This document shows, piece after piece, positions 1-64,000 of a DNA stretch of 64,000 bases (positions within the stretch are counted from its first letter, which is position 1; the number at the start of each line of letters is the position of its first letter). The DNA is from Rhizobium hidalgonense. Lineage in GTDB: Bacteria; Pseudomonadota; Alphaproteobacteria; Rhizobiales; Rhizobiaceae. The stretch covers positions 1 through 64,000 of the forward strand of contig NZ_LODW01000049.1 of NCBI RefSeq assembly GCF_002914525.1. The letters are read 5' to 3'. The notes below the pieces were generated by a model. The model searched no databases and was not told the origin of the DNA. It saw only the letters and a program-made list of their open reading frames with translations. The translations under genes and the position numbers were made by a program.

Positions 1-963
1 GTACTGAACCGAAGCCTTGGCGTAGAAGTTGTCGACGATCTGGTAATCAACCGTCAGACCGACCTTCCAGGCATCGCCGTCGTTGAAATCGCCAGCGGTG
101 ACACCGTAGTCGCCGTAGTACTGAACACCAGGGGTGATCTTCAGCTTGTCGGTTGCCTTGATAGCGTATTCGGCAGCGACAGCCCATTCAGCCGCGTTGT
201 AGTAGGCGTTCGGGTTGGTGGAGTAAACAGCAGCGAGACCGAGGGTGCCGGGGCCGATGTCAACCGTACCCATTGCGCGAACGGCACCTTCTTCATTGTC
301 GACGTCGTAGCCGGCAGTGATCTGGTAGCTGAACGCACCAGCCTTGCCGCCGAGACCGACGGCAACGCCGACGTTGTTCGGGGTTTCGCCGTCATAGAAC
401 GGACCGTCTTCCAGCTCGTCAACGCTGATGCCAGCGTAGAAGGCGTCGGTTTCATACTGGTAACGGATGGAGTTATGCAGCGTGACCGGAGAACCGATAT
501 CGTCGGTTTCGCCGGAGAGGCCGTCGTCCCACCAGCTGTAGAACAGACCGGCGCGGAAGCCAGCGATGTCGAGGTAAGCGGAGTCGAGCTTGGCGCTCTG
601 ATCGGTGGCGTTGTCAGCATTGAACTGCATGACGATGACGCCGGTCAGCGGACCGTATTCGGTGTCGCTCTTGGCGGTGAACTGAACCTGGCCGCGAGTA
701 ACAGCATCCCAGTCGGAGTCGTTAGGGCGCGTCAGCGAATTGCCCGGACGGTCGCCAACATTGACCTGGAAACGGATGTAACCGTTGATCTTCAGGCAGG
801 TTTCGGTGCCCGGGATGTAGAAGTAGCCGGTGCCGTAAGCGTCGCAGACGCGAACATATTCAACCGGTTCCGGCTCGGCAGCAACGATAGCGTCAGCAGC
901 CTGAGCACCGGAAACTACTGCGAGAGCAGCAGCGGAGCCGAGAAGAAGGCTCTTGATGTTCAT
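1..963 (-). CDS. Outer-membrane porin, RopA-like (3' end outside window)
   Basis: General diffusion porin of the outer membrane. The ATG lies 6 nt after a GGAGG ribosome binding site. The first 22 residues are a classical signal peptide ending in an AQA cleavage motif just before ADAIVA. The mature start carries the paired-cysteine segment (VRVCDAYGTG...ETCLKINGY) typical of rhizobial type-2 porins, followed by alternating aromatic beta strands such as GYIRFQVNVGD and YSWWDDG. 321 codons are open up to the window edge without a stop. The family is usually about 340-350 residues, so only a short C-terminal part should be missing. Rhizobia carry several porin paralogues, so which RopA copy this is cannot be decided. 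The gene is monocistronic as far as can be seen, with a long upstream leader. Confidence 0.93.
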   Translation of the reverse strand, partial: MNIKSLLLGSAAALAVVSGAQAADAIVAAEPEPVEYVRVCDAYGTGYFYIPGTETCLKINGYIRFQVNVGDRPGNSLTRPNDSDWDAVTRGQVQFTAKSDTEYGPLTGVIVMQFNADNATDQSAKLDSAYLDIAGFRAGLFYSWWDDGLSGETDDIGSPVTLHNSIRYQYETDAFYAGISVDELEDGPFYDGETPNNVGVAVGLGGKAGAFSYQITAGYDVDNEEGAVRAMGTVDIGPGTLGLAAVYSTNPNAYYNAAEWAVAAEYAIKATDKLKITPGVQYYGDYGVTAGDFNDGDAWKVGLTVDYQIVDNFYAKASVQY

Positions 964-1554
964 AAATGACCTCCAATTCAAAGTTTCGATCGGGTTTGGG
1001 ATCTTTCGCTGAGCAGCGTTCCCTGCCCCATTCCCGTGTTTCAAGAAGTGGACGATCAGTCGCCCTTGCTTCCGAGGGTGAAAATACAAGACGGCGGCCG
1101 TCACGCAATCACCAACTTGCTCGGATGGGGGGTTTGGGGGAGCCTTCCCGACATTCTGTTGCTGAAAGGACACAAGTTGGGCAAGCGGCCGCGATTTCCT
1201 TTATGCTTTGTTAAGAAAACGCTGATTTTGCGGCGACTTAGGTAAGATGAACCGGGAACTGGACATGGGCTTCGCAACACATTTGCGACGTTTTTTTGAC
1301 GAAATCCGGATGCTGGAGGAGATATCTCCACCGCTGCAAGCGTAACCGAAGATGCACCGATCCCATTACAGTGCTTGCCGGGACATGCGAGCGGGCGGTG
1401 ATTCCCAATGGCGATTCTCTCGCTGGACGCGGAGGGATTTTCTCACCAAGGAGCCATCAAGCCTTGCCGTCCAGCGGTCACGAGCGATCGCCGAAAGCGA
1501 AGGCGAATTCTCTGCCTGAAAATTAAGGATCGATCTGAACTGGGAAAATAAAAA
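964..1554. other. Intergenic region upstream of the porin
   Basis: No convincing gene is present; the short frames lack ribosome binding sites and family motifs. The part next to the porin is probably its promoter and leader. A small hairpin (CGCAA-cacat-TTGCG, 1273-1287) followed by seven T (1291-1297) looks like a weak plus-strand terminator, although no plus-strand gene precedes it. A perfect 12-bp palindrome, GGAGATATCTCC, sits at 1318-1329. A small RNA ending near 1297 is possible but unproven. Confidence 0.5.
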
Positions 1555-1645
1555 TGGCGGAGAAGATGGGATTCGAACCCACGATACGCTTTTGACGTAT
1601 ACTCCCTTAGCAGGGGAGCGCCTTCGACCACTCGGCCACCTCTCC
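1555..1645 (-). tRNA. tRNA-Ser(GCU)
   Basis: On the minus strand the sequence folds as a class II tRNA. The 7-bp acceptor stem pairs GGAGAGG with CUUCUCC (one G-U pair). The discriminator is G, followed by an encoded CCA. The T arm reads GUGGGUUCGAAUCCCAU. The anticodon loop reads CCUGCUAAG, with anticodon GCU reading AGC and AGU serine codons. A long variable arm (GUAUACGUCAAAAGCGUAU) is diagnostic for tRNA-Ser. A T-rich run directly after the CCA probably ends the transcript. Confidence 0.97.
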
Positions 1646-1796
1646 GGTGCGGCCTAACTATGGTGACCGGTCTGTGAATGCAAGGGTTTTTTGAACTTTC
1701 ACCAGAAGAAATACAGCGGCTGGCATTTCGGCTGGGCTGGGCAAAGGGACATTACTCCATACCGGTGATCAGCCGAATTTGACCGCGCGTCGCTTC

Positions 1797-1821
1797 GACG
1801 GCGAAGCTGAGCTTCGCCGTC
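1797..1821. repeat. Perfect 12-bp inverted repeat
   Basis: GACGGCGAAGCT and its exact complement AGCTTCGCCGTC are separated by one base, about 75 bp beyond the 3' end of the ferredoxin reductase gene. There is no T run, so it may be a mosaic-type palindromic element or an RNA-stabilising 3' structure rather than a classical terminator. Confidence 0.6.
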
Positions 1822-1894
1822 CCGCGTTCGATAGGATTGGTGACCCCAGCATGGCGTCCCGCCGGGGTGATCCCTTGCGGAATCGGTTTCCGGC

Positions 1895-3112
1895 TCAGCC
1901 GAGCAGACGCTTGAGATCGGCTGAGGGGTCGGCGAGAATCGCTCTGTCGGGGTTGATCCCGGATTCCAGCAGCTTTTTGCCGGTCACATAGGCTTTGGCG
2001 TCATTGATGGCATCGACGGCAATCAGCAGACCTTTTTTAAAGTACCAGATAGAATGGGCACCTTCGCGGGCGCCGGGGCGCAGCAGCGTTTCGTCGTAGC
2101 CGAGATTGAAGCCGGCGATCTGCAGCTTGACGTCATACTGGTCGGACCAGAACCACGGCTTCGGATCATATGGCTCGCTGCCGCCGGCGATGACGGCTGC
2201 CGCCGCTTCGGCCTGGTCGACGGCGTTCTGCACCGATTCGAGCCTGATGCGGCCACCCTGCCAAGGAAGGGCCGCGCAATCGCCGGCGGCAAAGATCGCC
2301 GGATCGGAGGTGCGGGCGAATTCGTCGACGACAACGCCGTTGGCGACTTCGAGGCCGGCTTCGTTGGCGAGCTGGTCATTCGGTACGACGCCGATGCCGA
2401 CGATGGCAAAGTCGATGTCGATGACCGATCCGTCGGAAAGTGCCGCGCCGGTGACGCGGCCATCCTTGCCGACCAGATGCTTGAGCCCGGTTTTCTCGCG
2501 GATCACTACGTCGTGGGTCTCATGGATCCCGCGCATGATGTCGGCGGTTTCCTTCGCCGCGACGCGTTGCAGGATGCGGTCGGCCATCTCGATGACCGTG
2601 ACCTCAAGGCCGAGGTGGCGGGCAACGGCTGCCGCCTCCAGACCGATATAACCGCCGCCTATGATAAGGACGCGGCGACCGGGGCGCATCTCCTCGGCGA
2701 GCAGATCGGCGTCGCGCTTGTCGCGAGCGACATAGACACCTTCCAGATCGCCGCCGATTGCCGCGGGCAGCCGGCGCGGTGTCGCGCCGGTGGCCAGCGC
2801 CAGCGTGTCGTAATCGAGAACGGAGCCATCCTGCAGCAGAACCTGCTTGTTGTCGGGCTTGATCTGCTCGACCCATGTGGAAAGGCGAAGATCGACATCA
2901 TTCTCCGCATACCAATTCTCGGCGCGGAACAGCAGGCGGTCGAAGCTCATTTCGCCGAGCAGATATTTCTTCGAAAGCGGCGGTCGCTGGTACGGAGCGA
3001 CGTCTTCGACGCCGATAAGGGTGATCGGGCGCATGTCCTTCAAGCCACGTAGCTTGGCCGCCAATGCGAAACCGGCCTGCCCCGCGCCGATGATCACCAG
3101 TCTATCCGTCAC
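1895..3112 (-). CDS. FAD-dependent NAD(P)H:ferredoxin reductase family protein
   Basis: 405 residues, the usual size for the putidaredoxin/rhodocoxin reductase family, which passes electrons from NAD(P)H through FAD to a small [2Fe-2S] ferredoxin. The N-terminal FAD dinucleotide fold GAGQAG is at residues 9-14, with RPPLSK at 43-48. The second NAD-binding fold GGGYIG is at 152-157, and the FAD-contact motif IFAAGDCA follows near 280. The C-terminal reductase domain runs to the end. The start is GTG with GGAG 7 nt upstream. No ferredoxin or oxygenase partner lies adjacent, so the redox partner is unknown. The gene stands alone between a palindromic repeat and iolY. Confidence 0.93.
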   Translation of the reverse strand: MTDRLVIIGAGQAGFALAAKLRGLKDMRPITLIGVEDVAPYQRPPLSKKYLLGEMSFDRLLFRAENWYAENDVDLRLSTWVEQIKPDNKQVLLQDGSVLDYDTLALATGATPRRLPAAIGGDLEGVYVARDKRDADLLAEEMRPGRRVLIIGGGYIGLEAAAVARHLGLEVTVIEMADRILQRVAAKETADIMRGIHETHDVVIREKTGLKHLVGKDGRVTGAALSDGSVIDIDFAIVGIGVVPNDQLANEAGLEVANGVVVDEFARTSDPAIFAAGDCAALPWQGGRIRLESVQNAVDQAEAAAAVIAGGSEPYDPKPWFWSDQYDVKLQIAGFNLGYDETLLRPGAREGAHSIWYFKKGLLIAVDAINDAKAYVTGKKLLESGINPDRAILADPSADLKRLLG

Positions 3113-3199
3113 GATCCCACTCCTGAAACTGCGCCCGACAACAACGCCAAGGCCTATTCCCTGCTCTGCGCGCCGTCAACGGAAAGCGGCTTCTTACCT

Positions 3200-4315
3200 T
3201 CAGCCGATCTCGATCCAGCGACGCTCGTGGAACGACTGTGCCATGGCATGCACCGACTTCTCTATCCTGAGACCGTCTTTAAATGTCACGATCGACGACG
3301 GCTCCCCCGATATTGCCCGGATCAGCTCGCGGCATTCGATGATCTTCAGATCGTTGAAGCCGAGACCGTGGCCGGGCGCCGGGATGAAGCGATCATAAGG
3401 CCGATGGGCGGGCGCCGCCAGTATCTTGCGGAAACCCTGTTCGGAACCGCGACCATCCGCCTGGTAGAGGTCGAATTCGTTCATCCGCTCCTGGTCATAG
3501 ACGATCGAGCCATTCGAACCATAGATCTGGAGGGCAATGCGGCCCTTGCGGCCCCAGGCGGCGCGGTTGGCCATCAACACGGCGGAGATGCCGCCGCCAA
3601 GCCGCATCAGCACGTTGGCGCCATCGTGATTTTCGACGGGGCGGCGGCCACCCTCGCTCAGCGGGCGGTCGGCATAGGGCCTCACCATGTCTGTAATGAC
3701 CGCCTCGACATGGCCGAACAGATACCAGAGCATCGACAGCGGGTGTACCGCGAAATCATCGAGCGCGCCATAGCCGGCGGCAAGCTCGCTCTTCCAGTAA
3801 AAGAAGACATCGGGATCGGCCATGAAATCCTCGTCCATCTCCACGCGGATATGGTTGACCGTGCCGATGGCGCCCTCACCAATAAGCGTCTTGATGTGCC
3901 GCATGACGGGATTCTGAATGTAATTATAGCCAAGCGCTGCAACCTTGCCGGAACCCCTCGCCGTTTCCAGCATGCGCTCGGCATCGGCATAGGCCGGTGC
4001 CATCGGCTTTTCGCACCAGACGTGTTTGCCGGCTTGAAGGGCTGCAATCGCCATCTCGGGATGGAACTGGTTGGGCGTGGTGACGGAGACGACGTCGACC
4101 TCAGGATCGGCAATCAGGTCCCGCCAATCGGCCGTCGCCTTCTCGAAGCCGAATTCGCCGGCACGCGCCTCAGCCAGCCCGGCATTGGCTTCGGCAAGAT
4201 GCACGAGACGCGGGCGCTCGACATCGCCGAACACCGTCTTCACCGCATTCCACGCCAGCGCATGGCACTTGCCCATATAGCCGGTGCCGATCAAACCGAT
4301 GCCGAGTGGCTTCAT
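3200..4315 (-). CDS. iolY: Gfo/Idh/MocA-family oxidoreductase, IolY-like inositol dehydrogenase
   Basis: 371-residue NAD(P)-dependent dehydrogenase. The Rossmann motif GTGYMG is at residues 10-15 and the family signature EKP at 102-104, followed by the Gfo/Idh/MocA alpha/beta domain. It is divergent from the RpiR-type regulator and the iolCDEB genes, the same order as iolY-iolR-iolCDEB in Sinorhizobium meliloti; this context supports the name. A role in oxidising an inositol isomer (myo- or scyllo-inositol) is inferred. The start ATG has an excellent GGAGGAGACGGAA site upstream. An operator-like GGAA half-site lies 35-38 nt upstream of the gene. Confidence 0.88.
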   Translation of the reverse strand: MKPLGIGLIGTGYMGKCHALAWNAVKTVFGDVERPRLVHLAEANAGLAEARAGEFGFEKATADWRDLIADPEVDVVSVTTPNQFHPEMAIAALQAGKHVWCEKPMAPAYADAERMLETARGSGKVAALGYNYIQNPVMRHIKTLIGEGAIGTVNHIRVEMDEDFMADPDVFFYWKSELAAGYGALDDFAVHPLSMLWYLFGHVEAVITDMVRPYADRPLSEGGRRPVENHDGANVLMRLGGGISAVLMANRAAWGRKGRIALQIYGSNGSIVYDQERMNEFDLYQADGRGSEQGFRKILAAPAHRPYDRFIPAPGHGLGFNDLKIIECRELIRAISGEPSSIVTFKDGLRIEKSVHAMAQSFHERRWIEIG

Positions 4316-4490
4316 TTCCGTCTCCTCCAGGAACTGCGCGGCGATTTTTGGAATATTTGGATCATTTTGACAAGGGACCCTCCGCCGGCGTTTGGAGGCT
4401 CTCTCCGGATTTATCGTTTAAAAGTGTTGAATTACAGGCGATTAAAAACAATTAGGCGTACCGTTTGAAATCGTCTATGTTCGGCAATAT

Positions 4491-4504
4491 GGAATATTTG
4501 TTTC
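4491..4504. promoter_or_regulatory. Candidate IolR operator between iolY and iolR
   Basis: GGAA-TATTTG-TTTC, one base off the GGAA-N6-TTCC palindrome reported for IolR of S. meliloti. It lies 19 nt before the iolR start. A half-site, GGAA-TATTTG-GATC, is at 4350-4363 next to iolY. The two sites share the ten bases GGAATATTTG, which suggests one protein binds both and controls both directions. Confidence 0.6.
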
Positions 4505-4522
4505 ATATCGTGAGCCGCGAGC

Positions 4523-5398
4523 ATGGATAACGACCCTCAGAGGCAGGCGCGTGTGCCGCGCGATTTCGAAAGCCTGCGCAGCACCATCATCGAGCGCAAG
4601 GCGAACATGCCGAAGCGGCTGGCGCAGGTCGCCGCCTTCGCGCTCGGCAATCCCGATGAAATCGCCTTCGGCACGACGGCAAGCATTGCGGCCGCCTCCG
4701 ACGTCCAGCCTTCAACGCTGGTGCGGCTGGCGCATCATCTGGGTTACGGAGGTTTCTCCGACCTGCAGAGCATCTTTCGTGAAAGGCTGCGCGACCGCAC
4801 GCTGAGTTATGAGGAGCGGCTCGTCACGCTGGAGCAGGCGAGCGGCGACGACGAGGACGCGAATCTGCTCTCCGGCTTCATTGCCGCGGCCAGCCAGTCG
4901 GTCAACCGGCTGGCGGCGACGGTGCAGAGCGATACGTTTACGAAAGCAGTGGATATCCTTGCCGCCGCAGAGACGATCTATCTGATCGCCAAACGGCGCT
5001 CTTACCCGTTGACGGCGCACATGACCTACGCTTTTTCCAAGCTCAACATCCGCCACCAGATCGTCGCCTCGCCGAACGGCGTCGACCCTGAGATGGTGCA
5101 GTTCGCAACGCCGAAAGATGCGGCGATCGCCGCGAGTTTCTCGCCCTATGCGGCCGACAGCCTCAGCCAGAGCCAGGAGCTTGCCGACCGCGGCGTCCCC
5201 GTCATCGCCATCACCGATTCGGCCTTCTCGCCACTTGCCGCCTGCGCCACGCACTGGTTCGAGGTGGCTGAGGCCGATTTCGCCGGCTTCCGCTCGCTGT
5301 CGGCCTCGATGGCGCTGACCATGGCGCTGCCGGTGGCCATCGCCGAGCGGCGGCGCAAGCGTCAGCATTCAAAAGCTGGAAAAGCGAAAATGGAATAA
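4523..5398 (+). CDS. iolR: RpiR/MurR-family transcriptional regulator of inositol catabolism
   Basis: 291 residues with the RpiR layout. An N-terminal winged helix-turn-helix (about residues 15-90, including TASIAAASDVQPSTLVRLAHHLG) is followed by a SIS sugar-phosphate-binding domain (about 125-265, including IYLIAKRRSYPLTAHMTYAF). It is the first plus-strand gene, before iolCDEB and divergent from iolY. This is the position of iolR in S. meliloti, where it represses the iol genes until a pathway intermediate relieves binding. Candidate operators flank the gene on both sides, and one overlaps its stop codon. The ribosome binding site is weak. An alternative start is not evident because the N-terminus already resembles the family. 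Confidence 0.93.
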   Translation: MDNDPQRQARVPRDFESLRSTIIERKANMPKRLAQVAAFALGNPDEIAFGTTASIAAASDVQPSTLVRLAHHLGYGGFSDLQSIFRERLRDRTLSYEERLVTLEQASGDDEDANLLSGFIAAASQSVNRLAATVQSDTFTKAVDILAAAETIYLIAKRRSYPLTAHMTYAFSKLNIRHQIVASPNGVDPEMVQFATPKDAAIAASFSPYAADSLSQSQELADRGVPVIAITDSAFSPLAACATHWFEVAEADFAGFRSLSASMALTMALPVAIAERRRKRQHSKAGKAKME

Positions 5399-5405
5399 AC
5401 ATTCC
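5392..5405. promoter_or_regulatory. Candidate IolR operator upstream of iolC, perfect palindrome
   Basis: GGAA-TAAACA-TTCC, an exact match to the GGAA-N6-TTCC consensus described for S. meliloti IolR. It covers the iolR stop codon and lies 87 nt before the iolC start, so it probably controls a separate iolC promoter. Confidence 0.75.
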
Positions 5406-5421
5406 GAATTGACAAAATATC

Positions 5422-5435
5422 GGAACCGATGTTTC
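5422..5435. promoter_or_regulatory. Second candidate IolR operator upstream of iolC
   Basis: GGAA-CCGATG-TTTC, one mismatch from GGAA-N6-TTCC and identical in its outer arms to the site before iolR. Its centre is 30 bp (about three helical turns) from the perfect site, which fits cooperative binding on one face of the DNA. Confidence 0.6.
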
Positions 5436-5491
5436 ATTATTGACAAATTCGCAGGCACTGGAAGCCGCGCAAAATCTAGTGGGAGGACATC

Positions 5492-7423
5492 ATGGTACAA
5501 TCGAATCCGGGCTCACAGCCGGAGCCGGCGCTTGATGTAATCACCATCGGCCGTTCCTCGGTCGATCTTTACGGTCAGCAGATCGGTTCGCGGCTGGAGG
5601 ATATCGGCTCCTTCGCCAAATCCGTCGGCGGCTGCCCGGCCAACATCGCCATCGGCACGGCGCGGCTCGGCCTCAAATCCGGCCTCATCACCCGCGTCGG
5701 CGACGAGCAGATGGGGCGCTTCATCCGCGAGCAGTCGGCGCGCGAAGGGGTCGCGACAGACGGCATCGTCACCGACAAGGAGCGGCTGACGGCGCTGGTG
5801 CTGCTTGCGGTCGAGGCCGAGGGCGTGTCGCCGATGATCTTCTATCGGTCGGATTGCGCCGACATGGGGCTCGATGAAGGCGATATCGACGAAGATTTCA
5901 TCAAGTCGTCGCGCGCCGTTCTCGTTTCCGGCACGCATTTCTCCCGACCGAATACCGAGGCCGCGCAACGCAAGGCGATCCGCATCGCCAAGGCGAACGG
6001 CCGCAAGGTGATCTTCGACATCGACTACCGGCCGAACCTCTGGGGCCTTGCCGGCCATGCGGAAGGCTTCGAGCGCTACGTGAAGTCCGATCGGGTTTCC
6101 TCGAAGATGAAAGAAACGCTGCCGGATTGCGATCTCATCGTCGGCACCGAAGAGGAAATCCTGATCGCTTCCGGCGCCGACGACGTGCTCGGCGCGCTGA
6201 AGGAGATCCGCCGCCTGTCGCCGGCAACGATCGTGCTCAAGCGCGGCGCCATGGGATGCATCGTTTATGACGGGCCAATCGCCGACGACCTCGAAGCCGG
6301 CATCGTCGGCGAGGGCTTTCCGATCGAAGTCTTCAACGTGCTTGGCGCCGGCGATGCATTCATGTCCGGTTTCCTGCGCGGCTTCCTGCGCGATGAACCG
6401 CTGAAGACCTGCGCCACCTGGGCCAATGCCTGCGGCGCCTTCGCCGTCTCCCGCCTGCTCTGCTCGCCGGAATATCCGACCTGGGCGGAACTCGACTTCT
6501 TCCTGAAGACCGGCAGCAAACATCGGGCGCTGCGCAAGGACGAAGAGATCAACCATATCCATTGGGCATCGACCCGGCGCGGCGACATCCCGCTGCTGAT
6601 GGCGCTGGCGATCGACCATCGTTCACAGCTCGTCAGCGTCGCCGACGAACTCGGCGTCGGCCACGACAAGATCGTCGCCTTCAAGCGACTGGCAGTCTCG
6701 GCAGCGGCACGCGTTTCGAACGGCCGCGACGGCTACGGCATGCTGCTCGACGAACGCTTCGGCCGCGACGCCTTTTTCGATGCGGCGACGAAGAATTTCT
6801 CCTGGATCGGCCGGCCGGTGGAATTGCCGGGCTCGAAGCCGCTGCGCTTCGAATTCAGCCAGGATATCGGCTCCCAGCTTGTCGAATGGCCGCTCGGCCA
6901 TTGCATCAAGTGCCTATGCTTCTATCATCCCGACGATCCGGCCGAATTGAAGAGCGAGCAGCAGGAGAAGCTACGCACACTGTTCGAGGCATCCCGCAAG
7001 GTCGGGCGCGAGCTGCTGGTGGAGATCATCGCCGGCAAGAACGGGCCTCTCACCGACGACACGATCGCGACCGCGCTGGAAGAGCTCTATGCACTCGGCA
7101 TCAAGCCGGACTGGTGGAAGCTGGAGCCTCAGGCCTCGAGCGAAGCCTGGAAAAAGATCAATGCGGTGATCGCCAAAAATGATCCATGGTGCCGCGGTAT
7201 CGTGCTCTTGGGCCTCGAGGCGCCCGCCGACGAGCTGATCTCCTGCTTCGAGGCGACGCTGGCGGCTCCCTCCGTGAAGGGCTTTGCCGTCGGCCGGACG
7301 ATCTTTGCCGATGCGGCGCGGGCCTGGCTCTCGGGTGGGATGAACGATGAGGAGGCCATCGTCGACATGGCGGGCCGCTTCCGGCAGCTGACAGAGGCGT
7401 GGTTGAAGACCCGCGCGCATTAA
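5492..7423 (+). CDS. iolC: 5-dehydro-2-deoxygluconokinase with C-terminal aldolase-like (DUF2090) domain
   Basis: 643 residues, about twice the size of a plain IolC. Residues 10-330 form a PfkB/ribokinase-fold kinase with the N-terminal SVDLYGQQIG and GGCPANIAIG motifs and the catalytic anion-hole motif LGAGDAFMSGF near residue 286. It phosphorylates 2-deoxy-5-keto-D-gluconate. Residues about 350-640 form a DUF2090 domain related to the IolJ-type class I aldolase fold. This fused form is common in alphaproteobacteria and may also cleave the phosphorylated product; that activity is inferred. The start has GGGAGGACATC upstream. The gene begins the iolCDEB run and is followed by two inverted repeat copies before iolD. 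Confidence 0.93.
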   Translation: MVQSNPGSQPEPALDVITIGRSSVDLYGQQIGSRLEDIGSFAKSVGGCPANIAIGTARLGLKSGLITRVGDEQMGRFIREQSAREGVATDGIVTDKERLTALVLLAVEAEGVSPMIFYRSDCADMGLDEGDIDEDFIKSSRAVLVSGTHFSRPNTEAAQRKAIRIAKANGRKVIFDIDYRPNLWGLAGHAEGFERYVKSDRVSSKMKETLPDCDLIVGTEEEILIASGADDVLGALKEIRRLSPATIVLKRGAMGCIVYDGPIADDLEAGIVGEGFPIEVFNVLGAGDAFMSGFLRGFLRDEPLKTCATWANACGAFAVSRLLCSPEYPTWAELDFFLKTGSKHRALRKDEEINHIHWASTRRGDIPLLMALAIDHRSQLVSVADELGVGHDKIVAFKRLAVSAAARVSNGRDGYGMLLDERFGRDAFFDAATKNFSWIGRPVELPGSKPLRFEFSQDIGSQLVEWPLGHCIKCLCFYHPDDPAELKSEQQEKLRTLFEASRKVGRELLVEIIAGKNGPLTDDTIATALEELYALGIKPDWWKLEPQASSEAWKKINAVIAKNDPWCRGIVLLGLEAPADELISCFEATLAAPSVKGFAVGRTIFADAARAWLSGGMNDEEAIVDMAGRFRQLTEAWLKTRAH

Positions 7424-7431
7424 CAGGAAGA

Positions 7432-7466
7432 ACCCCTCCCCAACCCCTCCCCACAAGGGGAAGGGA
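7432..7466. repeat. GC-rich palindromic repeat, copy 1
   Basis: Contains CCCCTCCCCAACCCCTCCCC followed by ACAAGGGG. An inverted copy lies about 90 bp downstream at 7552 in the same iolC-iolD gap, and a third copy follows mgtE at 56635. The two iol copies could pair into a long stem in the iolCD transcript, which might act as a processing or partial termination point. Confidence 0.75.
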
Positions 7467-7551
7467 CTTAACTTGAGGCGCCGCCTCGTACTAGGCGGCA
7501 ACCGTCCTGCTGGAAGAGACGCTGCAATATGCGTGAACAGCACGGCAGGTT

Positions 7552-7587
7552 AGCCCCTCCCCCTTGTGGGGAGGGGTTGGGGCGGGG
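7552..7587. repeat. GC-rich palindromic repeat, copy 2 (inverted)
   Basis: The core CTTGTGGGGAGGGGTTGGGG is the reverse complement of copy 1 at 7432. It ends 35 nt before the iolD start. Internally it can also fold as CCCCTCCCC-cttgt-GGGGAGGGG. Confidence 0.75.
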
Positions 7588-7622
7588 AAGATAGACGAAA
7601 GCTAAAAGTTCGGGAGGCCCCG

Positions 7623-9473
7623 ATGGGCAAGACGATACGGTTAACGATGGCGCAGGCCGTCGCGCATTTCCTCAAAAAACAGATGACCGTCGTGGACGGC
7701 AAGAAGGTGCCGATCTTCGGCGGCGTCTGGGCGATCTTCGGTCACGGCAACGTCGCCGGCATCGGCGAGGCGCTCTATCAGGTGCGCGGCGAACTGACCA
7801 CCTATCGCGCCCACAATGAACAGGGCATGGCGCATGCCGCGATCGCCTATGCCAAGGCGAATTTCCGCACGCGCTTCATGGCGTGCACGACCTCGATCGG
7901 CCCCGGCGCGCTGAACATGGTAACGGCCGCGGGCGTGGCACACGTCAATCGTATTCCCGTTCTCTTCCTGCCGGGCGACGTCTTCGCCAACCGCGCACCG
8001 GATCCGGTGCTGCAGCAGATCGAGGATTTCGGCGACGGCACGGTTTCGGCCAATGACGCCTTCCGTCCGGTTTCGCGTTATTTCGACCGCATCACCCGCC
8101 CCGAGCAGATCATTTCGGCGCTGAAGCGCGCCATGCAGGTCCTGACCGATCCGCTCGATTGCGGCCCGGTGACCTTGTCGCTCTGCCAGGACGTTCAGGC
8201 TGAAGCCTTCGATTATCCGGTAAGCCTGTTCGATGAAAAAGTCTGGACGACCCGCAGGCCGCAGCCGGATGCGGACGAGCTGGCCAATGCCATCGCGCTG
8301 ATCAAGGCTTCGCAAAAGCCGGTGATCGTTGCCGGCGGCGGTGTGCTCTATTCGCAGGCGACGAAGGAACTTGCCGCCTTTGCCGAGGCCCACGCCATTC
8401 CCGTCGTCGTCACCCAGGCTGGCAAGTCGTCGATCGACGAGACACTCCCGCTGGCGCTCGGCTCGGTTGGCGTCACCGGCACATCGGCGGCGAATGCAAT
8501 CGCCGAAGAGACGGACCTGGTCATTGCCGTCGGCACGCGCTGCCAGGATTTCACCACCGGCTCCTGGTCGCTGTTCAAGAACGACAACCTTAATATGATC
8601 GGCCTCAATATCGCCGCCTATGACGCGGTGAAACACGACAGCCATCCGCTGGTGACTGACGCCCGCGAAGGGCTGAAGGCACTTTCGGCAGGGCTTTCCG
8701 GCTGGAAGGCGCCGGCTGCATTGGCCGAAAAGGCCGCGGCGGAGAAGAAGGTGTGGATGGAGGCCACTGTCAGGGCGATGGCAACGACCAATGCCGCCCT
8801 GCCCTCCGATGCGCAGGTGATTGGTGCGGTGGTGCGTTCGATCGGCGGCGACAACACGACGCTGCTTTGCGCTGCGGGCGGCCTTCCCGGCGAATTGCAC
8901 AAGCTCTGGCCGGCAACGACGCCCGGCACCTATCACATGGAGTACGGCTTTTCCTGCATGGGCTACGAGATCGCCGGCGGGCTCGGCGCCAAGATGGCGC
9001 GTCCGGAACGAGATGTCGTCGTCATGGTCGGCGACGGTTCCTACATGATGATGAATTCCGAGATCGCGACTTCGGTTATGCTCGGCCTCAAGCTCAACAT
9101 CGTCGTACTCGACAATCGCGGCTATGGCTGCATCAACCGGCTGCAGATGGGAACCGGCGGCGCCAACTTCAACAATCTGCTCAAGGACTCCTATCACGAG
9201 GTGATGCCGGAGATCGATTTCCGCGCCCATGCCGAGAGCATGGGGGCGATCGCCGTCAAGGTCGGATCGATCGCCGAACTGGAGCAGGCGATCACTGATT
9301 CGAAGAAAAACGACCGCACCTCGGTCTTCGTCATCGACACCGATCCGCTGATCACGACGGATGCCGGCGGCCACTGGTGGGACGTCGCAGTGCCTGAGGT
9401 CAGCCCGCGCGGCGAGGTCAACAGAGCCCATGAGGCCTATGTCAAAGCGCGCGCTGCTCAGCGCGTCGGTTGA
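7623..9473 (+). CDS. iolD: 3D-(3,5/4)-trihydroxycyclohexane-1,2-dione hydrolase
   Basis: 616-residue thiamine diphosphate enzyme that opens the ring of the inositol-derived dione to 5-deoxy-glucuronate. The N-terminal TPP-binding domain includes the helix YRAHNEQGMAHAAIAYAK with the cofactor-activating glutamate. A central domain follows, and the C-terminal TPP/Mg domain has GDGSYMMMNSEIATS near residue 470. The chosen ATG follows CGGGAGGCCCCG. An upstream in-frame extension to 7566 lies in the palindromic repeat and is rejected. The length matches the family. The next gene is iolE after a 64-bp gap. Confidence 0.96.
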   Translation: MGKTIRLTMAQAVAHFLKKQMTVVDGKKVPIFGGVWAIFGHGNVAGIGEALYQVRGELTTYRAHNEQGMAHAAIAYAKANFRTRFMACTTSIGPGALNMVTAAGVAHVNRIPVLFLPGDVFANRAPDPVLQQIEDFGDGTVSANDAFRPVSRYFDRITRPEQIISALKRAMQVLTDPLDCGPVTLSLCQDVQAEAFDYPVSLFDEKVWTTRRPQPDADELANAIALIKASQKPVIVAGGGVLYSQATKELAAFAEAHAIPVVVTQAGKSSIDETLPLALGSVGVTGTSAANAIAEETDLVIAVGTRCQDFTTGSWSLFKNDNLNMIGLNIAAYDAVKHDSHPLVTDAREGLKALSAGLSGWKAPAALAEKAAAEKKVWMEATVRAMATTNAALPSDAQVIGAVVRSIGGDNTTLLCAAGGLPGELHKLWPATTPGTYHMEYGFSCMGYEIAGGLGAKMARPERDVVVMVGDGSYMMMNSEIATSVMLGLKLNIVVLDNRGYGCINRLQMGTGGANFNNLLKDSYHEVMPEIDFRAHAESMGAIAVKVGSIAELEQAITDSKKNDRTSVFVIDTDPLITTDAGGHWWDVAVPEVSPRGEVNRAHEAYVKARAAQRVG

Positions 9474-9537
9474 TCGATTGCTATGATTTCCGGGGGAGCG
9501 GAAGCGCTCCTCCGCACTATTTTCAAGGAGATTACTG

Positions 9538-10455
9538 ATGAAGGCCAAACTCGGCATGTCGCCCATCGCGTGGTGGAACGACGACCTTCCGGAACTTAGC
9601 GACGATGTATCGCTGGAGGAATGCCTGCGGCAATCGCGCGGCGCCGGTTTCACCGGCATGGAGCAAGGCCGCCGTTTCCCCAGCAATCCCGAGGAGATGC
9701 TGCCTATCCTGCGCGCCGCCGACGTGACGCTGTGCGGCGGCTGGTTCTCGGGCACGCTGGTCAACGAGGAGCTTGCGGCCAACAAGGACCGCATCGCGCC
9801 GATGATCGAGCTATTCAAGGCGGTCAATGCGCCGTGCATCGTCTATGGCGAAGTCGGCCGTTCCATCCAGGGCGACCGCTCCAAGCCGCTCGCCACCAAG
9901 CCGCGCCTTTCCGACGACGAGATGAAGGCCTATGGGCGCCGCGTCACCGAGTTCGGCGAATGGTGCGCCGAACAGGGCATGCCGCTCTCCTATCACCATC
10001 ACATGGCCGCCGTGGTCGAAACCGAGCCGGAACTCGACGCCTTCATGCGCGCTTCGGGCGAAGGCATTCCGCTGCTGCTCGATGCCGGCCATCTCGCCTT
10101 TGCCGGCGGCGACGTGCTGCGAGCCATCGACAATCACCACGCCCGCATCAACCATGTTCACGTCAAGGACATCCGCAAGGCTGTCGTTGACGGGCTTGAC
10201 CGCAGCCGGCAGTCCTTCCTCGACGCGGTGGCGCTCGGCGCCTTCACCGTGCCAGGCGACGGCTCGCTTGATTTCGGCGCCATCGTCCAACGGCTCGCCG
10301 ATCACGGCTATGAAGGCTGGTTCGTCGTCGAAGCCGAACAGGATCCACGCAAGGCGCCGCCGCAGAAAATGGCCGAGATCGGCCATGCGGAATTGATGCG
10401 CGTGATGACGGCGGCGGGATACAGCGTGGAAACCGAAGGCTTTCCGAAGGGATAA
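9538..10455 (+). CDS. iolE: Inosose dehydratase (2-keto-myo-inositol dehydratase)
   Basis: 305-residue TIM-barrel protein of the xylose isomerase-like superfamily that removes water from 2-keto-myo-inositol, the step before IolD. The motif MSPIAWWNDDLPEL at the N-terminus is characteristic of IolE. Metal-binding segments appear in order: the YHHHMAAVVETE region near 152, LLDAGH near 180, NHVHVKD near 204 and VVEAEQDP near 264. The ATG follows AAGGAGATTACTG. A large palindromic repeat separates it from iolB, so iolB expression may be set apart at the RNA level. Confidence 0.95.
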   Translation: MKAKLGMSPIAWWNDDLPELSDDVSLEECLRQSRGAGFTGMEQGRRFPSNPEEMLPILRAADVTLCGGWFSGTLVNEELAANKDRIAPMIELFKAVNAPCIVYGEVGRSIQGDRSKPLATKPRLSDDEMKAYGRRVTEFGEWCAEQGMPLSYHHHMAAVVETEPELDAFMRASGEGIPLLLDAGHLAFAGGDVLRAIDNHHARINHVHVKDIRKAVVDGLDRSRQSFLDAVALGAFTVPGDGSLDFGAIVQRLADHGYEGWFVVEAEQDPRKAPPQKMAEIGHAELMRVMTAAGYSVETEGFPKG

Positions 10456-10489
10456 GGGAGAGGCCTTGCGGGACTGCTGGAGCAAGTTG

Positions 10490-10602
10490 TCCCCTCATCC
10501 GCCCTCCGGGCACCTTCTCCCCCAGGGGAGAAGGGGAAAAGAGACGGCGCGGCATATCCCTTCTCCCCTCGGGGAGAAGGTGGCGGCAGCCGGACGAGGG
10601 GG
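10490..10602. repeat. Mosaic palindromic element between iolE and iolB
   Basis: About 113 bp with imperfect outer arms (TCATCCGCCCTCCGGGCACC paired with a GGTGGCGGCAGCCGGACGAG-type arm). Inner copies of CCTTCTCCCC and GGGGAGAAGG can form further stems. The layout is that of the RIME-type intergenic elements of Rhizobiaceae; the family assignment is from memory of their form. It ends 32 nt before the iolB start and leaves the iolB ribosome binding site free. Confidence 0.7.
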
Positions 10603-10634
10603 CCGCGCCCACTAACTTACGAGGAGAATCACCA

Positions 10635-11432
10635 ATGCCAAACCTCAAGGTGAAACCATCCGGCACGCATGGCCGTGTCACCCATGTCACCCCTGAGAAT
10701 GCCGGCTGGACCTATGTCGGTTTCGATCTGCATCGGATGAAACCGGGCGAGACGGTTTCGGGAGAGACCGGCGATCGGGAAGTCTGCCTCGTTTGGGTGA
10801 CCGGCAAGGGCAAGGCCTCGGCCGGCACAAAGGATTTCGGCACGCTCGGCGGCCGCATGAGCCCGTTCGAGGGCGCGCCGCATTCGCTCTACATCCCGAT
10901 GGAATCGACGTGGTCGGTGACGGCGGAAACCGATCTGGAACTCGCCGTCTGCTCGGCGCCCGGCGGCGGCACCTACCAGGCCAAGGAAATTCCGCCCGGC
11001 ACGCATCCGCAGGTCACGCGCGGCAAGGGCACAAATGTGCGCTACGTCAATAATATCATGCCGGAGGACGACAGCTCGGCGCATTCGCTGCTTGTCGTCG
11101 AGGTGATCACGCCGGGTGGCCATACCTCCTCCTATCCGCCGCACAAACACGACCAGGACGACCTGCCGAACGAGAGCTTCCTGGAAGAGACCTATTACCA
11201 TCGCCTCAACCCGCCGCAGGGCTTCGGTTTCCAGCGCGTCTACACCGACGATCGATCGCTCGACGAAGCGATGGCGGTCGAGGACGGCGACGTGACGCTG
11301 GTGCCGAAGGGCTATCACCCCTGCGCCGCAACTCACGGCTACGATCTCTATTATCTCAACGTCATGGCCGGGCCGAAGCGGATCTGGAAATTCCACAATG
11401 CCGTTGAGCACGAGTGGCTGATTAAGGCGTGA
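10635..11432 (+). CDS. iolB: 5-deoxy-glucuronate isomerase
   Basis: 265-residue double-cupin enzyme that isomerises 5-deoxy-glucuronate to 2-deoxy-5-keto-gluconate, the IolC substrate. The metal-binding cupin motif is in the second half (SSYPPHKHDQDDLPNES near residue 168, followed by EETYYHR), and a further conserved stretch VPKGYHPCAATHG is near 225. The start has GAGGAGAATCACCA upstream. It is the last gene of the iol run here. IolG- and IolA-type genes are not in the window, so inositol oxidation and the final semialdehyde step rely on IolY or on genes elsewhere. Confidence 0.95.
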   Translation: MPNLKVKPSGTHGRVTHVTPENAGWTYVGFDLHRMKPGETVSGETGDREVCLVWVTGKGKASAGTKDFGTLGGRMSPFEGAPHSLYIPMESTWSVTAETDLELAVCSAPGGGTYQAKEIPPGTHPQVTRGKGTNVRYVNNIMPEDDSSAHSLLVVEVITPGGHTSSYPPHKHDQDDLPNESFLEETYYHRLNPPQGFGFQRVYTDDRSLDEAMAVEDGDVTLVPKGYHPCAATHGYDLYYLNVMAGPKRIWKFHNAVEHEWLIKA

Positions 11433-11490
11433 GGGATACCGCAGATCGCTAAATAATCTGACAGCGCCCAGCCGCCGGTGATGGTTCACT

Positions 11491-11516
11491 GCCTCCATCC
11501 AAACAAGGATGGAGGC
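11491..11516 (+). promoter_or_regulatory. Hairpin burying the ribosome binding site of the DUF1127 gene
   Basis: Ten perfect base pairs, GCCTCCATCC-AAACAA-GGATGGAGGC. The right arm contains the GGAGG Shine-Dalgarno sequence (11511-11515), which sits exactly 6 nt before the ATG at 11522. In RNA the ribosome binding site would be fully paired, so translation should depend on melting or on a trans-acting factor. Confidence 0.7.
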
Positions 11517-11521
11517 TCATC

Positions 11522-11749
11522 ATGCATAGCTCGAACTTCACGATACCGGCCCGCAACACCCGCTCTTCGCGTCCTATGCGGCCCGGCCTGCTTCATGCAA
11601 CAGTCACGGCAGTCCGCTGGCTGGCGCGCAAGATCGACGAACGGCGCAACTGCAATGCGCTGATGGAACTCTCCGACGAGCAATTGAAGGATATCGGCCT
11701 TTCCAGGGGGCAGACAGAAAGCGACGTTCACGTCTATAGTCGCTACTGA
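11522..11749 (+). CDS. DUF1127 (YjiS-like) small protein
   Basis: 75 residues with an Arg-rich C-terminal half matching DUF1127: a WLARKIDERRN lead-in, then ALMELSDEQLKDIGLSRGQ (about residues 49-67). Such proteins are abundant in alphaproteobacteria and often stress-induced. Some are reported to bind RNA or affect phosphate and carbon metabolism; no function is assigned here. The start is fixed by GGAGG 6 nt upstream, which is sequestered in a strong hairpin. A second hairpin follows the gene. Confidence 0.88.
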   Translation: MHSSNFTIPARNTRSSRPMRPGLLHATVTAVRWLARKIDERRNCNALMELSDEQLKDIGLSRGQTESDVHVYSRY

Positions 11750-11778
11750 AATACAGGCATCAGTTGTGATATTGTGCC

Positions 11779-11800
11779 CAGGCCGCCTTGTGGCGGCCTG
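11779..11800 (+). terminator. Hairpin after the DUF1127 gene
   Basis: Perfect 9-bp stem CAGGCCGCC-TTGT-GGCGGCCTG between the DUF1127 stop and the AraC start. There is no T run, so it is either a partial terminator or a stabilising 3' structure. It ends 17 nt before the AraC ATG. Confidence 0.5.
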
Positions 11801-11817
11801 TGTGACCGGGACATGAG

Positions 11818-12570
11818 ATGTCGCAGTTTTCAACAGCACCGCTCCTGAAAACGAAGATGGTCACCATTCGTGATATCGTCTGCAACGGCGCGTGCCGCCA
11901 TAAGAGCGACGAGGAATGCGCCCACAAGACGAGCCTCGTCTATCCCCATCGCGGTGTCTTCATGCGGCATGTCGGCCGCAACGACACGGTGGCCGAAGCC
12001 AATCAGGTGCTGTTTTTCAATGCCGGCCAGAGCTATCGCATCAGCCATCCGATTGAGGGCGGCGATGCCTGCATCGACCTGGCGATCGACGAGGCCATGC
12101 TCGAAGAGCTCGCACCGAAGGAGCAGGTGCAGGCCGGCCCGGCTTTTTCCTTCCGCCGCCAGCGCCGGCGGATCGATCCGCGGGCACAGGCCCTGGTCGC
12201 TTTGCTGCGTCACGGTCTCAGCCGCAACATCGCCGAGACGCTGGAGGTAGAAACACTGGCGCTGACGCTGGTGCTGTCCTCCGATCTTACCCGGCGCTGG
12301 ACACTTGCGGAAATCGCCTCCGAGGTCGGCGTCTCACCCGTCTATCTCACCCAGGTTTTCCAACAGGTCGAGGCCACACCGCTTTACCGCTACCAGCTCA
12401 GGCTACGACTTGCCCGCGCCCTCGACCTGCTCGGCCAGTACGAGGATCTGACGGCGCTCGGCCTCGATCTCGGCTTTTCCAGCCACAGCCATTTCAGCGC
12501 CTCCTTCAAGCAGGCCTTCGGGCAAAGCCCGGGCGAATTTCAGCGCGCGGCGCAGCTGCGGCGAAGATGA
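11818..12570 (+). CDS. AraC-family transcriptional regulator with Cys/His-rich N-terminus
   Basis: 250 residues. The C-terminal third (about 155-245) is a double helix-turn-helix AraC domain: LAEIASEVGVSPVYLTQVFQ, then LDLGFSSHSHFSASFKQAFG. The N-terminal half resembles a small cupin-like sensing domain. Residues 22-36 carry C22, C26, C34, H28 and H36 (VCNGACRHKSDEECAHK), a spacing that could bind a metal or respond to oxidants. A 53-residue Cys-rich protein follows 96 bp downstream. The ligand and targets are unknown. If the ATG at codon 14 were used, the cysteines would still be retained. Confidence 0.9.
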   Translation: MSQFSTAPLLKTKMVTIRDIVCNGACRHKSDEECAHKTSLVYPHRGVFMRHVGRNDTVAEANQVLFFNAGQSYRISHPIEGGDACIDLAIDEAMLEELAPKEQVQAGPAFSFRRQRRRIDPRAQALVALLRHGLSRNIAETLEVETLALTLVLSSDLTRRWTLAEIASEVGVSPVYLTQVFQQVEATPLYRYQLRLRLARALDLLGQYEDLTALGLDLGFSSHSHFSASFKQAFGQSPGEFQRAAQLRRR

Positions 12571-12666
12571 AGATCGATCGCTAAAGATTTCGACAGCGGC
12601 AATGCGGTCTTCGATGATCTTATCAGCCTGTCCCGATCCGGGGACGATCAATCGGAGGATCATCTG

Positions 12667-12828
12667 ATGAAGAAGACGACGTGCGCTGCCTGCGACTGCG
12701 AACTCGGCGCGGAAACCATCACCGTCAAGCTCGGCGGCAAGACCGTCGAGGTCTGCTGCCAGGAATGCGCCGAGGCGCTGGACGAGGCAGAAGCCGCAAC
12801 AGCGGCTGCTGCAACTGGCAAGGAATAG
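12667..12828 (+). CDS. Small Cys-rich, putative metal-binding protein
   Basis: 53 residues starting after CGGAGGATCATCTG. The cysteines form two clusters, C6-x2-C9-x-C11 and C30-C31-x2-C34, joined by a short beta-rich segment (ITVKLGGKTVEV). This is the size and spacing of YHS/TRASH-like treble-clef metal-binding peptides. The tail is acidic then Ala-rich. It follows the Cys-rich AraC regulator on the same strand, so the two may form a metal or redox response unit; this is inference. No longer homologue is suggested by its context. Confidence 0.75.
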   Translation: MKKTTCAACDCELGAETITVKLGGKTVEVCCQECAEALDEAEAATAAAATGKE

Positions 12829-12867
12829 GGCATATCAGGCAAAAGCCGCGCTGGAGAGCACGGCTTT

Positions 12868-14235
12868 TCAAACGGGCAGAAGCCCGTAGCGCCAACCGCG
12901 GCGTTTGGCGTTCTGCGACAGCACCAGCAAGGCAAGGAGGACCATGCCTGCCTCGGCAAAGACCGGTACCATCCAGATCCCCTGCTCGCCGAAGACGAAG
13001 GGCAGCAGGAAGGTGAGCGGCAGGGTGAGCAGATAAGGCCGTGACAGGCCGAAGATCGCCGCGCGCGGCGCGTCGCCGATCGCCTGGAAATAAGACGACA
13101 GGATCAGCATCTGCCCGAAGAGGAAATAGGCGCCGATCGTCCAGGGCAGAATGCGCGTGACCTCGGCTGCAATGGCGGGGTCGGCGACGAAGACGGCGCC
13201 GAGGCGGCCGGACATGAGCTCGACGGCGATCTCCACCAGGGTGCAATAGACGAGTGCTGCGAGCATGGCGATCTGAAGGCTGCGGCCGACGCGGAGGCCG
13301 AGGCCGGCGCCGTGATTGTTGCCGGCGATCGTCTGCAGGGCGATGCTGAGTCCAAGCAGCGGCAGATAGGTGAAGGTCATGATCCGGGTGATGATGCCGT
13401 AGGCGGCAACCGTCGCCGCATAATCAGACATACTCCAGAGCGAAACGTTGATCAGAATGGCGGCGGATGCCAGCGATATGCCGATGAAGCCGAGGCTCAT
13501 GGGCGCGCCGAAGGCGACGATGCCGCGCCATTCGGCAAAAGCCAATCCTCGTAAAGGCCTGAGCGCCGCCGGGCGGCGCCAGCGATAGATAAGTACCGCT
13601 GCGAGACAGACGAATTGCGATGCGATGGAGCCGGCAGCCGAACCGAGCACGCCCCAATGAATCACCGCCATGAACAGCCAGTTGGCGAAGATGTTCAGCA
13701 GCGAGGCCGACAGCGTCACCAGCGTCATGAAACCGATCTTGCCTTCGCAGCGCAACCCGTCGAGATGCAGCGACAGGAAGAAGCTGACGGGTGCAAAGGC
13801 GATCATCGCGCCCATGAACAACTTCGCGCCATCGGCCACCGCGGCGTTGCCGGCAGCACCGGCATCGATGATCTGCCGGCCGGCGGCCCAGTAGAGCATC
13901 TTCAGGATCAGGGTGACGGCCAGCGCCAGCATTTGGGCGCCGGCAAATAGTCTGGCCGCGCCCTGGCGATCGCCCGCGCCAAGCCGGCGGGCGAGGATGC
14001 TCGCCATGCCGTTCGAAACGAGCGATTGCAGGGCGACCAGCAGCATCAGCCCCGGGAAAATCAGGCTGACAGCCGAAAGCGCATCGGGGCCGACATAAGC
14101 GCCGAGAAAATAGGCGTCGACCACGGTGAAGAGACCGTTGACGGTGGTGATCGCGACGATCGGCGCCGCCGTTTTGATGAAGACGCCCGGCAGCCAGCCG
14201 GTAAGAAAGGCGTTGCCTTTAGAAAGATTGGTCAT
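12868..14235 (-). CDS. MATE-family efflux transporter
   Basis: 455 residues with about 12 hydrophobic segments in two related halves, as in multidrug and toxin extrusion proteins that export cationic compounds in exchange for Na+ or H+. The first half begins AAPIVAITTVNGLFTVVDAYFLGAYVG, and the second repeats the pattern near FGAPMSLGFIGISLASAAIL. An in-frame ATG 48 nt upstream lacks a ribosome binding site, so the internal ATG before TNLSKGNAFLTG is preferred. It is convergent with the upstream AraC/Cys-rich pair. The substrate cannot be told. Confidence 0.9.
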   Translation of the reverse strand: MTNLSKGNAFLTGWLPGVFIKTAAPIVAITTVNGLFTVVDAYFLGAYVGPDALSAVSLIFPGLMLLVALQSLVSNGMASILARRLGAGDRQGAARLFAGAQMLALAVTLILKMLYWAAGRQIIDAGAAGNAAVADGAKLFMGAMIAFAPVSFFLSLHLDGLRCEGKIGFMTLVTLSASLLNIFANWLFMAVIHWGVLGSAAGSIASQFVCLAAVLIYRWRRPAALRPLRGLAFAEWRGIVAFGAPMSLGFIGISLASAAILINVSLWSMSDYAATVAAYGIITRIMTFTYLPLLGLSIALQTIAGNNHGAGLGLRVGRSLQIAMLAALVYCTLVEIAVELMSGRLGAVFVADPAIAAEVTRILPWTIGAYFLFGQMLILSSYFQAIGDAPRAAIFGLSRPYLLTLPLTFLLPFVFGEQGIWMVPVFAEAGMVLLALLVLSQNAKRRGWRYGLLPV

Positions 14236-14316
14236 GGAGAATCCGTGTGATATCGAGCGCGGTCCGATCCGGCTTGAAATCATGCGGATACGGATGGTCT
14301 CGAAAAAAAGGAAAAA

Positions 14317-14757
14317 TTAGAGATCGAGCACCAGATGCGGCACGCCGTTCGAAGTCTTCCTTGGCGAGACGCCGTCGGCGTCGATCTGGGCGTTCACACG
14401 CCGGCGAAAGGCCGAAAAGCTCTCGAAGGTCACGACATCCACCGGCTCGTCGAAATGGATGGTGATCCTGTGGAGTTCGCCTCCCGGCAAGGCCGAGAGC
14501 GCCAGGATTTCACCGGTGAATGGCTGATTGAGATAGCGGCCACGAATATGCGCGCCGACGAAGAGCGGCGTCTTCGCAGCCGCATTGGGTTTTGCAGCCA
14601 GCGCCGCCAGCGTGTTCCAATCACGCGCGCCGTGCTGGCGAGCAATCATTTCCAGGGCCGCACTGTGGGTCAGCGCGGTGCCGCGATCGTGCATCGCCTG
14701 GCGCAAGCGCTTGGCTTGGGCCTTCAATTCGTCAATGGCAGGATAGGTCGTCGTCAT
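14317..14757 (-). CDS. Glyoxalase-related N-terminal-domain protein
   Basis: 146 residues. The first 55 residues (DELKAQAKRLRQAMHDRGTALTHSAALEMIARQHGARDWNTLAAL) match the small helical domain often found at the start of glyoxalase-superfamily proteins in alphaproteobacteria. The rest is a beta-rich segment of unknown function with the FTGEILALSALPGGE and VVTFESFSAFRRRVNAQIDA stretches. The start at MTTTYPAIDELK is chosen because the longer form adds an unrelated basic extension. The gene is 81 bp upstream of the MATE gene on the same strand and may share its transcript. Confidence 0.7.
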   Translation of the reverse strand: MTTTYPAIDELKAQAKRLRQAMHDRGTALTHSAALEMIARQHGARDWNTLAALAAKPNAAAKTPLFVGAHIRGRYLNQPFTGEILALSALPGGELHRITIHFDEPVDVVTFESFSAFRRRVNAQIDADGVSPRKTSNGVPHLVLDL

Positions 14758-15110
14758 GGAGTGAGCCTTCGCAAGGCATGCTCTTCGACTGTGGATGGGA
14801 GCTCGCATTGCCGCCAGTCAGCATGCACAAGGGCCGTGACCATGATCGCGAGGACTTCACCATGGATTTTCATCCGCGAGCGGCCGGTGCCTCGAACCGG
14901 CCCTTGTATGCGCGAACGTCGCCGACATGTCAAGAATGGCGCATGTGCGCTGAGGAGTGAGCAGATTTGGAGCAAATCTGCACGAAATCGGTGCGATTTT
15001 CCCGCAGCTTTTGCCGACGGCTTCAATCTTAACGATGCTCTTCAGCAATCGTCAGCACTCTTGCGTTATTCTCCTGTCGTACAATGAGCGGAGGCTAAAG
15101 GGCCTTTCAG
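14758..15110. other. Intergenic region before the first PilZ-like gene
   Basis: No convincing gene. It must hold the promoters of the divergent glyoxalase-related and PilZ-like genes. The stretch 14989-15008 (CGGTGCGATTTTCCCGCAGC) resembles, in inverted orientation, a stretch upstream of the second PilZ-like gene near 17205-17225. The likeness is weak. Confidence 0.4.
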
Positions 15111-15443
15111 ATGCACCTCGACACAGAACACCCCAAGCCGGAACGTGCTTACAGAGAATTCAATCTCGATAGGCCGGGCAACATCATCTTCGTCGGCCAT
15201 CACCTCAGCACCGGAACGCAGGTGCGCTGCCTGATCCGCACGATCACGCTCGCCGGCGCATTGCTCGAAGTGAGCCCGAACCTGGAAATGCCGAGCCATT
15301 TCTTCCTCGAAATCCTCGGCATCCATGACGAGATCGGCTCGACGGTGGTCAAGCGCGAAGGCGAATGGGTCACGGTCAGCTTCAACATGCTGCTCAATCC
15401 GGAATTCCTGCACCACGTGCTGCGGCTGAGCTTCGAAAGCTGA
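15111..15443 (+). CDS. PilZ-like domain protein, single domain
   Basis: 110 residues, just the size of one PilZ domain, a fold that often binds cyclic di-GMP or derives from one that does. The pattern RCLIRTITLAGALLEVSP, then FFLEILGIHDEIGSTVVKREGEWVTVSF, follows the beta-barrel order of the family. The canonical RxxxR and (D/N)xSxxG signature is degenerate: SPGG or SxGG is replaced by TLAGALLEV. It may therefore not bind the nucleotide. A second, longer PilZ-like gene lies 2 kb downstream. Neither is next to a cyclase or phosphodiesterase gene. Confidence 0.65.
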   Translation: MHLDTEHPKPERAYREFNLDRPGNIIFVGHHLSTGTQVRCLIRTITLAGALLEVSPNLEMPSHFFLEILGIHDEIGSTVVKREGEWVTVSFNMLLNPEFLHHVLRLSFES

Positions 15444-15648
15444 GACTTTTTTCCGCCCGCGATTTACCGGGACGTAGCGCCTTTTTCTCCCCGCCCCGTC
15501 TTGCCGAGAGACGCGCGATGGCGGAAGCGGCCCAGAGCAATCCGCGCCATTCCGGCCCCTCGAGCGGGTCGGCGAAAGGATCGCGGCGCACCCGCCTGTT
15601 ATAGATTTGCAATTCGTTGAAGAGAACAACCCAGTTGAGAAGCATTGC
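15394..15648 (-). CDS. Small uncharacterised ORF, uncertain
   Basis: 84 residues beginning MLLNWVVLFNELQIYNRRV, with a strong GGAGG 8 nt upstream of the ATG. The first half contains DPFADPLEGPEWRGLLWAAS; the second half is basic and low in complexity. It overlaps the 3' end of the PilZ-like gene by 50 bp on the other strand. The good ribosome binding site and position divergent from the LysR gene favour a real gene, while the tail looks random. No family is recognised. Confidence 0.38.
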   Translation of the reverse strand, partial: AMLLNWVVLFNELQIYNRRVRRDPFADPLEGPEWRGLLWAASAIARLSARRGGEKKALRPGKSRAEKSLSFRSSAAARGAGIPD

Positions 15649-15736
15649 TTCATCCTCCATCTATTGGCTCGAGCACTGGAACTAAGCCTTCGCGCCCTTC
15701 CGATGTAGAGGCGCTGGGGAAAGGGGGTTTTCATCC

Positions 15737-16603
15737 ATGAAAGATGCGAGCTGGGACGACCTGCAGCTTTTCTTCCATGTCGCGACCGGCGGCGGGCTTT
15801 CGGCCGCGGCCGCGCGCACCGGTCTCAGCGCGCCGACCATCGGCCGGCGTATGCTGGCGCTTGAACGGGTGACGGGCCGATCGCTGTTTAACCGCGGCCC
15901 CACCGGTTATCTGCTGGCGAGGGACGGGCAGGAGCTACTCGACCGCGTCCGGCTGATGCAGGATGCAGCGCGTGCGATCTCCGACTGGCGCGGCGAGGTG
16001 TTAACACTGCCGATCGTCTCGACGGCCGCCGACAGCTGGACCTCGCGCTTCATCGCCGATCATCTCGCCAGCGTCTGGACGCCGAAGGACAGCTTTCGCA
16101 TGTGCTACAAGACCCGCGACGCGGACGTCGATTTCACCTACCGCGAGGCGCATATCGCCGTTGGCCACAACAGGCCGGACAGCGGTAATGTCGCGATCCG
16201 CCGTTCGGTCAAGGTGGCGCATGCGGTCTATCAGGCCGCAGATTATGACGAGGCGAACTGCAACTGGATCTCGCTCGGCACCGATACGGCCGTCTCGCCG
16301 GCGGACAAATGGACGTTCGAACAGCCGGATTACTGGATCACCAGCTGGACGAACACGCCGCATATGCTGTTTTACCTGATCCGCGGGGGCGCCGGCCGCG
16401 GCGTGCTTCCCTGTTTCGTCGGCGATCGGGACCGCAAGCTCGTTCGCGCCGGGCCTCTCATCGACGAACTGACCCATGACATGTGGATCGTTGCGCATGA
16501 TGACGAGCGACAGCGGCCGGAGGTCAGGATCGTCATCGACCGCCTGGCGGCGTTGTTTGCCGATCATCAGGAGCTGTTTGCCGGGCAGAGGCCGTCGATA
16601 TAA
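15737..16603 (+). CDS. LysR-family transcriptional regulator
   Basis: 288 residues. The N-terminal winged helix-turn-helix (residues 4-63) contains WDDLQLFFHVATGGGLSAAAARTGLSAPTIGRRMLALE, the classic LysR pattern, followed by the linker helix. The C-terminal two thirds are an effector-binding domain of the short type seen in orphan regulators. The start ATG follows a GGGGAAAGGGGG-like purine stretch. The flanking genes give no obvious target. A strong terminator hairpin follows. Confidence 0.9.
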   Translation: MKDASWDDLQLFFHVATGGGLSAAAARTGLSAPTIGRRMLALERVTGRSLFNRGPTGYLLARDGQELLDRVRLMQDAARAISDWRGEVLTLPIVSTAADSWTSRFIADHLASVWTPKDSFRMCYKTRDADVDFTYREAHIAVGHNRPDSGNVAIRRSVKVAHAVYQAADYDEANCNWISLGTDTAVSPADKWTFEQPDYWITSWTNTPHMLFYLIRGGAGRGVLPCFVGDRDRKLVRAGPLIDELTHDMWIVAHDDERQRPEVRIVIDRLAALFADHQELFAGQRPSI

Positions 16604-16607
16604 CACG

Positions 16608-16634
16608 AAAACGCGGGCCGTAAGACCCGCGTTT
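16608..16634 (+). terminator. Terminator after the LysR gene
   Basis: Perfect 9-bp stem AAACGCGGG-ccgtaaga-CCCGCGTTT ending in T residues. It probably serves both the LysR gene and the convergent attachment-protein gene. Confidence 0.8.
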
Positions 16635-16673
16635 CCCCTATCCCTTTGTTTTCTGAGAGATCGACTTGCCGCC

Positions 16674-17120
16674 TCAGGCAGCGAGATGCCGCTGGATTTC
16701 GTCGACCGGCATGTTGGTATAATCCTTGGCCACCTCGGCTGATATCGCGGCCTGCGTATCGGCGCGAAGCGCCGGCCGTAACGTGCCGAGCGCCTTCGGC
16801 GGTGCAACGATGACGATGCGACGTGCACTCTTTTCCTGCACCAGCGCGTCGAGCTTTTCAGCCACCTGTTTCAGAAATTCGGCTTCGGCCTGGTCCTGCC
16901 AGCTGGTCTCCTCGACAGCGCTGCGGCTGAAGCCGTCTGCTGCGTGGGTGCGGCCTGGCTTATCGGCGCCAATCTCGCGATCCGGCGTGCTCGGCTGCGT
17001 CAGGGTTTCCAGCACCTTCAGGTTCATCAGCTGGGCATCGCCGGCATTCTGCATGATCAGAGCCTTGGCTCCGTCGCAAACCACGACCCATGATTCCCAA
17101 GGGATTTTGACGTTGGTCAT
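16674..17120 (-). CDS. Host-attachment-type protein
   Basis: 148 residues. The sequence opens with WVVVCDGAKALIMQNAG and ends RRIVIVAPPKALGTLRPAL followed by DYTNMPVDEIQRHL. This is the pattern of the family annotated as required for attachment to host cells, originally described in Agrobacterium and widespread in rhizobia. Its biochemical role is unknown. The fold is related to archaeal release factor/eRF1-like domains. The ATG has GGAG 6 nt upstream; a TTG two codons earlier would place the site too close. It is a single gene, convergent with the LysR gene. Confidence 0.85.
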   Translation of the reverse strand: MTNVKIPWESWVVVCDGAKALIMQNAGDAQLMNLKVLETLTQPSTPDREIGADKPGRTHAADGFSRSAVEETSWQDQAEAEFLKQVAEKLDALVQEKSARRIVIVAPPKALGTLRPALRADTQAAISAEVAKDYTNMPVDEIQRHLAA

Positions 17121-17492
17121 TTTCAACTCCTCGCGTCGTCATTCGAAGCGCGCCGTGCTTCATCGATCAAGGCAGAACGCCCGGCAATTGAAAGAGTTCG
17201 GGAAAAATTGCGCCGAAATCGCACGGCGGCGGTCGGGGCGGCCTGTTCTGCGTCGAAATGCAGGTTCGAGAGATTGACGAGGAAAACAGCGCTGTTCGCC
17301 TATGCCTGCACCATTTGCCTTGGGGCTGGAAGGTAAGCCCGCGTCCCGATAATGCACATCGGGCGTCCCGCTTGGGAACAAATTTTAAACTCGTTAAAAT
17401 TGTCATTTTATCTTTGACGAATGTGCAAAACATTCATGTGACGTTGGCTGGAGCAAGAACCCCAAATGTGCCCTGACTGACGGAGAATGTGA
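17121..17492. other. Intergenic region before the second PilZ-like gene
   Basis: No gene is supported. A hyphenated palindrome, GAATGT-gcaaa-ACATTC (17419-17435), lies about 60 nt before the PilZ-like start in an AT-rich stretch and could be an operator or part of the promoter. Confidence 0.4.
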
Positions 17493-17894
17493 ATGTCTAT
17501 GCTCCGCGCCACACACCTTGCGACGGTCAAGTCCGCTGTCTACGACCTGCGCTGGGAAGAATTTAGCGTCAAGCGGCCCGCCCGCATCGTCGCCGTCCGG
17601 CCGTGCCTCACCGGCGTCTCGATGCGCAGCGCCGAGATCATCGATATCTCCCAGGGCGGCGCCACCTTCATCGTGTCGACCACCGCCGGCCTGCCGAAAC
17701 ATTATTATCTCAACATTCTCGGCCTCGCCTACCGGATCGGCTGTGCCGAGGTCTACCGCCATAAGGAGCGCATCGGGGTGCGGTTCATCAACATCATGGA
17801 CCCCGAGGTTCTGCGCCGCGTCGTCCGCACCGATTTCCTTGTCGGCAATATGGAAGCCATCGCCGCCCGGCGGGCGCCGATCTTCCGGGCGTAA
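17493..17894 (+). CDS. PilZ domain protein
   Basis: 133 residues. After a 20-residue lead it reads VKRPARIVAVRPCLTGVSMRSAEIIDISQGGATFIVS, close to the PilZ signature (R-x3-R region, then D-x-S-x-G-G), and ends with IGVRFINIMDPEVLRRVV. Unlike the shorter paralogue at 15111, this protein keeps IDISQGGA, so binding of cyclic di-GMP is more plausible. The upstream GGAGAATGTGA fixes the start. The protein is cytosolic, with no membrane segment. Its partner is unknown. Confidence 0.85.
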   Translation: MSMLRATHLATVKSAVYDLRWEEFSVKRPARIVAVRPCLTGVSMRSAEIIDISQGGATFIVSTTAGLPKHYYLNILGLAYRIGCAEVYRHKERIGVRFINIMDPEVLRRVVRTDFLVGNMEAIAARRAPIFRA

Positions 17895-17998
17895 AGAGCC
17901 CAACAGCCAGTTGGCTGCAGAAATAATCTTGCTTGCGTCGGCGGTGCCCGGGCCTATTGTTGCGCCGATCGTCAATATATCCGGGAAACCGCCTTCGC

Positions 17999-19111
17999 AT
18001 GTCCGCCTTTTCGCGCTTCACGCCGCTCGCCGGCGCCCTGCCCTCCACAGTTCCCTTCGTCGGTCCCGAGGCCATCGAGCGCCAGCGCGGACTTGTCGTT
18101 TCGGCACGCATCGGCGCCAATGAGAACGGCTTCGGCCCCGCCCCATCGGTGTTTGCTGCAATGCGCGAGGAGGCCGGCAATATCTGGAAATACAATGACC
18201 CGGAGAATCTCGCGCTCCGGCAAGCGCTTGGAGACCATCTCGGCGTCTCGGCCGCCAACATCGCCATCGGCAGCGGGATCGACGAGCTGCTCGGCCAGAT
18301 CGTCCGGCTGGTGATCGAACCCGGCGCGCCCGTCGTCACCTCGCTCGGTGCCTATCCGACCTTCAATTTTCACGTCGCCGGCTTCGGCGGCCGGCTGGTG
18401 ACCGTTCCCTACGCCAACGACCGCGAGGATCTCGACGGCCTACTCGATGCCGTCAAGCGGGAGAATGCGCCGCTCGTTTATTTCGCCAATCCCGATAATC
18501 CGATGGGAAGCTGGTGGGATGCCGACAGGATCGTCGCTTTCGCCCAGGCGCTGCCCGAGACGACGCTGATGGTGCTAGACGAGGCCTATAGCGAGACCGG
18601 GCCGGCAGGGGCGCTGCCCTCGATCGCCTCGATGATCGAGCTGCCGAACGTCGTTCGCACCCGAACCTTTTCCAAGGCCTACGGTCTTGCCGGCTCGCGC
18701 ACCGGCTACGTGATCTCGACGGCAGGCACGGCGCAGGCCTTCGACAAGATCCGCAATCATTTCGGCATGAACCGGCTGGCGACGGCGGCGGCACTCGCCG
18801 CCCTCAAGGACCAGGCCTATCTCGCCGAGGTGGTCGGAAAAATCCAGGTGGCGCGCGACCGGATCGGCGGCATCGCCCGGGCAAACGGTCTTGAGCCCCT
18901 GCCCTCGGCAACGAATTTCGTGGCGATCGACGCCGGCCGCGATGGCGCCTATGCGCGGGCGATCGTCGACGGGCTGATGGAACGCGGCGTCTTCATCCGC
19001 ATGCCCGGCGTGGCGCCACTCAATCGCTGCATTCGTGTCAGCGTCGGGCCGGAGGCGGATATGGCGCTGTTCGAAGAGGCGCTGCCACAGGTGCTGAAAC
19101 AAATCGGCTGA
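17999..19111 (+). CDS. Pyridoxal phosphate-dependent aminotransferase, histidinol-phosphate aminotransferase-like
   Basis: 370 residues of the class I/II aminotransferase fold, closest in pattern to HisC/CobD-type enzymes. Visible elements are LGAYPTFNFHVAGFGG, the aspartate motif VYFANPDNPMGSWW, VLDEAYSE, and the lysine motif RTFSKAYGLAGSRTGY that would bind PLP. The C-terminal ATNFVAID and IRVSVG segments are also present. No histidine or cobalamin genes are adjacent, so this is probably a HisC paralogue with an undetermined amino acid substrate. The internal ATG is chosen because the upstream extension is Arg-rich and unlike the family. A strong terminator follows. Confidence 0.88.
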   Translation: MSAFSRFTPLAGALPSTVPFVGPEAIERQRGLVVSARIGANENGFGPAPSVFAAMREEAGNIWKYNDPENLALRQALGDHLGVSAANIAIGSGIDELLGQIVRLVIEPGAPVVTSLGAYPTFNFHVAGFGGRLVTVPYANDREDLDGLLDAVKRENAPLVYFANPDNPMGSWWDADRIVAFAQALPETTLMVLDEAYSETGPAGALPSIASMIELPNVVRTRTFSKAYGLAGSRTGYVISTAGTAQAFDKIRNHFGMNRLATAAALAALKDQAYLAEVVGKIQVARDRIGGIARANGLEPLPSATNFVAIDAGRDGAYARAIVDGLMERGVFIRMPGVAPLNRCIRVSVGPEADMALFEEALPQVLKQIG

Positions 19112-19183
19112 TAGAATGACGCCGAAACGTCTTAGCGGTTTTCGGGCAACATCATGCTTACACTCAGTGATGTAAAACAGCAA

Positions 19184-19217
19184 GAACCGCGGCCGGTGGA
19201 GGATCCGGCCGCGGTTC
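19184..19217 (+). terminator. Terminator after the hisC-like gene
   Basis: Perfect 13-bp stem GAACCGCGGCCGG-tggaggat-CCGGCCGCGGTTC followed by a CGTTCT stretch. It lies between the hisC-like gene and the convergent Sel1-like gene and may serve both strands. Confidence 0.8.
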
Positions 19218-19309
19218 CGTTCTCCTGGCGTCGGGCCTGTTGAAAGCGCCCTGCCAGCTCCCTCTTTCCGAGGTTCTTATATCTTCCTACCCGTATCGGT
19301 AGGACAGGT

Positions 19310-19576
19310 TCAGTGGACCGTCATCCACTCACGGGCGGCGCGCAGCGCCGCCACGATTTGCATCTTGTCCATGGCGGCGGCCACATCCGCACGAAGCTCT
19401 GCGGCGCGGTCGTTGCCCTTGATTGCGGCGATGTTCAGCCATTTGTGGGCTGCGACCAGATCGACTTCGCAGCCGCGGCCGGTCGCATACATCAGACCCA
19501 TTTCACAGAAGACATCGGCGCTGTTGTCGCCACCCATGGTGGCCGTTTCAGCATTGTGCATTTCAAAGCGTGCCAT
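19310..19576 (-). CDS. Small Sel1-repeat-like protein
   Basis: 88 residues containing one clear Sel1/TPR-like unit, VFCEMGLMYATGRGCEVDLVAAHKWLNIAAIKGNDRAAELR (split helices around GLMYATGRG and AHKWLNIAA). Single-unit proteins of this size are conserved across rhizobia. It has no signal peptide, so it is likely a cytosolic interaction module. AGGGATAAAACCG precedes the ATG. No functional neighbours are seen. Confidence 0.8.
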   Translation of the reverse strand: MARFEMHNAETATMGGDNSADVFCEMGLMYATGRGCEVDLVAAHKWLNIAAIKGNDRAAELRADVAAAMDKMQIVAALRAAREWMTVH

Positions 19577-20020
19577 CGGTTTTATCCCTGTTAGCCTGTT
19601 TATGACTTACCCTGTTTTACCTCGGGGCCTTGCCGTCTATCGCGGCTTGCGGCCCTTGCGGTTCGGCGGGTTTGCCCCGCTCGTTTGATGGGTTCACTAT
19701 GCCGCACGGCCTTCAAAAAACGCCTAAAATGCATGATTAATTTGAGACAAACAAAGTGCAAATGCTTGGTAAATTTGGGTTTTTGTTAAACATCAGAGGC
19801 CTTGCGACTTAAGGACTTTCGCTCGAATTTTACGAAAGATTCAGATCTGAAAATAAAGGGATCATTCATCATGAAATCAGACGCGGATATTTCGAAAGCG
19901 CGCCGCAGGCCGTTTCCTCAGCACTTTTCCAACGCCGCCATGGAAAATGACCATGCATGTTTACCTTTACGTTCGCGTCAGTTAATTTCACGCCCGATCA
20001 AGGACATCATGGAGGAAAAG
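19577..20020. other. Intergenic region before the DUF2147 gene
   Basis: No gene is supported. The middle part (about 19715-19800) is AT-rich and probably carries the promoter of the downstream gene. An in-frame upstream extension of the DUF2147 reading frame runs through here, but it lacks a signal peptide and is not used. Confidence 0.4.
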
Positions 20021-20359
20021 ATGATCCGCAGCTTCGTTCTGGCCATTTCCATCGCAATGATCGCAGGCTCAGCCCACGCCGAGGAGCCGATCGTCGGCAG
20101 TTGGAAGACGGCGGCCGGGGATACGGCGGTAATCGCCTCCTGCGGCGGCAGTTATTGCGTGACGCTGAAGACCGGCAAATATGCCGGCCGGAAGATCGGC
20201 ACGCTTGCCGGAACCGGCGGCATCTATGCCGGCGAGATCACCGACCCGGCCGCCGACAAGACCTATAGCGGCTCGGGCAAGATCTCCGGCAATTCGCTGA
20301 GGATGCAGGGCTGCGTGATGAAGATCCTCTGCAAGTCACAGACCTGGACGCGGCTCTGA
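20021..20359 (+). CDS. DUF2147 secreted protein
   Basis: 112 residues with a clean signal peptide (MIRSFVLAISIAMIAGSAHA) cleaved before EEPIVGSW. The mature part shows the DUF2147 pattern IVGSWKTAAGDTAVIASCGG, then GEITDPAADKTYSGSGKI and a closing LRMQGCVMKILCKSQTWTR, with two cysteine pairs. It is likely a small periplasmic beta-barrel or lipocalin-like protein of unknown ligand. The start is set by GGAGGAAAAG directly upstream and by the signal peptide. A hairpin terminator follows. Confidence 0.85.
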   Translation: MIRSFVLAISIAMIAGSAHAEEPIVGSWKTAAGDTAVIASCGGSYCVTLKTGKYAGRKIGTLAGTGGIYAGEITDPAADKTYSGSGKISGNSLRMQGCVMKILCKSQTWTRL

Positions 20360-20396
20360 GGTTTTAAATACGCCTGCGCAACCATCATGGAAGCGC

Positions 20397-20424
20397 GAAG
20401 CATGCCGGCGCCGCGGCATGCTTC
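20397..20424 (+). terminator. Hairpin after the DUF2147 gene
   Basis: Perfect 11-bp stem GAAGCATGCCG-gcgccg-CGGCATGCTTC about 40 bp after the stop codon, without a long T run. Confidence 0.6.
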
Positions 20425-20562
20425 GAAGCTCTTTGCGCCCATTCCAGAGCCGTTAGCCGGCTGACTTCTATGAACGGTGGATGAACCAGCATCTCAGCAC
20501 TCATTCAGCCGGCCCATGGCAAAACTCTTCTCACGATAGAGTTGCGTATCGGGGGTAAGGCG

Positions 20563-20742
20563 ATGGACATGTATATTCTGGCAAGACGCTTCAGCATCAT
20601 CACATTGTTTGCGGCGATCTTCGCGATCACCTTTTCAGCTGTCGTGGTGCATAATGGCGGCGGCGGCACGCAATCGCATTTCGGGGCGAGCTATACCTGC
20701 CTGGAGCGGAACGGCACCTTCTGCGCACCGTCGGTGCAGTGA
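20563..20742 (+). CDS. Small single-pass membrane protein
   Basis: 59 residues: MDMYILARRFSIITLFAAIF and a continuing hydrophobic run (residues about 10-33), then a short Gly-rich and Cys-containing tail. It could be a membrane anchor or an uncleaved secretion signal. GGGGGTAAGGCG precedes the ATG. No family is recognised. It lies alone before amn. Confidence 0.5.
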   Translation: MDMYILARRFSIITLFAAIFAITFSAVVVHNGGGGTQSHFGASYTCLERNGTFCAPSVQ

Positions 20743-20830
20743 CTGGCAACAGACGCGGAAGACGATAAATTAATCGGATTCCGCCGGCGCGCGTCGTTTG
20801 CTTGTCAAAAACAACTCTCTATAATGCGTC

Positions 20831-22333
20831 ATGAACAAACGAATCTCCCCTTTGCCGCCGCTCGACATATCCTCACCGCCCCCTTTCCAGCCGCAGAGCT
20901 TCGATGATCCCGCCAAGGCGGTGGAAGCGCTGACAGCGCTTTATGAGCGCAATACGGCGTTCCTGATCAAGAGCTTCACCGAGCTTGCGCAGGGCGCGCC
21001 GATCTCCTCGCGCTACCGTGCTTTCTACCCGCAGGTCAGCATCGAGACGACAAGCTTCGGCCACGTCGATTCGCGCCTTTCCTACGGCCATGTCACGGCA
21101 CCAGGCATCTATACGACGACAGTCACCCGGCCGAAGCTCTTCAAGCATTACTTGAAGGAGCAGCTCGCGCTCCTGGTGAAGAGCCACAATGTTCCGGTCA
21201 TTGTCTCGGAATCGACGACGCCGATCCCCTTGCATTTCGCCTTCGGCGAGGGTGCCCATGTCGAGGCGTCAACCAACGCCTTCATCGACATTCCGATGCG
21301 CGATATTTTCGACACTCCCGATCTCAACACCACCGACGACGAGATCGCCAATGGCGAATATATCCCGCCGCCGGGAGAGCCCTCGCCGCTTGCGCCGTTC
21401 ACCGCACAGCGGATCGACTATTCGCTCGCCCGCCTGTCGCATTATACGGCGACACATGCCGAGCACTTCCAGAATTTCGTGCTGTTTACGAACTACCAGT
21501 TCTATATCGACGAGTTCTGCAGCTGGGCCCGCAAGCTGATGGCGGAGGGCGGCGACGGCCATACCGCCTTCGTCGAGCCCGGCAACATCGTCACTCTGCC
21601 AGGCTCAAACGCTCCGGAAACGGATGCGGCGCTGACCCGCCTGCCGCAGATGCCCGCCTATCACCTGAAGAAGAAGGGCCATGCCGGGATCACCATGATC
21701 AATATCGGCGTCGGCCCCTCCAACGCCAAGACGATCACGGACCACGTCGCCGTGTTGCGCCCGCATGCCTGGCTGATGCTCGGCCACTGCGCCGGCCTTC
21801 GTAACAGCCAGCGGCTCGGCGACTATGTGCTTGCCCATGCCTATATGCGCGAGGACCATGTGCTCGACGACGACCTGCCGGTCTGGGTGCCGATCCCGGC
21901 GCTCGCCGAAGTACAGGTGGCGCTGGAGGCAGCCGTTGCCGAAATCACCGGCTACGAGGGTTTCGAGCTGAAACGCATCATGCGCACCGGAACCGTCGGC
22001 ACGATCGACAACCGCAACTGGGAACTGCGCGACCAGCGCGGGCCGGTGAAGCGGCTGTCCCAGGCGCGTGCGATCGCGCTCGACATGGAATCGGCAACGA
22101 TCGCCGCCAACGGCTTCCGCTTCCGCGTGCCCTACGGCACGCTGCTGTGCGTCTCCGACAAGCCGCTGCACGGCGAATTGAAGCTGCCGGGCATGGCGAC
22201 CGCCTTCTACCGCACGCAGGTCAACCAGCATCTGCAGATCGGCATCCGCGCCGTGCAGAAGCTGGCCGCCATGCCGAAGGAAGCACTGCATTCGCGCAAG
22301 CTGCGCAGCTTCTTCGAAACGGCCTTTCAATAG
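20831..22333 (+). CDS. amn: AMP nucleosidase
   Basis: 500 residues, the normal length. It hydrolyses AMP to adenine and ribose 5-phosphate and so helps control the adenylate pool. The N-terminal AMN-specific domain (about 25-180) contains RYRAFYPQVSIETTSFGHVDSRLSYGHV. The C-terminal phosphorylase-like domain (about 260-490) contains MLGHCAGLRNSQRLGDYVLA, LDMESATIAANGFRFRVPYG and CVSDKPLHGELK. The ATG is chosen because the family begins shortly before the proline-rich lead. It is monocistronic and convergent with a small membrane-protein gene. Confidence 0.96.
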   Translation: MNKRISPLPPLDISSPPPFQPQSFDDPAKAVEALTALYERNTAFLIKSFTELAQGAPISSRYRAFYPQVSIETTSFGHVDSRLSYGHVTAPGIYTTTVTRPKLFKHYLKEQLALLVKSHNVPVIVSESTTPIPLHFAFGEGAHVEASTNAFIDIPMRDIFDTPDLNTTDDEIANGEYIPPPGEPSPLAPFTAQRIDYSLARLSHYTATHAEHFQNFVLFTNYQFYIDEFCSWARKLMAEGGDGHTAFVEPGNIVTLPGSNAPETDAALTRLPQMPAYHLKKKGHAGITMINIGVGPSNAKTITDHVAVLRPHAWLMLGHCAGLRNSQRLGDYVLAHAYMREDHVLDDDLPVWVPIPALAEVQVALEAAVAEITGYEGFELKRIMRTGTVGTIDNRNWELRDQRGPVKRLSQARAIALDMESATIAANGFRFRVPYGTLLCVSDKPLHGELKLPGMATAFYRTQVNQHLQIGIRAVQKLAAMPKEALHSRKLRSFFETAFQ

Positions 22334-22342
22334 GCCGTTTCC

Positions 22343-22558
22343 TCACCTGCCGGTCACAACAGGCGCCGAGCGCTGCGCGAGCATCTGTGGCCTGCCGGCC
22401 GCAATGTTCAGCCCTGCAATCAACAGGGTAAAGGCCAAGAAGACGAAAGCGACGCGCAGAAGGGCCTTCAGCCCATCGCTTTCGTCGAAATCCAGCGGAC
22501 GTTTCTCACCTCGGCGTGCCCAGATCTGGCTCGCCAGCGCGATTTCAAGAATACTCAT
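22343..22558 (-). CDS. Small membrane protein
   Basis: 71 residues. A short lead MSILEIALASQIWARRGEKR precedes a hydrophobic segment (about 32-55, ALLRVAFVFLAFTLLIAGLN). The start is set by GGAG 7 nt upstream. It ends only 9 bp from the amn stop on the opposite strand. No family is recognised, and the protein probably sits in the inner membrane. Confidence 0.6.
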   Translation of the reverse strand: MSILEIALASQIWARRGEKRPLDFDESDGLKALLRVAFVFLAFTLLIAGLNIAAGRPQMLAQRSAPVVTGR

Positions 22559-22592
22559 TGCCATTCTCCTCGACAGTGTTTCGACGAAGCCT

Positions 22593-22619
22593 TGTCGAGT
22601 GCTGCCTTGCGATTTCGAC
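22593..22619 (+). promoter_or_regulatory. Candidate ECF42-type promoter, distal
   Basis: TGTCGAG, a 16-nt spacer, then CGAC. This matches the promoter form reported for ECF42 sigma factors (TGTCGA at -35, CGA/TC at -10) upstream of DGPF genes. It precedes the YCII-ECF operon. Confidence 0.55.
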
Positions 22620-22651
22620 GCCGGACCGGCACAAAAGATTTTTTCCGCCGC

Positions 22652-22678
22652 TGTCGAAATGCTCGCGGCTCGGTCGTC
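22652..22678 (+). promoter_or_regulatory. Candidate ECF42-type promoter, proximal
   Basis: TGTCGAA, a 16-nt spacer, then CGTC, ending 36 nt before the first YCII gene. It has the same spacing as the distal copy 59 bp upstream, which argues against chance. It implies that the sigma factor encoded at the end of the operon activates its own operon. Confidence 0.65.
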
Positions 22679-22714
22679 CAGGGTTGTTGAACACGCACAA
22701 GGAGGCTGTCCGCG

Positions 22715-23071
22715 ATGAAATATCTCTGTCAGGTCTGGTTCGATGGCGCAGTGCTCGGCGCCAGGACGAAAGAGGAAAAGGCCGAACTCGGCACGAACTC
22801 ACTCAACTATGACAAGGCGCTTGCCGAAAGCGGGCATCTGATCGTCGCCCATGCGTTGCAGCCGCCGACATCGGCGGTGACCGTCCGGGTGCGAAGCGGT
22901 GAGACGTCGGTGACGGACGGTCCTTTCGCCGAGACGAAAGAGGCCCTCGGCGGCTTTATCCTCATCGAGGCGAAAGACCTTAACGAGGCGATCCGCATCG
23001 CCGCCGGCATCCCGCTCGCCAGACTCGGCGCGATCGAGGTGCGGCCGATCCATGAATTCCGAGCTCAATGA
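22715..23071 (+). CDS. YCII-related (DGPF) protein 1
   Basis: 118 residues of the YciI/DGPF family, a small ferredoxin-like fold dimer. It begins MKYLCQVWFDG and carries the signature VTDGPFAETKEALGGFILIEA (split; DGPF at 68-71). Such genes occur almost always next to ECF42-type sigma factor genes and may sense or handle an unknown small molecule. GGAGG lies 9 nt upstream of the ATG. It is first in a four-gene operon, behind two ECF-like promoters. Confidence 0.9.
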   Translation: MKYLCQVWFDGAVLGARTKEEKAELGTNSLNYDKALAESGHLIVAHALQPPTSAVTVRVRSGETSVTDGPFAETKEALGGFILIEAKDLNEAIRIAAGIPLARLGAIEVRPIHEFRAQ

Positions 23072-23081
23072 GGAGAGACCA

Positions 23082-23441
23082 ATGAAGTTTTTATGCCAGA
23101 TCTGGTTCGACACCGAAAAGAGCAAGTTGGTAAGCCAAGCCGAATGGGAAGCCGTCACGCAGGAGTGCATCGCCAACGACAATCGCTGGCGCGACAGCGG
23201 TCATCTGCTGGTGGCGCTTGCCTTGCGTGAGCCGTCGAGCGCGATCACGGTCCGCCTGCGCGACGGCGAAGCCTCGGGGACCGACGGCCCGTTCGCCGAA
23301 ATCAAGGAACATCTCGGCGGTTTCGTGCTGATCGAAGCCGAAACCATCCAGGAGGCGCAGACGATCGTATCCAGTTTTCCGATCCTCAAATATTGCTCGA
23401 TCGAAGTGCGCCCCGCCTATTCGATCCAGGACGGGAGATAG
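23082..23441 (+). CDS. YCII-related (DGPF) protein 2
   Basis: 119 residues, clearly paralogous to its neighbours: MKFLCQIWFDTEKS at the start and GTDGPFAEIKEHLGGFVLIEA in the middle. GAGGAGAGACCA upstream sets the start. A longer in-frame form would overlap the previous gene and lacks support. It is 10 bp from the preceding gene and 2 bp from the next, so it is co-transcribed. Confidence 0.9.
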   Translation: MKFLCQIWFDTEKSKLVSQAEWEAVTQECIANDNRWRDSGHLLVALALREPSSAITVRLRDGEASGTDGPFAEIKEHLGGFVLIEAETIQEAQTIVSSFPILKYCSIEVRPAYSIQDGR

Positions 23442-23443
23442 TC

Positions 23444-23803
23444 ATGCGCTACATCTGCCTGATTTATAACAGCGCCGACACGGACGGGACGCTGACGCCT
23501 GACGAAACCGACGACCTTATCAAAGCGCATTTCGCGTTCGACGAGGAGCTACGCTGCGAAGGCATCCTGATTCATTGCGATGCATTGGAAATGCCTGACA
23601 AAGCGACCGTGCTCCGCGTTCGAAACAGCGCGCTGTCGGTCACCGATGGTCCCTATGTCGAGACGAAAGAGCATCTGGCCGGCTTTTACGTCATAGAGGC
23701 ACCTGACATTGCGAAGGCAAAGGAGGTTGCCGGGCGAATCCCTTCCGCGCGTTTCGGTGCGGTAGAACTCCGGCCCGCGCGAACGCTGACCCTGCCGGTT
23801 TGA
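23444..23803 (+). CDS. YCII-related (DGPF) protein 3
   Basis: 119 residues: MRYICLIYNSADTDG start, with VTDGPYVETKEHLAGFYVIEA in place of the DGPF motif (F to Y). It is more diverged than the other two, with an acidic N-terminal loop. GGGAGATAGTC precedes the ATG. Its stop codon lies directly before the sigma factor gene's ribosome binding region, suggesting coupled translation. Confidence 0.9.
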   Translation: MRYICLIYNSADTDGTLTPDETDDLIKAHFAFDEELRCEGILIHCDALEMPDKATVLRVRNSALSVTDGPYVETKEHLAGFYVIEAPDIAKAKEVAGRIPSARFGAVELRPARTLTLPV

Positions 23804-23811
23804 GGTGCGCC

Positions 23812-25053
23812 TTGGAAAGACTGATCGAGGAGATTTACCGAACGCAGTCGCGCCGGGTGCTGGCGACGCTGATCCGCCTGCTTGGCGATTTCGACCGGGC
23901 GGAAGAGGCGCTCCACGATGCCTTTGCCGCCGCCGCCCGGACATGGCCGGCGGACGGCATTCCCGGCAATCCCTTCGCCTGGCTTGTTTCCACAGGGCGT
24001 TTCAAGGCGATCGACACGATCAGGCGGCGGGCGCGCTTCGATGCTTCGCAGCATCACATCGAGGACAGCCTCTACAGCGTCGACGAAACGGAGATCGGCG
24101 AGATGGAACCGATCGAGGACGACATGCTGCGGCTGATCTTCACCTGCTGCCATCCGGTCATTCCCGCCGATGCACAGATGGCGATGGCGCTGCGGGAAAT
24201 CTGCGGTTTGACCACCGAAGAGATCGCCCATGCCTTCCTCATTCCGGCACCGACAGTGGCGCAGCGGATCGTGCGCGCGAAGGGCAGGATCCGGGCGGCG
24301 AAGGTCCCTTACGAGGTGCCAGCCCGCGAGGTGCTGCCTCAACGACTCGACCAGGTGCTGCACGTTATCTATCTCGTCTTCAACGAAGGTTATTCCGCCT
24401 CTTCGGGTGAAGATGTGGTCCGCGCCGACCTGACCGCAGAGGCGATACGGCTCGCACGGCTTCTTCTGGCGCTACTGCCGCATCCCGACGTCTGTGGCCT
24501 GCTGGCGTTGATGCTGCTGCAAGATTCCCGCCGTTCCGCCCGCAGCAGCGAGCAGGGATCGCTGGTGCTGCTTGCCGATCAGGATCGCTCGCTCTGGGAT
24601 CATGCGAAGATTGCGGAAGGCCTGGCGCTGCTTTCCCAGGCAATGCGCCCGGGGGAGATCGGTGCCTATACGCTGCAGGCAGCGATTGCCGCCGAGCATG
24701 CCAGGGCGCCGGTCGCCGAAGAGACCGACTGGCGGCGGATCGCCTTTTATTACGACCTGCTGCTTTCAGCCCAACCCTCGCCGATCGTCGAGCTCAATCG
24801 CGCCGTGGCGGTCGCTATGGCGGAAGGGCCGGCAAAGGGGTTGGATCTGGTCGATGCCATTCTGGGGCGCGGAGAGCTGCCGGCCTATCATCTCGCCCAT
24901 TCGGCGCGCGCCGATTTCCTGCGCCGCCTCGGGCGGCGCGAAGAGGCGATCGCAGCCTATGCGAGGGCGCTGTCGCTCTGCCGGCAGGAGCCGGAACAGG
25001 CATTTCTCAGAAAGCGGATTTCAGAGCTTGCCGCGACGCCCGAGCGGCAGTGA
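23812..25053 (+). CDS. ECF42-type RNA polymerase sigma factor with C-terminal helical extension
   Basis: 413 residues, much longer than a plain ECF sigma factor. Region 2 (about 8-75) contains LLGDFDRAEEALHDAFAAAARTWP and FAWLVSTGRFKAIDTIRRR. Region 4 (about 105-165) contains LREICGLTTEEIAHAFLIPAPTVAQRIVRAKGRIR. The remaining 240 residues are TPR-like helices with VIYLVFNEGYSAS, LLLQDSRRSAR, RIAFYYDLLLS and PIVELNRAVAVAMAEG, the conserved extension of this group that replaces an anti-sigma factor. A TTG start is chosen because GAGG lies 6 nt upstream. The context of three DGPF genes fits the group exactly. Confidence 0.93.
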   Translation: MERLIEEIYRTQSRRVLATLIRLLGDFDRAEEALHDAFAAAARTWPADGIPGNPFAWLVSTGRFKAIDTIRRRARFDASQHHIEDSLYSVDETEIGEMEPIEDDMLRLIFTCCHPVIPADAQMAMALREICGLTTEEIAHAFLIPAPTVAQRIVRAKGRIRAAKVPYEVPAREVLPQRLDQVLHVIYLVFNEGYSASSGEDVVRADLTAEAIRLARLLLALLPHPDVCGLLALMLLQDSRRSARSSEQGSLVLLADQDRSLWDHAKIAEGLALLSQAMRPGEIGAYTLQAAIAAEHARAPVAEETDWRRIAFYYDLLLSAQPSPIVELNRAVAVAMAEGPAKGLDLVDAILGRGELPAYHLAHSARADFLRRLGRREEAIAAYARALSLCRQEPEQAFLRKRISELAATPERQ

Positions 25054-25983
25054 GATCGCCGTTCCGGTCAGCGCCGAGACGATGATCAGCAGGTGGGCGT
25101 TGACGCTCGCCTGGGCCAGTGCTTCCAGGGCGAGCCGCTCGCTCGAAGCGCCCAGAGCAATAGCGCCGGCGGTGATGCCGGCGGGATAGGTGCCGACGCC
25201 GCCCGGCGCATGCATTGGGAGTACGGAGGAGAGCTCGCCGCCGAGTGCACCGCCGAAGCTTGCCGCCATCGGCAGCACGCCCATCAGGCCGAGCGCCCAG
25301 GCCAGCACCAATACCTTGACCAGCCAGTTGACGATGGTCATCGCCCAGGCACGGGCAAAAGCGGTGGCATCCAGCGGCAAGCCGTTTTCGATCTCTGTGA
25401 CAAATTTCTGCGCCTTCCCCGGCAGCAGCCTGGCGGCGAGGAGCAGCAGCGGCTTGCGGGCGGCGAAAGCTGCGACCGGCAGCAGCAGAAAGCCGGTCCA
25501 GAGCAGCCAGGCAACCGTCTGATTGGCGGCGGCGACGGCAAAACCGATACCGGCGGCGGCCACAAGCGCATGCAGGTCGAGCAGCCGCATGACAAACAGC
25601 GCCGAGGTCCCGCGCGTCAGCGGAATGCCGAACTCCGAGCGCATCAACAGCGGAAAGCTGGTCTCCCCGGTACGGAAGGGCAGCATGATATTCAGCAGAT
25701 TGTGGATCTGGGTGACACGGAAGAGGACCGCGAACCGGCCGGCGGTCTCCTTCGGAAAATAATCATAGATGCGCCAGGTGCGCAGGAAATAGGTGCTCGT
25801 CAGGAGCACCAGCGCCGCGATCACCGGGCCGGCGCCGACATCGGCCCATTGCCTGACGATGACGGGCCAACCCCAGAACCATTGGATGAAGAGCGCATAG
25901 GCTGCGACGACAACGACCGTCAGCACCGTCATGCGATTGCGCATAAACCAGGATTGCCGGCTTTCAACGATCGAACTCTTCAT
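25021..25983 (-). CDS. Flippase-like membrane protein (lysylphosphatidylglycerol synthase TM family)
   Basis: 320 residues with about eight membrane segments. Family marks include the YFLRTWRIYDYFP loop, LLNIMLPFRTGETSFPLLMR near 95-115 and SSVLPMHAPGGVGTYPAGI near 260. Proteins of this UPF0104/LPG-synthase-TM group are thought to move or use lipid-linked substrates. It overlaps the sigma factor gene tail to tail by 33 bp. It is divergent from a cluster of lipid-linked sugar transferases, so it may flip a polyprenyl-phosphate sugar for them; this is inference from location. Confidence 0.85.
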   Translation of the reverse strand: MKSSIVESRQSWFMRNRMTVLTVVVVAAYALFIQWFWGWPVIVRQWADVGAGPVIAALVLLTSTYFLRTWRIYDYFPKETAGRFAVLFRVTQIHNLLNIMLPFRTGETSFPLLMRSEFGIPLTRGTSALFVMRLLDLHALVAAAGIGFAVAAANQTVAWLLWTGFLLLPVAAFAARKPLLLLAARLLPGKAQKFVTEIENGLPLDATAFARAWAMTIVNWLVKVLVLAWALGLMGVLPMAASFGGALGGELSSVLPMHAPGGVGTYPAGITAGAIALGASSERLALEALAQASVNAHLLIIVSALTGTAISLPLGRRGKL

Positions 25984-26166
25984 GTAGTAGGCATTCCTCG
26001 CTGGGCGCCGGCTTAGGCATCGGTTCCGGCGCCAGGCCTTTTAGGAGAAATGAAGCCTGCGCACAACGGCGGAGTTGATGGGCGACGGCGGCAACGCCTC
26101 TTCCACACCGGCACGCGGGCGGCAGACCAGTGGCGACGGCGCCTTGCCGGATTGACGTGGAGATCG

Positions 26167-27660
26167 ATGTTGGAGCGGATTACCAGAAACATTACGACCG
26201 CAAGCCTTTTTCTGGCAGTCTATTTCCTGCTCAATATCGTGCTGCGCATCTCCTTGCCGCATACGCTCGATCTCGACGAGGCGGAGCAAGCTTTCTATTC
26301 GCAATATCTGCTTGCCGGCTACGGCCCGCAGCCGCCCTTCTACAACTGGATCCAATATGCCATCGTGTCGGTGACCGGCATATCGATGTGGGTGCTGTCG
26401 GTGCCGAAGAACATTATTCTCTTCGGCTGCTATCTCTTCTACGGGCTTGCTGCCCGCGAGGCGCTGAAGAACCGTTCGCTTGCAGCCGTCGCCATGCTGA
26501 GTCTGATTACGCTGCCGCAGGTGGGGTTGATGGCGCAGCGCGAATTGACCCATACCGTCGCTCTGCTGTTTGCAACCTCGCTCTTCCTCTTCGGTTTTTT
26601 CCGCACACTTCGCCGGCCGACAGTCGGGAGCTATCTCGTCATCGGTATCGCTACCGGCATCGGGCTGATCTCCAAATACAATTTCGCCATCCTGCCATTT
26701 GCCGCCTTCATCGCCGTCCTGCCGGACCGAGAGTGGCGCAACCGTCTGTTCGACTGGCGTCTGCTGCCGGCGATCGCGATCGCCATTCTGATCATTCTGC
26801 CGCACGCGCTCTGGCTGCCCGATAATCTCGCCAGCGCTTCGGGTCCGACACTGGAGCGGATGACCGCCGAGCACGAGGCCGCCGCCGGCCTTCCCCGCAT
26901 CGGACAGGGACTGCTGTCCCTGGTCATCGCGGTGATCGGCTTCGTCGCATTGCCGATCGTCCTGATCGCAGCAGCCTTCCGACGGAATTTCTTTCGTGCG
27001 CTTGCCTCGACCAGTCCGATGATCCGAGTGATCGAGCGGATGATGATCGTCAGCCTGATCGCCTTCGCCGGAGTCGTTGTCTTCGCCGGCGCGAGCGATA
27101 TCCACGAACGCTGGCTCGACCCCTGCCTGCTGGTCCTGCTGATCTATCTGTTCCTGAAGCTGCAAGCCGCAGGCTTCGATCTTTCCGCCGGCCTTGCGCG
27201 CTTCCGCCCCGTCGTGCCGGTGTTCATGGTCGTCATCCTGGCGATCCTTCTGCTGCGGATCGTCGCCATTCAATATATCGGCACTTATACCAGAACGAAC
27301 GTGCCCTTCTCCGGTTACGTGGCCGAACTGACCGCGACCCGCAAGCCGGTTCTGATCGTGGCCGGAACCAAGTTCGTGGCCGGCAACATGAAGCTGGAAT
27401 TCCCCGATGTTCCCGTGGTGATCCCGTTCTTCCCGGGCTCCGGGGTTCCCGAATTTGCGACTGCGAAGGGGCCGGTGCTCGTTATCTGGCGCGGCGAAAC
27501 CGCCGATGACCCGACGATTTCTCCCGGCTTTGCGAATGATCTCGCGAGATCGGGCATTCATCTGCAGGAGTTGAAGACGCTGACGCTGCCCTATCTTTTC
27601 AGTAACGGCAAAAAGAGCTTCTCCATTGGTTATTCCTGGGTTGAAGGCGGCGCGAAATAG
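26167..27660 (+). CDS. GT39/ArnT-like membrane glycosyltransferase (RgtA/B/C type), copy 1
   Basis: 497 residues with about 11 membrane segments. The first periplasmic loop carries the catalytic acidic motif [19 protein letters not shown] followed by [13 protein letters not shown], as in ArnT-type transferases that use polyprenyl-phosphate sugars. Two very similar genes follow, with an RgtE-like donor synthase between them. In R. leguminosarum such a set adds galacturonic acid to the LPS core; which of RgtA, B or C this is cannot be decided. The internal ATG after GGAG is preferred to a 39-residue upstream extension. Confidence 0.87.
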
Positions 27661-27797
27661 CGTTCCGGCAAGTCAGTCGATTGCGGGGAAACCGGCATTG
27701 GCCGCTGGCAACCGACGGACACTTCATGTACTAGCCTTCCGCAAGCGCGGCAGCAGCGATAAGATTGCTCGGCCGTCCGGCCTTTTGGAGATGAAAG

Positions 27798-28814
27798 TTG
27801 CAGACAACGGTAGAGCCCATTCGCGGTACGAATGATCCGGTACAATCGCTCGAGCTGTCGCTGGTCGTGCCCATTTTCAACGAAGAGGAAAGCGTCGGCC
27901 CGCTCGTCGAGCGTGTCGCGGCTGCAATGGCCGCCTATCCCAATCCCTGGGAGCTGATCCTCGTCGACGACGGCAGCACGGATGCGACGCTCGTCAACGC
28001 CCGCAAATTTGTCGGGCGCGAGGGGCTGACGCTCAGGATCGTCGAGTTGCAGCGCAACTTCGGACAGACCGCCGCCATGCAGGCCGGGATCGACACCGCC
28101 CAGGGCCGGCTGATCGCGACGATGGACGGCGACCTGCAGAACGATCCGAAGGACATTCCTTCGATGGTCGCCGAACTGGAACGGCGTGAACTCGACCTCC
28201 TGGTCGGCTGGCGCAAGAACCGCAAGGACGGTCTGTTCCTGCGCAAGATTCCTTCCTGGTGCGCCAACTACCTGATCGGCCGCATCACCGGCGTCAAGCT
28301 GCATGATTACGGCTGCAGCCTCAAGATCTACCGTGCCTCGATCATCAAGCAGGTGAAGCTGATGGGCGAAATGCACCGTTTCATCCCGGCCTGGGTGGCC
28401 GGTGTCGTCCCGAGCTCGCGCATCGGCGAGATGGCGGTCACCCACCATGCCCGCGAGCACGGCGTTTCGAAATACGGTATTTCGCGCACCTTCCGCGTCA
28501 TCCTCGATCTGCTGTCGGTGATGTTCTTCATGCGCTACAAGGCACGGCCCGGCCATTTCTTCGGCTCGCTCGGTCTTGGCCTCGGCGCGGTCGCCCTGCT
28601 GATCCTGCTTTATCTCGGCTTCGACAAGTTCATCATGGGTAATGACATCGGCACGCGCCCGATGCTGATGGTCGGCGTCGTGCTGTTGCTTTCGTCCGTG
28701 CAGATGATCACGACCGGCATCCTGGCGGAGATGATCGCGCGCACCTATTACCGCGACGACGCTTCGCCGAATTATATCGTGCGGCAGATCTTCGACGATC
28801 GCAGCCAAGCCTAA
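27798..28814 (+). CDS. rgtE: Polyprenyl-phosphate sugar synthase, GT2 family (RgtE type)
   Basis: 338 residues. The GT-A domain (about 18-240) has LSLVVPIFNEEESV, LVDDGSTD, the metal motif MDGDLQNDP and LHDYGCSLKIYR. It ends in two membrane helices (about 250-270 and 285-310), the ArnC/DPM1 layout. It should load a sugar onto polyprenyl phosphate on the cytoplasmic side. The setting among three ArnT-like genes matches RgtE, the dodecaprenyl-phosphate galacturonate synthase of R. leguminosarum. The start is TTG with GGAG 7 nt upstream; a nearby ATG is out of frame. The sugar identity is inferred. Confidence 0.87.
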   Translation: MQTTVEPIRGTNDPVQSLELSLVVPIFNEEESVGPLVERVAAAMAAYPNPWELILVDDGSTDATLVNARKFVGREGLTLRIVELQRNFGQTAAMQAGIDTAQGRLIATMDGDLQNDPKDIPSMVAELERRELDLLVGWRKNRKDGLFLRKIPSWCANYLIGRITGVKLHDYGCSLKIYRASIIKQVKLMGEMHRFIPAWVAGVVPSSRIGEMAVTHHAREHGVSKYGISRTFRVILDLLSVMFFMRYKARPGHFFGSLGLGLGAVALLILLYLGFDKFIMGNDIGTRPMLMVGVVLLLSSVQMITTGILAEMIARTYYRDDASPNYIVRQIFDDRSQA

Positions 28815-28823
28815 GCCGTCAGC

Positions 28824-30326
28824 ATGATGCTGGAGCGCGCGACGAGGACGATCAAGACCGCAGGCCTGCTGCTTGCGGCCTATTTCGCGCTCAACATCGT
28901 GCTGCGTATCGCGCTGCCGCATTCGCTGGAGCTCGACGAGGCCGAGCAGTCCTTCTTCTCGCAATATCTGCTGGCCGGCTACGGCCCGCAGCCGCCGTTC
29001 TACAACTGGATGCAATATGCCGTCGTTTCGCTGACGGGCATGTCGATCGGCGCGTTGATCGTTCCGAAGAACATCCTGCTGTTCCTATCCTATCTCTTCT
29101 ATGGCCTTGCCGGACGGCGCGTCCTGAAGGACCAGACGCTGGCCGCCATCGCCATGCTGGCGCTGATCACCCTGCCCCAGGTCTCCTATATGGCCCAGCA
29201 GGATCTGACCCACACGACGGCGCTGCTCTTTGCCAGCGCACTGTTTCTCTACGGCTTCTTCCGCACGCTCGACCGGCCCGAGATGGGCAGTTACCTGCTG
29301 CTCGGGCTTGCAACCGGCATCGGGCTGATCTCGAAGTATAATTTCGCGCTGATGCCTGTCGCCGCCTTGATTGCCATCTTGCCCGATAGCGAATGGCGGC
29401 GCCGAGCGCTCGACTGGCGCTTGTTGGCGGCGATCGCCGTCGCGCTCGTCATCGTCCTGCCGCATGCGATCTGGCTGCGCAACAATCTCGCCTTCGCCTC
29501 CTCCGATACTCTGGTCAAGATGGCCGCCGGCAACGAACCCGCCGGCATGGTGCGAGCCGGCAAAGGACTTCTCGCTTTTCTCGTCGCCATCATCGCCTTT
29601 GCAGCGCTGCCGGTCGCAATCTTCGCCGGCACCTTCCGCCGGGATTTCATCCGTGCGCTTTCGGCCGGAAACCGCTGGACCGGGATGATGGAGCGGATGA
29701 TGCTCGCAAGTCTGGCCGGCATCGCTCTCATCGTGCTCTTCACCGGCTCGACCACGGTGCGTGAGCGCTGGCTCGACCCGTTCCTGCTGGTGCTGCCGAT
29801 CTATCTCCTGGCGAAAATGCAGGCTGCCGGCATCGACCTTTCCGCCGGTCTGCGTCGCCTCCGGCCGTTGCTGCCGGTGCTGATGGCCTGCGTTCTGATC
29901 GCACTCGGCCTGCGTGTCGTCGGCGCCGGGCTGATCGGTACCTATGCCAGGCCGAATGTGCCGATGGCGGGTTTTTCGCGCGAGATGACGAGACAGGGGC
30001 AGCCGGCGCTGGTGATCGCTTCCGACACCTATGTCGGCGGCAACATGCGGCTGCAATTTCCCGATGTGCCCGTGGTGATCCCGGATTTTCCGATACCGGG
30101 CATTCCGGCCTATGACGAGGCCAAGGGGCCGGTGCTGATCGTCTGGCGCGGCAAGAAGACGGCGACGGCTGCGGATGCGGTCATGCCGGATCGGTTCACA
30201 TCGGCGCTGACGGCCGCCGGTATCGCGCCGCGGGAGATCGGCTCGCTGTCGCTTCCCTATTATTTCGGCCGCCAGGGCGACAACTTCGCGCTCGGTTACG
30301 CCTGGGCCCGGCCGGGGATGCGATAG
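28824..30326 (+). CDS. GT39/ArnT-like membrane glycosyltransferase (RgtA/B/C type), copy 2
   Basis: 500 residues, closely related to copy 1 along its whole length. The same loop SLELDEAEQSFFSQYLLAG and [13 protein letters not shown] appears, as does YGFFRTLDRPEMGSYLLLG, and a conserved periplasmic tail [17 protein letters not shown]. It starts 9 bp after the RgtE-like gene and its stop abuts the ATG of copy 3, so all are co-transcribed. Expected to act on the periplasmic face of the inner membrane, transferring the lipid-linked sugar (probably GalA) to LPS core or lipid A. Confidence 0.87.
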   Translation: MMLERATRTIKTAGLLLAAYFALNIVLRIALPHSLELDEAEQSFFSQYLLAGYGPQPPFYNWMQYAVVSLTGMSIGALIVPKNILLFLSYLFYGLAGRRVLKDQTLAAIAMLALITLPQVSYMAQQDLTHTTALLFASALFLYGFFRTLDRPEMGSYLLLGLATGIGLISKYNFALMPVAALIAILPDSEWRRRALDWRLLAAIAVALVIVLPHAIWLRNNLAFASSDTLVKMAAGNEPAGMVRAGKGLLAFLVAIIAFAALPVAIFAGTFRRDFIRALSAGNRWTGMMERMMLASLAGIALIVLFTGSTTVRERWLDPFLLVLPIYLLAKMQAAGIDLSAGLRRLRPLLPVLMACVLIALGLRVVGAGLIGTYARPNVPMAGFSREMTRQGQPALVIASDTYVGGNMRLQFPDVPVVIPDFPIPGIPAYDEAKGPVLIVWRGKKTATAADAVMPDRFTSALTAAGIAPREIGSLSLPYYFGRQGDNFALGYAWARPGMR

Positions 30327-31811
30327 ATGAGCGGGACCAACAATCGCGACATCCGCTGGATTTTCGTCCTGCTGGCCGCGTATTTCACGCTTCAGGTCGG
30401 CGTGCGGCTCGCAACCTCGCATTCGCTCGACCTCGACGAAGCCGAACAGGTCTTCCGCTCGCAGTGGTTGGCGGCCGGCTATGGCCCGCAGCCGCCCTTC
30501 TACAACTGGCTGCAATATGCTGTCTTTCAGTTTGCCGGCGTCTCGCTTGCCGCCCTCTCGGTGGTGAAGAACCTTTTGCTGTTCATCGCCTACCTGCTCT
30601 ACGGCCTGACCGCGCGGCTCATCCTGCGCGACAAGGCGCTGGTGGCGGTCGCCACACTTGGGCTGCTGACGATCCCGCAGATGGCTTTCGAAATGCAGCG
30701 CGACCTGACGCATACGGTCGCCGTGTTCTTCTCGGCCAGCATCTTCTTCTACGGCTTCATCCGCAGCCTGAAGCAGCCGAGCCTTGCCTCCTATCTCATC
30801 GCCGGCATCGGCATCGGCTTCGGCCTGCTGGCCAAATATAATTTCGCGATCCTGCCGGCGGCAGCGCTGATTGCCGCGCTTTCGGATGCGCGCCTGCGGC
30901 CGCGGATCTTCGATTGGCGGCTGGTGCTGACGGCGGCGGTGGCATTCGTCATCACCCTGCCGCATCTCTTCTGGCTGAAGGACAATCTCGATTTCGCCAC
31001 CGCGCGCACGCTGGAGAAGATGACCGCGAGCGGCCATGCCAGCTATCCCGCGCAGGTGGCGATGGGTGTCAGTTCGCTCGCGCTCGCCACCCTCAGCTTT
31101 GCCGGGTTGACAGTGGCGGTCTTCGCCATCGTCTTCGGCAGGAGCCTTCGTCCGGCGCTGACGGTCGGTTCGCAATGGACGCGGTTGCTGGAACGGATGA
31201 TGCTTGTCTTCCTGGTCGGCATTCTGTTTTTGATCGTCTTCGGCGGTGCTGCCGGCATCAAGGATCGCTGGCTGGTGCCGATGCTGTTCCTCCTGCCGCT
31301 CTACTTCTGCCTGAAGATCGAAGCCGCGGGCGTCGCGACAGAGAGGGCGTTCCGGCGTTTCATCGTCATCGTTGCCGTCATCATGATCGGCGTGCCGGCC
31401 GCCCTCTACGGCAGCGTCGCGGCCGCACGCTTCACCGGTCATTATGAACGATTGAACAGGCCCTATGCCACGATGCTGGAGAGCTTGCGCAAACAGGCCG
31501 AGCCGGCGGCAATCCTTGCCGGCGACAGCCTACTTGCCGGCAATCTCAGGCAGGATATTCCCGGCGTGCCGGTCCTCTCGGTGGATTATCCCGGCTTCCA
31601 CCCGGATCTTACCGGCCGGCGCCCACTTCTCCTGGTGTGGCTTCTCCCCAAGGGCGGAAGCGAAGCGCTGCCGCCTGATATGGCGGAGTGGCTGCAGGCC
31701 AATCTCGGCGCATCCGCGCCTGAGGCATTAGTGATTGACGCGCCATATTTCTATCGACGCGGCGACGACCGCTATCGTTTCGGCTATGCCTGGGTCAACC
31801 AGCATCCCTGA
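30327..31811 (+). CDS. GT39/ArnT-like membrane glycosyltransferase (RgtA/B/C type), copy 3
   Basis: 494 residues and the most diverged of the three. The catalytic loop reads [32 protein letters not shown]. The transmembrane region aligns throughout, but the C-terminal periplasmic part differs (LRQDIPGVPVLSVDYPGF). The ATG follows the stop codon of copy 2 without a gap. The divergence in the C-terminal domain suggests a different acceptor position on the LPS. It is the last gene of the cluster. Confidence 0.87.
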   Translation: MSGTNNRDIRWIFVLLAAYFTLQVGVRLATSHSLDLDEAEQVFRSQWLAAGYGPQPPFYNWLQYAVFQFAGVSLAALSVVKNLLLFIAYLLYGLTARLILRDKALVAVATLGLLTIPQMAFEMQRDLTHTVAVFFSASIFFYGFIRSLKQPSLASYLIAGIGIGFGLLAKYNFAILPAAALIAALSDARLRPRIFDWRLVLTAAVAFVITLPHLFWLKDNLDFATARTLEKMTASGHASYPAQVAMGVSSLALATLSFAGLTVAVFAIVFGRSLRPALTVGSQWTRLLERMMLVFLVGILFLIVFGGAAGIKDRWLVPMLFLLPLYFCLKIEAAGVATERAFRRFIVIVAVIMIGVPAALYGSVAAARFTGHYERLNRPYATMLESLRKQAEPAAILAGDSLLAGNLRQDIPGVPVLSVDYPGFHPDLTGRRPLLLVWLLPKGGSEALPPDMAEWLQANLGASAPEALVIDAPYFYRRGDDRYRFGYAWVNQHP

Positions 31812-31871
31812 GCGCAACTTGTGCGCTGCCGCAACTCAAGGTCTCGTCTTGCCGCGCCCCGGCGGGGACTA

Positions 31872-32384
31872 TCACGCCGATATTGCACGCTTGATGACTG
31901 TTAAATGGCTGCAAATGCACGCCGAAAACACGGATATGAAAAGGATGGTCCCAAGCGGTTGGGATAGCGGCAGGAACGACCAGTCGCCCCGTGGAAATTG
32001 AGGCAGCGCAAACTCGGAAAGGCCGGCTTGCGCAACGGCTCCCCGCACCATGGTCAGACCGGTCCCGATCAGCGCGATATGGGCATGGATGAATCCTGAC
32101 CGGCGATGTCTTTGCGGCTGCATGGCCACTCGAATCCCGAAAATCGATGCAATCATCAAAAGGACCGTGGCGCTCCAAATTCCAACGCCGGGTACGGCCA
32201 AAAGCAGATAGATGGGTTCGCGCATGATCGGAAGTATCGTCATATACAGCCACCAGGCGAAGGCACTTGAGGGGTGGCTTTCCAGGAGCGGCATGCTGAG
32301 AACGAAGATCGATGCTAACGCGTAAGCCAGCGATGGCCCAAGTCGCATCATTGTGAAAATGGCAATCCACATGCAGCGTTCCAT
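31872..32384 (-). CDS. Uncharacterised membrane protein
   Basis: 170 residues with about four hydrophobic segments (near 5-30, 40-55, 62-85 and 145-165). No family motif is recognised. The ribosome binding site is unclear; an ATG four codons in (MWIAIF) is an alternative start. It is convergent with the third glycosyltransferase gene and divergent from the Tad-region lipoprotein, so its grouping is open. Base composition is lower in GC than its left neighbours. Confidence 0.5.
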   Translation of the reverse strand: MERCMWIAIFTMMRLGPSLAYALASIFVLSMPLLESHPSSAFAWWLYMTILPIMREPIYLLLAVPGVGIWSATVLLMIASIFGIRVAMQPQRHRRSGFIHAHIALIGTGLTMVRGAVAQAGLSEFALPQFPRGDWSFLPLSQPLGTILFISVFSACICSHLTVIKRAISA

Positions 32385-32624
32385 CCTTTGACCTGACGGG
32401 GGATAGGCGACGTTGATTGATCACTCAGGGAGTCACGGGGCAGATGATGCCTACCTTGGATAGTAGGCCTTTTTCACGCTATCGCATTCCGACGAAGACC
32501 GCTTCTGTCGCTTTTTTGTGAGTATATTCTTAAATTCTTGAGTTGTTAGCTTTTTTTCACGATGATTGCCGGCGGACACATCCGAGTCTTGGGCAAGAAT
32601 GTCTGATGGGGGATCATATTGCCA

Positions 32625-33143
32625 ATGTTGCAGATCAGAGCTGGAACGACATGCATCGCGTTTTTGATAGCGACCGGGGCGATTTTAGCTGGTTGCCAGT
32701 CAGCCAGTGATGGTCTGGCTGCTTATGGCGATAGTGCAAAGACCCTCGAGGATGACTCAGCGGTCGCCTTCTATAAGAACGACGAGTTGATAACCACCGG
32801 CAAACTGCAGTTTCAGGAAAAGAACTACGGAAAATCCTACGCCATTTACAAGCGAGCGGTTGACGTTTTTCCGGAAGATCCGGCCGCTTGGCTAGGCTTA
32901 GCAGCCTCCGCCGACATGGTTGCCCGCTTCGATACATCCGACCGCGCCTACCAGCAACTCTCGCGAATGATCGGCAACACCCCGGTCTACTACAACAATA
33001 TTGGATATTCTCACCTATTGCGCGGTGATTTGCGCACTGCCAGACGGTATTTCCTGAAAGCCTATGAGCTTGATCCCGGAAATGAAGTCACAGCCCGTAA
33101 TCTCGAATTGATGAAGAACAGCGTGAAATACGCTCAGCGGTGA
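32625..33143 (+). CDS. TPR lipoprotein, TadD-like
   Basis: 172 residues. A lipoprotein signal peptide ends LIATGAILAGC with the lipobox cysteine at residue 24. The mature part has two to three TPR units (NYGKSYAIYKRAVDVFPEDPAAW; TPVYYNNIGYSHLLRGDLRTARRYFLKAYELDPGN). TadD, the pilotin-like lipoprotein of Tad systems, has this layout. It is convergent to the distal end of the Tad operon and should sit in the outer membrane to help assemble the secretin. A TTG two codons upstream, with a better-spaced GGGGGA, is an alternative start. Confidence 0.8.
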   Translation: MLQIRAGTTCIAFLIATGAILAGCQSASDGLAAYGDSAKTLEDDSAVAFYKNDELITTGKLQFQEKNYGKSYAIYKRAVDVFPEDPAAWLGLAASADMVARFDTSDRAYQQLSRMIGNTPVYYNNIGYSHLLRGDLRTARRYFLKAYELDPGNEVTARNLELMKNSVKYAQR

Positions 33144-33229
33144 TAGGCCTTCAGCGATCTGCGTCGAGATGAGAGTGCCCTTGCGGCGTTGCGAGCATCG
33201 GCGCGGCGCCCTTGGCTGCGTCCAGCAAC

Positions 33230-33333
33230 TGCTTTAAAACATGTCGCCCAAAATTGTGCAGCAGTTTCGCGACAGGACATACGGAAAAACATAAGATCCA
33301 AAGCACCTCACATGAAGCACGTTTGATGCGACG
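33230..33333 (-). repeat. Dispersed intergenic repeat, copy A
   Basis: Read on the minus strand this begins CGTCGCATCAAACGTGCTTC and ends near GGGCGACATGTTTTAAAGCA. It aligns with the element at 61748-61854 over about 100 bp, sharing the gcgtcgca-caaac-tgcttcatg block and the GGGCGACATG end. It lies between the convergent TadD-like and coiled-coil genes. Copy A looks more decayed. Confidence 0.7.
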
Positions 33334-33355
33334 TTCTTTGGAGGTGACGTCGTTG

Positions 33356-33916
33356 TTACCGTGCCTTCCGAAGGATGAGTTGGCCTTCCGGCGAGAGTGT
33401 TCGTTCGTAACGCGGCAGGTCATTGACCGCAATGCCCCCGGCGGCCATCGACGCAAGACTGCTATCCGGAGTTAGAGTTTCCGCCGGCGCGGCACGGGGT
33501 GCGAAAAATTGTGCCGGTTCCTTGCCGGGGGCGCTCAGGACCAGAGCCGAACCCATGCGTAGACCGCTCGTGTCGTCGCGCCGTTCGCTCACCACAGCCT
33601 TTTGCAGCTCATCCATCTGCTGGCGAATCACTGCGACGTCGTCGGCCTTGGCATTGTCGTCCATCTTGCCCGACTGCTTTTCGATCTGTCCTTTCAGGCC
33701 ATCGATGGACCTTTTCATCGCGGCGATGGTCTCGCGGCTCTCGCGAACATCCGCCGAGTTTTTAGCGGTATAGATGAGAACGCCGGCATTCACAGGCAAG
33801 AGCATCAGGAGCAAACCGACGAGCAGCGGGCTTTTTGAGCCCCTCTGCTCTACTGTTCGCAAATTGCTCGGTTTTGGGCGTTCTGCTTCGACCTCGATGC
33901 TCGGAATGCTGGTCAT
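33356..33916 (-). CDS. Membrane-anchored coiled-coil protein at the end of the Tad operon
   Basis: 186 residues. A short cytosolic lead is followed by one membrane helix (about 30-50, LLVGLLLMLLPVNAGVLIYT), then a predicted coiled coil (about 57-112, rich in A/L/I heptads such as AAMKRSIDGLKGQIEKQSG) and a Pro/Ala-rich periplasmic tail. No known family is recognised. GGGGGAGTAAACGA precedes the ATG. It starts 61 bp after the AAA ATPase gene and is probably the last gene of the Tad transcript. It may connect the pilus machine to the envelope, but this is conjecture. Confidence 0.72.
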   Translation of the reverse strand: MTSIPSIEVEAERPKPSNLRTVEQRGSKSPLLVGLLLMLLPVNAGVLIYTAKNSADVRESRETIAAMKRSIDGLKGQIEKQSGKMDDNAKADDVAVIRQQMDELQKAVVSERRDDTSGLRMGSALVLSAPGKEPAQFFAPRAAPAETLTPDSSLASMAAGGIAVNDLPRYERTLSPEGQLILRKAR

Positions 33917-33977
33917 TCGTTTACTCCCCCGTGAGTCATCAAATCTGCGTGGGCCGTGATCGGCGCCAAGCCCGCAA

Positions 33978-35282
33978 TCATTCGGTTGTAAATACACCTT
34001 CCCATGCCCGCTCGAGCATGTCGAGCGATGCGTTTCTAGCTATGCCGTTGAAATCGCAGTAAGAACCGACGAAATCCAAAAGATATTTCGGATGATAGCA
34101 AGATGCCGGCATATCGCCGTCATACTTGCGATCGTAGAACAGGTTCAGGTCTGGATCGCAGACAACCAATCCGTTGCCGCTGGCATAGGATTTGAAGATC
34201 CTGATATATTCGTCGCGCGACGGCGTGTTCACAAAGATCTTGTATTTGAGGCGCCGCAAGCCCGCCTCGTCGGAAAGGTCCTTCGGGGCGATATTGGTCG
34301 AAAATACCACAAGCTCGTCAAAGGGAACCTTGAACTTCTTGCCGGTGTGCAGCGTCAGGAAGTCATATCCGCGCTCGAGCGGCACAATCCAGCGATTGAT
34401 CAGCGCCTGCGGCGCCACCTGTTGGCGCCCAAAGTCGTCGATGATGAAAACGCCGCCTGATGCCTTCAAGTGGATGGGCGCTTCATAGACATTTGGTCCT
34501 CCGTTGAAGGTGAGATCGAGTTGATCGAGGGTCAATTCGCCGCCCGTCTTGATCACCGGACGGCGGCATTCGATCCATCGTCGATCCGCTTTCGGATGGG
34601 ATTCTGTCTCGCCCTCCGATACGGGATGATGCACGGCTTCGTCATAGAAACTGATGACATGAGCGCCGACCTCGATGGCATAGGGCACCCAGATTGTTTG
34701 ACGAAACAGCTGCGACGTCCGCTCGGCGATGCTCGTCTTTCCGTTTCCGGGTGGTCCGTAAAGCAGGATAGAGCGACCGGAGTTGATGGCCGGGCCGAGC
34801 TTTTCGACCAAGGTGTGCGAGAGCACCAGCCCGGCAAGGCTGTCGGTCAGCCGCTCCGGGGTCACGCGTTCGTCGTGGATGGACTGCAAACCGATTTGCC
34901 GGCAGAACGCGTCCAGCGACACCGGCGCCGGGCCGACATATTGGCTTTGACGCGACGCGGCGTGGGCATATTCGAGCCCCTTCATTGAAAGTGCATACCG
35001 AATATCGGATCTCACATCCTCACCAGCCAGGCCGCGAGCCTCGAGGTAAGCGAGTTTCACGAGTTCCTTGATCAGGATATTGACGATCACTTTCGGCAGT
35101 TTCATGCGGTCAGCCAGATGAGATGCCGTGGTCGTATCCTGCTCGGCCGCACATTTTGACGCCAGCCGAAGCAGGAACGACGGATCCAGTCCGGCTTGTT
35201 CCAGGCTTGCCGGTGCCATCGGCATGCGCGGATCGAGAGGAATGATGGCATCGTTACGATCCTGTTCGAGCGAATACTGCAT
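33978..35282 (-). CDS. AAA-family ATPase encoded in the Tad operon
   Basis: 434 residues. An N-terminal helical, winged-helix-like region (about 25-120) includes TTASHLADRMKLPKVIVNIL. The AAA core has Walker A GPPGNGKT at 176-183, Walker B VFIIDDFG at 278-285, sensor-1 FSTN at 327-330 and a basic LRRLKYK at 342-348. It is not a TadA/PilT-type secretion ATPase and not a standard Tad gene, yet it begins 15 bp after tadC with GAGGTCGT as ribosome binding site. A regulatory or remodelling role for the pilus is inferred from context only. Confidence 0.82.
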   Translation of the reverse strand: MQYSLEQDRNDAIIPLDPRMPMAPASLEQAGLDPSFLLRLASKCAAEQDTTTASHLADRMKLPKVIVNILIKELVKLAYLEARGLAGEDVRSDIRYALSMKGLEYAHAASRQSQYVGPAPVSLDAFCRQIGLQSIHDERVTPERLTDSLAGLVLSHTLVEKLGPAINSGRSILLYGPPGNGKTSIAERTSQLFRQTIWVPYAIEVGAHVISFYDEAVHHPVSEGETESHPKADRRWIECRRPVIKTGGELTLDQLDLTFNGGPNVYEAPIHLKASGGVFIIDDFGRQQVAPQALINRWIVPLERGYDFLTLHTGKKFKVPFDELVVFSTNIAPKDLSDEAGLRRLKYKIFVNTPSRDEYIRIFKSYASGNGLVVCDPDLNLFYDRKYDGDMPASCYHPKYLLDFVGSYCDFNGIARNASLDMLERAWEGVFTTE

Positions 35283-35297
35283 ACGACCTCGCTTGGC

Positions 35298-36242
35298 TCA
35301 ACCGCCGGGGTTCATGCTGAGAAGAAGACTGATGACACGGATAACAACGGGAACGAGAACAATGATGAGGCTTACCGGAAAAAGGAACGCGCCGAGCGGC
35401 AGCAGCATCTTGACCGGCAGGGCATTTGCCTTTTCCTCGGCGCGAATAATGCGGAGATCGCGCATTTCCTTGCAGTAGACCCGCAACGTCTGCGTTACAC
35501 TGGTCCCAAGCTCCTCCGATTGGCGGAACAGAACGGATAGGGCCCGGGCTTCGTCAATCCTCAGGCGGACGGCAAGGTTCGCGAGCGCCTCGCGCAAACG
35601 CCGGCCACCTCGCACTTCCAGCATCATGATCGAGAGGTGCAGGCCGAAGTCCTGCCGCTTGTCGACGAATTCCCGGGCAACTCGGTTCGCCGCTGCCTCG
35701 ATGCTCATGCCCGCATCGAGGCAGACGATCAGCATATCCATAAAATCGGGAAAAAGGCGGCGGTACTCCCTCTCTTTGGCGGCGCCACGCCGGTCGATAT
35801 AGATGTTGACCAGAATGAAGGTTACGCCCGCAGCAAACATGGCAACAACCAGCGTAACCACCCGTGACATGTCCGGCACGGCCCAATTGAGAGCCCAGAC
35901 CGCCGCGACCAGCACGCTGATACAGACCAGCGCACGAACCACCTGGAAGGTGGTCACGGCGCCGGCGGCGAAATAGCCCGCCCGAATCAGCCGGTTCTGG
36001 GTAGAATTCACATTGGTGTCACGCCGCGTAATCTCGAAATAGCGACGGATCAGGCGGTTTTCCGCCTCACCGAGATCGGCAATCGTCGTATCGCCAAGGT
36101 GGAACTCCTCGCCTGTTGCCGCCGAGCTCTTTGAGACCCGAACCGAGACCTCGCGCCGTCGAAAATACAATTCCGACGCTGTTGCAGAGAATATCAGCAC
36201 TGCAAAGAAGACGATGAGGTAAATTCCATACTCACTCGACAT
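35298..36242 (-). CDS. tadC: Tad pilus inner-membrane platform protein TadC
   Basis: 314 residues with a type II secretion F-domain (about 160-285, PDFMDMLIVCLDAGMSIEAAANRVA and EELGTSVTQTLRVYCKEMR) and three to four membrane helices. With TadB it forms the inner-membrane platform on which the TadA ATPase drives pilus polymerisation. The ATG after GAGGCGGTC is chosen; the longer form overlaps tadB. It begins 7 bp after the tadB stop. Confidence 0.94.
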   Translation of the reverse strand: MSSEYGIYLIVFFAVLIFSATASELYFRRREVSVRVSKSSAATGEEFHLGDTTIADLGEAENRLIRRYFEITRRDTNVNSTQNRLIRAGYFAAGAVTTFQVVRALVCISVLVAAVWALNWAVPDMSRVVTLVVAMFAAGVTFILVNIYIDRRGAAKEREYRRLFPDFMDMLIVCLDAGMSIEAAANRVAREFVDKRQDFGLHLSIMMLEVRGGRRLREALANLAVRLRIDEARALSVLFRQSEELGTSVTQTLRVYCKEMRDLRIIRAEEKANALPVKMLLPLGAFLFPVSLIIVLVPVVIRVISLLLSMNPGG

Positions 36243-36249
36243 GACCGCC

Positions 36250-37203
36250 TCAGTACTCGAAGTTGACCATCTTGTAGAGAATGACATTCCCGATCGCCAT
36301 GACGGCCAGCAGCACGGTCACGACGATGGCTCCGTGGCCGCTCTCCCAGACGGGATCGAAGTAGGTCGGCGACAACGCCTTGATCATCGCGTAGAGCAGA
36401 AACGGATACATTGACATGACGATCGCCGTAATGCGTCCTTCCGAGGAAATCGCCCTGACCTTTGCCTTCAGTAGCATGCGGTCTCGCAGCGTCTTCGAAA
36501 GGTTCTGCAAGATCTCAACGAGGTTTCCGCCGGTTCCCGCCTGTACGCTCAGCGATATCGCAAGCAGGTTCAGATCCTCGACGCCGACCCGGTCCGCCAA
36601 GTTCACCAGGGCGTCGTCCAGTGTCACGCCGTAAGTGAGTTCATCCGAGAGCAGTCCGAACTCGGTGCCGATCGGATCGGGCATTTCGCGCGCCACCAAA
36701 GAAATCGCCGCCGGCAGCGGATGGCCGGCGGCCAGGCTGCGATTGGCGACATCGAGCGCTTCAGGAAGCTTCAGTTCGAATTTCCTCATGCGGCGCGCCC
36801 GGGCGCGCCAGACGACGAGCGCGGGGATGAGGAGGCAAATCAGCAGAAAGACGGGGACTCTAAACAGAGTGCTCGGCAGGAGGATCTGGACGACCAGCCA
36901 TATCGAAAGAGCGCCCGCGATCGCGTAGAGAGCAAATCGTCTGGCATCGAACTTGATTCCCGACTGGGCGTAAAACAGCCGCAACCGCTGAATCATTGGG
37001 GTTTGCCGCCACCTGCCACCGGCCCCGCGCTCCTTGAGCATATCGCTATAGGTCTTACGATGATCATCGCTGACCTCGAGCAAGCTCAGCCGATGGTTCA
37101 CCGCGCGGTGGCGTTCGGATGTCTTGAAGTAGCCGCGCATGACCGCTTCGACAGCAACAAGGGCGGCGGTGAAAACGGCCGCGTAAAGGAGAAGCAGGAT
37201 CAT
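36250..37203 (-). CDS. tadB: Tad pilus inner-membrane platform protein TadB
   Basis: 317 residues, an F-domain paralogue of TadC. The N-terminal helix runs about 2-22, a membrane pair about 88-130, the cytosolic F-domain carries LPEALDVANRSLAAGHPLPAAI and LLAISLSVQAGTGGNLVEIL, and a C-terminal helix closes it. Its ATG overlaps the tadA stop codon in an ATGA arrangement, so translation is coupled to the ATPase. Confidence 0.94.
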   Translation of the reverse strand: MILLLLYAAVFTAALVAVEAVMRGYFKTSERHRAVNHRLSLLEVSDDHRKTYSDMLKERGAGGRWRQTPMIQRLRLFYAQSGIKFDARRFALYAIAGALSIWLVVQILLPSTLFRVPVFLLICLLIPALVVWRARARRMRKFELKLPEALDVANRSLAAGHPLPAAISLVAREMPDPIGTEFGLLSDELTYGVTLDDALVNLADRVGVEDLNLLAISLSVQAGTGGNLVEILQNLSKTLRDRMLLKAKVRAISSEGRITAIVMSMYPFLLYAMIKALSPTYFDPVWESGHGAIVVTVLLAVMAIGNVILYKMVNFEY

Positions 37204-38645
37204 TGGACAGGTCCCGTCTGCAGCGGTTTACCGGGATCAAAAATCGTCACGGGGATCTCGATCCCGAGTTCGGCAAATTCCTCGACGAACCGCGGCCGAA
37301 TGCCGGTGGCGCGGAATTCTCCATGGATTCGTCCGCCTTCATCGGTGCCGAGTTTCTTAAATTTCATAATCTCCTGCATCTGCACAACTTCGCCCTCCAT
37401 GCCGGTGATCTCGGAAATCGAGACGACTTTGCGGGTACCGTCGCTCAGGCGCTGGACCTGCACGATCATGGTGATGGCGGAGGAGATCTGCGAGCGAATG
37501 CTCATCTGCGACATCGGCATCCCGGCCATGCCGACCATCTGCTCAAGCCGACCGACGGCATCGCGCGGCGTATTGGCGTGAATGGTCGTCATCGATCCCT
37601 CGTGACCGGTATTCATCGCCTGCAGCATGTCGAACGCTTCGTCGCCGCGAACTTCGCCGACGATGATACGATCGGGACGCATGCGCAGGGCGTTTTTCAA
37701 AAGTTCGCGTTGACGGATCTCGTTGCGTCCGTCGAGCGTCGGCGGTCGGGTTTCCAAACGCCCGACATGCGGCTGCTGCAGTTGAAGTTCGGCTGCATCC
37801 TCGATGGTGATCAGGCGCTCCCTTGGAGAAATCTGCGACGAGAGAGCGTTGAGCAAGGTGGTCTTGCCAGAACCGGTGCCGCCTGAAATGACCATGGACA
37901 CCTTGCCCTTGACCGCGGCGCTGAGAAGGATGCGCATCGCATCGGCCATAGCGCCATATTGCACGAGGCGCTCCATCGTCAGCGGCTTGCGCGTGAATTT
38001 GCGAATGGAAACGAGCGGTCCATCGACCGAGATCGGCCTGATGGCGACGTTGACGCGCGAGCCATCCTTGAGGCGAGCGTCGACCATCGGCGTCGACTCG
38101 TCGACACGGCGGCCAACCGCCGAGACGATCTTGTTAATCACCCGAAGGAGATGATCCTCGTCTTTGAACCGCACGGCGGTGCTCTCGAGCTTGCCGCTCC
38201 GCTCGACATAGACGCTATTGTAACCGTTGATGAGAATATCTGCGATCGTGTCGTCGGCCAGCAGCGGCTCGATCGGTCCGAGCCCCAGCATCTCGTCGGT
38301 GATATCGCGGATCAGATCATTGATTTCCTTGGCATTCAGCGGAAAATTGTTGGTCCGGATATAGTCCTTGACCAATGGCCGGATCTCGGTGGCGATCTCC
38401 TCGTTGTCGAGTGTGTCGAGGATCCCGAGATTGATGCGATCGAGCAGGTAGCGGTGGAGATTGACCCGCTCGGAAACCATGTCCGGCCCGAGCGAAGCCT
38501 CTTCGTCACTCGCCGCGGCGCTGTCGGAGGCCGGTTGGGCAGGCATGGCCTGAACCGCGCCAAGCAAAGACAGTTCGGCCGTCTCCGGATGTTCCCGCTT
38601 TTCCGGCTCCTGCCTGTAGAAACGCCCCATGATACCGCTCGCCAT
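37200..38645 (-). CDS. tadA: Tad pilus assembly ATPase TadA/CpaF
   Basis: 481 residues of the VirB11/PilT secretion-ATPase superfamily. After an N-terminal variable lead, the family N-domain (about 60-190) has [27 protein letters not shown] (in part). Walker A GGTGSGKT is at 255-262, then the aspartate box [11 protein letters not shown], the Walker B region [14 protein letters not shown] and the histidine box [12 protein letters not shown]. It powers Flp pilin polymerisation. The ATG 8 nt after AGGAG is chosen; a GTG three codons upstream is possible. Confidence 0.95.
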
Positions 38646-38664
38646 GCGCCCCACTCCTGAACTC

Positions 38665-39225
38665 TTATTTTACAATGACCGTGGAACCGACCTTCACCCT
38701 CTCATAGAGATCGATGACGTCGGCATTGCTCATGCGAAAACAGCCCGATGACGCAAAACCGCCGACCGTCGACTGCTCGTTCGTTCCATGAATGCGGTAG
38801 AGCGTGTCGGCCCCACCCTTGTAGAGATAGATCCCGCGAGCACCCAAAGGATTGAGCGGCCCGGCAGGCACCAGGTCCGGAAGCCCGGCTGCGCGTGCCT
38901 TCATCTCGGCAGGCGGGCGCCAGTCGGGCCATTCTGCCTTGCGTCCAACCTTGACGGTACCGCTCCAGCGAAACCCGTCTCGCCCGACGCCGATTTTGTA
39001 GCGGATCGCGCGCCCTTCGGAGATGACGAGATCCAGCGTACGGTTGCCGCTGACGATGACGATTGTCCCGGCCGCGTAGCTTTTTTCGATCGGCACCACG
39101 GCGCTTGTCGTCGGCCCGAGGCTGCGTGGCACAAGCCCGCTTGCCGCTGCATCTCCGACAGCGGCCAGAATTGCCAAAACGGCAAGGCCGGCACCGGCTG
39201 CGCAGGACCTTATGATCGCCTTCAT
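38665..39225 (-). CDS. L,D-transpeptidase (YkuD) in the Tad operon
   Basis: 186 residues with a signal peptide (about 1-28). The YkuD domain has the catalytic pattern YRIHGTNEQS with H146 and FASSGCFRMSNADV with the nucleophile C162. Such enzymes form 3-3 cross-links in peptidoglycan or attach proteins to it. The start codon overlaps the cpaE stop in ATGA, so it is translationally coupled to a Tad gene, and tadA follows 19 bp later. It may open or brace the wall around the pilus channel; the role is inferred. A lipoprotein paralogue lies at 58289. Confidence 0.92.
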   Translation of the reverse strand: MKAIIRSCAAGAGLAVLAILAAVGDAAASGLVPRSLGPTTSAVVPIEKSYAAGTIVIVSGNRTLDLVISEGRAIRYKIGVGRDGFRWSGTVKVGRKAEWPDWRPPAEMKARAAGLPDLVPAGPLNPLGARGIYLYKGGADTLYRIHGTNEQSTVGGFASSGCFRMSNADVIDLYERVKVGSTVIVK

Positions 39226-40364
39226 CGCACCAGCGCTCCAAGCTTGCCGACCGCGCCGCAGAAGCGCGCCCGGGAATTCACTTGAAATGGCAGCACGCCG
39301 CGGTTGACCGCCTCGCTCACAGTGTCCCAGTCATCCGCAATGACATGCGTCGGGATCTCTTTGAATATCTTTTCCGTCTGTTGCCGGCGCAGGCCGAGGC
39401 CGAAAAGCTTGGCGCGGTATTTGTTGATGACGATGAATATCTGGTCCGCACTGCCCCGCAGACGTACCAGATTGGCAAACAGATCCTTGGCTTGAGAAAG
39501 CGCAGGCACGGTCATTTCGGTGACGATGCAGACGCTGTTGACCGAAGTGAGCACCTCGTATTTCCACGGCGTGTCATAATAGGGAACGTCGATGATCGTG
39601 TGATCGCTCTCGAAGGCGGCGACGTCGAGCATGCGCAGCACGAGTTCACGGCCCTTCGGCGCCAGAAGCACCGATGGCTGCTTGAAGGACAGCAGCGAAA
39701 AGCCGCCCGAATGCCGCTTTCTGACCAGATCGATGAATTCCAGATCGACCCGGGAAGGATTGGCGATGACCGGTTTCAAGTCGTAGTCGTTGACGAGGTT
39801 GAGATAATAGCCAAGCGCCCCGGAGCAGAAATCCGTGTCGAACAAGTCGATTCGCGGCGTGGAATTCTTGGTCGGCTGGGCCAGCACATGCGCAAGCGAC
39901 GAGGCGATCACGCTGGCGCCCGCGCCGCCGACGGCCGAGACCACGGCATGCACCCGGCTGTCGCTCGCCCCGGTGCCCGGCGCATGGGTCGAAATCATGT
40001 CGATCAGTGCGCGGCGCTCGAGCGGCTTTTTCAGCCAGTCTTTGCCGTTCAGGCGGAAGAGCAGCCGCAGCATGTCGTCCGGCAGGTCTTCGGAAACGAC
40101 GACGAGCGGAATGTCGCGAAAGCTGGTGCGAAAGGTAAAGAGTTCCGGCTGCTGCAGCAATGTCCCGTTGTCGACGTCGAGAACGATCAGGTCGAACTGC
40201 GTCGGATCGAACCGGCCTTTTTCTCCGAGCGCCTTCAGCGCGAGATGGCGAACATCGTACCGCGAAAGCGACCCGAACGTATCGAGCATGAAGCTCGCTG
40301 CAGCCGCGTCGTCGGAGAGGACTAGGATCTTGGTAGATGCGGCAATGTTCATGTGCGCTGTCAT
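39222..40364 (-). CDS. cpaE: Tad pilus localisation protein CpaE/TadZ
   Basis: 380 residues. An N-terminal receiver-like domain (about 11-125, ILVLSDD and LIVLDVDNG) precedes a ParA/MinD-type domain. The P-loop is degenerate: VVSAVGGAGASVIASSLAH (about 141-159) lacks the usual lysines of KGGxGKT. This is a known trend in CpaE/TadZ proteins and suggests weak or absent ATP hydrolysis. These proteins place the pilus machine at a cell pole. AGGAAA precedes the ATG; a second ATG four codons in is possible. Confidence 0.9.
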   Translation of the reverse strand: MTAHMNIAASTKILVLSDDAAAASFMLDTFGSLSRYDVRHLALKALGEKGRFDPTQFDLIVLDVDNGTLLQQPELFTFRTSFRDIPLVVVSEDLPDDMLRLLFRLNGKDWLKKPLERRALIDMISTHAPGTGASDSRVHAVVSAVGGAGASVIASSLAHVLAQPTKNSTPRIDLFDTDFCSGALGYYLNLVNDYDLKPVIANPSRVDLEFIDLVRKRHSGGFSLLSFKQPSVLLAPKGRELVLRMLDVAAFESDHTIIDVPYYDTPWKYEVLTSVNSVCIVTEMTVPALSQAKDLFANLVRLRGSADQIFIVINKYRAKLFGLGLRRQQTEKIFKEIPTHVIADDWDTVSEAVNRGVLPFQVNSRARFCGAVGKLGALVR

Positions 40365-40393
40365 TTTCGCTTTCCTACGCGTAATTCAAGGAT

Positions 40394-41017
40394 TCAGCAG
40401 GTGGAGCAGGTCTTCAAATCTTCCGTCGTGATCGTCACGGGATGGGCCGGGATGGTGACGTCGTTCAGCCCCAACAACCCGCCGAGGACAGGCAGATCGA
40501 AGGTTATGTTGCGCACCTCCAGCCGCATCGTCAGCACAGGCCCCTCCGGCCGGCCCCAGTAGCCGAGCCCCGATCGCTGATAGGTGACCATCAGCTTATC
40601 CGGGGTGATGCGCCAATTGAGGTCGCAAATGCCGGGGTGAGGATCGGTTCCCGCGTTGCAAACGCCGTCGCTTCCCCGGACAATCCGGTTCAATGACGCC
40701 GTGCAGTTTGCAAGAGCCGGTCCACAGGTCGAGGATATCGTCGCATTGTTCGGCGCCGCTTTGCCGTTGTTGAGTGGATCGGCGGCATCTGTTGGGAAAA
40801 CGGCATTGAAATTCGTCGTCAGCGGATCGGATACCGCCGCCAAACGGGCTCCATATTGCAGTGCCTTGACCGTCTGATTCCACTGCGACATCGCATAACC
40901 GAACTCGATGAAGGCGGCGAATACCAGCATGACGATCGGAAAGGTCAGCAGTGCTTCGACAAGGCTGACACCACCGCTATCCTGCCAGAACGCCTTGATT
41001 GCCCTAGAGGTCACCAT
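40394..41017 (-). CDS. TadE-family pseudopilin, copy 2
   Basis: 207 residues with a single N-terminal membrane helix. The prepilin-like site is G16/VSLVE with glutamate at +5, followed by ALLTFPIVMLVFAAFIEFGYA. The large periplasmic part has several cysteines, and the C-terminus ends in a CSTC pair. TadE/TadF pseudopilins are processed by the prepilin peptidase and are needed for pilus assembly. It overlaps the start region of the preceding tadE gene by 7 bp, so the two are co-translated. Confidence 0.88.
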   Translation of the reverse strand: MVTSRAIKAFWQDSGGVSLVEALLTFPIVMLVFAAFIEFGYAMSQWNQTVKALQYGARLAAVSDPLTTNFNAVFPTDAADPLNNGKAAPNNATISSTCGPALANCTASLNRIVRGSDGVCNAGTDPHPGICDLNWRITPDKLMVTYQRSGLGYWGRPEGPVLTMRLEVRNITFDLPVLGGLLGLNDVTIPAHPVTITTEDLKTCSTC

Positions 41018-41490
41018 CCGATGTATCTCTCTTCATGGAAGGAACTGATAGTGATGGCACCAATGCCCAGAAAGCCGAACACCGGCGAGGTCTGGTAGAG
41101 ATGAGCAGTGGAAATGGTGATGTCCCCGTCCGCATCCGGCGCAGTGATGGTGATGTCGGCAGCGTTGTTCCAACCGGGCACGCGGGGTTTAGCGTTTGCC
41201 GCAGGTGTTTGCGTTCCGTAAAAGGCGATCGTCTTCGCCGTCGCCTGATTGCACGTCGGCACATAGGTTCCCGACACCGGCCGGCACCGCGAAAGGTAGC
41301 GCCCGGCATCGCGCAAGCCCGCGTCGATCTGCATGCGCTGCCAGAAGATGCTGCCAAACTCGAGTATCCCCGCCGCAAAGATCGTCACAAAGGGGATCGC
41401 GAGCAGCGCTTCGGCAAGCACCGCGCCTTCCTCCCGCCGCAAGAAGCCGAGGCAAAGCCGATGCCGGATAAAATTGCGGAGCGCCATCAT
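41011..41490 (-). CDS. TadE-family pseudopilin, copy 1
   Basis: 159 residues. The basic lead MMALRNFIRHRLCLGFLRRE is followed by a prepilin-like site G22/AVLAE with glutamate at +5, and a hydrophobic helix ALLAIPFVTIFAAGILEFGS. The periplasmic domain follows. Its ATG overlaps the tadG stop codon. Together with the other tadE gene it should form minor pseudopilins of the pilus. Confidence 0.88.
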   Translation of the reverse strand: MMALRNFIRHRLCLGFLRREEGAVLAEALLAIPFVTIFAAGILEFGSIFWQRMQIDAGLRDAGRYLSRCRPVSGTYVPTCNQATAKTIAFYGTQTPAANAKPRVPGWNNAADITITAPDADGDITISTAHLYQTSPVFGFLGIGAITISSFHEERYIGW

Positions 41491-43088
41491 CTGACCAGCT
41501 CCGCTTCTTCCCGGAGGAAATCTTCGAGTGTGCCCCGTCCACCCTTGCCGCTGATGTCGATCACTTCAAGCGACAGATAGCGCTCGTTGCCAGCCTTGAT
41601 CGCCGGTTTGGTCATGAACATGCGTGCGAAGGCAACCGCCTGCGTCTGCTTGTGGCCGTTCAAATGGTCGACTGAGGCCTCGTAGCCGCAATTGACGATG
41701 GCGGCGAAAATCTCGCGGCGGTCGCCATATTCGCTCCCCGTATAGTTCGACAGGGCCGGCCCCGAGTAGCACTGTCCGCCGCCTGTCGTCGGATTGCCGA
41801 TTTCGCCGTTTGCCGAGGCATGGTTGAGCAGCGCCGCGGTGTTGAGCTCGTAACGATAGACGTCATAGGCGGAGGGCCGGCTCGGTGTTCCGCCGGCCTG
41901 CGGCGGATAGCTGGAATAATTGCTGAGAATCGCGCTGACCGACGGGGCCGTGCCGCCCTGCGCGACGGTCCAGTAGTTTACATAGTTCCAATTGTTGCTG
42001 GTGCTGATCTTGCCGCCGCTGAGGGGCGACATGGCTGCACCGTAACCCAATGGCACCGCCTTGGTGACATCGCCAACGGTGCTGCCGACCAGCACCGGGT
42101 CGTAGGCCTTGCAGCCGTTCTGTCCCGTTTGCTTTTGTGCGGAGCGCACGTTCTGGGCCGGGCGGTAGCGGCCATCATTGCGCAAGCCCTTGAACGACCC
42201 CTGATAAATACCGAATCGCGTGTTGACGCCGTCTTCAACCGGCCCGGCCATGGCACCCGTTTCGGTATCCAGCTTGTCCTTCGTATAACAGGCCCCCGGA
42301 TTCCCGGTAGCCAAAGCGTCGGCCATCACGCTTGCGCCATTGCCCAGAGGGGTTCTCAGGAACCCGAAATTGCCAGGCCCGGGGCTGGACGAGGACGTGC
42401 TGTTCATTTCGATTTGCCGGCCGTAGAGATTGCCGGCCGCGAAGTTGGTGTGGAGATCCGCCGCCGCCTGTTCGTTGGCGGCCGGGCTCGTATTGCCAGC
42501 CGGCTCATAGGGATTGCAGATGAAGATCGGCGTGATATCACAGGCGCTGGCGTGGTATACCGCTACGGCATCGGCAGCGATGTTGATCGTATTGCGGGTG
42601 AAGCCAACCGGGACCGGAAAGATCGTCTGCATCGCCTGCGGCTTGGCGATGACCCAGGCATAGGACGCCTCGTTGGCCACTGTCGTTTTCATCGAAGCCG
42701 GGATTGATGTATCGTCGTTGGCCGGGATGTTCTTCAGAAAAGACACGGTGACCGTGCTGCCGGCATCATTTGCGGCGTTGTAGGTCACGCTGATGTGCGA
42801 GCCAAGCGACATGCCGGTCCCGCCCCCGGAAAAAGCCGCGCTATTGGCGATTTTCTCGATCGCAGTCTGCGCCCTCGAAATGGCATCATCGCGGCCATCG
42901 AGTTCGCGGGCTCCGGCCAGCGCCATCGCATCGACTGCGTTCTGGAGATCGGTGTGCAGGTTGCTGCTGCGGCCGACATCGATGACCAGCAGCGAAAAGC
43001 CGAGAAGCATCGGCATGGCAATGAGCGTCAAGGCGATGACATAGCCACGATGATCGTTCCAGAACCGTCTGACAACCCTGCCCAGCAT
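41487..43088 (-). CDS. TadG-like pilus assembly protein
   Basis: 533 residues. The N-terminal membrane helix YVIALTLIAMPMLLGFSLLVIDVGR is followed by the TadG-family segment SSNLHTDLQNAVDAMALAGAREL. A large periplasmic domain contains many conserved Asn/Gly-rich and Cys segments, and the C-terminal region includes LNGHKQTQAVAFARMFMT. The ATG after GGTAGGCCA is preferred over a GTG six codons upstream. TadG proteins are thought to contact the cell wall or pilus base. The gene sits between the small lipoprotein and the two tadE genes. Confidence 0.85.
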   Translation of the reverse strand: MLGRVVRRFWNDHRGYVIALTLIAMPMLLGFSLLVIDVGRSSNLHTDLQNAVDAMALAGARELDGRDDAISRAQTAIEKIANSAAFSGGGTGMSLGSHISVTYNAANDAGSTVTVSFLKNIPANDDTSIPASMKTTVANEASYAWVIAKPQAMQTIFPVPVGFTRNTINIAADAVAVYHASACDITPIFICNPYEPAGNTSPAANEQAAADLHTNFAAGNLYGRQIEMNSTSSSSPGPGNFGFLRTPLGNGASVMADALATGNPGACYTKDKLDTETGAMAGPVEDGVNTRFGIYQGSFKGLRNDGRYRPAQNVRSAQKQTGQNGCKAYDPVLVGSTVGDVTKAVPLGYGAAMSPLSGGKISTSNNWNYVNYWTVAQGGTAPSVSAILSNYSSYPPQAGGTPSRPSAYDVYRYELNTAALLNHASANGEIGNPTTGGGQCYSGPALSNYTGSEYGDRREIFAAIVNCGYEASVDHLNGHKQTQAVAFARMFMTKPAIKAGNERYLSLEVIDISGKGGRGTLEDFLREEAELVR

Positions 43089-43181
43089 TGGCCTACCCCC
43101 CATCACGGCTTCTGCCGTGACGACCCTTTTTCGTGCATTTTCACTTCCGGCGCGCTGCCGCCGTTCATGCCTTTCGAACAG

Positions 43182-43490
43182 CTACTGGCTGACGCTGGCC
43201 CCATTGGAGGCACCGTTGGCCTCCATGGCCGGCGACGGCTGAATGACCCCCACCCCGCCATTCTGGTACTCGGTCATCACCCTGCGGACCACCTTGCCGT
43301 CGCTTGCGATACGGGTTCGCTGGGCTTCCGGCGGGAACGGGTCCTCGGTATGGATGGCCTTGTTTGCTTCCATGGCGTTCCCCGCCCCGAAGGTGATCGT
43401 GTCGCGATGGTTCATGTAGTCGGCGCAGCCGGAAACCAGGCCGGCGGCCGCAAGGACGAGAAGGATGCGCTTAGCGTTTTGTAGCAACAA
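43182..43490 (-). CDS. Small lipoprotein in the Tad operon
   Basis: 102 residues with lipobox LVSGC (cysteine 22) after a hydrophobic signal. The mature part reads ADYMNHRDTITFGAGNAMEANKAIHTEDPFPP, then a basic stretch and a Ser/Gly-rich tail. It overlaps the end of cpaC by 20 bp, at the position where CpaD, a larger lipoprotein, sits in other Tad loci. It is too short for a CpaD and may replace it as a secretin partner. The HRDT-GAGNAxxxNKA motif recurs in other Tad clusters as far as I recall. Confidence 0.75.
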   Translation of the reverse strand: MLLQNAKRILLVLAAAGLVSGCADYMNHRDTITFGAGNAMEANKAIHTEDPFPPEAQRTRIASDGKVVRRVMTEYQNGGVGVIQPSPAMEANGASNGASVSQ

Positions 43491-44958
43491 CCTGGCCTCC
43501 CTGGTTCAGGTCGAGACGATGGCCATAAGGCCCGGTCACACCTTCGCCGTTGCGAAAGCGCCGGAGCATGTCCTTGTCGACTTCCAGGACACCGAGCGCG
43601 AAAAGTTCGACGTCGTTGGACGAACGCGTCTGATCGAGCGGACTGTAGAGGTCCTCGCCCGGGCGGGCCGGTCGCACAATATGCGGCGTTACGACGATCA
43701 CGAGGTCGGATTCTTTCTTCTGGAAACTCGTCGAGCGGAACAGTGCGCCGAGGATCGGTATCTTCCCGAGGCCCGGCAATTGCTGGATGTCCTTGGCATT
43801 GATGGATTGCAGCAGACCCGCCATGGCAAAGCTCTGGCCGTCGCGAAGTGCGACCGTGGTACTGGCCGCGCGCGAGATGAAGCCCGGATTGCCGTTGACG
43901 TTGATCGACGGATCAAGCTCGGAAACCTCAGGCTCGATTTCCAGATTGATGACGCCGTCGTCAAGCACCACCGGCTTGAAGGTCAGCCGCACACCGAAGG
44001 GGCGATAGTCCGTCTCGGTGGCAACAGTCGTGCCGTTGTTCGTCGTCTTCAGGATCGGCACTTCACCGCCGGCATGGAAGCTGGCGGTCGAGCCGCTCAT
44101 GGCGATGAGGTTCGGCTGAGCCAGACGACGCACCAATCCCTTCTGCTCGAGCGCGTTGATGACCATGTCGATGCGGCCGCCCGAGATTTCCAGCACCTTG
44201 GCGATCAACTGGCCGAAGGGCAGCATGCCGGTTGCCGCCCCCTTGGGGTCAACAAGAGTACGGACGAGGCTCCCGTTATCGTCCACGCCGATACCCTGGC
44301 TGGTCGTTGCCTTGCCGATGCCATTGTTGCCACGCCCGGACCAACCGATCCCGAGGTCACGACCCGTCTGACGCGAGGCTTCGATGACACGGACTTCCAG
44401 CATTACCTGCTGGCTGTCGCTGACACGCAACTGGTTCAGCACCGGCTGGTCGGAATAGGACTGGGCGATTTCGATCACCCGCTGCAATTCGACGCCGTCA
44501 CGAACCATGCCTGTCAGGCGAATGCGGTCACTGGAGTTGGCCACGATAACCCGGGCAGAGGGCGCGGCAGAGCGAATGGCGGCGGCGACTTCGCTGAAAT
44601 CGCTGGCAACGCGGACATCGATGACGCCGAGAAGCGACTTGTCGTCGCCATAGACAGAGATATTGGTGGCGCCGATCTTCTTGCCGCGGATGAAAAGCGA
44701 CTTGTCGGAAAGCGGCACCACGTCGATCATATCAGCGCTGCCGATGACGAGATCGCCGAAGGCCTGGCCGGTATTGAGCGTCAGGGTCGCGTTCGGAGGC
44801 AGGGTCACGCGCTGGACCGATCTGCCTAAGGTGACCGATTTTTCCTGTGCGTAGGCGCAGCCGGCAAATCCGGGCCCTAAACACACACAGGCCGAAAACG
44901 CTGCCGCCAGTGCCGCAAGGCTTTTTGTCCTTGCGATTCTTCTCTTGCCATTCGCCAT
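43471..44958 (-). CDS. cpaC: Tad pilus outer-membrane secretin CpaC/RcpA
   Basis: 495 residues. The signal peptide covers about residues 1-38. The N-terminal BON/pilus-specific domain has LGRSVQRVTLPPNATLTLNTG and KSLFIRGKKIGATNISVY. The secretin domain (about 235-440) has LAQPNLIAMSGSTASFHAGGEVPI and a final LPGLGKIPILGALFRS. It forms the outer-membrane pore through which the pilus leaves. It lies 55 bp after cpaB in the same operon. Confidence 0.95.
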   Translation of the reverse strand: MANGKRRIARTKSLAALAAAFSACVCLGPGFAGCAYAQEKSVTLGRSVQRVTLPPNATLTLNTGQAFGDLVIGSADMIDVVPLSDKSLFIRGKKIGATNISVYGDDKSLLGVIDVRVASDFSEVAAAIRSAAPSARVIVANSSDRIRLTGMVRDGVELQRVIEIAQSYSDQPVLNQLRVSDSQQVMLEVRVIEASRQTGRDLGIGWSGRGNNGIGKATTSQGIGVDDNGSLVRTLVDPKGAATGMLPFGQLIAKVLEISGGRIDMVINALEQKGLVRRLAQPNLIAMSGSTASFHAGGEVPILKTTNNGTTVATETDYRPFGVRLTFKPVVLDDGVINLEIEPEVSELDPSINVNGNPGFISRAASTTVALRDGQSFAMAGLLQSINAKDIQQLPGLGKIPILGALFRSTSFQKKESDLVIVVTPHIVRPARPGEDLYSPLDQTRSSNDVELFALGVLEVDKDMLRRFRNGEGVTGPYGHRLDLNQGGQVVATKR

Positions 44959-45013
44959 GCCTGCTTTAGCCCCCTCATTCGGCTGGCCGCATCTGCGGCA
45001 CGCCGGCTAAACA

Positions 45014-45931
45014 TCACTGGATCAGGCCGACTCGGTGCTCCTCGCGCTTCGTCGTGTTCCAGACCCCCACCGTCACCCACTTCGGCTCGACCGGCAATAC
45101 CGGTTCGACTTTTTGTTCCACAATCTGCACTTGTTTTTCAGCTTCTGGCAACTTATTCTTTTCCAGATCATTGCCGAGCTCTGTCGCCATCGCCCCGCCA
45201 CCGAGGTCGGCGACGGTGATCGGCCGGGTCTGCTCGACGGAGGCAGAGGCAATATTGCGAAGGGCCAACGAGAGCGTGCCGATGCTGGAGCCGAGGGTAA
45301 GGCGCTGCGCCTCATCGGTCGTGACCTCGAAGGTCACGGTTTTGACGACGGAGGGCTCGTCCTTGCGCTCGTCCGCGGTCTGGTCCACCGCCAGCACCTT
45401 GACGCCTTGCAGCAGCACGTCGACGAAGGTCTGATCATTGCCGGCCGGCCCGCGCACGACCCGCGTCAGAAGCACGTCGACGCGATCGGAAGGCCTGACG
45501 AAGCCGGCAACGCCGAGCACGTCGTTGACACGGATGGAGACCGCCTTCATGCCCTGGTCGAGCGCCGCCGACAGCGTGGCGCGTTCGCCGGCGCCCGTGA
45601 TTTTCGAGGAAAGCACCGGCTCGCCGGGATCGATCGCCGCCATGGCATAACGCGGCTGGGCATCGCTGCCGACGACCGTCTCGATGCTGACGAACGAGCC
45701 TGCGGGTGTTTCATTGGAGGGCCATGGGATGGCTCTGAGATTTTCGGGCCGGATCCGGTCGCCGAAGCGCATCGGTTTGGCGGCGACAACGAGTGTCCGC
45801 TCCTCGGCCTTCACGCCGTTCATCGCCAGCAACCTGGCCTTCTGATCGGAGAGATACTCGCGCATGCCGAAAACTGCTGCTGCTGCGAGGACAAACGCAA
45901 TAACGAGACTTAAAATCGTTGAAGAACGCAT
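45014..45931 (-). CDS. cpaB: Tad pilus assembly protein CpaB/RcpC
   Basis: 305 residues with one N-terminal membrane helix (about 5-25) and a SAF domain, LVVAAKPMRFGDRIRPENLRAIPWP, near 50-75. This is followed by the RcpC domain with GMKAVSIRVNDVLGVAGFVRPSDRVDVLLTR (in part) and SVVKTVTFEVTTDEAQRLTL. It is thought to act at the inner face of the secretin and has wall-binding features. It is second in the operon, after the pilin gene. Confidence 0.94.
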   Translation of the reverse strand: MRSSTILSLVIAFVLAAAAVFGMREYLSDQKARLLAMNGVKAEERTLVVAAKPMRFGDRIRPENLRAIPWPSNETPAGSFVSIETVVGSDAQPRYAMAAIDPGEPVLSSKITGAGERATLSAALDQGMKAVSIRVNDVLGVAGFVRPSDRVDVLLTRVVRGPAGNDQTFVDVLLQGVKVLAVDQTADERKDEPSVVKTVTFEVTTDEAQRLTLGSSIGTLSLALRNIASASVEQTRPITVADLGGGAMATELGNDLEKNKLPEAEKQVQIVEQKVEPVLPVEPKWVTVGVWNTTKREEHRVGLIQ

Positions 45932-46029
45932 CGCAGTTACTCGCTACACTGGACGGAACGCATCCATTCATTGCTTCTAAATTAGAAGAGAGGGGTTAAC
46001 AAAACCCCTCGCTTCTTCGAACGCCGATA

Positions 46030-46227
46030 TCAGGCTGCTGGAGCGGTGAGGTTGGCCGTAAACCAGCCTGCCCAGCCGTTCCAAACGGTAGCCAGATTGG
46101 TGCCGGCCAATGTCACCGCCGTGATCACGCCGCCGACCAGCAAGGCAAGCAGAATGAGGTATTCGGTAAGTGCGACGCCGTCTTCTTCCCGCGCGAAAGC
46201 GCGTACGCAGTTTACAAATGCTTTCAT
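46030..46227 (-). CDS. flp: Flp-family type IVb pilin
   Basis: 65 residues. The basic leader MKAFVNCVRAFAREEDG is followed by the cleavage site G17/V18 and the mature VALTEYLILLALLVGGVITA. The glutamate at +5 and adjacent tyrosine are the Flp signature. Cleavage by the prepilin peptidase and polymerisation would yield the pilus fibre. It is the first gene of the Tad operon; a CTTACCTGGGAGGTAATTCTC-type purine-rich site precedes the ATG. Only one pilin gene is seen. Confidence 0.95.
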   Translation of the reverse strand: MKAFVNCVRAFAREEDGVALTEYLILLALLVGGVITAVTLAGTNLATVWNGWAGWFTANLTAPAA

Positions 46228-46486
46228 CGAGAATTACCTCCCAGGTAAGTTGTGCGCCGTAATTTCCCCCGGCCGCCCTGTCGTCGAGACCGCCCCTTCG
46301 ACTGGTTGTATTAATAATCTGTTAAGTCTAAATTAGTCAATCGTTTTATACATGGACGATATACATCTATACTTTTATGGTTAAGACCAAAGTCCGAATA
46401 ACCTGGAGTAAATACCAGCCAGCGTCGCAGATTCTGAATTAAACTAACGTACAAGTAGGTTAAATAGCCAAAGAAGGTTGCGTTCC
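46228..46486. promoter_or_regulatory. Divergent promoter region of the Tad locus
   Basis: 259 bp between the flp pilin and the prepilin peptidase. The middle (about 46305-46460) is strikingly AT-rich compared with the flanking genes. It must hold the promoters for both directions, but no specific consensus could be fixed by eye. Confidence 0.6.
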
Positions 46487-47005
46487 ATGCTGAAAATGCT
46501 CTTCGTTATTAATTCACTTTCAGTATTACTTTTTCTCTACGCGGCATGGACAGATTTCCGCACATGGAAGATCCCCAACACGCTCGCTCTTGCGCTCGTG
46601 ACACTTTATGCATTGCGCGCGGCGGCCGTGATGCTCAGCTCCGAGGATGTCGGCGCTGCGCTGTTTGCTTCCAGCGGAATTGCCGGCGACGTCGGAGCCG
46701 GTCTGCTGATGTTTGCGCTCGGGGTGGCGCTCTGGGCTCTCCGGCTGTTCGGCGCAGGCGACGCCAAGCTTTTCCTGCCGATCGGCCTTTTTGTCGGATG
46801 GCACGGAATGCTGCCGTTTTCGTTCTTCCTCCTCGTCCTCGGCATCGTGACGCTGCTGGTCCTGCGGCTGCCGGTGCCATTGCCCGTCGCACACCTCGCC
46901 TTTTTCTTGCGCATCGAAGAAATCCGGGCAAGCCGGAAGATACCTTATGGCGTCCTCATGGTTTTCGCCGTGCTCCTCACCTTGGCCTTGCCCATGATCC
47001 GATAG
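46487..47005 (+). CDS. cpaA: Prepilin peptidase CpaA/TadV
   Basis: 172 residues, the small A24 peptidase type of Tad systems without the N-methylation domain. Membrane helices fill most of the chain. The two catalytic aspartates are visible: D23 in AAWTDFRTWKIPN and D92 in LFGAGDAKLF (GxGD motif). It should cleave the Flp pilin and the TadE pseudopilins. The ATG follows AAGAAGG; a TTG three codons upstream is an alternative. It is divergent from the main Tad operon. Confidence 0.92.
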   Translation: MLKMLFVINSLSVLLFLYAAWTDFRTWKIPNTLALALVTLYALRAAAVMLSSEDVGAALFASSGIAGDVGAGLLMFALGVALWALRLFGAGDAKLFLPIGLFVGWHGMLPFSFFLLVLGIVTLLVLRLPVPLPVAHLAFFLRIEEIRASRKIPYGVLMVFAVLLTLALPMIR

Positions 47006-47308
47006 CAGCTGCAGCTACGGTGACCCGGCATCGACATGCTTCCTCGCAAGAGCACCTTTGCCAAAGCGTTCAACTTTGGTGGTGGCGGATGTCAGGGGCA
47101 ATGGCATTGTGGGGAATTGGGTTGTTTGACCTTGACGGCCGCCTTCGGAGTTCAGCAGGATGCCCGCTTCCAGATAGCCGCAAGCGAAGTCGGCAGCGAG
47201 GAGACGCTCTTCAAGCGTGCCTTGAGGGCCGCAAAGAGTAATTGTTCATCTGACCCGAAGTAAAGCGCAGGTAAGCCTGGATCCGTCATCAACGCCAGTG
47301 CCGGTCGA
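47006..47308. other. Intergenic region between cpaA and the slipin gene
   Basis: No gene is supported. One 75-codon plus-strand frame (47036-47263) has no family signal and no clear ribosome binding site. The left copy of a 19-bp direct repeat lies here (47014-47032). Confidence 0.5.
47014..47032. repeat. 19-bp direct repeat, left copy
   Basis: CTACGGTGACCCGGCATCG, identical to 49672-49690. The two copies bracket the slipin-nfeD pair and nothing else. The identity stops sharply at both ends. Confidence 0.85.
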
Positions 47309-48070
47309 TCACTTCGGCTTAATGGTCATCAGATTGCCGAACTCCATCGGGAAGGGGAATAAAATCGTCGAAGTCTTCTCGCTGGCGATGACATTCAAAG
47401 TGCTCAAATAACGAAGTTGCATCGCCTCCGGCTGCTTGGCCAGAATTTCGGCCGCTTCCAGTAGCTTCGCTGCAGCTTGCTGTTCGCCCTCGGCATTGAT
47501 GACCTTTGCGCGGCGTTCGCGTTCGGCTTCCGCCTGGCGAGCAATTGCACGAATCATCGACTCGTTGATATCCACATGTTTGATCTCGACAGTGGCTACT
47601 TTAATTCCCCAAGCATCCGTCTGAGTGTCAAGGATTTCCTGAATATCCGAGTTGAGCCTGTCACGTTCCGCCAGCATCTCATCGAGATCGTGCTTGCCGA
47701 GCACGGAGCGCAACGTCGTCTGGGCAAGCTGGCTTGTTGCCATCATGAAGTCCTCGACCTGTATTGTCGACTTCTCGGGGTCAATTACCCTGAAATAGAT
47801 CACCGCGCTGACACGAACCGAGACATTGTCATGTGAGATGACGTCCTGGCTGGGGACATCGAGTACGCGCGTGCGCAAATCGACCCGCATCATCTGCTGG
47901 ACATAGGGGATCAGCAGAATCAAGCCGGGGCCCTTGACTCCGGTAAAGCGGCCAAGTGTGAACACGACGCCGCGTTCATATTCCCTCAGAATCTTAACCG
48001 CGGATGCGAGGATGGCGACCAAAATGACAATGGCCACCACATAGAAGGCAAGATCTGCAAATATATCCAT
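47309..48070 (-). CDS. Slipin (stomatin/prohibitin-like SPFH membrane protein)
   Basis: 253 residues. The N-terminal membrane segment (about 6-28) is followed by the SPFH/Band 7 domain with [21 protein letters not shown] and [20 protein letters not shown] (in part). A coiled-coil stretch [22 protein letters not shown] follows and a C-terminal segment [16 protein letters not shown]. Slipins form membrane rings or rafts and are classically paired with an NfeD protease. Here the nfeD gene lies 29 bp upstream in the same operon, which fixes the type. Confidence 0.93.
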
Positions 48071-48099
48071 GACTTCTCCTCCTGCTTCCTGGGTGACCG

Positions 48100-49509
48100 T
48101 TAAGTGTCCTTAGGACGGCTGGCGACCTCGAGCGCCAGCCCATTGCGGCCAGTCACGCTGACAGGGTCACCCGCAACAAGCGGTTCGGCGGAAACCGCCT
48201 TCCAGCGTTCGCCATGCGCAATGACGTACCCCGTGAGCCCCGTCCAACTCTCAACTTTGCCGGAAATGCCGATCATCTGTTCTGCACCGGTGGCAACCTG
48301 GCGCAAACGCGAGGTGAATGCCAGGCGAGCAACGACAAGGCTAAAGGCAAGAGTCGCAAAGGCAATCGCGCCCAGTAGGAGGCGCGACACTTCCAGGCCG
48401 GGTACATCGGTATTGAACAAAATCGTTGCTCCCAGGATCACGGCTACCCCGCCGCCAATGCCGAAAGCGCCGAAGCTTGGCGAATGCGCCTCAGCCACAG
48501 TCAATCCCACACCGAGGAAAATAAGCCCCAGGCCGGCAAAACTCACCGGCAGCAATGCGAGGGCATAGAGACCAAGGAGGAGGCAGATGCCGCCGATCGT
48601 GCCCGGAAGCATTGTCCCAGGTGCGAGAAATTCGAAGATCAGGCCATAGATACCGACCATGATCAGGATGATTGCGATGTTCGGATCGGTAATGACGGAA
48701 AGCAGGCGCGTGCGCCAGTCAGGCTCGAATTCCTGCACGACTAAACCGGCGGTGTCGAGCTGGGCGTCCGTTTGACCGACCCGCACCATGTACCCTTGTG
48801 CCTTTGCAAGAAGATCGTTGACATCGACTGCCGTGAAATCGATGGCATGTTCGCGCACTGCCGCATTGGATGAAAGGCTCGCAGCTTCGCGGACAGCACG
48901 CTCTGCCCAGTCGGCGTTGCGGTTGCGCAATTCCGCAAGCCCGCGAATGTAACCGACCGCATCGTTAACTGCTTTGGCTTCGCTGGCATTGCCTGGAGCT
49001 TCTGCCTGTTTGTCACTAGCTTCGCTCGGCTTCTTTTCGGGTTCCGCATCGCCGCCGAAAGGCTTTATGCTGAGCGCGATTGGTGTCGCTGCACCCAGAT
49101 TGGTCCCAGGCGCCATTGCCGCAATGTGGCTTGCGTAGAGAATATAGGTGCCGGCGCTGGCAGCTCGTGCCCCGCTCGGTGCGACGAAGCCCGCGACAGG
49201 CACTGGTGAGGCAAGAATTGCGCGAATGATTTCCCGCATGGAGGTGTCAAGGCCACCGGGTGTGTCCATCTGCAGAATGATCAAGGCCGCTCCACGTTCG
49301 CCGGCACGCTGGATGCCTCGTATCACGTAGTCAGAGATCGCGGGCCCAATCGCGCCGTTCACCTTGAGGACGACAGCGGCTCGGTTGGACTCCGACGCCG
49401 ACGGTGCGGCGAAGCCAAAAGCTGAGAGCAGCAAAAACAACAAAGTGAAGATTGGCGGTTGCCATCGCCAACACCTTAATCCGCGCGTGACAATCTGCGG
49501 AACGTACAT
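48100..49509 (-). CDS. NfeD-family membrane-bound serine protease
   Basis: 469 residues. The signal or membrane segment lies near 18-36. A ClpP/SppA-like protease domain follows with [17 protein letters not shown] and the serine motif [13 protein letters not shown] lysine in [15 protein letters not shown] suits the Ser-Lys dyad of archaeal NfeD/STOPP proteases. After a charged insertion ([13 protein letters not shown]) come four membrane helices and a C-terminal OB-like NfeD domain. It likely cleaves the C-terminus of its slipin partner. The ATG before YVPQIV is chosen; the upstream extension lacks support. Confidence 0.9.
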
Positions 49510-49671
49510 AGCATTTAATGTATGTCGGAAATTACAAACAAAAAGGAGAAGGCGTCTCAAGATTTACGAACAAGCGAAGAACGGCAAGCTCAAGTTTCGC
49601 TTGCATGGTTGGTTTAAACCTCAAGCTGGATGAGTTCCGGAGCCAATGATGATGATTACCGTTACGGCTTC

Positions 49672-49690
49672 CTACGGTGACCCGGCATCG
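49672..49690. repeat. 19-bp direct repeat, right copy
   Basis: Second exact copy of CTACGGTGACCCGGCATCG, 10 bp from the end of the aminotransferase gene. See the left copy at 47014. The 49510-49700 stretch between nfeD and the aminotransferase holds no gene. Confidence 0.85.
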
Positions 49691-49700
49691 CTGAGCGGAG

Positions 49701-51068
49701 TTACGACTTCAATTCCTTCCAGGCCGCATCCAGCGCCAGTCTGGTCATCGCGACCATCTCGTCCACCTCCGCGTGGGTGATAACGAGCGGTGGCGACGCT
49801 AGCATGCGGTCGCCGGTGGCGCGCAGCACGAGGCCGTTCGCCAGCGCGTGGTTGCGCACCAGCGCCCCGATCCGATCGGGCTTGTCAAAACGGGTGCGCG
49901 TGCGCTTGTCGGCAGCAAGCTGCAGGGCGCCCATCAGACCGATGCTGACGGCCTCGCCGACCAGATCATGCTCGGCGAGCGCCGCCCAGGCCTTGCCGAA
50001 ATAGGGACCGATGTCGTCGCGTACCCGTTCGACCAGTCTTTCCTCCTCGATGATGCGCAGGTTTTCGAGTGCGGCGGCGGCACAAACCGGATGGCCGGAA
50101 TAGGTGAAGCCGTGATTGAAGTCGCCGACCTCGTTGATCAGCACATCGGCGATGCGGTCGCTGACGAGCACGCCGCCGATCGGCAGGTAGCCGGAGGACA
50201 GCCCCTTGGCGATCGGTGCCAGATCGGGCTCGACGCCGAAATGCTGGTGGCCGAACCAGGCGCCAAGCCGGCCGAAACCGCAGATCACCTCGTCGGTCAC
50301 CAGCAGGATATTGCGCGCCTTGCAGATGCGGTCGATTTCCGGCCAGTAGGTTTCGGGCGGGATGATGACGCCAGCGGCGCCCTGCACCGGTTCGGCAACG
50401 AAGGCTGCGACATTTTCCTCGCCCAGTTCATCGATCTTCGCTTCGAGCTCGCGAGCGACCTTGAGGCCGAATTCGGCGGGCGAGAGATCGCCGCCCTCGC
50501 CGTACCAATAGGGCTGGCCGATATGGACGATACCAGGGATCGGCAGGTCACCCTGCTCATGCATGTATTTCATGCCGCCGAGGCTGGCGCCGGCAACGGT
50601 CGAACCGTGATAGCCGTTTTTTCTCGATATGACGATCTTCTTCGACGGTTTGCCAACGGCGCTCCAATAGACGCGGGCCATGCGGAACCAGGTATCGTTC
50701 GCCTCCGAACCGGAGCCGGTGAAGAAGATGTGGTTGAAACGCTCGCCGGCATGTGAAGTGACCTTCTGGGCCAGCAGCGTCGCCGGCGTCGAACTCGTGC
50801 CGAAGAAAGTGTTGTAATAGGGCAGCTCGTTCATCTGTCTTGCGACCACCTCGGTGATCTCCCGGCGGCCATAGCCGATATTGACGCACCAGAGTCCGGC
50901 GAAGCCGTCGAGATATTTCCGGCCATGGTTGTCGAAGATGTGGCAGCCCTCGCCGCGCTGGATGATGCGCGTGCCTTCGCCATTCAGCTTCTTCATGTCC
51001 GCGAAGGGATGCAGGTGATGGGCGGCGTCGATCGCCGCGAGGTTCGAGGGCGGATAAGTATCGGGCAT
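49701..51068 (-). CDS. Class III aminotransferase, putrescine/polyamine-type
   Basis: 455 residues, PLP fold type I. The start TYPPSNLAAIDAAHHLHPFADMKKLN is typical of omega-amino acid/putrescine:pyruvate aminotransferases. FTGSGSEANDTWFRMARVYW binds cofactor phosphate, VTDEVICGFGR (258-268) holds the PLP aspartate, and IAKGLSSGYLPIGGV carries the PLP lysine K288. It is divergent from a glutamine synthetase-like gene, a pairing seen in putrescine and other polyamine catabolism. The exact amine donor is not determined. Confidence 0.92.
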   Translation of the reverse strand: MPDTYPPSNLAAIDAAHHLHPFADMKKLNGEGTRIIQRGEGCHIFDNHGRKYLDGFAGLWCVNIGYGRREITEVVARQMNELPYYNTFFGTSSTPATLLAQKVTSHAGERFNHIFFTGSGSEANDTWFRMARVYWSAVGKPSKKIVISRKNGYHGSTVAGASLGGMKYMHEQGDLPIPGIVHIGQPYWYGEGGDLSPAEFGLKVARELEAKIDELGEENVAAFVAEPVQGAAGVIIPPETYWPEIDRICKARNILLVTDEVICGFGRLGAWFGHQHFGVEPDLAPIAKGLSSGYLPIGGVLVSDRIADVLINEVGDFNHGFTYSGHPVCAAAALENLRIIEEERLVERVRDDIGPYFGKAWAALAEHDLVGEAVSIGLMGALQLAADKRTRTRFDKPDRIGALVRNHALANGLVLRATGDRMLASPPLVITHAEVDEMVAMTRLALDAAWKELKS

Positions 51069-51148
51069 GAGGTAAAGACCCTCGCGGATTGAAAGGTTGC
51101 TGTCGATCAGATAGGAGCTTGGCCTTATCCCGGAGGATTTTCAAGGTC

Positions 51149-52501
51149 ATGGCGAGCGATAGGACGGACGGCAAGGCCGAGGGCGGCGACCCGCGTTTCG
51201 AGATCCTGATCGTCGGCATGAACGGCGATCTGCGCGGCAAGCAGCTTCCATCAGGCGCCGCAGACAAGGTCTGGGCCGGCGAAATCCGCCTGCCGACCTC
51301 GACGCAATCACTCGACATCTGGGGCGACGACAATGACGACATTACCGGCCTGTCGCTGACGATCGGCGATCCCGATGGCAGGGTCGTTGCAGACCGGCGC
51401 AGCCTTGCGCCGATGCCCTGGGCGCCGGAGGGCTCGATGCAGGTGCTCGCCAGCATGCACGAATTTGACGGCAGCCCGAGCTTCATGGACCCGCGCGCCA
51501 TCCTCGCCTCGACACTGGAACGTTATGCCTCGCGCGGCCTGACGCCTGTGGTGGCGACCGAGCTGGAATTCTACGTGATGTCGGGAGACTGGCGCGAGAC
51601 CGGACGCCCCTCCCCGCCCGAAAGCCTTACCTATCGCGGCGAACCGAACGGTTTCCAGCTTTACGACATGAGCGCCGTCGACGCGCTCGACGACTATCTC
51701 GGGACGTTGAGGGCCTATGCGAAGGCGCAGGGGCTGCCGGCGGAAGCGACGACGGCGGAGTTCGGTCCCGGCCAGTTCGAGGTCAACCTGCTGCACCGCC
51801 CCGATGCGCTGGCGGCCGCCGACGACTGCCTCTACCTCAAGCGCATCGCCGAGCAGGCGGCGCGCCGCCACGGGCTGAAATCGACCTGCATGGCCAAGCC
51901 CTATTCCGAGCACGCCGGCTCCGGCCTGCATGTGCATGCGAGCGTCATCGACAGGCAAGGCCGCAACATCCTCGACGCCAAGGGCGGCGAGCCGAAGCGG
52001 CTCAAATCGGTTGCTGCCGGGCTGCTCAATAGCATGCGCGAGGCGCAGCTGATCTTCGCCCCCTTCGCCAATTCCTACCGCCGTTTCCAGCCGGGCTCGT
52101 TCGCGCCCGTCGACCTCACCTGGGGCAGCAGCCATCGCGGCACGGCGATCCGCATACCCGACAAGGATGGACCGGCGGCCCGCATCGAGCATCGTGTCGC
52201 CGGCGCCGACGCCAATCCCTATCTGCTGCTGGCGGCAATCCTCGGCGGCATGCTCACCGGTCTCGACCACGAACTCGACCCCGGCGAGGAGACGACGCCC
52301 TCGCACACGCCGGCGAATACCACACAGCTGACGCATGATTTCCTCAGCGCCGTCGAGATTTTCCGCGCCTCGCCCTTCATCGCCGATATCTTCGGCGCGC
52401 GCTATCAGGCGCTTTATGGCGACACCAAGCGCAAGGAAGCGCTCGCGCATCTGCGCACCGTCTCGGATTTCGACTATCGCACCTATCTGCCGCGGCTCTG
52501 A
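51149..52501 (+). CDS. Glutamine synthetase-family protein, gamma-glutamylpolyamine synthetase-like
   Basis: 450 residues. The N-terminal beta-grasp part (to about 110) is followed by the catalytic domain with VATELEFYVM, EFGPGQFEVNL, CMAKPYSEHAGSGLHVHASV (metal and ATP sites), RRFQPGSFAP and ADANPYLLLAAILGG. It lacks the adenylylation segment of GlnA and matches the PuuA-type branch that joins glutamate to putrescine or other amines. The internal ATG is chosen because the 20-residue upstream extension is not family-like. It shares its promoter region with the divergent aminotransferase. Confidence 0.9.
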   Translation: MASDRTDGKAEGGDPRFEILIVGMNGDLRGKQLPSGAADKVWAGEIRLPTSTQSLDIWGDDNDDITGLSLTIGDPDGRVVADRRSLAPMPWAPEGSMQVLASMHEFDGSPSFMDPRAILASTLERYASRGLTPVVATELEFYVMSGDWRETGRPSPPESLTYRGEPNGFQLYDMSAVDALDDYLGTLRAYAKAQGLPAEATTAEFGPGQFEVNLLHRPDALAAADDCLYLKRIAEQAARRHGLKSTCMAKPYSEHAGSGLHVHASVIDRQGRNILDAKGGEPKRLKSVAAGLLNSMREAQLIFAPFANSYRRFQPGSFAPVDLTWGSSHRGTAIRIPDKDGPAARIEHRVAGADANPYLLLAAILGGMLTGLDHELDPGEETTPSHTPANTTQLTHDFLSAVEIFRASPFIADIFGARYQALYGDTKRKEALAHLRTVSDFDYRTYLPRL

Positions 52502-52518
52502 AACTGTCAGCGGCTAAC

Positions 52519-53463
52519 CTAGGCAGCCGGTTCTCGGCGCTCATCCGCATCCACCTGGGCGGCGAGACCCTGCTTGACAAGCACCTTCAATTCGCCCGGA
52601 TGCAGCCTAATCGAAACATCGCGTTCGAGCGGCAGCAACTCGCCGTCGATGACACAATTGGCCTTGGAACGCAGCTTCGGGAAATGCAGACGCACTTCGG
52701 CCGGGTGCATCACCATGACATCGGCATTCTCGCGCACCTTGCCGCGCAGCATATCGATGGCGAGACGGGCGACGCCGAGCGGCTTCAGCGGATTTGCCGC
52801 ATAGAAACCGAGTTCGCCGCTTGTCAGATTATCGGCGTAAAGCAGCGCATTCTCGCCGAACGGATTGTTGGAAACCGAGATTGCCGACACCCAGCGGCGT
52901 TCGCGCATGCCGGCCGCCTCGAACTCGACCTCGAATTCCGGCGGATTGAACACGACACCCAAGGCCGCCTTTGTGCTCGCCCGGATCTTGCCGAGCCGCG
53001 AACGATAGCTGTAGGCGTTGCGGTAACGGACCATGCGGGCATGCAGGCCGGCGGAAAACTGGTGGATGAAGGGGCGGCCGTTGGCGCTGGCAATATCGAC
53101 ATTGTCGATCTCGCCGGAGGCAAGCACATCGAGCGCCTGCCAGATATCGAGCGGCACGCGCAGCGAGCGGGCAAAGAGGTTCATCGTACCGGCGGGCACG
53201 ACGCCGAGCGCAATGCCGTTTTTCCAGGCGATCGATGCCGCGGCCGAAATCGTGCCGTCGCCGCCGCCGGCGACGATCCCGTCGATATCGTCGCGCTTGG
53301 CCGCCCGCTCCATGGCGGGAATGATCTCCTTTCCGGAGAAGACGATGGCGTCGAAATCGTGCCCCGCTTCGCGGAATGCTTCCTCCGCCCTCTTTTCGTA
53401 GGCCAGCATATCGGTGGTCCTGAAGGTGCCGCCGTCGCGATTGAAAAAGCCTACAAGCTTCAT
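52519..53463 (-). CDS. Diacylglycerol kinase-family lipid kinase
   Basis: 314 residues of the DAGK/LCB5 family. The nucleotide motif GGGDGT is at 66-71, with PAGTMNLFARSL at 90-101, and the C-terminal beta-sandwich includes SISVSNNPFGENALLYADN (in part) and a final IDGELLPLERDVSIRL. It phosphorylates a membrane lipid such as diacylglycerol or a sphingoid base; the acceptor is unknown. The start MKLVGFFNRDGG follows GGGAGCCCTT; the 54-residue upstream extension is not family-like. It is tail to tail with the glutamine synthetase-like gene. Confidence 0.92.
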   Translation of the reverse strand: MKLVGFFNRDGGTFRTTDMLAYEKRAEEAFREAGHDFDAIVFSGKEIIPAMERAAKRDDIDGIVAGGGDGTISAAASIAWKNGIALGVVPAGTMNLFARSLRVPLDIWQALDVLASGEIDNVDIASANGRPFIHQFSAGLHARMVRYRNAYSYRSRLGKIRASTKAALGVVFNPPEFEVEFEAAGMRERRWVSAISVSNNPFGENALLYADNLTSGELGFYAANPLKPLGVARLAIDMLRGKVRENADVMVMHPAEVRLHFPKLRSKANCVIDGELLPLERDVSIRLHPGELKVLVKQGLAAQVDADERREPAA

Positions 53464-53764
53464 AAGGGCTCCCGTCCCTGGCGCGGAAATGGTCCTGCCT
53501 TGCATCTCAGATGGTTGCGGCATTGGCGATTTCAAGCGCATCCGCCTTTCCGGAAGAGTATCCGAAATGCAAATACTGCAACTGATATATGCACATAGCA
53601 GGACGCTGCACTGCGAAAAATGCACTCGACGCCTGCCGGTACATCACGGATAGATCACATATCGGAGAGATCGTCTCCACTTCCCGCCAGATACCCACGA
53701 TCGCCTCGCGGCCTCGCTTGCGCCGGGGCCATTGCCAAGCAGAAAACCGTCCCGAGGAGCTCTC
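53464..53764. other. Divergent promoter region between the lipid kinase and the MFS gene
   Basis: 301 bp with no gene. It should hold both promoters. AT-richer stretches lie near 53565-53600 and 53640-53670; no clear operator was recognised. Confidence 0.5.
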
Positions 53765-54991
53765 ATGAGTGAGATCACCGTCAACGATTCTATCGATAGC
53801 CAGGATGAAGGGCTGCCCTCGGCAACGACAGTGGCGCTGGTCCAGCTGGCGCTCGCCTGTGGCGGCTTCGGTATCGGCACCGGCGAATTCGCGATCATGG
53901 GTCTGCTGCCCAATGTCGCCGCCACCTTCTCGGTGACGACGCCGCAGGCCGGCTACGTCATCAGCGCCTATGCGCTCGGCGTGGTCATCGGCGCGCCTGT
54001 CATCGCCGTGCTCGCCGCGAAAATGGCGCGCCGGACGCTGCTGCTGACACTGATGCTGATCTTTGCCGCCGGCAACATCTTCAGCGCCATGGCGCCGACC
54101 TTCGAAAGTTTCGCGCTGCTGCGCTTCATCAGCGGCCTGCCGCATGGGGCCTATTTCGGCGTCGCTGCGCTTGTCGCCGCCTCGATGGTGCCGGTGCATC
54201 GCCGGGCGCGAGCCGTCGGCCGCGTCATGCTCGGCCTGACGGTCGCAACCCTTCTCGGTACGCCCTTGACGACATTCTTCGGCCAGTCGCTCGACTGGCA
54301 GATCGCATTTTTCTCCGTCGGCGTGCTCGGCCTGCTGACGGTGGCATTGATCTGGTTCTACGTTCCGAAGGACAGGGTTTCCGAAGAGGCAAGTTTCTCA
54401 CGCGAACTCGGCGCCTTCCGCCGGCCGCAGGTGTGGCTGACGCTCGGCATCGCCGCCGTCGGTTACGGCGGCATGTTTGCGATGTTCAGCTATATCGCTT
54501 CGACCACAACCGAGGTGGCGATGCTGCCGGAAACAGCTGTTCCGATCATGCTGGTGCTTTTCGGCGTCGGCATGAATGCCGGTAATTTCATCGGTTCGTG
54601 GCTTGCCGACAAATCGCTGCTCGGCACGATCGGCGGCTCGCTCGTCTATAATATCGTCGTGCTCACCACCTTCTCGCTGACCGCCGCCAATCCCTATATG
54701 CTCGGCCTCTCCGTCTTCCTCGTCGGCTGCGGTTTTGCCGCCGGTCCGGCGCTGCAGACGCGGTTGATGGATGTCGCCGCCGATGCGCAGACGCTGGCGG
54801 CCGCCTCCAACCATTCCGCCTTCAACATCGCCAATGCGATCGGCGCCTGGCTCGGCGGCCTCGTCATCGCCTGGGGCTATGGTTTTGCGGCAACCGGTTA
54901 TGTCGGCGCGGCCCTCTCCTTCCTCGGTCTCTTCGTCTTTGCAGCCTCGGTGCGTCTGGAGCGCCGCAGCCGAAGCGCGCAGGCCGCCTGA
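53765..54991 (+). CDS. MFS transporter, arabinose-efflux (AraJ/DHA1) type
   Basis: 408 residues with 12 membrane segments. It begins with an acidic lead, then LACGGFGIGTGEFAIMGLLPNVA, a hallmark of the DHA1 efflux group, and the loop 2-3 motif VLAAKMARRTLLL. Later parts include RFISGLPHGAYFGVAALVAA and PLTTFFGQSLDWQIAFFSVG. Likely a proton-driven exporter of sugars or drugs; the substrate is unknown. GAGGAGCTCTC upstream sets the ATG. No regulator is adjacent. Confidence 0.92.
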   Translation: MSEITVNDSIDSQDEGLPSATTVALVQLALACGGFGIGTGEFAIMGLLPNVAATFSVTTPQAGYVISAYALGVVIGAPVIAVLAAKMARRTLLLTLMLIFAAGNIFSAMAPTFESFALLRFISGLPHGAYFGVAALVAASMVPVHRRARAVGRVMLGLTVATLLGTPLTTFFGQSLDWQIAFFSVGVLGLLTVALIWFYVPKDRVSEEASFSRELGAFRRPQVWLTLGIAAVGYGGMFAMFSYIASTTTEVAMLPETAVPIMLVLFGVGMNAGNFIGSWLADKSLLGTIGGSLVYNIVVLTTFSLTAANPYMLGLSVFLVGCGFAAGPALQTRLMDVAADAQTLAAASNHSAFNIANAIGAWLGGLVIAWGYGFAATGYVGAALSFLGLFVFAASVRLERRSRSAQAA

Positions 54992-55084
54992 GCCCCTTCA
55001 TCTGCCATGCGGGGGTGCGACATTCTGGCGTTAAGCATTTACCCAGCTTGACTTTTTTCGCGTTCGGGACCACCTACCATCTCA

Positions 55085-55252
55085 CGCGGAAGGCACCTGC
55101 CTTCCGCGGATTTCAACGGAGCCATCTTAACGATGCCAAGCGACAGTAGCAGTCGATTGCCTTTGCCGTACGCGGCCCTCGTGCGCTGACCGACTCCTGT
55201 CGGCTCGCCCGTTCGGGACGCTACGGCGGATCGACGGAAAGGCGAGCCTCAA
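55085..55252 (+). promoter_or_regulatory. Structured 5' leader of mgtE, candidate Mg2+-responsive element
   Basis: A perfect 10-bp hairpin (CGCGGAAGGC-acct-GCCTTCCGCG, 55085-55108) is followed by an 18-codon upstream ORF (55133-55189). Next comes a small hairpin CCGAC-tcct-GTCGG (55190-55203). Then there is an 8-bp long-range pair, GGCTCGCC (55202-55209) with GGCGAGCC (55241-55248), which covers the ribosome binding region 5 nt before the mgtE ATG. The second and third stems share bases 55202-55203 and so compete. This is the layout of translation-controlled attenuation. Confidence 0.6.
55133..55189 (+). CDS. Putative leader peptide of mgtE
   Basis: 18 codons, MPSDSSSRLPLPYAALVR and stop, preceded by GGAG 11 nt upstream. 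Prolines are at 2, 10 and 12. It ends 63 nt before the mgtE ATG, right at the foot of the first competing hairpin. In enterobacteria, proline-containing leader peptides (mgtL, corL) couple ribosome speed to Mg2+ transporter expression. A similar role here is inferred from position and structure only. Confidence 0.45.
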   Translation: MPSDSSSRLPLPYAALVR

Positions 55253-56626
55253 ATGAATATCAATCGCTTCCCACTTCGGGCAGGCCATGCCGCCCGTGCC
55301 TTCATCAACAATAGCCGCGGCGCAACGATCGCCGAACGCGTCGATGCGTTGAACGCACTCACCGTCCAGGATGCGGGCCGCGTGCTGACAGGCATGCCGC
55401 TCGACTATGCCGTCAATATTCTCGACCGGCCGGAGCTTCGCAACGCCGCGCAGATCCTGGCGCTGATCAGTGCCGACGATGCCGCACGGCTGCTGCACGG
55501 CATGTCCAACGACCGCGTCGCCGACGTGCTGCTCGAACTCGACGGCGAGACCCGCGCCCGGCTGTTTTCCAGCCTCGACGAACCGGTGCGCATCGCGATC
55601 CAGCATCTGATGGGCTATCCGCCGCGCACGGCCGGCGGCATCATGACGACGGAATTCGTCAGCGTACCCGATAGCTGGACCGTCGCCCAGACGCTCGACC
55701 ATGTCCGCCAGGTCGAACGTTCGCGCGAGACCGTCTACGCAATCTATGTGCTCGATGAGATCAGCCATGCGCTGCAGCATGTGGTGACGCTGCGCCGCCT
55801 GATCACCGGCGAGCCGGACGCTTCCATTCTGTCGGTGGCACAGAAGGGCGCGCCGGTTTCGGCCGATCCGCTGATGAAGCAGGAGGATGTCGCCCGGCTG
55901 ATCCGCAAACACGACCTGCTCGCTTTGCCGGTCACCGACGATCATGGGCAGGTGCTCGGCATCGTCACGGTCGACGACGTCATCGACACGATGATCTCGG
56001 ACACGACGGAAGCGGCCCAGAGGTTCGGCGGCATGGAGGCGCTCGGCCAGCCCTATATGAAGATCGGCTTTGCCGGCATGATCCGCAAGCGCGCCGGCTG
56101 GCTCGCCGCCCTCTTCCTCGGCGAAATGCTGACGGCAAGCGCCATGCAGCATTTCGAAGGCGAGCTGGAAAAGGCCGTGGTGCTGACGCTGTTCATCCCG
56201 CTGATCATGAGCTCGGGCGGCAATTCCGGTTCGCAGGCGACCTCGCTGATCATCCGGGCGCTGGCGCTCGGCGAGCTGAAGCTTTCGGACTGGTGGAGGG
56301 TGCTGTTGCGCGAGCTTCCGACCGGCATCGTGCTCGGCGCGATTCTCGGCCTCGTCGGCTTCATCCGCATCGTCTTCTGGCAGTCGGCCGGGCTCTACGA
56401 TTACGGCCCGCACTGGCAGATGGTCGCCATCACGGTGTTTGCCGCCCTGATCGGCATCGTCACCTTCGGCTCGATCTGCGGCTCGATGCTGCCCTTCCTG
56501 CTGCAGAAGCTCCGGCTCGATCCGGCCAGCGCCTCGGCCCCCTTCGTCGCCACGCTGGTCGACGTCACCGGGCTCGTCATCTACTTCTCGGTGGCGCTGC
56601 TCATCCTCAGCGGGACGCTGCTGTAG
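55253..56626 (+). CDS. mgtE: Magnesium transporter MgtE
   Basis: 457 residues in the full MgtE layout. The N-terminal helical superfold (to about 130) includes LDRPELRNAAQILALISADDAARLL (in part). Two CBS domains (about 140-255) contain VTDDHGQVLGIVTVDDVIDTM. Five membrane helices (about 285-455) include FIPLIMSSGGNSGSQATSLI with the pore-lining asparagine and glycine stretch. It imports Mg2+ and is gated by cytosolic Mg2+ through the N and CBS domains. It is monocistronic, with a structured leader before and a terminator after. Confidence 0.95.
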   Translation: MNINRFPLRAGHAARAFINNSRGATIAERVDALNALTVQDAGRVLTGMPLDYAVNILDRPELRNAAQILALISADDAARLLHGMSNDRVADVLLELDGETRARLFSSLDEPVRIAIQHLMGYPPRTAGGIMTTEFVSVPDSWTVAQTLDHVRQVERSRETVYAIYVLDEISHALQHVVTLRRLITGEPDASILSVAQKGAPVSADPLMKQEDVARLIRKHDLLALPVTDDHGQVLGIVTVDDVIDTMISDTTEAAQRFGGMEALGQPYMKIGFAGMIRKRAGWLAALFLGEMLTASAMQHFEGELEKAVVLTLFIPLIMSSGGNSGSQATSLIIRALALGELKLSDWWRVLLRELPTGIVLGAILGLVGFIRIVFWQSAGLYDYGPHWQMVAITVFAALIGIVTFGSICGSMLPFLLQKLRLDPASASAPFVATLVDVTGLVIYFSVALLILSGTLL

Positions 56627-56644
56627 AGCCTAAGACCCCTCCCC

Positions 56645-56672
56645 AACCCCTCCCTTGTGGGGAGGGGTTTTT
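56645..56672 (+). terminator. Terminator after mgtE, built from the GC-rich repeat
   Basis: AACCCCTCCC-ttgtg-GGGAGGGGTT followed by TTT. The element (56635-56672) is the third copy of the repeat seen twice between iolC and iolD, here serving as a Rho-independent terminator 10-20 bp after the stop. Confidence 0.8.
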
Positions 56673-56697
56673 ACTAGTGAGAAAAAAGTTTGGGAAA

Positions 56698-57171
56698 TTA
56701 TCTTCCCTCGGGCAGTTTCAGCGGTCCATGCGTCTTAATGCTCCGGATGGCGAAGTTGGAGCGGATGTCGCTGACATTCGGCAGGGTCAACAGCGTTTCG
56801 GTCAGCAGCCGATCGTAGGCGGCGAGATCTTCCACCACCACTTCGGCGAGGAAATCGGCGGTGCCCGAAATCAGGAAGCAGGAGACGATCTCGGGGATGG
56901 CGAGCAACGCCTTGTGCTGCGCCTCGGAATTCTCGCGGCTGTGATGGGCAACCTTGAATTCGACGAAGACGGTCAGGCCGAGCCCGACTTCCTTACGGTC
57001 GATGTCAGCCGTGTAGCCGCGGATGATGCCGGAGCGTTCGAGATTGCGGATGCGGCGCAGGCAGGGCGACGGCGACAGGTTCACCTTCTCGGCGATCTCG
57101 ACATTGGTGGCCCGCGCATCCTCCTGCAGGTATTTCAGGATGGCAATATCGAATTTATCGAGATTTGGCAT
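56698..57171 (-). CDS. Lrp/AsnC-family transcriptional regulator
   Basis: 157 residues, the family size. The N-terminal winged helix (about 3-60) reads LDKFDIAILKYLQEDARATNVEIAEKVNLSPSPCLRRIRNLE (in part). The C-terminal RAM domain (about 65-150) carries GYTADIDRKEVGLGLTVFVEF and EIVSCFLISGTADFLAEVV. The start ATG has AGGA 8 nt upstream; two earlier in-frame ATGs give an atypical lead. It is divergent from an EamA transporter gene, its probable target, so an amino acid signal is likely. The mgtE terminator lies beyond its 3' end. Confidence 0.92.
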   Translation of the reverse strand: MPNLDKFDIAILKYLQEDARATNVEIAEKVNLSPSPCLRRIRNLERSGIIRGYTADIDRKEVGLGLTVFVEFKVAHHSRENSEAQHKALLAIPEIVSCFLISGTADFLAEVVVEDLAAYDRLLTETLLTLPNVSDIRSNFAIRSIKTHGPLKLPEGR

Positions 57172-57316
57172 TTTCTCGATCCTTGTTGGCATGGATTGGC
57201 AGAAGATTGCGCATAGCATGATTTTTGAGCTAGAGATAGCAAGGACATGCCCCGGCACCTCAAGCTAATCTTCTCTTCAACCGGACAGGATCCGGATGGA
57301 GGAAAGGATTAGGACG

Positions 57317-58222
57317 ATGAGCACGATCGCATTTTCAAACGACAAATCGCCTTCGCAAACCCTCGGTTATGCCGCCGGCACCATTACCGTGCTGATCTGG
57401 GCTTCCTGGTTTCTGGCAACCCGCCACAGCGCGACGACGTCGCTCGGCTCGATCGATATCGGTCTCATCCGCTTCGGCATTCCGGCCGTGGCGCTGTCGC
57501 CGGTCTGGCTTCGCATCGGCCTGCTGCCGAAGGGTCTGCCGCTGCATCTTTTGGCAATCATGGTTGCCGGCTGCGGCGCGGTCTTCTTCCTGGTGACGAC
57601 GCTTGCCATCCACTCCACACCGGCAGCCTCGTCGGGCATCCTGCTCGGCGGCTCCATGCCGCTTGCCACCGCACTGATCGGCATTCTGCTGTTTCGGGAG
57701 CGGCCGGATGCTACGCGCATCGCCGGGCTGGCGGCGATCGTCGGCGGCGTCCTGATCCTGCTCGCCCGCAGCCTTGCCGATGCCTCCCTGCCTTGGACGA
57801 GCTTTGCATTGCTGCCGGCGGGTGCCGTGCTCTGGGCAAGCTATACGCATGCCTTCCGCCGCTCCGGTCTGACGGCCGTTCAGGCCAGCGCGTTGATTGC
57901 CGTCTGGTCCTTCCTGATCATGGCGGTGCTCGCCCTCATCTTCGGCATCTCGCTGCCGCAGGCCCCGCTTTCGGAAATCGGCCTGCAGGTGCTGAGCCAG
58001 GGCATTCTTTCCGGCCTCGTCGCCATGGTGGCCTATGGCACGGCCGTTCGCACCCTCGGCGGCACACAGGCCGCCGCCTTCACGGCGCTGACGCCTGTTC
58101 TCGCGACCGTCGGCGGCGGTTTCCTGCTCGGCGAACCGGTCGGAATTGCCGAAATCAGCGCCGCTGTGATCACCGGCATCGGCGTGGCGCTGTCGACGGG
58201 AATTGCGGCGCGGCGCCGTTGA
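57317..58222 (+). CDS. EamA/DMT-family transporter
   Basis: 301 residues with ten membrane segments in two EamA repeats (about 15-145 and 160-290). The first opens GYAAGTITVLIWASWFLATRHSA and the second starts with LLPAGAVLWASYTHAFRRSG. Members often export amino acids or related metabolites. The divergent Lrp-type regulator 146 bp away supports an amino acid-linked substrate. The ATG is preceded by AGGATTAGGACG. A strong bidirectional terminator follows. Confidence 0.9.
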   Translation: MSTIAFSNDKSPSQTLGYAAGTITVLIWASWFLATRHSATTSLGSIDIGLIRFGIPAVALSPVWLRIGLLPKGLPLHLLAIMVAGCGAVFFLVTTLAIHSTPAASSGILLGGSMPLATALIGILLFRERPDATRIAGLAAIVGGVLILLARSLADASLPWTSFALLPAGAVLWASYTHAFRRSGLTAVQASALIAVWSFLIMAVLALIFGISLPQAPLSEIGLQVLSQGILSGLVAMVAYGTAVRTLGGTQAAAFTALTPVLATVGGGFLLGEPVGIAEISAAVITGIGVALSTGIAARRR

Positions 58223-58232
58223 AACACTAAAA

Positions 58233-58271
58233 GCAAAAGCCGCCGACAGCGATTGCTTCGGCGGCTTTTGC
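58233..58271. terminator. Bidirectional terminator between the EamA and L,D-transpeptidase genes
   Basis: Perfect 14-bp stem GCAAAAGCCGCCGA-cagcgattgct-TCGGCGGCTTTTGC. A-rich and T-rich outer ends on both sides allow function in both directions between these convergent genes. Confidence 0.88.
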
Positions 58272-58288
58272 ACGTCTGCTGCCCAGGA

Positions 58289-58903
58289 TCAGGCCTGGAT
58301 GACGACAACCCTGGCGCCGACTTCGACACGGCTATAGAGGTCGATCACGTCGTGGTTCATCATGCGGATACAGCCGCTCGACATGGCAAGACCGATCGAT
58401 TGCGGCTGGTTGGTGCCGTGAATGCGGAAATGCGTGTCGCCGCCGCCCCGATAAAGATACATGGCGCGGGCGCCGAGAGGGTTATTCGGGCCGCCCGACA
58501 TGCCGCCGGCGAGCTTGCGATAGCGTTCCTCGCGGCGCTGCATGTTTTCCGTCGGCGTCCAGCTCGGCCATTCGGCCTTGCGGCCGATATAGGCGTTGCC
58601 GGCAAAGGCCAGCCCCTCGCGGCCGACACCGACCCCATAGCGCACCGCCCTGCCGTCGCCGAGGACATAGTAGGCGCGCCGGGCCGGCGTATCGACGATA
58701 ATCGTGCCGGCTGCATGCGTGGTTTCGTAGGCTACTTCCTGACGGCGGAGCTCCGGCTTGATCTTGTCGATCGGCACCTGCTTCAACGGGAATTTTTCAT
58801 CCGGAAGTGCGGCATAATTCGTCTGGCTGTTCAGGCCGGTCGAAGAGCAGCCGGCGACAAAAAGCGGCAGAGCGATCAGGAAGCCCCGGCGGGAGATCGT
58901 CAT
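58289..58903 (-). CDS. L,D-transpeptidase lipoprotein (YkuD)
   Basis: 204 residues. A twin-arginine-like lead (MTISRRGFLIALPLFVAGC) ends at lipobox cysteine 19. The YkuD domain carries the catalytic H162 in FRIHGTNQPQS and the cysteine C178 in LAMSSGCIRMMNHDV, as well as NPLGARAMYLY. It is a wall cross-linking enzyme tethered in the periplasm. It is clearly related to the shorter copy in the Tad operon (38665), but it stands alone here, suggesting general wall maintenance. Confidence 0.93.
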   Translation of the reverse strand: MTISRRGFLIALPLFVAGCSSTGLNSQTNYAALPDEKFPLKQVPIDKIKPELRRQEVAYETTHAAGTIIVDTPARRAYYVLGDGRAVRYGVGVGREGLAFAGNAYIGRKAEWPSWTPTENMQRREERYRKLAGGMSGGPNNPLGARAMYLYRGGGDTHFRIHGTNQPQSIGLAMSSGCIRMMNHDVIDLYSRVEVGARVVVIQA

Positions 58904-59040
58904 GAATGTGTCCTTAGTGCGTCAACATGATGTCGCAAGCTAAGGAAATTATGGTTAACGAACGGCTAACGGCGGCCCGCAACAAGTGATCACCAGGGTG
59001 TCAGCACGCAAAAAATTGTCGGCGGTGGGGATAATCCGCC

Positions 59041-60705
59041 TCACATATTCGGATAGACCGGTCCCTCACCGCCCTGCGGCGGTACCCAGTTGATGTTCTG
59101 GTTGGGGTCCTTGATGTCGCAGGTCTTGCAGTGCACGCAGTTCTGGGCGTTGATGACGAAGGTGTCCTTGCCGTCCTTCTCCACCCATTCATAGACCCCG
59201 GCCGGACAGTAACGCGTCGACGGGCCGGCATAGATGTCATGCTCGGAACGCTTCTGCAGGCCCATGTCCTTGACCTGCAGATGCACTGGCTGGTCCTCCT
59301 CATGATTGGTGTTCGACAGGAACACCGAGGACAGACGGTCGAAGGTCAGGACGCCATCCGGCTTCGGATAGGCGATCGGCTTGTGCTGGGAGGCCGGCTC
59401 GAGCGACTGCGCGTCGGTCTTGCCATGCTTCAGCGTGCCGAAGAACGAGAAGCCGAACAGCGTATTGGTCCACATGTCGAGACCGCCGAGCGCCACGCCG
59501 ATCGCCGTGCCGAACTTCGACCACAGCGGCTTGACGTTGCGAACCCGCTTCAGATCCTTGCCGATGTCGGTGGCGCGCCATTCGTTTTCGATTTCGGCGA
59601 CCTCGTCATGGCTGCGGCCGGCTGTCATCGCCGCGGCGAGCTTCTCGGCCGCCAGCATGCCCGACAGCACCGCATTGTGGCTGCCCTTGATGCGAGGAAC
59701 GTTGACCAGACCGGCCGAACAGCCGATCAGCGCGCCGCCGGGGAAGGAAAGCTTCGGCACCGACTGGTAACCGCCCTCGGTGATGGCGCGCGCCCCATAG
59801 GAGAGCCGCTTGCCGCCCTCGAAGGTTCCGCGGATCGCCGGATGGGTCTTGAAGCGCTGGAATTCCTCGAAGGGATAGAGATAGGGGTTCTTGTAGTTCA
59901 GGTGGACGACGAAGCCGACGGCGACCAGATTGTCTTCGAGGTGATAGAGGAAGGAACCGCCGCCGGTCTTCATGCCGAGCGGCCAGCCGAAGGAATGCTG
60001 CACCAGGCCCGGCCTGTGGTTTTCCGGTTTGACCTGCCAGAGTTCCTTGATGCCGATGCCGAATTTCTGCGGCTCACGGTCTTTCTGCAGATCAAACTTG
60101 GCGATCAGCTGCTTGGCGAGCGAACCGCGCACGCCCTCGCCGATCAGGGTATATTTGCCGAGGAGTTCCATGCCGCGGGTATAGTTCGGGCCGGGCTCGC
60201 CATTCTTCTCGATGCCCATATCGCCGGTGGCGACACCGATGACCGCACCGTCGTCATTGTAGAGCACTTCGGTTGCGGCAAAACCCGGATAGATCTCGAC
60301 GCCGAGTTCCTCGGCCTTGCCAGCCAGCCATCGACAGACGTTTCCGAGCGAAACGATGTAGTTGCCGTGATTGTTCATCAAGGGCGGCATCAACATATTC
60401 GGCAGGCGGATCGAGCCGGCCGGACCGAGCAGCAGGAAGTGGTCGTCCTTGACCTCGGTCTTGAAGGGGTGGTCGGCTTCCTCGCGCCAGCCGGGCAGCA
60501 GCCGGTCGATCCCAATCGGATCGACGACGGCACCGGAGAGGATATGCGCGCCGACTTCCGAACCCTTTTCCAGCACGACGACCGAAAGCTCGGGATTGAC
60601 CTGCTTCAGCCGGATCGCCGCCGCCAGACCGGCCGGACCTGCGCCCACGATCACAACGTCGAATTCCATGCTCTCGCGATCGGGCAACTCAATCGTCTCG
60701 GTCAT
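59041..60705 (-). CDS. Electron transfer flavoprotein-ubiquinone oxidoreductase
   Basis: 554 residues, the full ETF-QO length. The FAD fold VVIVGAGPAGLAAA is at 14-27. The central ubiquinone-binding part includes GGYQSVPKLSFPGGALIGCSAGL (in part). The C-terminal 4Fe-4S ferredoxin domain has YCPAGVYEW and NAQNCVHCKTCDIKDP, giving the four cysteine ligands. It passes electrons from ETF, reduced by acyl-CoA and other dehydrogenases, to quinone at the inner membrane. Co-occurring ETF genes are not in the window. Confidence 0.97.
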   Translation of the reverse strand: MTETIELPDRESMEFDVVIVGAGPAGLAAAIRLKQVNPELSVVVLEKGSEVGAHILSGAVVDPIGIDRLLPGWREEADHPFKTEVKDDHFLLLGPAGSIRLPNMLMPPLMNNHGNYIVSLGNVCRWLAGKAEELGVEIYPGFAATEVLYNDDGAVIGVATGDMGIEKNGEPGPNYTRGMELLGKYTLIGEGVRGSLAKQLIAKFDLQKDREPQKFGIGIKELWQVKPENHRPGLVQHSFGWPLGMKTGGGSFLYHLEDNLVAVGFVVHLNYKNPYLYPFEEFQRFKTHPAIRGTFEGGKRLSYGARAITEGGYQSVPKLSFPGGALIGCSAGLVNVPRIKGSHNAVLSGMLAAEKLAAAMTAGRSHDEVAEIENEWRATDIGKDLKRVRNVKPLWSKFGTAIGVALGGLDMWTNTLFGFSFFGTLKHGKTDAQSLEPASQHKPIAYPKPDGVLTFDRLSSVFLSNTNHEEDQPVHLQVKDMGLQKRSEHDIYAGPSTRYCPAGVYEWVEKDGKDTFVINAQNCVHCKTCDIKDPNQNINWVPPQGGEGPVYPNM

Positions 60706-60952
60706 TCACTCGTCTCCGCTCGGCGGCGCGCGGCCGTCATCCAATGGGCACTTTCTTGTCAAAACGAGAAAGCATTGTCGAGCCGGGATACGACAAGCAA
60801 TCTTCAATTCGCACAATGATGTGCCCTGTGGGCTCAAATTTTATAACGTTTACGTTAACGTCAATTTGGGAGCACCATCGAACCGGTCACTCTCCCTTTC
60901 CTTTTCCGCCGCTTGCGCCTTATACATCCCTCACAGATATTGGAGGACAATC

Positions 60953-61741
60953 ATGGATCTCGGCATCGACGGCAAACGGGCGCTCATCCTCGCCTCCTCG
61001 CGTGGGCTCGGCCTCGGCATCGCCGTAGCACTGGCGCGTGAAGGCGCTAACGTGCTGCTCTGCGGACGCAGCGGCGAGCAGCTGGAGGCCAATTGCAAGG
61101 CCATCAATAGCGAAGGCAAAGGCCGGGCCGACTGGATCTGGGCCGACCTCGGCGACGAACGCTTCGTCGAGACGGTAACGAGCGCGGTGAAGGAGAAGTT
61201 CGGCGGGCTCGATATCCTCGTCAACAATAGCGGCGGACCGACGCCGGGCACGACCGAGGACATGACGGGTGAAAAGCTCGAGAGCTATTTCCTCTCCATG
61301 GTCGCCCGCGTGATCACGCTGACCAATGCGCTGCTGCCCGGCATGAAGGCACAGGGCTGGGGCCGCATCCTGACGGTCGCCTCCTCAGGCGTGATCGAAC
61401 CGATCGCCAATCTGGCGCTGTCGAATACGCTGCGCCCGGCCCTTGCCGGCTGGAGCAAGACACTTGCCTCCGAAGTGGCGGGCTTCGGCATCACCACCAA
61501 CCTGCTGTTGCCGGGCAGCATCCTGACGGGCCGTCTCGACGACCTCGACGGCGCGGCGGCAAAGCGGACCGGCAAGAGCCTCGAACAGATCCGCACCGAC
61601 AAGGAAGCGCGTATTCCGGTCGGCCGCTACGGCCGGGTGGAGGAATTTGCCGCAACGGCTGCCTTCCTGTGCAGCCAGCCGGCAAGCTACATCACCGGCT
61701 CGCTGATCCGCTGCGACGGCGGCGCGGCGCGATCCGTCTGA
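60953..61741 (+). CDS. Short-chain dehydrogenase/reductase (SDR)
   Basis: 262 residues. The Rossmann motif ALILASSRGLGLGIA is near 10-24 and DILVNNSGGPTPG near 85-97. The usual YxxxK is altered: the region reads ASSGVIEPIANLALSNTLRPALAGWSKTLA, where serine and lysine are present but the tyrosine position is not obvious. The tail is GSLIRCDGGAARS. Such variants occur in 3-oxoacyl-ACP reductase-like SDRs of unknown substrate. GGAGGACAATC sets the start. It is divergent from ETF-QO; a repeat element follows. Confidence 0.9.
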   Translation: MDLGIDGKRALILASSRGLGLGIAVALAREGANVLLCGRSGEQLEANCKAINSEGKGRADWIWADLGDERFVETVTSAVKEKFGGLDILVNNSGGPTPGTTEDMTGEKLESYFLSMVARVITLTNALLPGMKAQGWGRILTVASSGVIEPIANLALSNTLRPALAGWSKTLASEVAGFGITTNLLLPGSILTGRLDDLDGAAAKRTGKSLEQIRTDKEARIPVGRYGRVEEFAATAAFLCSQPASYITGSLIRCDGGAARSV

Positions 61742-61747
61742 CGGCTG

Positions 61748-61854
61748 CTTTAAAGCGCGTCGCAGCAAACTTGCTTCATGCGACGCGCTTGAGCTCTTGG
61801 TTTTATGCGTGTCGTTATCCCGGAACCGCTCCACACTTCCGGGCGACATGCATT
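61748..61854 (+). repeat. Dispersed intergenic repeat, copy B
   Basis: About 107 bp. It starts with TTTAAAGCGCGTCGCAGCAA, has an inner palindrome (GCGTCGCA...TGCGACGC) and ends GGGCGACATGCATTA. It aligns over its length with the minus-strand copy at 33230-33333. It fills the gap between the convergent SDR and phosphotransferase genes, and its end overlaps the stop codon of the latter. Confidence 0.75.
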
Positions 61855-62731
61855 AGCCGACATGGGCGGCGGCAGCCCATGTCGCAACATTTTGGACCAT
61901 CAAGCCGACATGGGCCGGATCGTCTGCGAGTTCGGCGAGCTCGGAAAGACGATGGAAGCCCGTCAGGATCGCAATGCGCCGCCGGTCGAGCCGGCGTCCG
62001 GTCAGCATCTCATAGGCCGATACGATGCGTGCGGTCAGATCCGGCGAGATGAAATTCGAGTAGATGAATTCCTGGTGCAGCGGGCCAAAACCTGAATCGG
62101 CGAAATCGTAAATACCGTTGAGCCTCCCTTGCGCATGGTCGAAGGCCATGTTCCAGCCATGGCCGTCGAAGAAGCCGAAGACCGTGCCGTGGGGATCAGG
62201 CGGCAAGGCTTCGAAATCGGCGATGACGGGCTCGGCAAAACCCCTGATGTCGGGCGGCAACAGCGGCAAGGCCTTCGTTCGCACCGCCTCGGGCGATTGC
62301 CATGGCTGGATGGCTCCGACCCCGGCTTGACGCAGACGATCGGCATCAACATCGTGCAACTCGGCGTAAAACCGTGCGAGGTCATCGGCGAGGTGCCGGC
62401 GAACGCCCTGCCCCAGCGCATCGTAATCTTCGGTGATGAGATGCTCGCCGTCGAGCTTGGCATGGCTGGAGAAGATCGGCGGCCCGTCGTGAATGTGCAT
62501 GTCGGGAACCGCCATCGACAACGACGGCCGAACGATGTCGAGCAAGGCGGCTTCCTTCACAAGCGCTCTTTCTGCGCCTGGATGGCGGGGGAACTTGAAG
62601 ATCAGCGTGTCGTCGACGTCTACGGCAAGCGAATCCCAGCCCTTCGCTGCCAGCTTGAAGACGGAGGCCGTGAGTTCAGGAAACACGCTTATGATGAGAG
62701 AGCGAAATTCGCTTGCGTTCAATTCGGTCAT
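61853..62731 (-). CDS. Phosphotransferase-family (APH-fold) protein
   Basis: 292 residues of the aminoglycoside phosphotransferase/choline kinase fold. The nucleotide lobe has LAVDVDDTLIFKFPRHP with the lysine and LVKEAALLDIV. The catalytic loop reads GFFDGHGWNMAFD, with aspartate and asparagine present but the usual preceding His replaced. The metal motif is YDFADSGFG. The substrate is unknown; antibiotic resistance should not be assumed. The ATG before TELNASEFRS is supported by AGGTCGTC; the 33-residue upstream extension is basic and not family-like. Confidence 0.85.
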   Translation of the reverse strand: MTELNASEFRSLIISVFPELTASVFKLAAKGWDSLAVDVDDTLIFKFPRHPGAERALVKEAALLDIVRPSLSMAVPDMHIHDGPPIFSSHAKLDGEHLITEDYDALGQGVRRHLADDLARFYAELHDVDADRLRQAGVGAIQPWQSPEAVRTKALPLLPPDIRGFAEPVIADFEALPPDPHGTVFGFFDGHGWNMAFDHAQGRLNGIYDFADSGFGPLHQEFIYSNFISPDLTARIVSAYEMLTGRRLDRRRIAILTGFHRLSELAELADDPAHVGLMVQNVATWAAAAHVG

Positions 62732-62869
62732 GACGACCTGCCTTCTCTTTTTCCGTGTTTTTTCGCCGGGCGACGAACGGCACGCGGACCGATCTCGTCT
62801 TGTCGCGAGCCGCCCGCCCTCCGCCGTCAAACGGCACCGGGGTTACACTGGCCTATATTAGTATAGTTT

Positions 62870-62887
62870 GAATATTACGGAATATTC
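62870..62887. promoter_or_regulatory. Imperfect palindrome upstream of the efflux adaptor gene
   Basis: GAATATTACGGAATATTC, an 18-bp near-palindrome in the AT-rich gap between the phosphotransferase gene and the RND adaptor. It could be a repressor operator for the efflux genes or part of the divergent promoter. The surrounding 62732-63020 stretch has no gene. Confidence 0.4.
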
Positions 62888-63020
62888 ATTACAAAAATTT
62901 AAGCCATTATAACCACTTAGTGATTGCGACCCGGGAATTATGTCTTTTTTGCGCCGCAATATAGGCGGCTCAATCAGAGCATAAAAATCGCAAACCCCGT
63001 TCAACCCCCGGTCTCGCCCA

Positions 63021-64000
63021 TGAAGAAATTTTGGATCACTGTCAGCGTTATCGCAGTTGCCGCCGTCGGCGTCTGGCAATTCGGGAATCTTGTCCCTTAT
63101 GCCTCCCGCATGCCCTACCTCTCGCAGTTCATCAAGCAGCCGGTCAGCGGCGATGACGGGCGGCCGGCACAGGGCGATCAGGCGCAGGCCGATCAAGCGC
63201 AGAACGGTGGGCAACACCAGGGCGGCGGGCGCCGACGCGGCGGCGGTGGCCCGACAGTCGTGAAGACCGTGGCAGCCGTGAAAACGACGCTACCGACGGA
63301 TGTGACGGCTTCCGGCTGGGCCGATGCCGACGACAACACCACCATCGCCGCGCAGGAACAGGGCCTGATCGTCAGCATCAGTGGCCAGGATGGGGCGACC
63401 GTCAAAGCCGGCGATCTGATTGCCAAGCTCGACGACCGGACAGCCAAGGCCGCCGTCGACAAGGACAATGCGATGATCGTGCGGGACACGGCGACGCTTT
63501 CGGAATCCGAAACCGCACTGGTGCGCGCGCAGGACCTCTTCGACCAGAAGGCCGGCACCCAGCAGAGCCTCGATCAGGCGAGAGCCGCCCGCGATACCGC
63601 CGCCGCCACCGTCGATGCCGATAAGGCGACACTCGCCTCGGATCAGATAATCCTCGAAAATACCGATATCCGCGCACCCTTCGACGGAAGACTCGGCGAT
63701 ATCGCCATCAGCAAGGGCGCTTTCCTCAATGCCGGCTCGGCGATCGTCACCATCGCCAAATACGATCCGATCTATGTGAAATTCCATCTGCAGGAACGCT
63801 ATCTCAGGCAATTGAAGACCGCGCTCGCCGCCGGCCCGGTCGAGGTCAGCACGGTTCCCGCATCCACCAAGGGGCAAGTCCGCAAGGGCGAGATCAGCTT
63901 CTACGACAACACCGTCGATACCGCTTCGGGCACGATCCTCGCCAAGGCGAAATTCGAGAATGCCTCCGGCGCCCTCTGGCCCGGCCAGTCGGTCAACATC
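63021..64000 (+). CDS. RND efflux periplasmic adaptor (HlyD/MdtA type), 3' end outside window
   Basis: 326 codons are present up to the window edge. The N-terminal signal anchor (about 5-25) is followed by a Gln/Gly-rich linker with a GGGRRRGGGG basic run. The adaptor core begins with TLPTDVTASGWADADDNTTIAAQ, then the lipoyl-like GLIVSISGQDGATVKAGDLIAKLDD. A coiled-coil hairpin (about 150-215, KAAVDKDNAMIVRDTATLSE and LDQARAARDTAAATVDADKA) follows, then ILENTDIRAPFDGRLGDIAI. An inner-membrane RND pump gene is expected just beyond the edge. The ribosome binding site is weak. Confidence 0.92.

Follow-up and report, generated by a model that had tools for sequence, protein, structure and literature searches.

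An AAA+ ATPase with a MarR-like winged helix at the end of a Rhizobium hidalgonense Tad operon is a candidate accessory component of Tad pili

The window, a 64,000-nucleotide stretch of Rhizobium hidalgonense DNA, carried a Tad pilus operon on the minus strand, whose 3' end consisted of tadC, a gene for an AAA+ ATPase and, last, a gene for a coiled-coil membrane protein. The operon and its flanking genes were assigned as follows:

32619..33143, plus strand: TadD-like TPR protein, convergent to the operon (domain match)
33356..33916, minus strand: single-pass coiled-coil membrane protein, 186 aa (ATG 33916 as start)
33978..35282, minus strand: AAA+ ATPase, 434 aa (ORF, Pfam scan, alignment, structure model)
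35298..36287, minus strand: tadC/cpaH, inner-membrane platform (PF00482)
36250..37203, minus strand: tadB/cpaG, inner-membrane platform (PF00482, weak TadB_TadC_N)
37200..38654, minus strand: cpaF/tadA, Tad motor ATPase (PF00437)
38665..39225, minus strand: YkuD L,D-transpeptidase within the Tad operon (domain match)
39222..40364, minus strand: cpaE/tadZ-like (weak matches only; position and R. etli ortholog)
40394..41017, minus strand: TadE/TadF-type pseudopilin (product name of R. etli ortholog)
41011..41490, minus strand: TadE-type pseudopilin (ORF and R. etli ortholog)
41487..43106, minus strand: TadG-like (PF13400)
43182..43490, minus strand: small lipoprotein-like protein of the operon (no Pfam family matched)
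43471..44958, minus strand: cpaC/rcpA secretin (scan and R. etli ortholog)
45014..45931, minus strand: cpaB/rcpC (scan and R. etli ortholog)
46030..46227, minus strand: Flp-type pilin (assigned from position and sequence; Pfam gave nothing at E<=0.01)
46478..47005, plus strand: prepilin peptidase cpaA/tadV, divergent (PF01478)

A sequence-only reading of this locus had given coordinates, lengths and motif positions for the two genes after tadC, all of which held, and was right that neither is a standard Tad component. The gaps of 15 bp between tadC and the ATPase and 61 bp between the ATPase and the coiled-coil gene would fit one transcript, as it had proposed, and a simple scan of positions 32900-36400 found no sigma-70-like promoter (a weak test, with 1.9 expected in shuffles). 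The ATPase followed tadC on the same strand in 51/51 rhizobial loci, so the arrangement is not due to chance; in those loci that came from a contig scan covering the best 80 of 98 relatives, the ATPases were 75-95% identical to the window protein. The coiled-coil gene came after the ATPase in 50 of the 51, the remaining locus (L069) stopping at a contig edge, and the counterparts of the pair in R. etli CFN 42, in its p42e Tad cluster, were RHE_RS25680 and RHE_RS25685. No second copy of the ATPase was found in the window's genome at E<=0.001.

The ATPase possessed a Walker A motif (176-183, GPPGNGKT), a Walker B motif (278-285, VFIIDDFG), sensor 1 (327-330, FSTN) and an arginine after sensor 1, which together with its fold matches place it in the AAA+ superfamily. 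These motifs were intact, their key residues being invariant or near-invariant in an alignment of 32 members with 38-84% identity to the window protein; G176, G179, G181, K182, D282, D283, N330, R343 and R344 were the same in 32/32, and the arginine finger is probably one of R343/R344. The family was sharply bounded, with a genome giving either a match at E<=1e-109 or none at 1e-20. No Pfam or NCBIfam family scored above its cut-off, MoxR-type Pfam scores included (AAA_5 18.4/22 bits, bpMoxR 10.7/27 bits), and one open literature library returned no published description of the family. The anti-phage ATPase IteA and CdvC were the top NCBIfam rows, at only 25.5/510 and 26.9/650 bits, and were rejected since these scores lie far under the cut-offs. 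In front of the AAA+ core and its C-terminal helices lay a MarR-like winged helix (about residues 27-112) and a conserved linker, YxGPAPVxL (115-123). The winged-helix-like front described earlier was borne out by the structure model (helices 34-46, 53-60 and 64-76, strands 80-86 and 93-98, helix 100-112) and by a profile of the region, which matched MarR-type winged helices in the PDB at a best E of 7.7e-5; the fold matched MarR-family regulators with a TMq of about 0.5-0.6.

The coiled-coil gene was listed with a GTG start at 33997, and ATG 33916 is the better start, giving 33356-33916 and 186 aa. Its product had one hydrophobic stretch (residues 31-49, mean KD 2.32) with a heptad repeat right behind it (53-80), in agreement with its earlier description as a single-pass coiled-coil protein. 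Windowed heptad tests, adopted after a single-register test had failed, were matched by 4/1000 shuffles at 28 residues and 6/1000 at 21 residues, and 49/49 homologs tested fell in the top 5%; a single heptad register over 61 residues gave no repeat (4978/5000 shuffles as good; 0/50 homologs). A coiled-coil profile run over 179 loci found no relatives outside rhizobial loci (only further match E=0.29), whereas the ATPase occurred in several phyla, so a fixed pairing of the two genes is not supported.

Across the phylum-wide census, the ATPase was encoded in 32/299 genomes and lay in or beside a Tad cluster in 27 of the 32, while in the Alphaproteobacteria tight Tad linkage was seen in only 4/19 ATPase-bearing genomes and most members were unlinked. 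Residence mostly away from Tad loci, the pattern that had been named as speaking against a pilus role, was thus found in the class and not in the phylum. Several loci that appear to lack Tad are short contigs (e.g. L095, L105, L055, L071, L083), so a Tad cluster may have been missed there. Among the best 80 of 98 relatives, Tad-linked ATPases were also present in some MAGs titled Gemmatimonadota, Acidobacteria, Nitrospirae and Omnitrophota. Two positions recurred, behind tadC and directly behind the prepilin peptidase. The first was found in Gemmatimonadota in 5/6 loci with tadC, with 310-432 bp between tadC and the ATPase open frame in these five and an overlapping frame in the sixth. Outside the class, family f193 excepted, the ATPase stood directly before cpaB in 13/13 genomes and immediately followed a prepilin peptidase gene, recognised through PF01478 in 12 of them and through phmmer alone in L133, and the same peptidase-ATPase-cpaB order was found in a Photobacterium plasmid and, by annotation, in Burkholderia pyrrocinia. 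In family f48, PF01478 was just upstream in 9/12 linked loci, and the other three (L115, L119, L122) gave no prepilin peptidase in that position. The ATPase is not a constant companion of this Tad subtype: the six closest sister Tad operons sampled (L140-L145), and their genomes, had no ATPase. All six have the lipoprotein gene of the window operon and five also its L,D-transpeptidase, the sixth stretch ending too early. Since these sister operons do without it, the ATPase is not universally required by Tad.

We evaluated whether the ATPase and the Tad motor occur in the same genomes. In the phylum, CpaF at E<=1e-100 was encoded by 30/32 genomes with the ATPase versus 78/267 without (p=7e-13), and in the class census by 18/19 versus 101/270 (p=6e-7). 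Restricting the comparison to genomes with completeness of 90% or more and contamination of 5% or less gave 30/31 versus 78/208 (p=7e-11) and 16/17 versus 88/218 (p=1e-5), respectively. At E<=1e-60, CpaF was present in 19/19 ATPase-bearing alphaproteobacterial genomes, that of G324 being cut by a contig end. Distances among ATPases and among CpaF proteins were correlated across 70 linked loci (Mantel r 0.94, 0/999 permutations), although this and the co-occurrence tests ignore shared ancestry. Most Tad-bearing genomes lacked the ATPase (101/119 in the class, 78/108 in the phylum), and among phylum-census genomes with a best CpaF of E<=1e-135, a split made post hoc, only 30/45 had it. The ATPase was found without CpaF at 1e-20 in G571 (86% complete), in the MAGs G352 and G378, and in G396 (99% complete), which did encode eight PF00437 ATPases. 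The link between ATPase and Tad is strong; the mechanism behind it we can only infer.

Members away from Tad loci usually carried an N-terminal MshEN/PilB-type domain, which the window ATPase does not have; locus counts of this domain versus a nearby Tad cluster include near-identical rhizobial loci and are not independent events. The assignment depends on a profile of the domain (20 mostly unlinked members) searched against the PDB, which matched PilF at 2e-31, MshE at 1.8e-16 and PilB at 2.6e-12 to 4e-10, while Pfam MshEN gave no match at E<=0.1 in seven such members scanned. This GSPII-type domain, shared with PilF, MshE and PilB, is a second tie of the family to type IV pilus machines.

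The AAA core of the structure model matched Lon, ComM, PspF, NorQ/CbbQ and MCM-type AAA+ proteins, in VIA-align rows that for the full model probe the core and hardly the front. NorQ and CbbQ (Z 14.9-14.3, rmsd 2.7-3.0, 204-218 residues) came close to Lon, ComM, PspF and MCM. With MoxR, NorQ and CbbQ the window ATPase shares this core fold and, as a proposal, a remodelling action; unlike them it has a winged helix in front and only sub-cut-off sequence scores, and a VWA partner of the MoxR/NorQ kind was not matched above cut-off among the window genes scanned, which were part of the operon. The best structural match was the uncharacterised Pyrococcus furiosus protein Q8U0N8 (PDB 8p49; Z 17.2, rmsd 5.0, Foldseek E 4.7e-14), aligned over 283 residues that span model residues 63 to 432, albeit at 11-14% identity. 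The ATPase shares an operon with CpaF/TadA but differs from it and from PilT/PilB in core ATPase class: PF00437 was absent among its 14 Pfam families at E<=1, and CpaF matched at 1.4e-61 in the same scan. Its distribution resembles that of tadD, rcpB and rcpC, accessory genes that are linked to Tad in some Tad systems and not all; these are the new accessory components of a published Tad model (PMC6668835), and the part of that paper available to us does not name an ATPase of the window type.

Our leading reading, which we judge about evenly balanced between right and wrong, makes the ATPase an accessory part of the Tad machine, an AAA+ remodeller or gate of its inner-membrane end. On this view the protein, in which a MarR-type winged helix precedes a presumed ring-type AAA+ ATPase, would remodel or gate its target much as MoxR/NorQ-like or PspF-like proteins do, the target being possibly the TadB/TadC platform, the CpaF motor, or the handling of pilins and pseudopilins at the prepilin peptidase. 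The single-pass protein encoded next to it may anchor the ATPase at the membrane in rhizobia, and in other lineages docking may instead be provided by the MshEN/PilB-type domain that the ATPase itself carries. A more specific and unlikely version makes it a regulatory element of the Tad motor, in which an AAA+ ring on TadB/TadC-CpaF, docked through the coiled-coil anchor (rhizobia) or the PilB-type domain (elsewhere), would switch the one bifunctional motor between extension and retraction or reset it after surface contact.

Alternatively, though with a low probability, the ATPase might be a general inner-membrane or envelope chaperone; its gene would tend to lie near Tad, and the protein would also work for other type IV filament machines or for secretion systems. 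The pilus-motor domain of unlinked members points this way, as do G396, with its eight PF00437 ATPases and no CpaF, and five deltaproteobacterial or Syntrophobacterales MAGs in which the ATPase sits beside PilZ-like and MinD/ParA-like genes. A conserved non-Tad neighbourhood of unlinked members was sought, and only lineage-specific neighbours were found. Against it stand the strong genome-level tie to CpaF and the gene's tight placement within the Tad clusters of several phyla.

It is distinctly unlikely that the ATPase is a transcription regulator, controlling attachment genes or the Tad operon through MarR-like DNA binding switched by its AAA+ domain. The winged helix could signify DNA binding, the net charge over residues 60-79 was +3 in each of the four rhizobial/Phyllobacterium sequences analysed, and the AAA domains of PspF/NtrC/FleQ activators are structural neighbours (PspF Z 15.3, rmsd 3.4, 219 residues), with Sigma54_activat matched below cut-off in some relatives. 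Over 32 members, however, the net charge of the helix region averaged +0.9, close to zero, with a range of -3 to +3, and of the 34 invariant residues only G102 fell within the winged helix, the other 33 belonging to the linker and AAA core. In most loci the gene was mid-operon or at the operon end, and unlinked members carry the pilus-motor domain. The window ATPase also differs from PspF/NtrC/FleQ in that its winged helix is N-terminal and MarR-like, and Sigma54_activat was unmatched at E<=1.

We hold it quite improbable that the domain of unlinked members makes them c-di-GMP-controlled pilus effectors and that linked members have lost it. The domain is homologous to that of MshE, a c-di-GMP receptor with two 24-residue binding motifs according to the portion of PMC5013675 at hand, and a PilZ-like gene is a neighbour in some loci, but 0/38 domains matched both motifs in relaxed form (motif I in 6, motif II in 11), and the domain is absent from the window ATPase. 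That the ATPase is a second motor retracting the pilus, in line with one of the original suggestions, is highly improbable: it is a cytosolic ATPase linked to Tad, and switching of Tad direction is an open question in the accessible text of PMC12019362, but by Pfam it is not of the PilT/VirB11 type, it is missing from most Tad-bearing genomes and, going by the accessible text of PMC11300603, Caulobacter CpaF alone drives both extension and retraction, so we dropped retraction as the leading idea.

Tad pili are widespread machines for attachment and surface sensing, and how one Tad motor serves both directions is an open question for which a conserved second ATPase is a concrete, testable candidate. 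The ATPase is also a marker for one branch of these systems, and its presence alongside this type of pilus in many widely separated bacteria makes it a good candidate for a missing Tad part or regulator. If it does act as a switch on the motor, one major branch of Tad systems would own a second ATPase class.

The Tad (type IVc pilus) cluster of the window ends in a 434-residue AAA+ ATPase and a 186-residue single-pass coiled-coil protein:

46030-46227, minus strand: Flp-type pilin, first gene of the cluster, which runs to 33356
then, minus strand: cpaB, cpaC, a small lipoprotein-like gene, a TadG-like gene (PF13400) and two TadE-type genes
next, minus strand: a cpaE-like gene, an L,D-transpeptidase (YkuD) gene, cpaF (the Tad motor ATPase), tadB and tadC
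33978-35282, minus strand: AAA+ ATPase, directly after tadC
33356-33916, minus strand: coiled-coil protein, after the ATPase, end of the cluster
divergent to the Tad operon: cpaA
convergent with the Tad operon: TadD-like TPR gene

The order is identical in the annotation of Rhizobium etli CFN 42 plasmid p42e, where the ATPase is 'ATPase AAA' (RHE_RS25680) and the coiled-coil gene 'hypothetical protein' (RHE_RS25685), and of 37 genomes in the genus, the window's own counted, only 6 have the cluster. In S. fredii NGR234, the closest orthologues of TadD-like, lipoprotein and secretin genes are NGR_b10740, b10850 and b10860, according to a table in a Sinorhizobium pilus paper (PMC10934763); these genes probably bracket an orthologous cluster there. 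Beside the window cluster, three PMT_2 (ArnT-like) glycosyltransferase genes with one GT2 gene among them lie at 26050-31811 (plus strand); GtrA, GT2 and GT87 genes flank a Burkholderia Tad cluster carrying the ATPase, and the p42e stretch has no such flanking glycosyltransferase genes. At 22715-25053 (plus strand), a DUF6596-type ECF sigma factor gene is preceded by three similar small ORFs, presumably of YCII type. Contig C41 of the window genome carries a second, different Tad cluster without the ATPase.

No family in Pfam or NCBIfam matched the ATPase above its cut-off. The motif positions of the sequence-only reading all proved exact. Across 32 aligned members, 38-84% identical to the window protein, 34 columns were invariant, including the Walker A glycines and lysine, both Walker B aspartates within a DDFGRQ motif, the sensor-1 asparagine and a pair of arginines; the linker YxGPAPVxL, which is specific to the family, was near-invariant. 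In the AlphaFold model (mean pLDDT 88), the core best matched Pyrococcus furiosus Q8U0N8 (Z 17.2, rmsd 5.0, 283 residues), followed by a close group of ComM, Lon, PspF, MCM, CbbQ, ClpA and NorQ (Z 15.8-14.7). A profile search identified the front of the protein as a MarR-like winged helix (E=7.7e-5), and its separate model (mean pLDDT 83) was also MarR-like (Foldseek TMq about 0.5-0.6). The sequence thus shows that the AAA+ enzyme is intact and has a docking or binding domain of helix-turn-helix type; the enzyme probably forms a ring.

Among 51 rhizobial loci (L001-L006, L009-L052 and L069), tadC was followed by the ATPase on the same strand in every one and the coiled-coil gene came next in 50, the contig of L069 stopping 119 bases past the match. 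The coiled-coil profile matched those 50 and two further rhizobial loci (L109, L138), with no relatives elsewhere below E=0.29 in the ORFs of 179 loci. The ATPase itself occurred in 75 plasmid records (Rhizobium 57, Sinorhizobium 7, Burkholderia 5, Paraburkholderia 2, and one each in Ensifer, Salipiger, Pseudorhodobacter and Photobacterium). Neighbourhoods of all its places in censuses of Alphaproteobacteria (class) and Pseudomonadota (phylum) genomes were examined up to about 10 kb each side. It lay in or beside a Tad cluster in 27 of 32 phylum-census genomes (the window genome and one congener, 12/13 in family f48, 13/13 outside the class except family f193, and 0/4 in f193), and linkage was tight in just 4 of 19 class-census genomes; a further one of the 19 (G227) carried an additional copy some 11 kb away from cpaF. 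Two positions recurred: one follows tadC, the other comes straight after the prepilin peptidase. Outside the class, f193 excluded, the ATPase in all 13 genomes immediately preceded cpaB and followed the peptidase (PF01478 in 12, phmmer alone in L133), an order shared by Photobacterium sp. DA100 and Burkholderia pyrrocinia. The latter is annotated, on one strand, with three flp genes, prepilin peptidase, 'ATP-binding protein', cpaB, secretin, a hypothetical gene, tadG, two tadE-type genes, 'AAA family ATPase' (cpaE-like), cpaF, tadB and tadC. At linked f48 loci a PF01478 gene was directly upstream in 9/12, and no prepilin peptidase was found there in L115, L119 and L122.

Among the best 80 of 98 relatives, the ATPase had Tad genes in its neighbourhood in Marivita, Sulfitobacter, IMCC20636 and MAGs titled Nitrospirae, Gemmatimonadota, Omnitrophota, Burkholderiaceae and some Acidobacteria (L072, L080); none were near it in Desulfuromonas/Pelobacter, several other deltaproteobacterial MAGs, Rhodospirillales MAGs, or other Acidobacteria and Blastocatellia MAGs (L055, L056, L070, L071), some of these contigs being short. 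CpaF was present at E<=1e-60 in 33 of the 36 genomes behind distant loci; of the three misses, G382 had a CpaF fragment lying at the edge of a contig, and neither G352 nor G378 had a CpaF at 1e-20. The class census held the ATPase in 19/289 genomes (cut-off E<=1e-20; every match below 1e-140) and CpaF at 1e-100 in 119/289, the phylum census 32/299 and 108/299. With kinship ignored, CpaF accompanied the ATPase in 18/19 class genomes vs 101/270 lacking it (p=6e-7) and in 30/32 phylum genomes vs 78/267 (p=7e-13); at completeness of at least 90% and contamination of at most 5%, likewise ignoring kinship, the counts were 16/17 vs 88/218 (p=1e-5) and 30/31 vs 78/208 (p=7e-11). CpaF of the nineteenth class genome (G324) was cut by a contig end, and the phylum exceptions G396 (99% complete) and G571 (86%) had no CpaF even at 1e-20, G396 having eight PF00437 ATPases despite this.

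In a CpaF tree (110 proteins, hand-chosen sampling, FastTree, midpoint root), all 70 linked CpaFs fell outside one clade of 15, which includes the window genome's second Tad (L158) and CpaFs of eight sampled genomes whose ATPases are only unlinked or distant; one of the eight (G268) has another CpaF outside the clade, where 25 sampled CpaFs likewise lack a linked ATPase. At a post hoc threshold of E<=1e-135 for the best CpaF, the ATPase was found in 30/45 phylum-census genomes and in none of the remaining 63 CpaF-positive ones, while unlinked ATPases do occur in class-census genomes with weaker CpaFs. The six operons nearest the rhizobial type (L140-L145) lack the ATPase, though the lipoprotein gene is present. 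From the tree distribution and these sisters, the ATPase is not a core part of Tad but a probable branch-specific accessory. The YkuD gene at 38665-39225 (minus strand), between cpaE and cpaF, has relatives in Tad clusters of the rhizobial type, Marivita/Sulfitobacter (L053, L054), IMCC20636 (L057) and five of the six sister operons, a retention that suggests a peptidoglycan step for this Tad type.

Most members without nearby Tad genes had an extra N-terminal domain of about 55 residues (35/43 loci without Tad vs 3/93 with Tad, namely L061, L066 and L103; loci not independent). A profile from 20 members, mostly unlinked, matched N-domains in the PDB of PilF (2e-31), MshE (1.8e-16) and PilB (2.6e-12 to 4e-10). 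None of 38 N-domains carried both relaxed c-di-GMP motifs of PMC5013675, so docking is our first reading of this domain. Whichever role it has, the domain connects the AAA family with type IV pilus machinery by a route that does not depend on gene neighbourhood. Two loci, L110 (G390) and L112 (G417), each carried two tandem ATPase copies, only one of those in L112 bearing the MshEN-like domain. In five MAG loci (L073, L075, L077, L078, L084) two gene families precede the MshEN-type ATPase, one with a PilZ-like member just under the Pfam cut-off (L077) and one with a MinD/ParA-like member (L073).

We recognised no published description of the ATPase in searches of one open-access library, and a name may already be in print; among accessory components, the 2019 model of the Tad machine newly includes tadD, rcpB and rcpC (PMC6668835). 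A retraction motor, one of the options in the sequence-only reading, is unlikely, because the ATPase is of a different class from such motors and CpaF alone drives both directions in Caulobacter (PMC11300603). Its position beside TadC or the prepilin peptidase suggests that the ATPase works at the inner membrane. The mode of action of MoxR/NorQ/PspF-type AAA+ proteins is the remodelling of a partner protein, and an abstract ascribes to MoxR chaperone-like roles in the maturation of complexes. Given this position and mode of action, we propose that the ATPase may remodel or gate the inner-membrane Tad motor, or pilin handling, and that the coiled-coil protein would be its rhizobial anchor.
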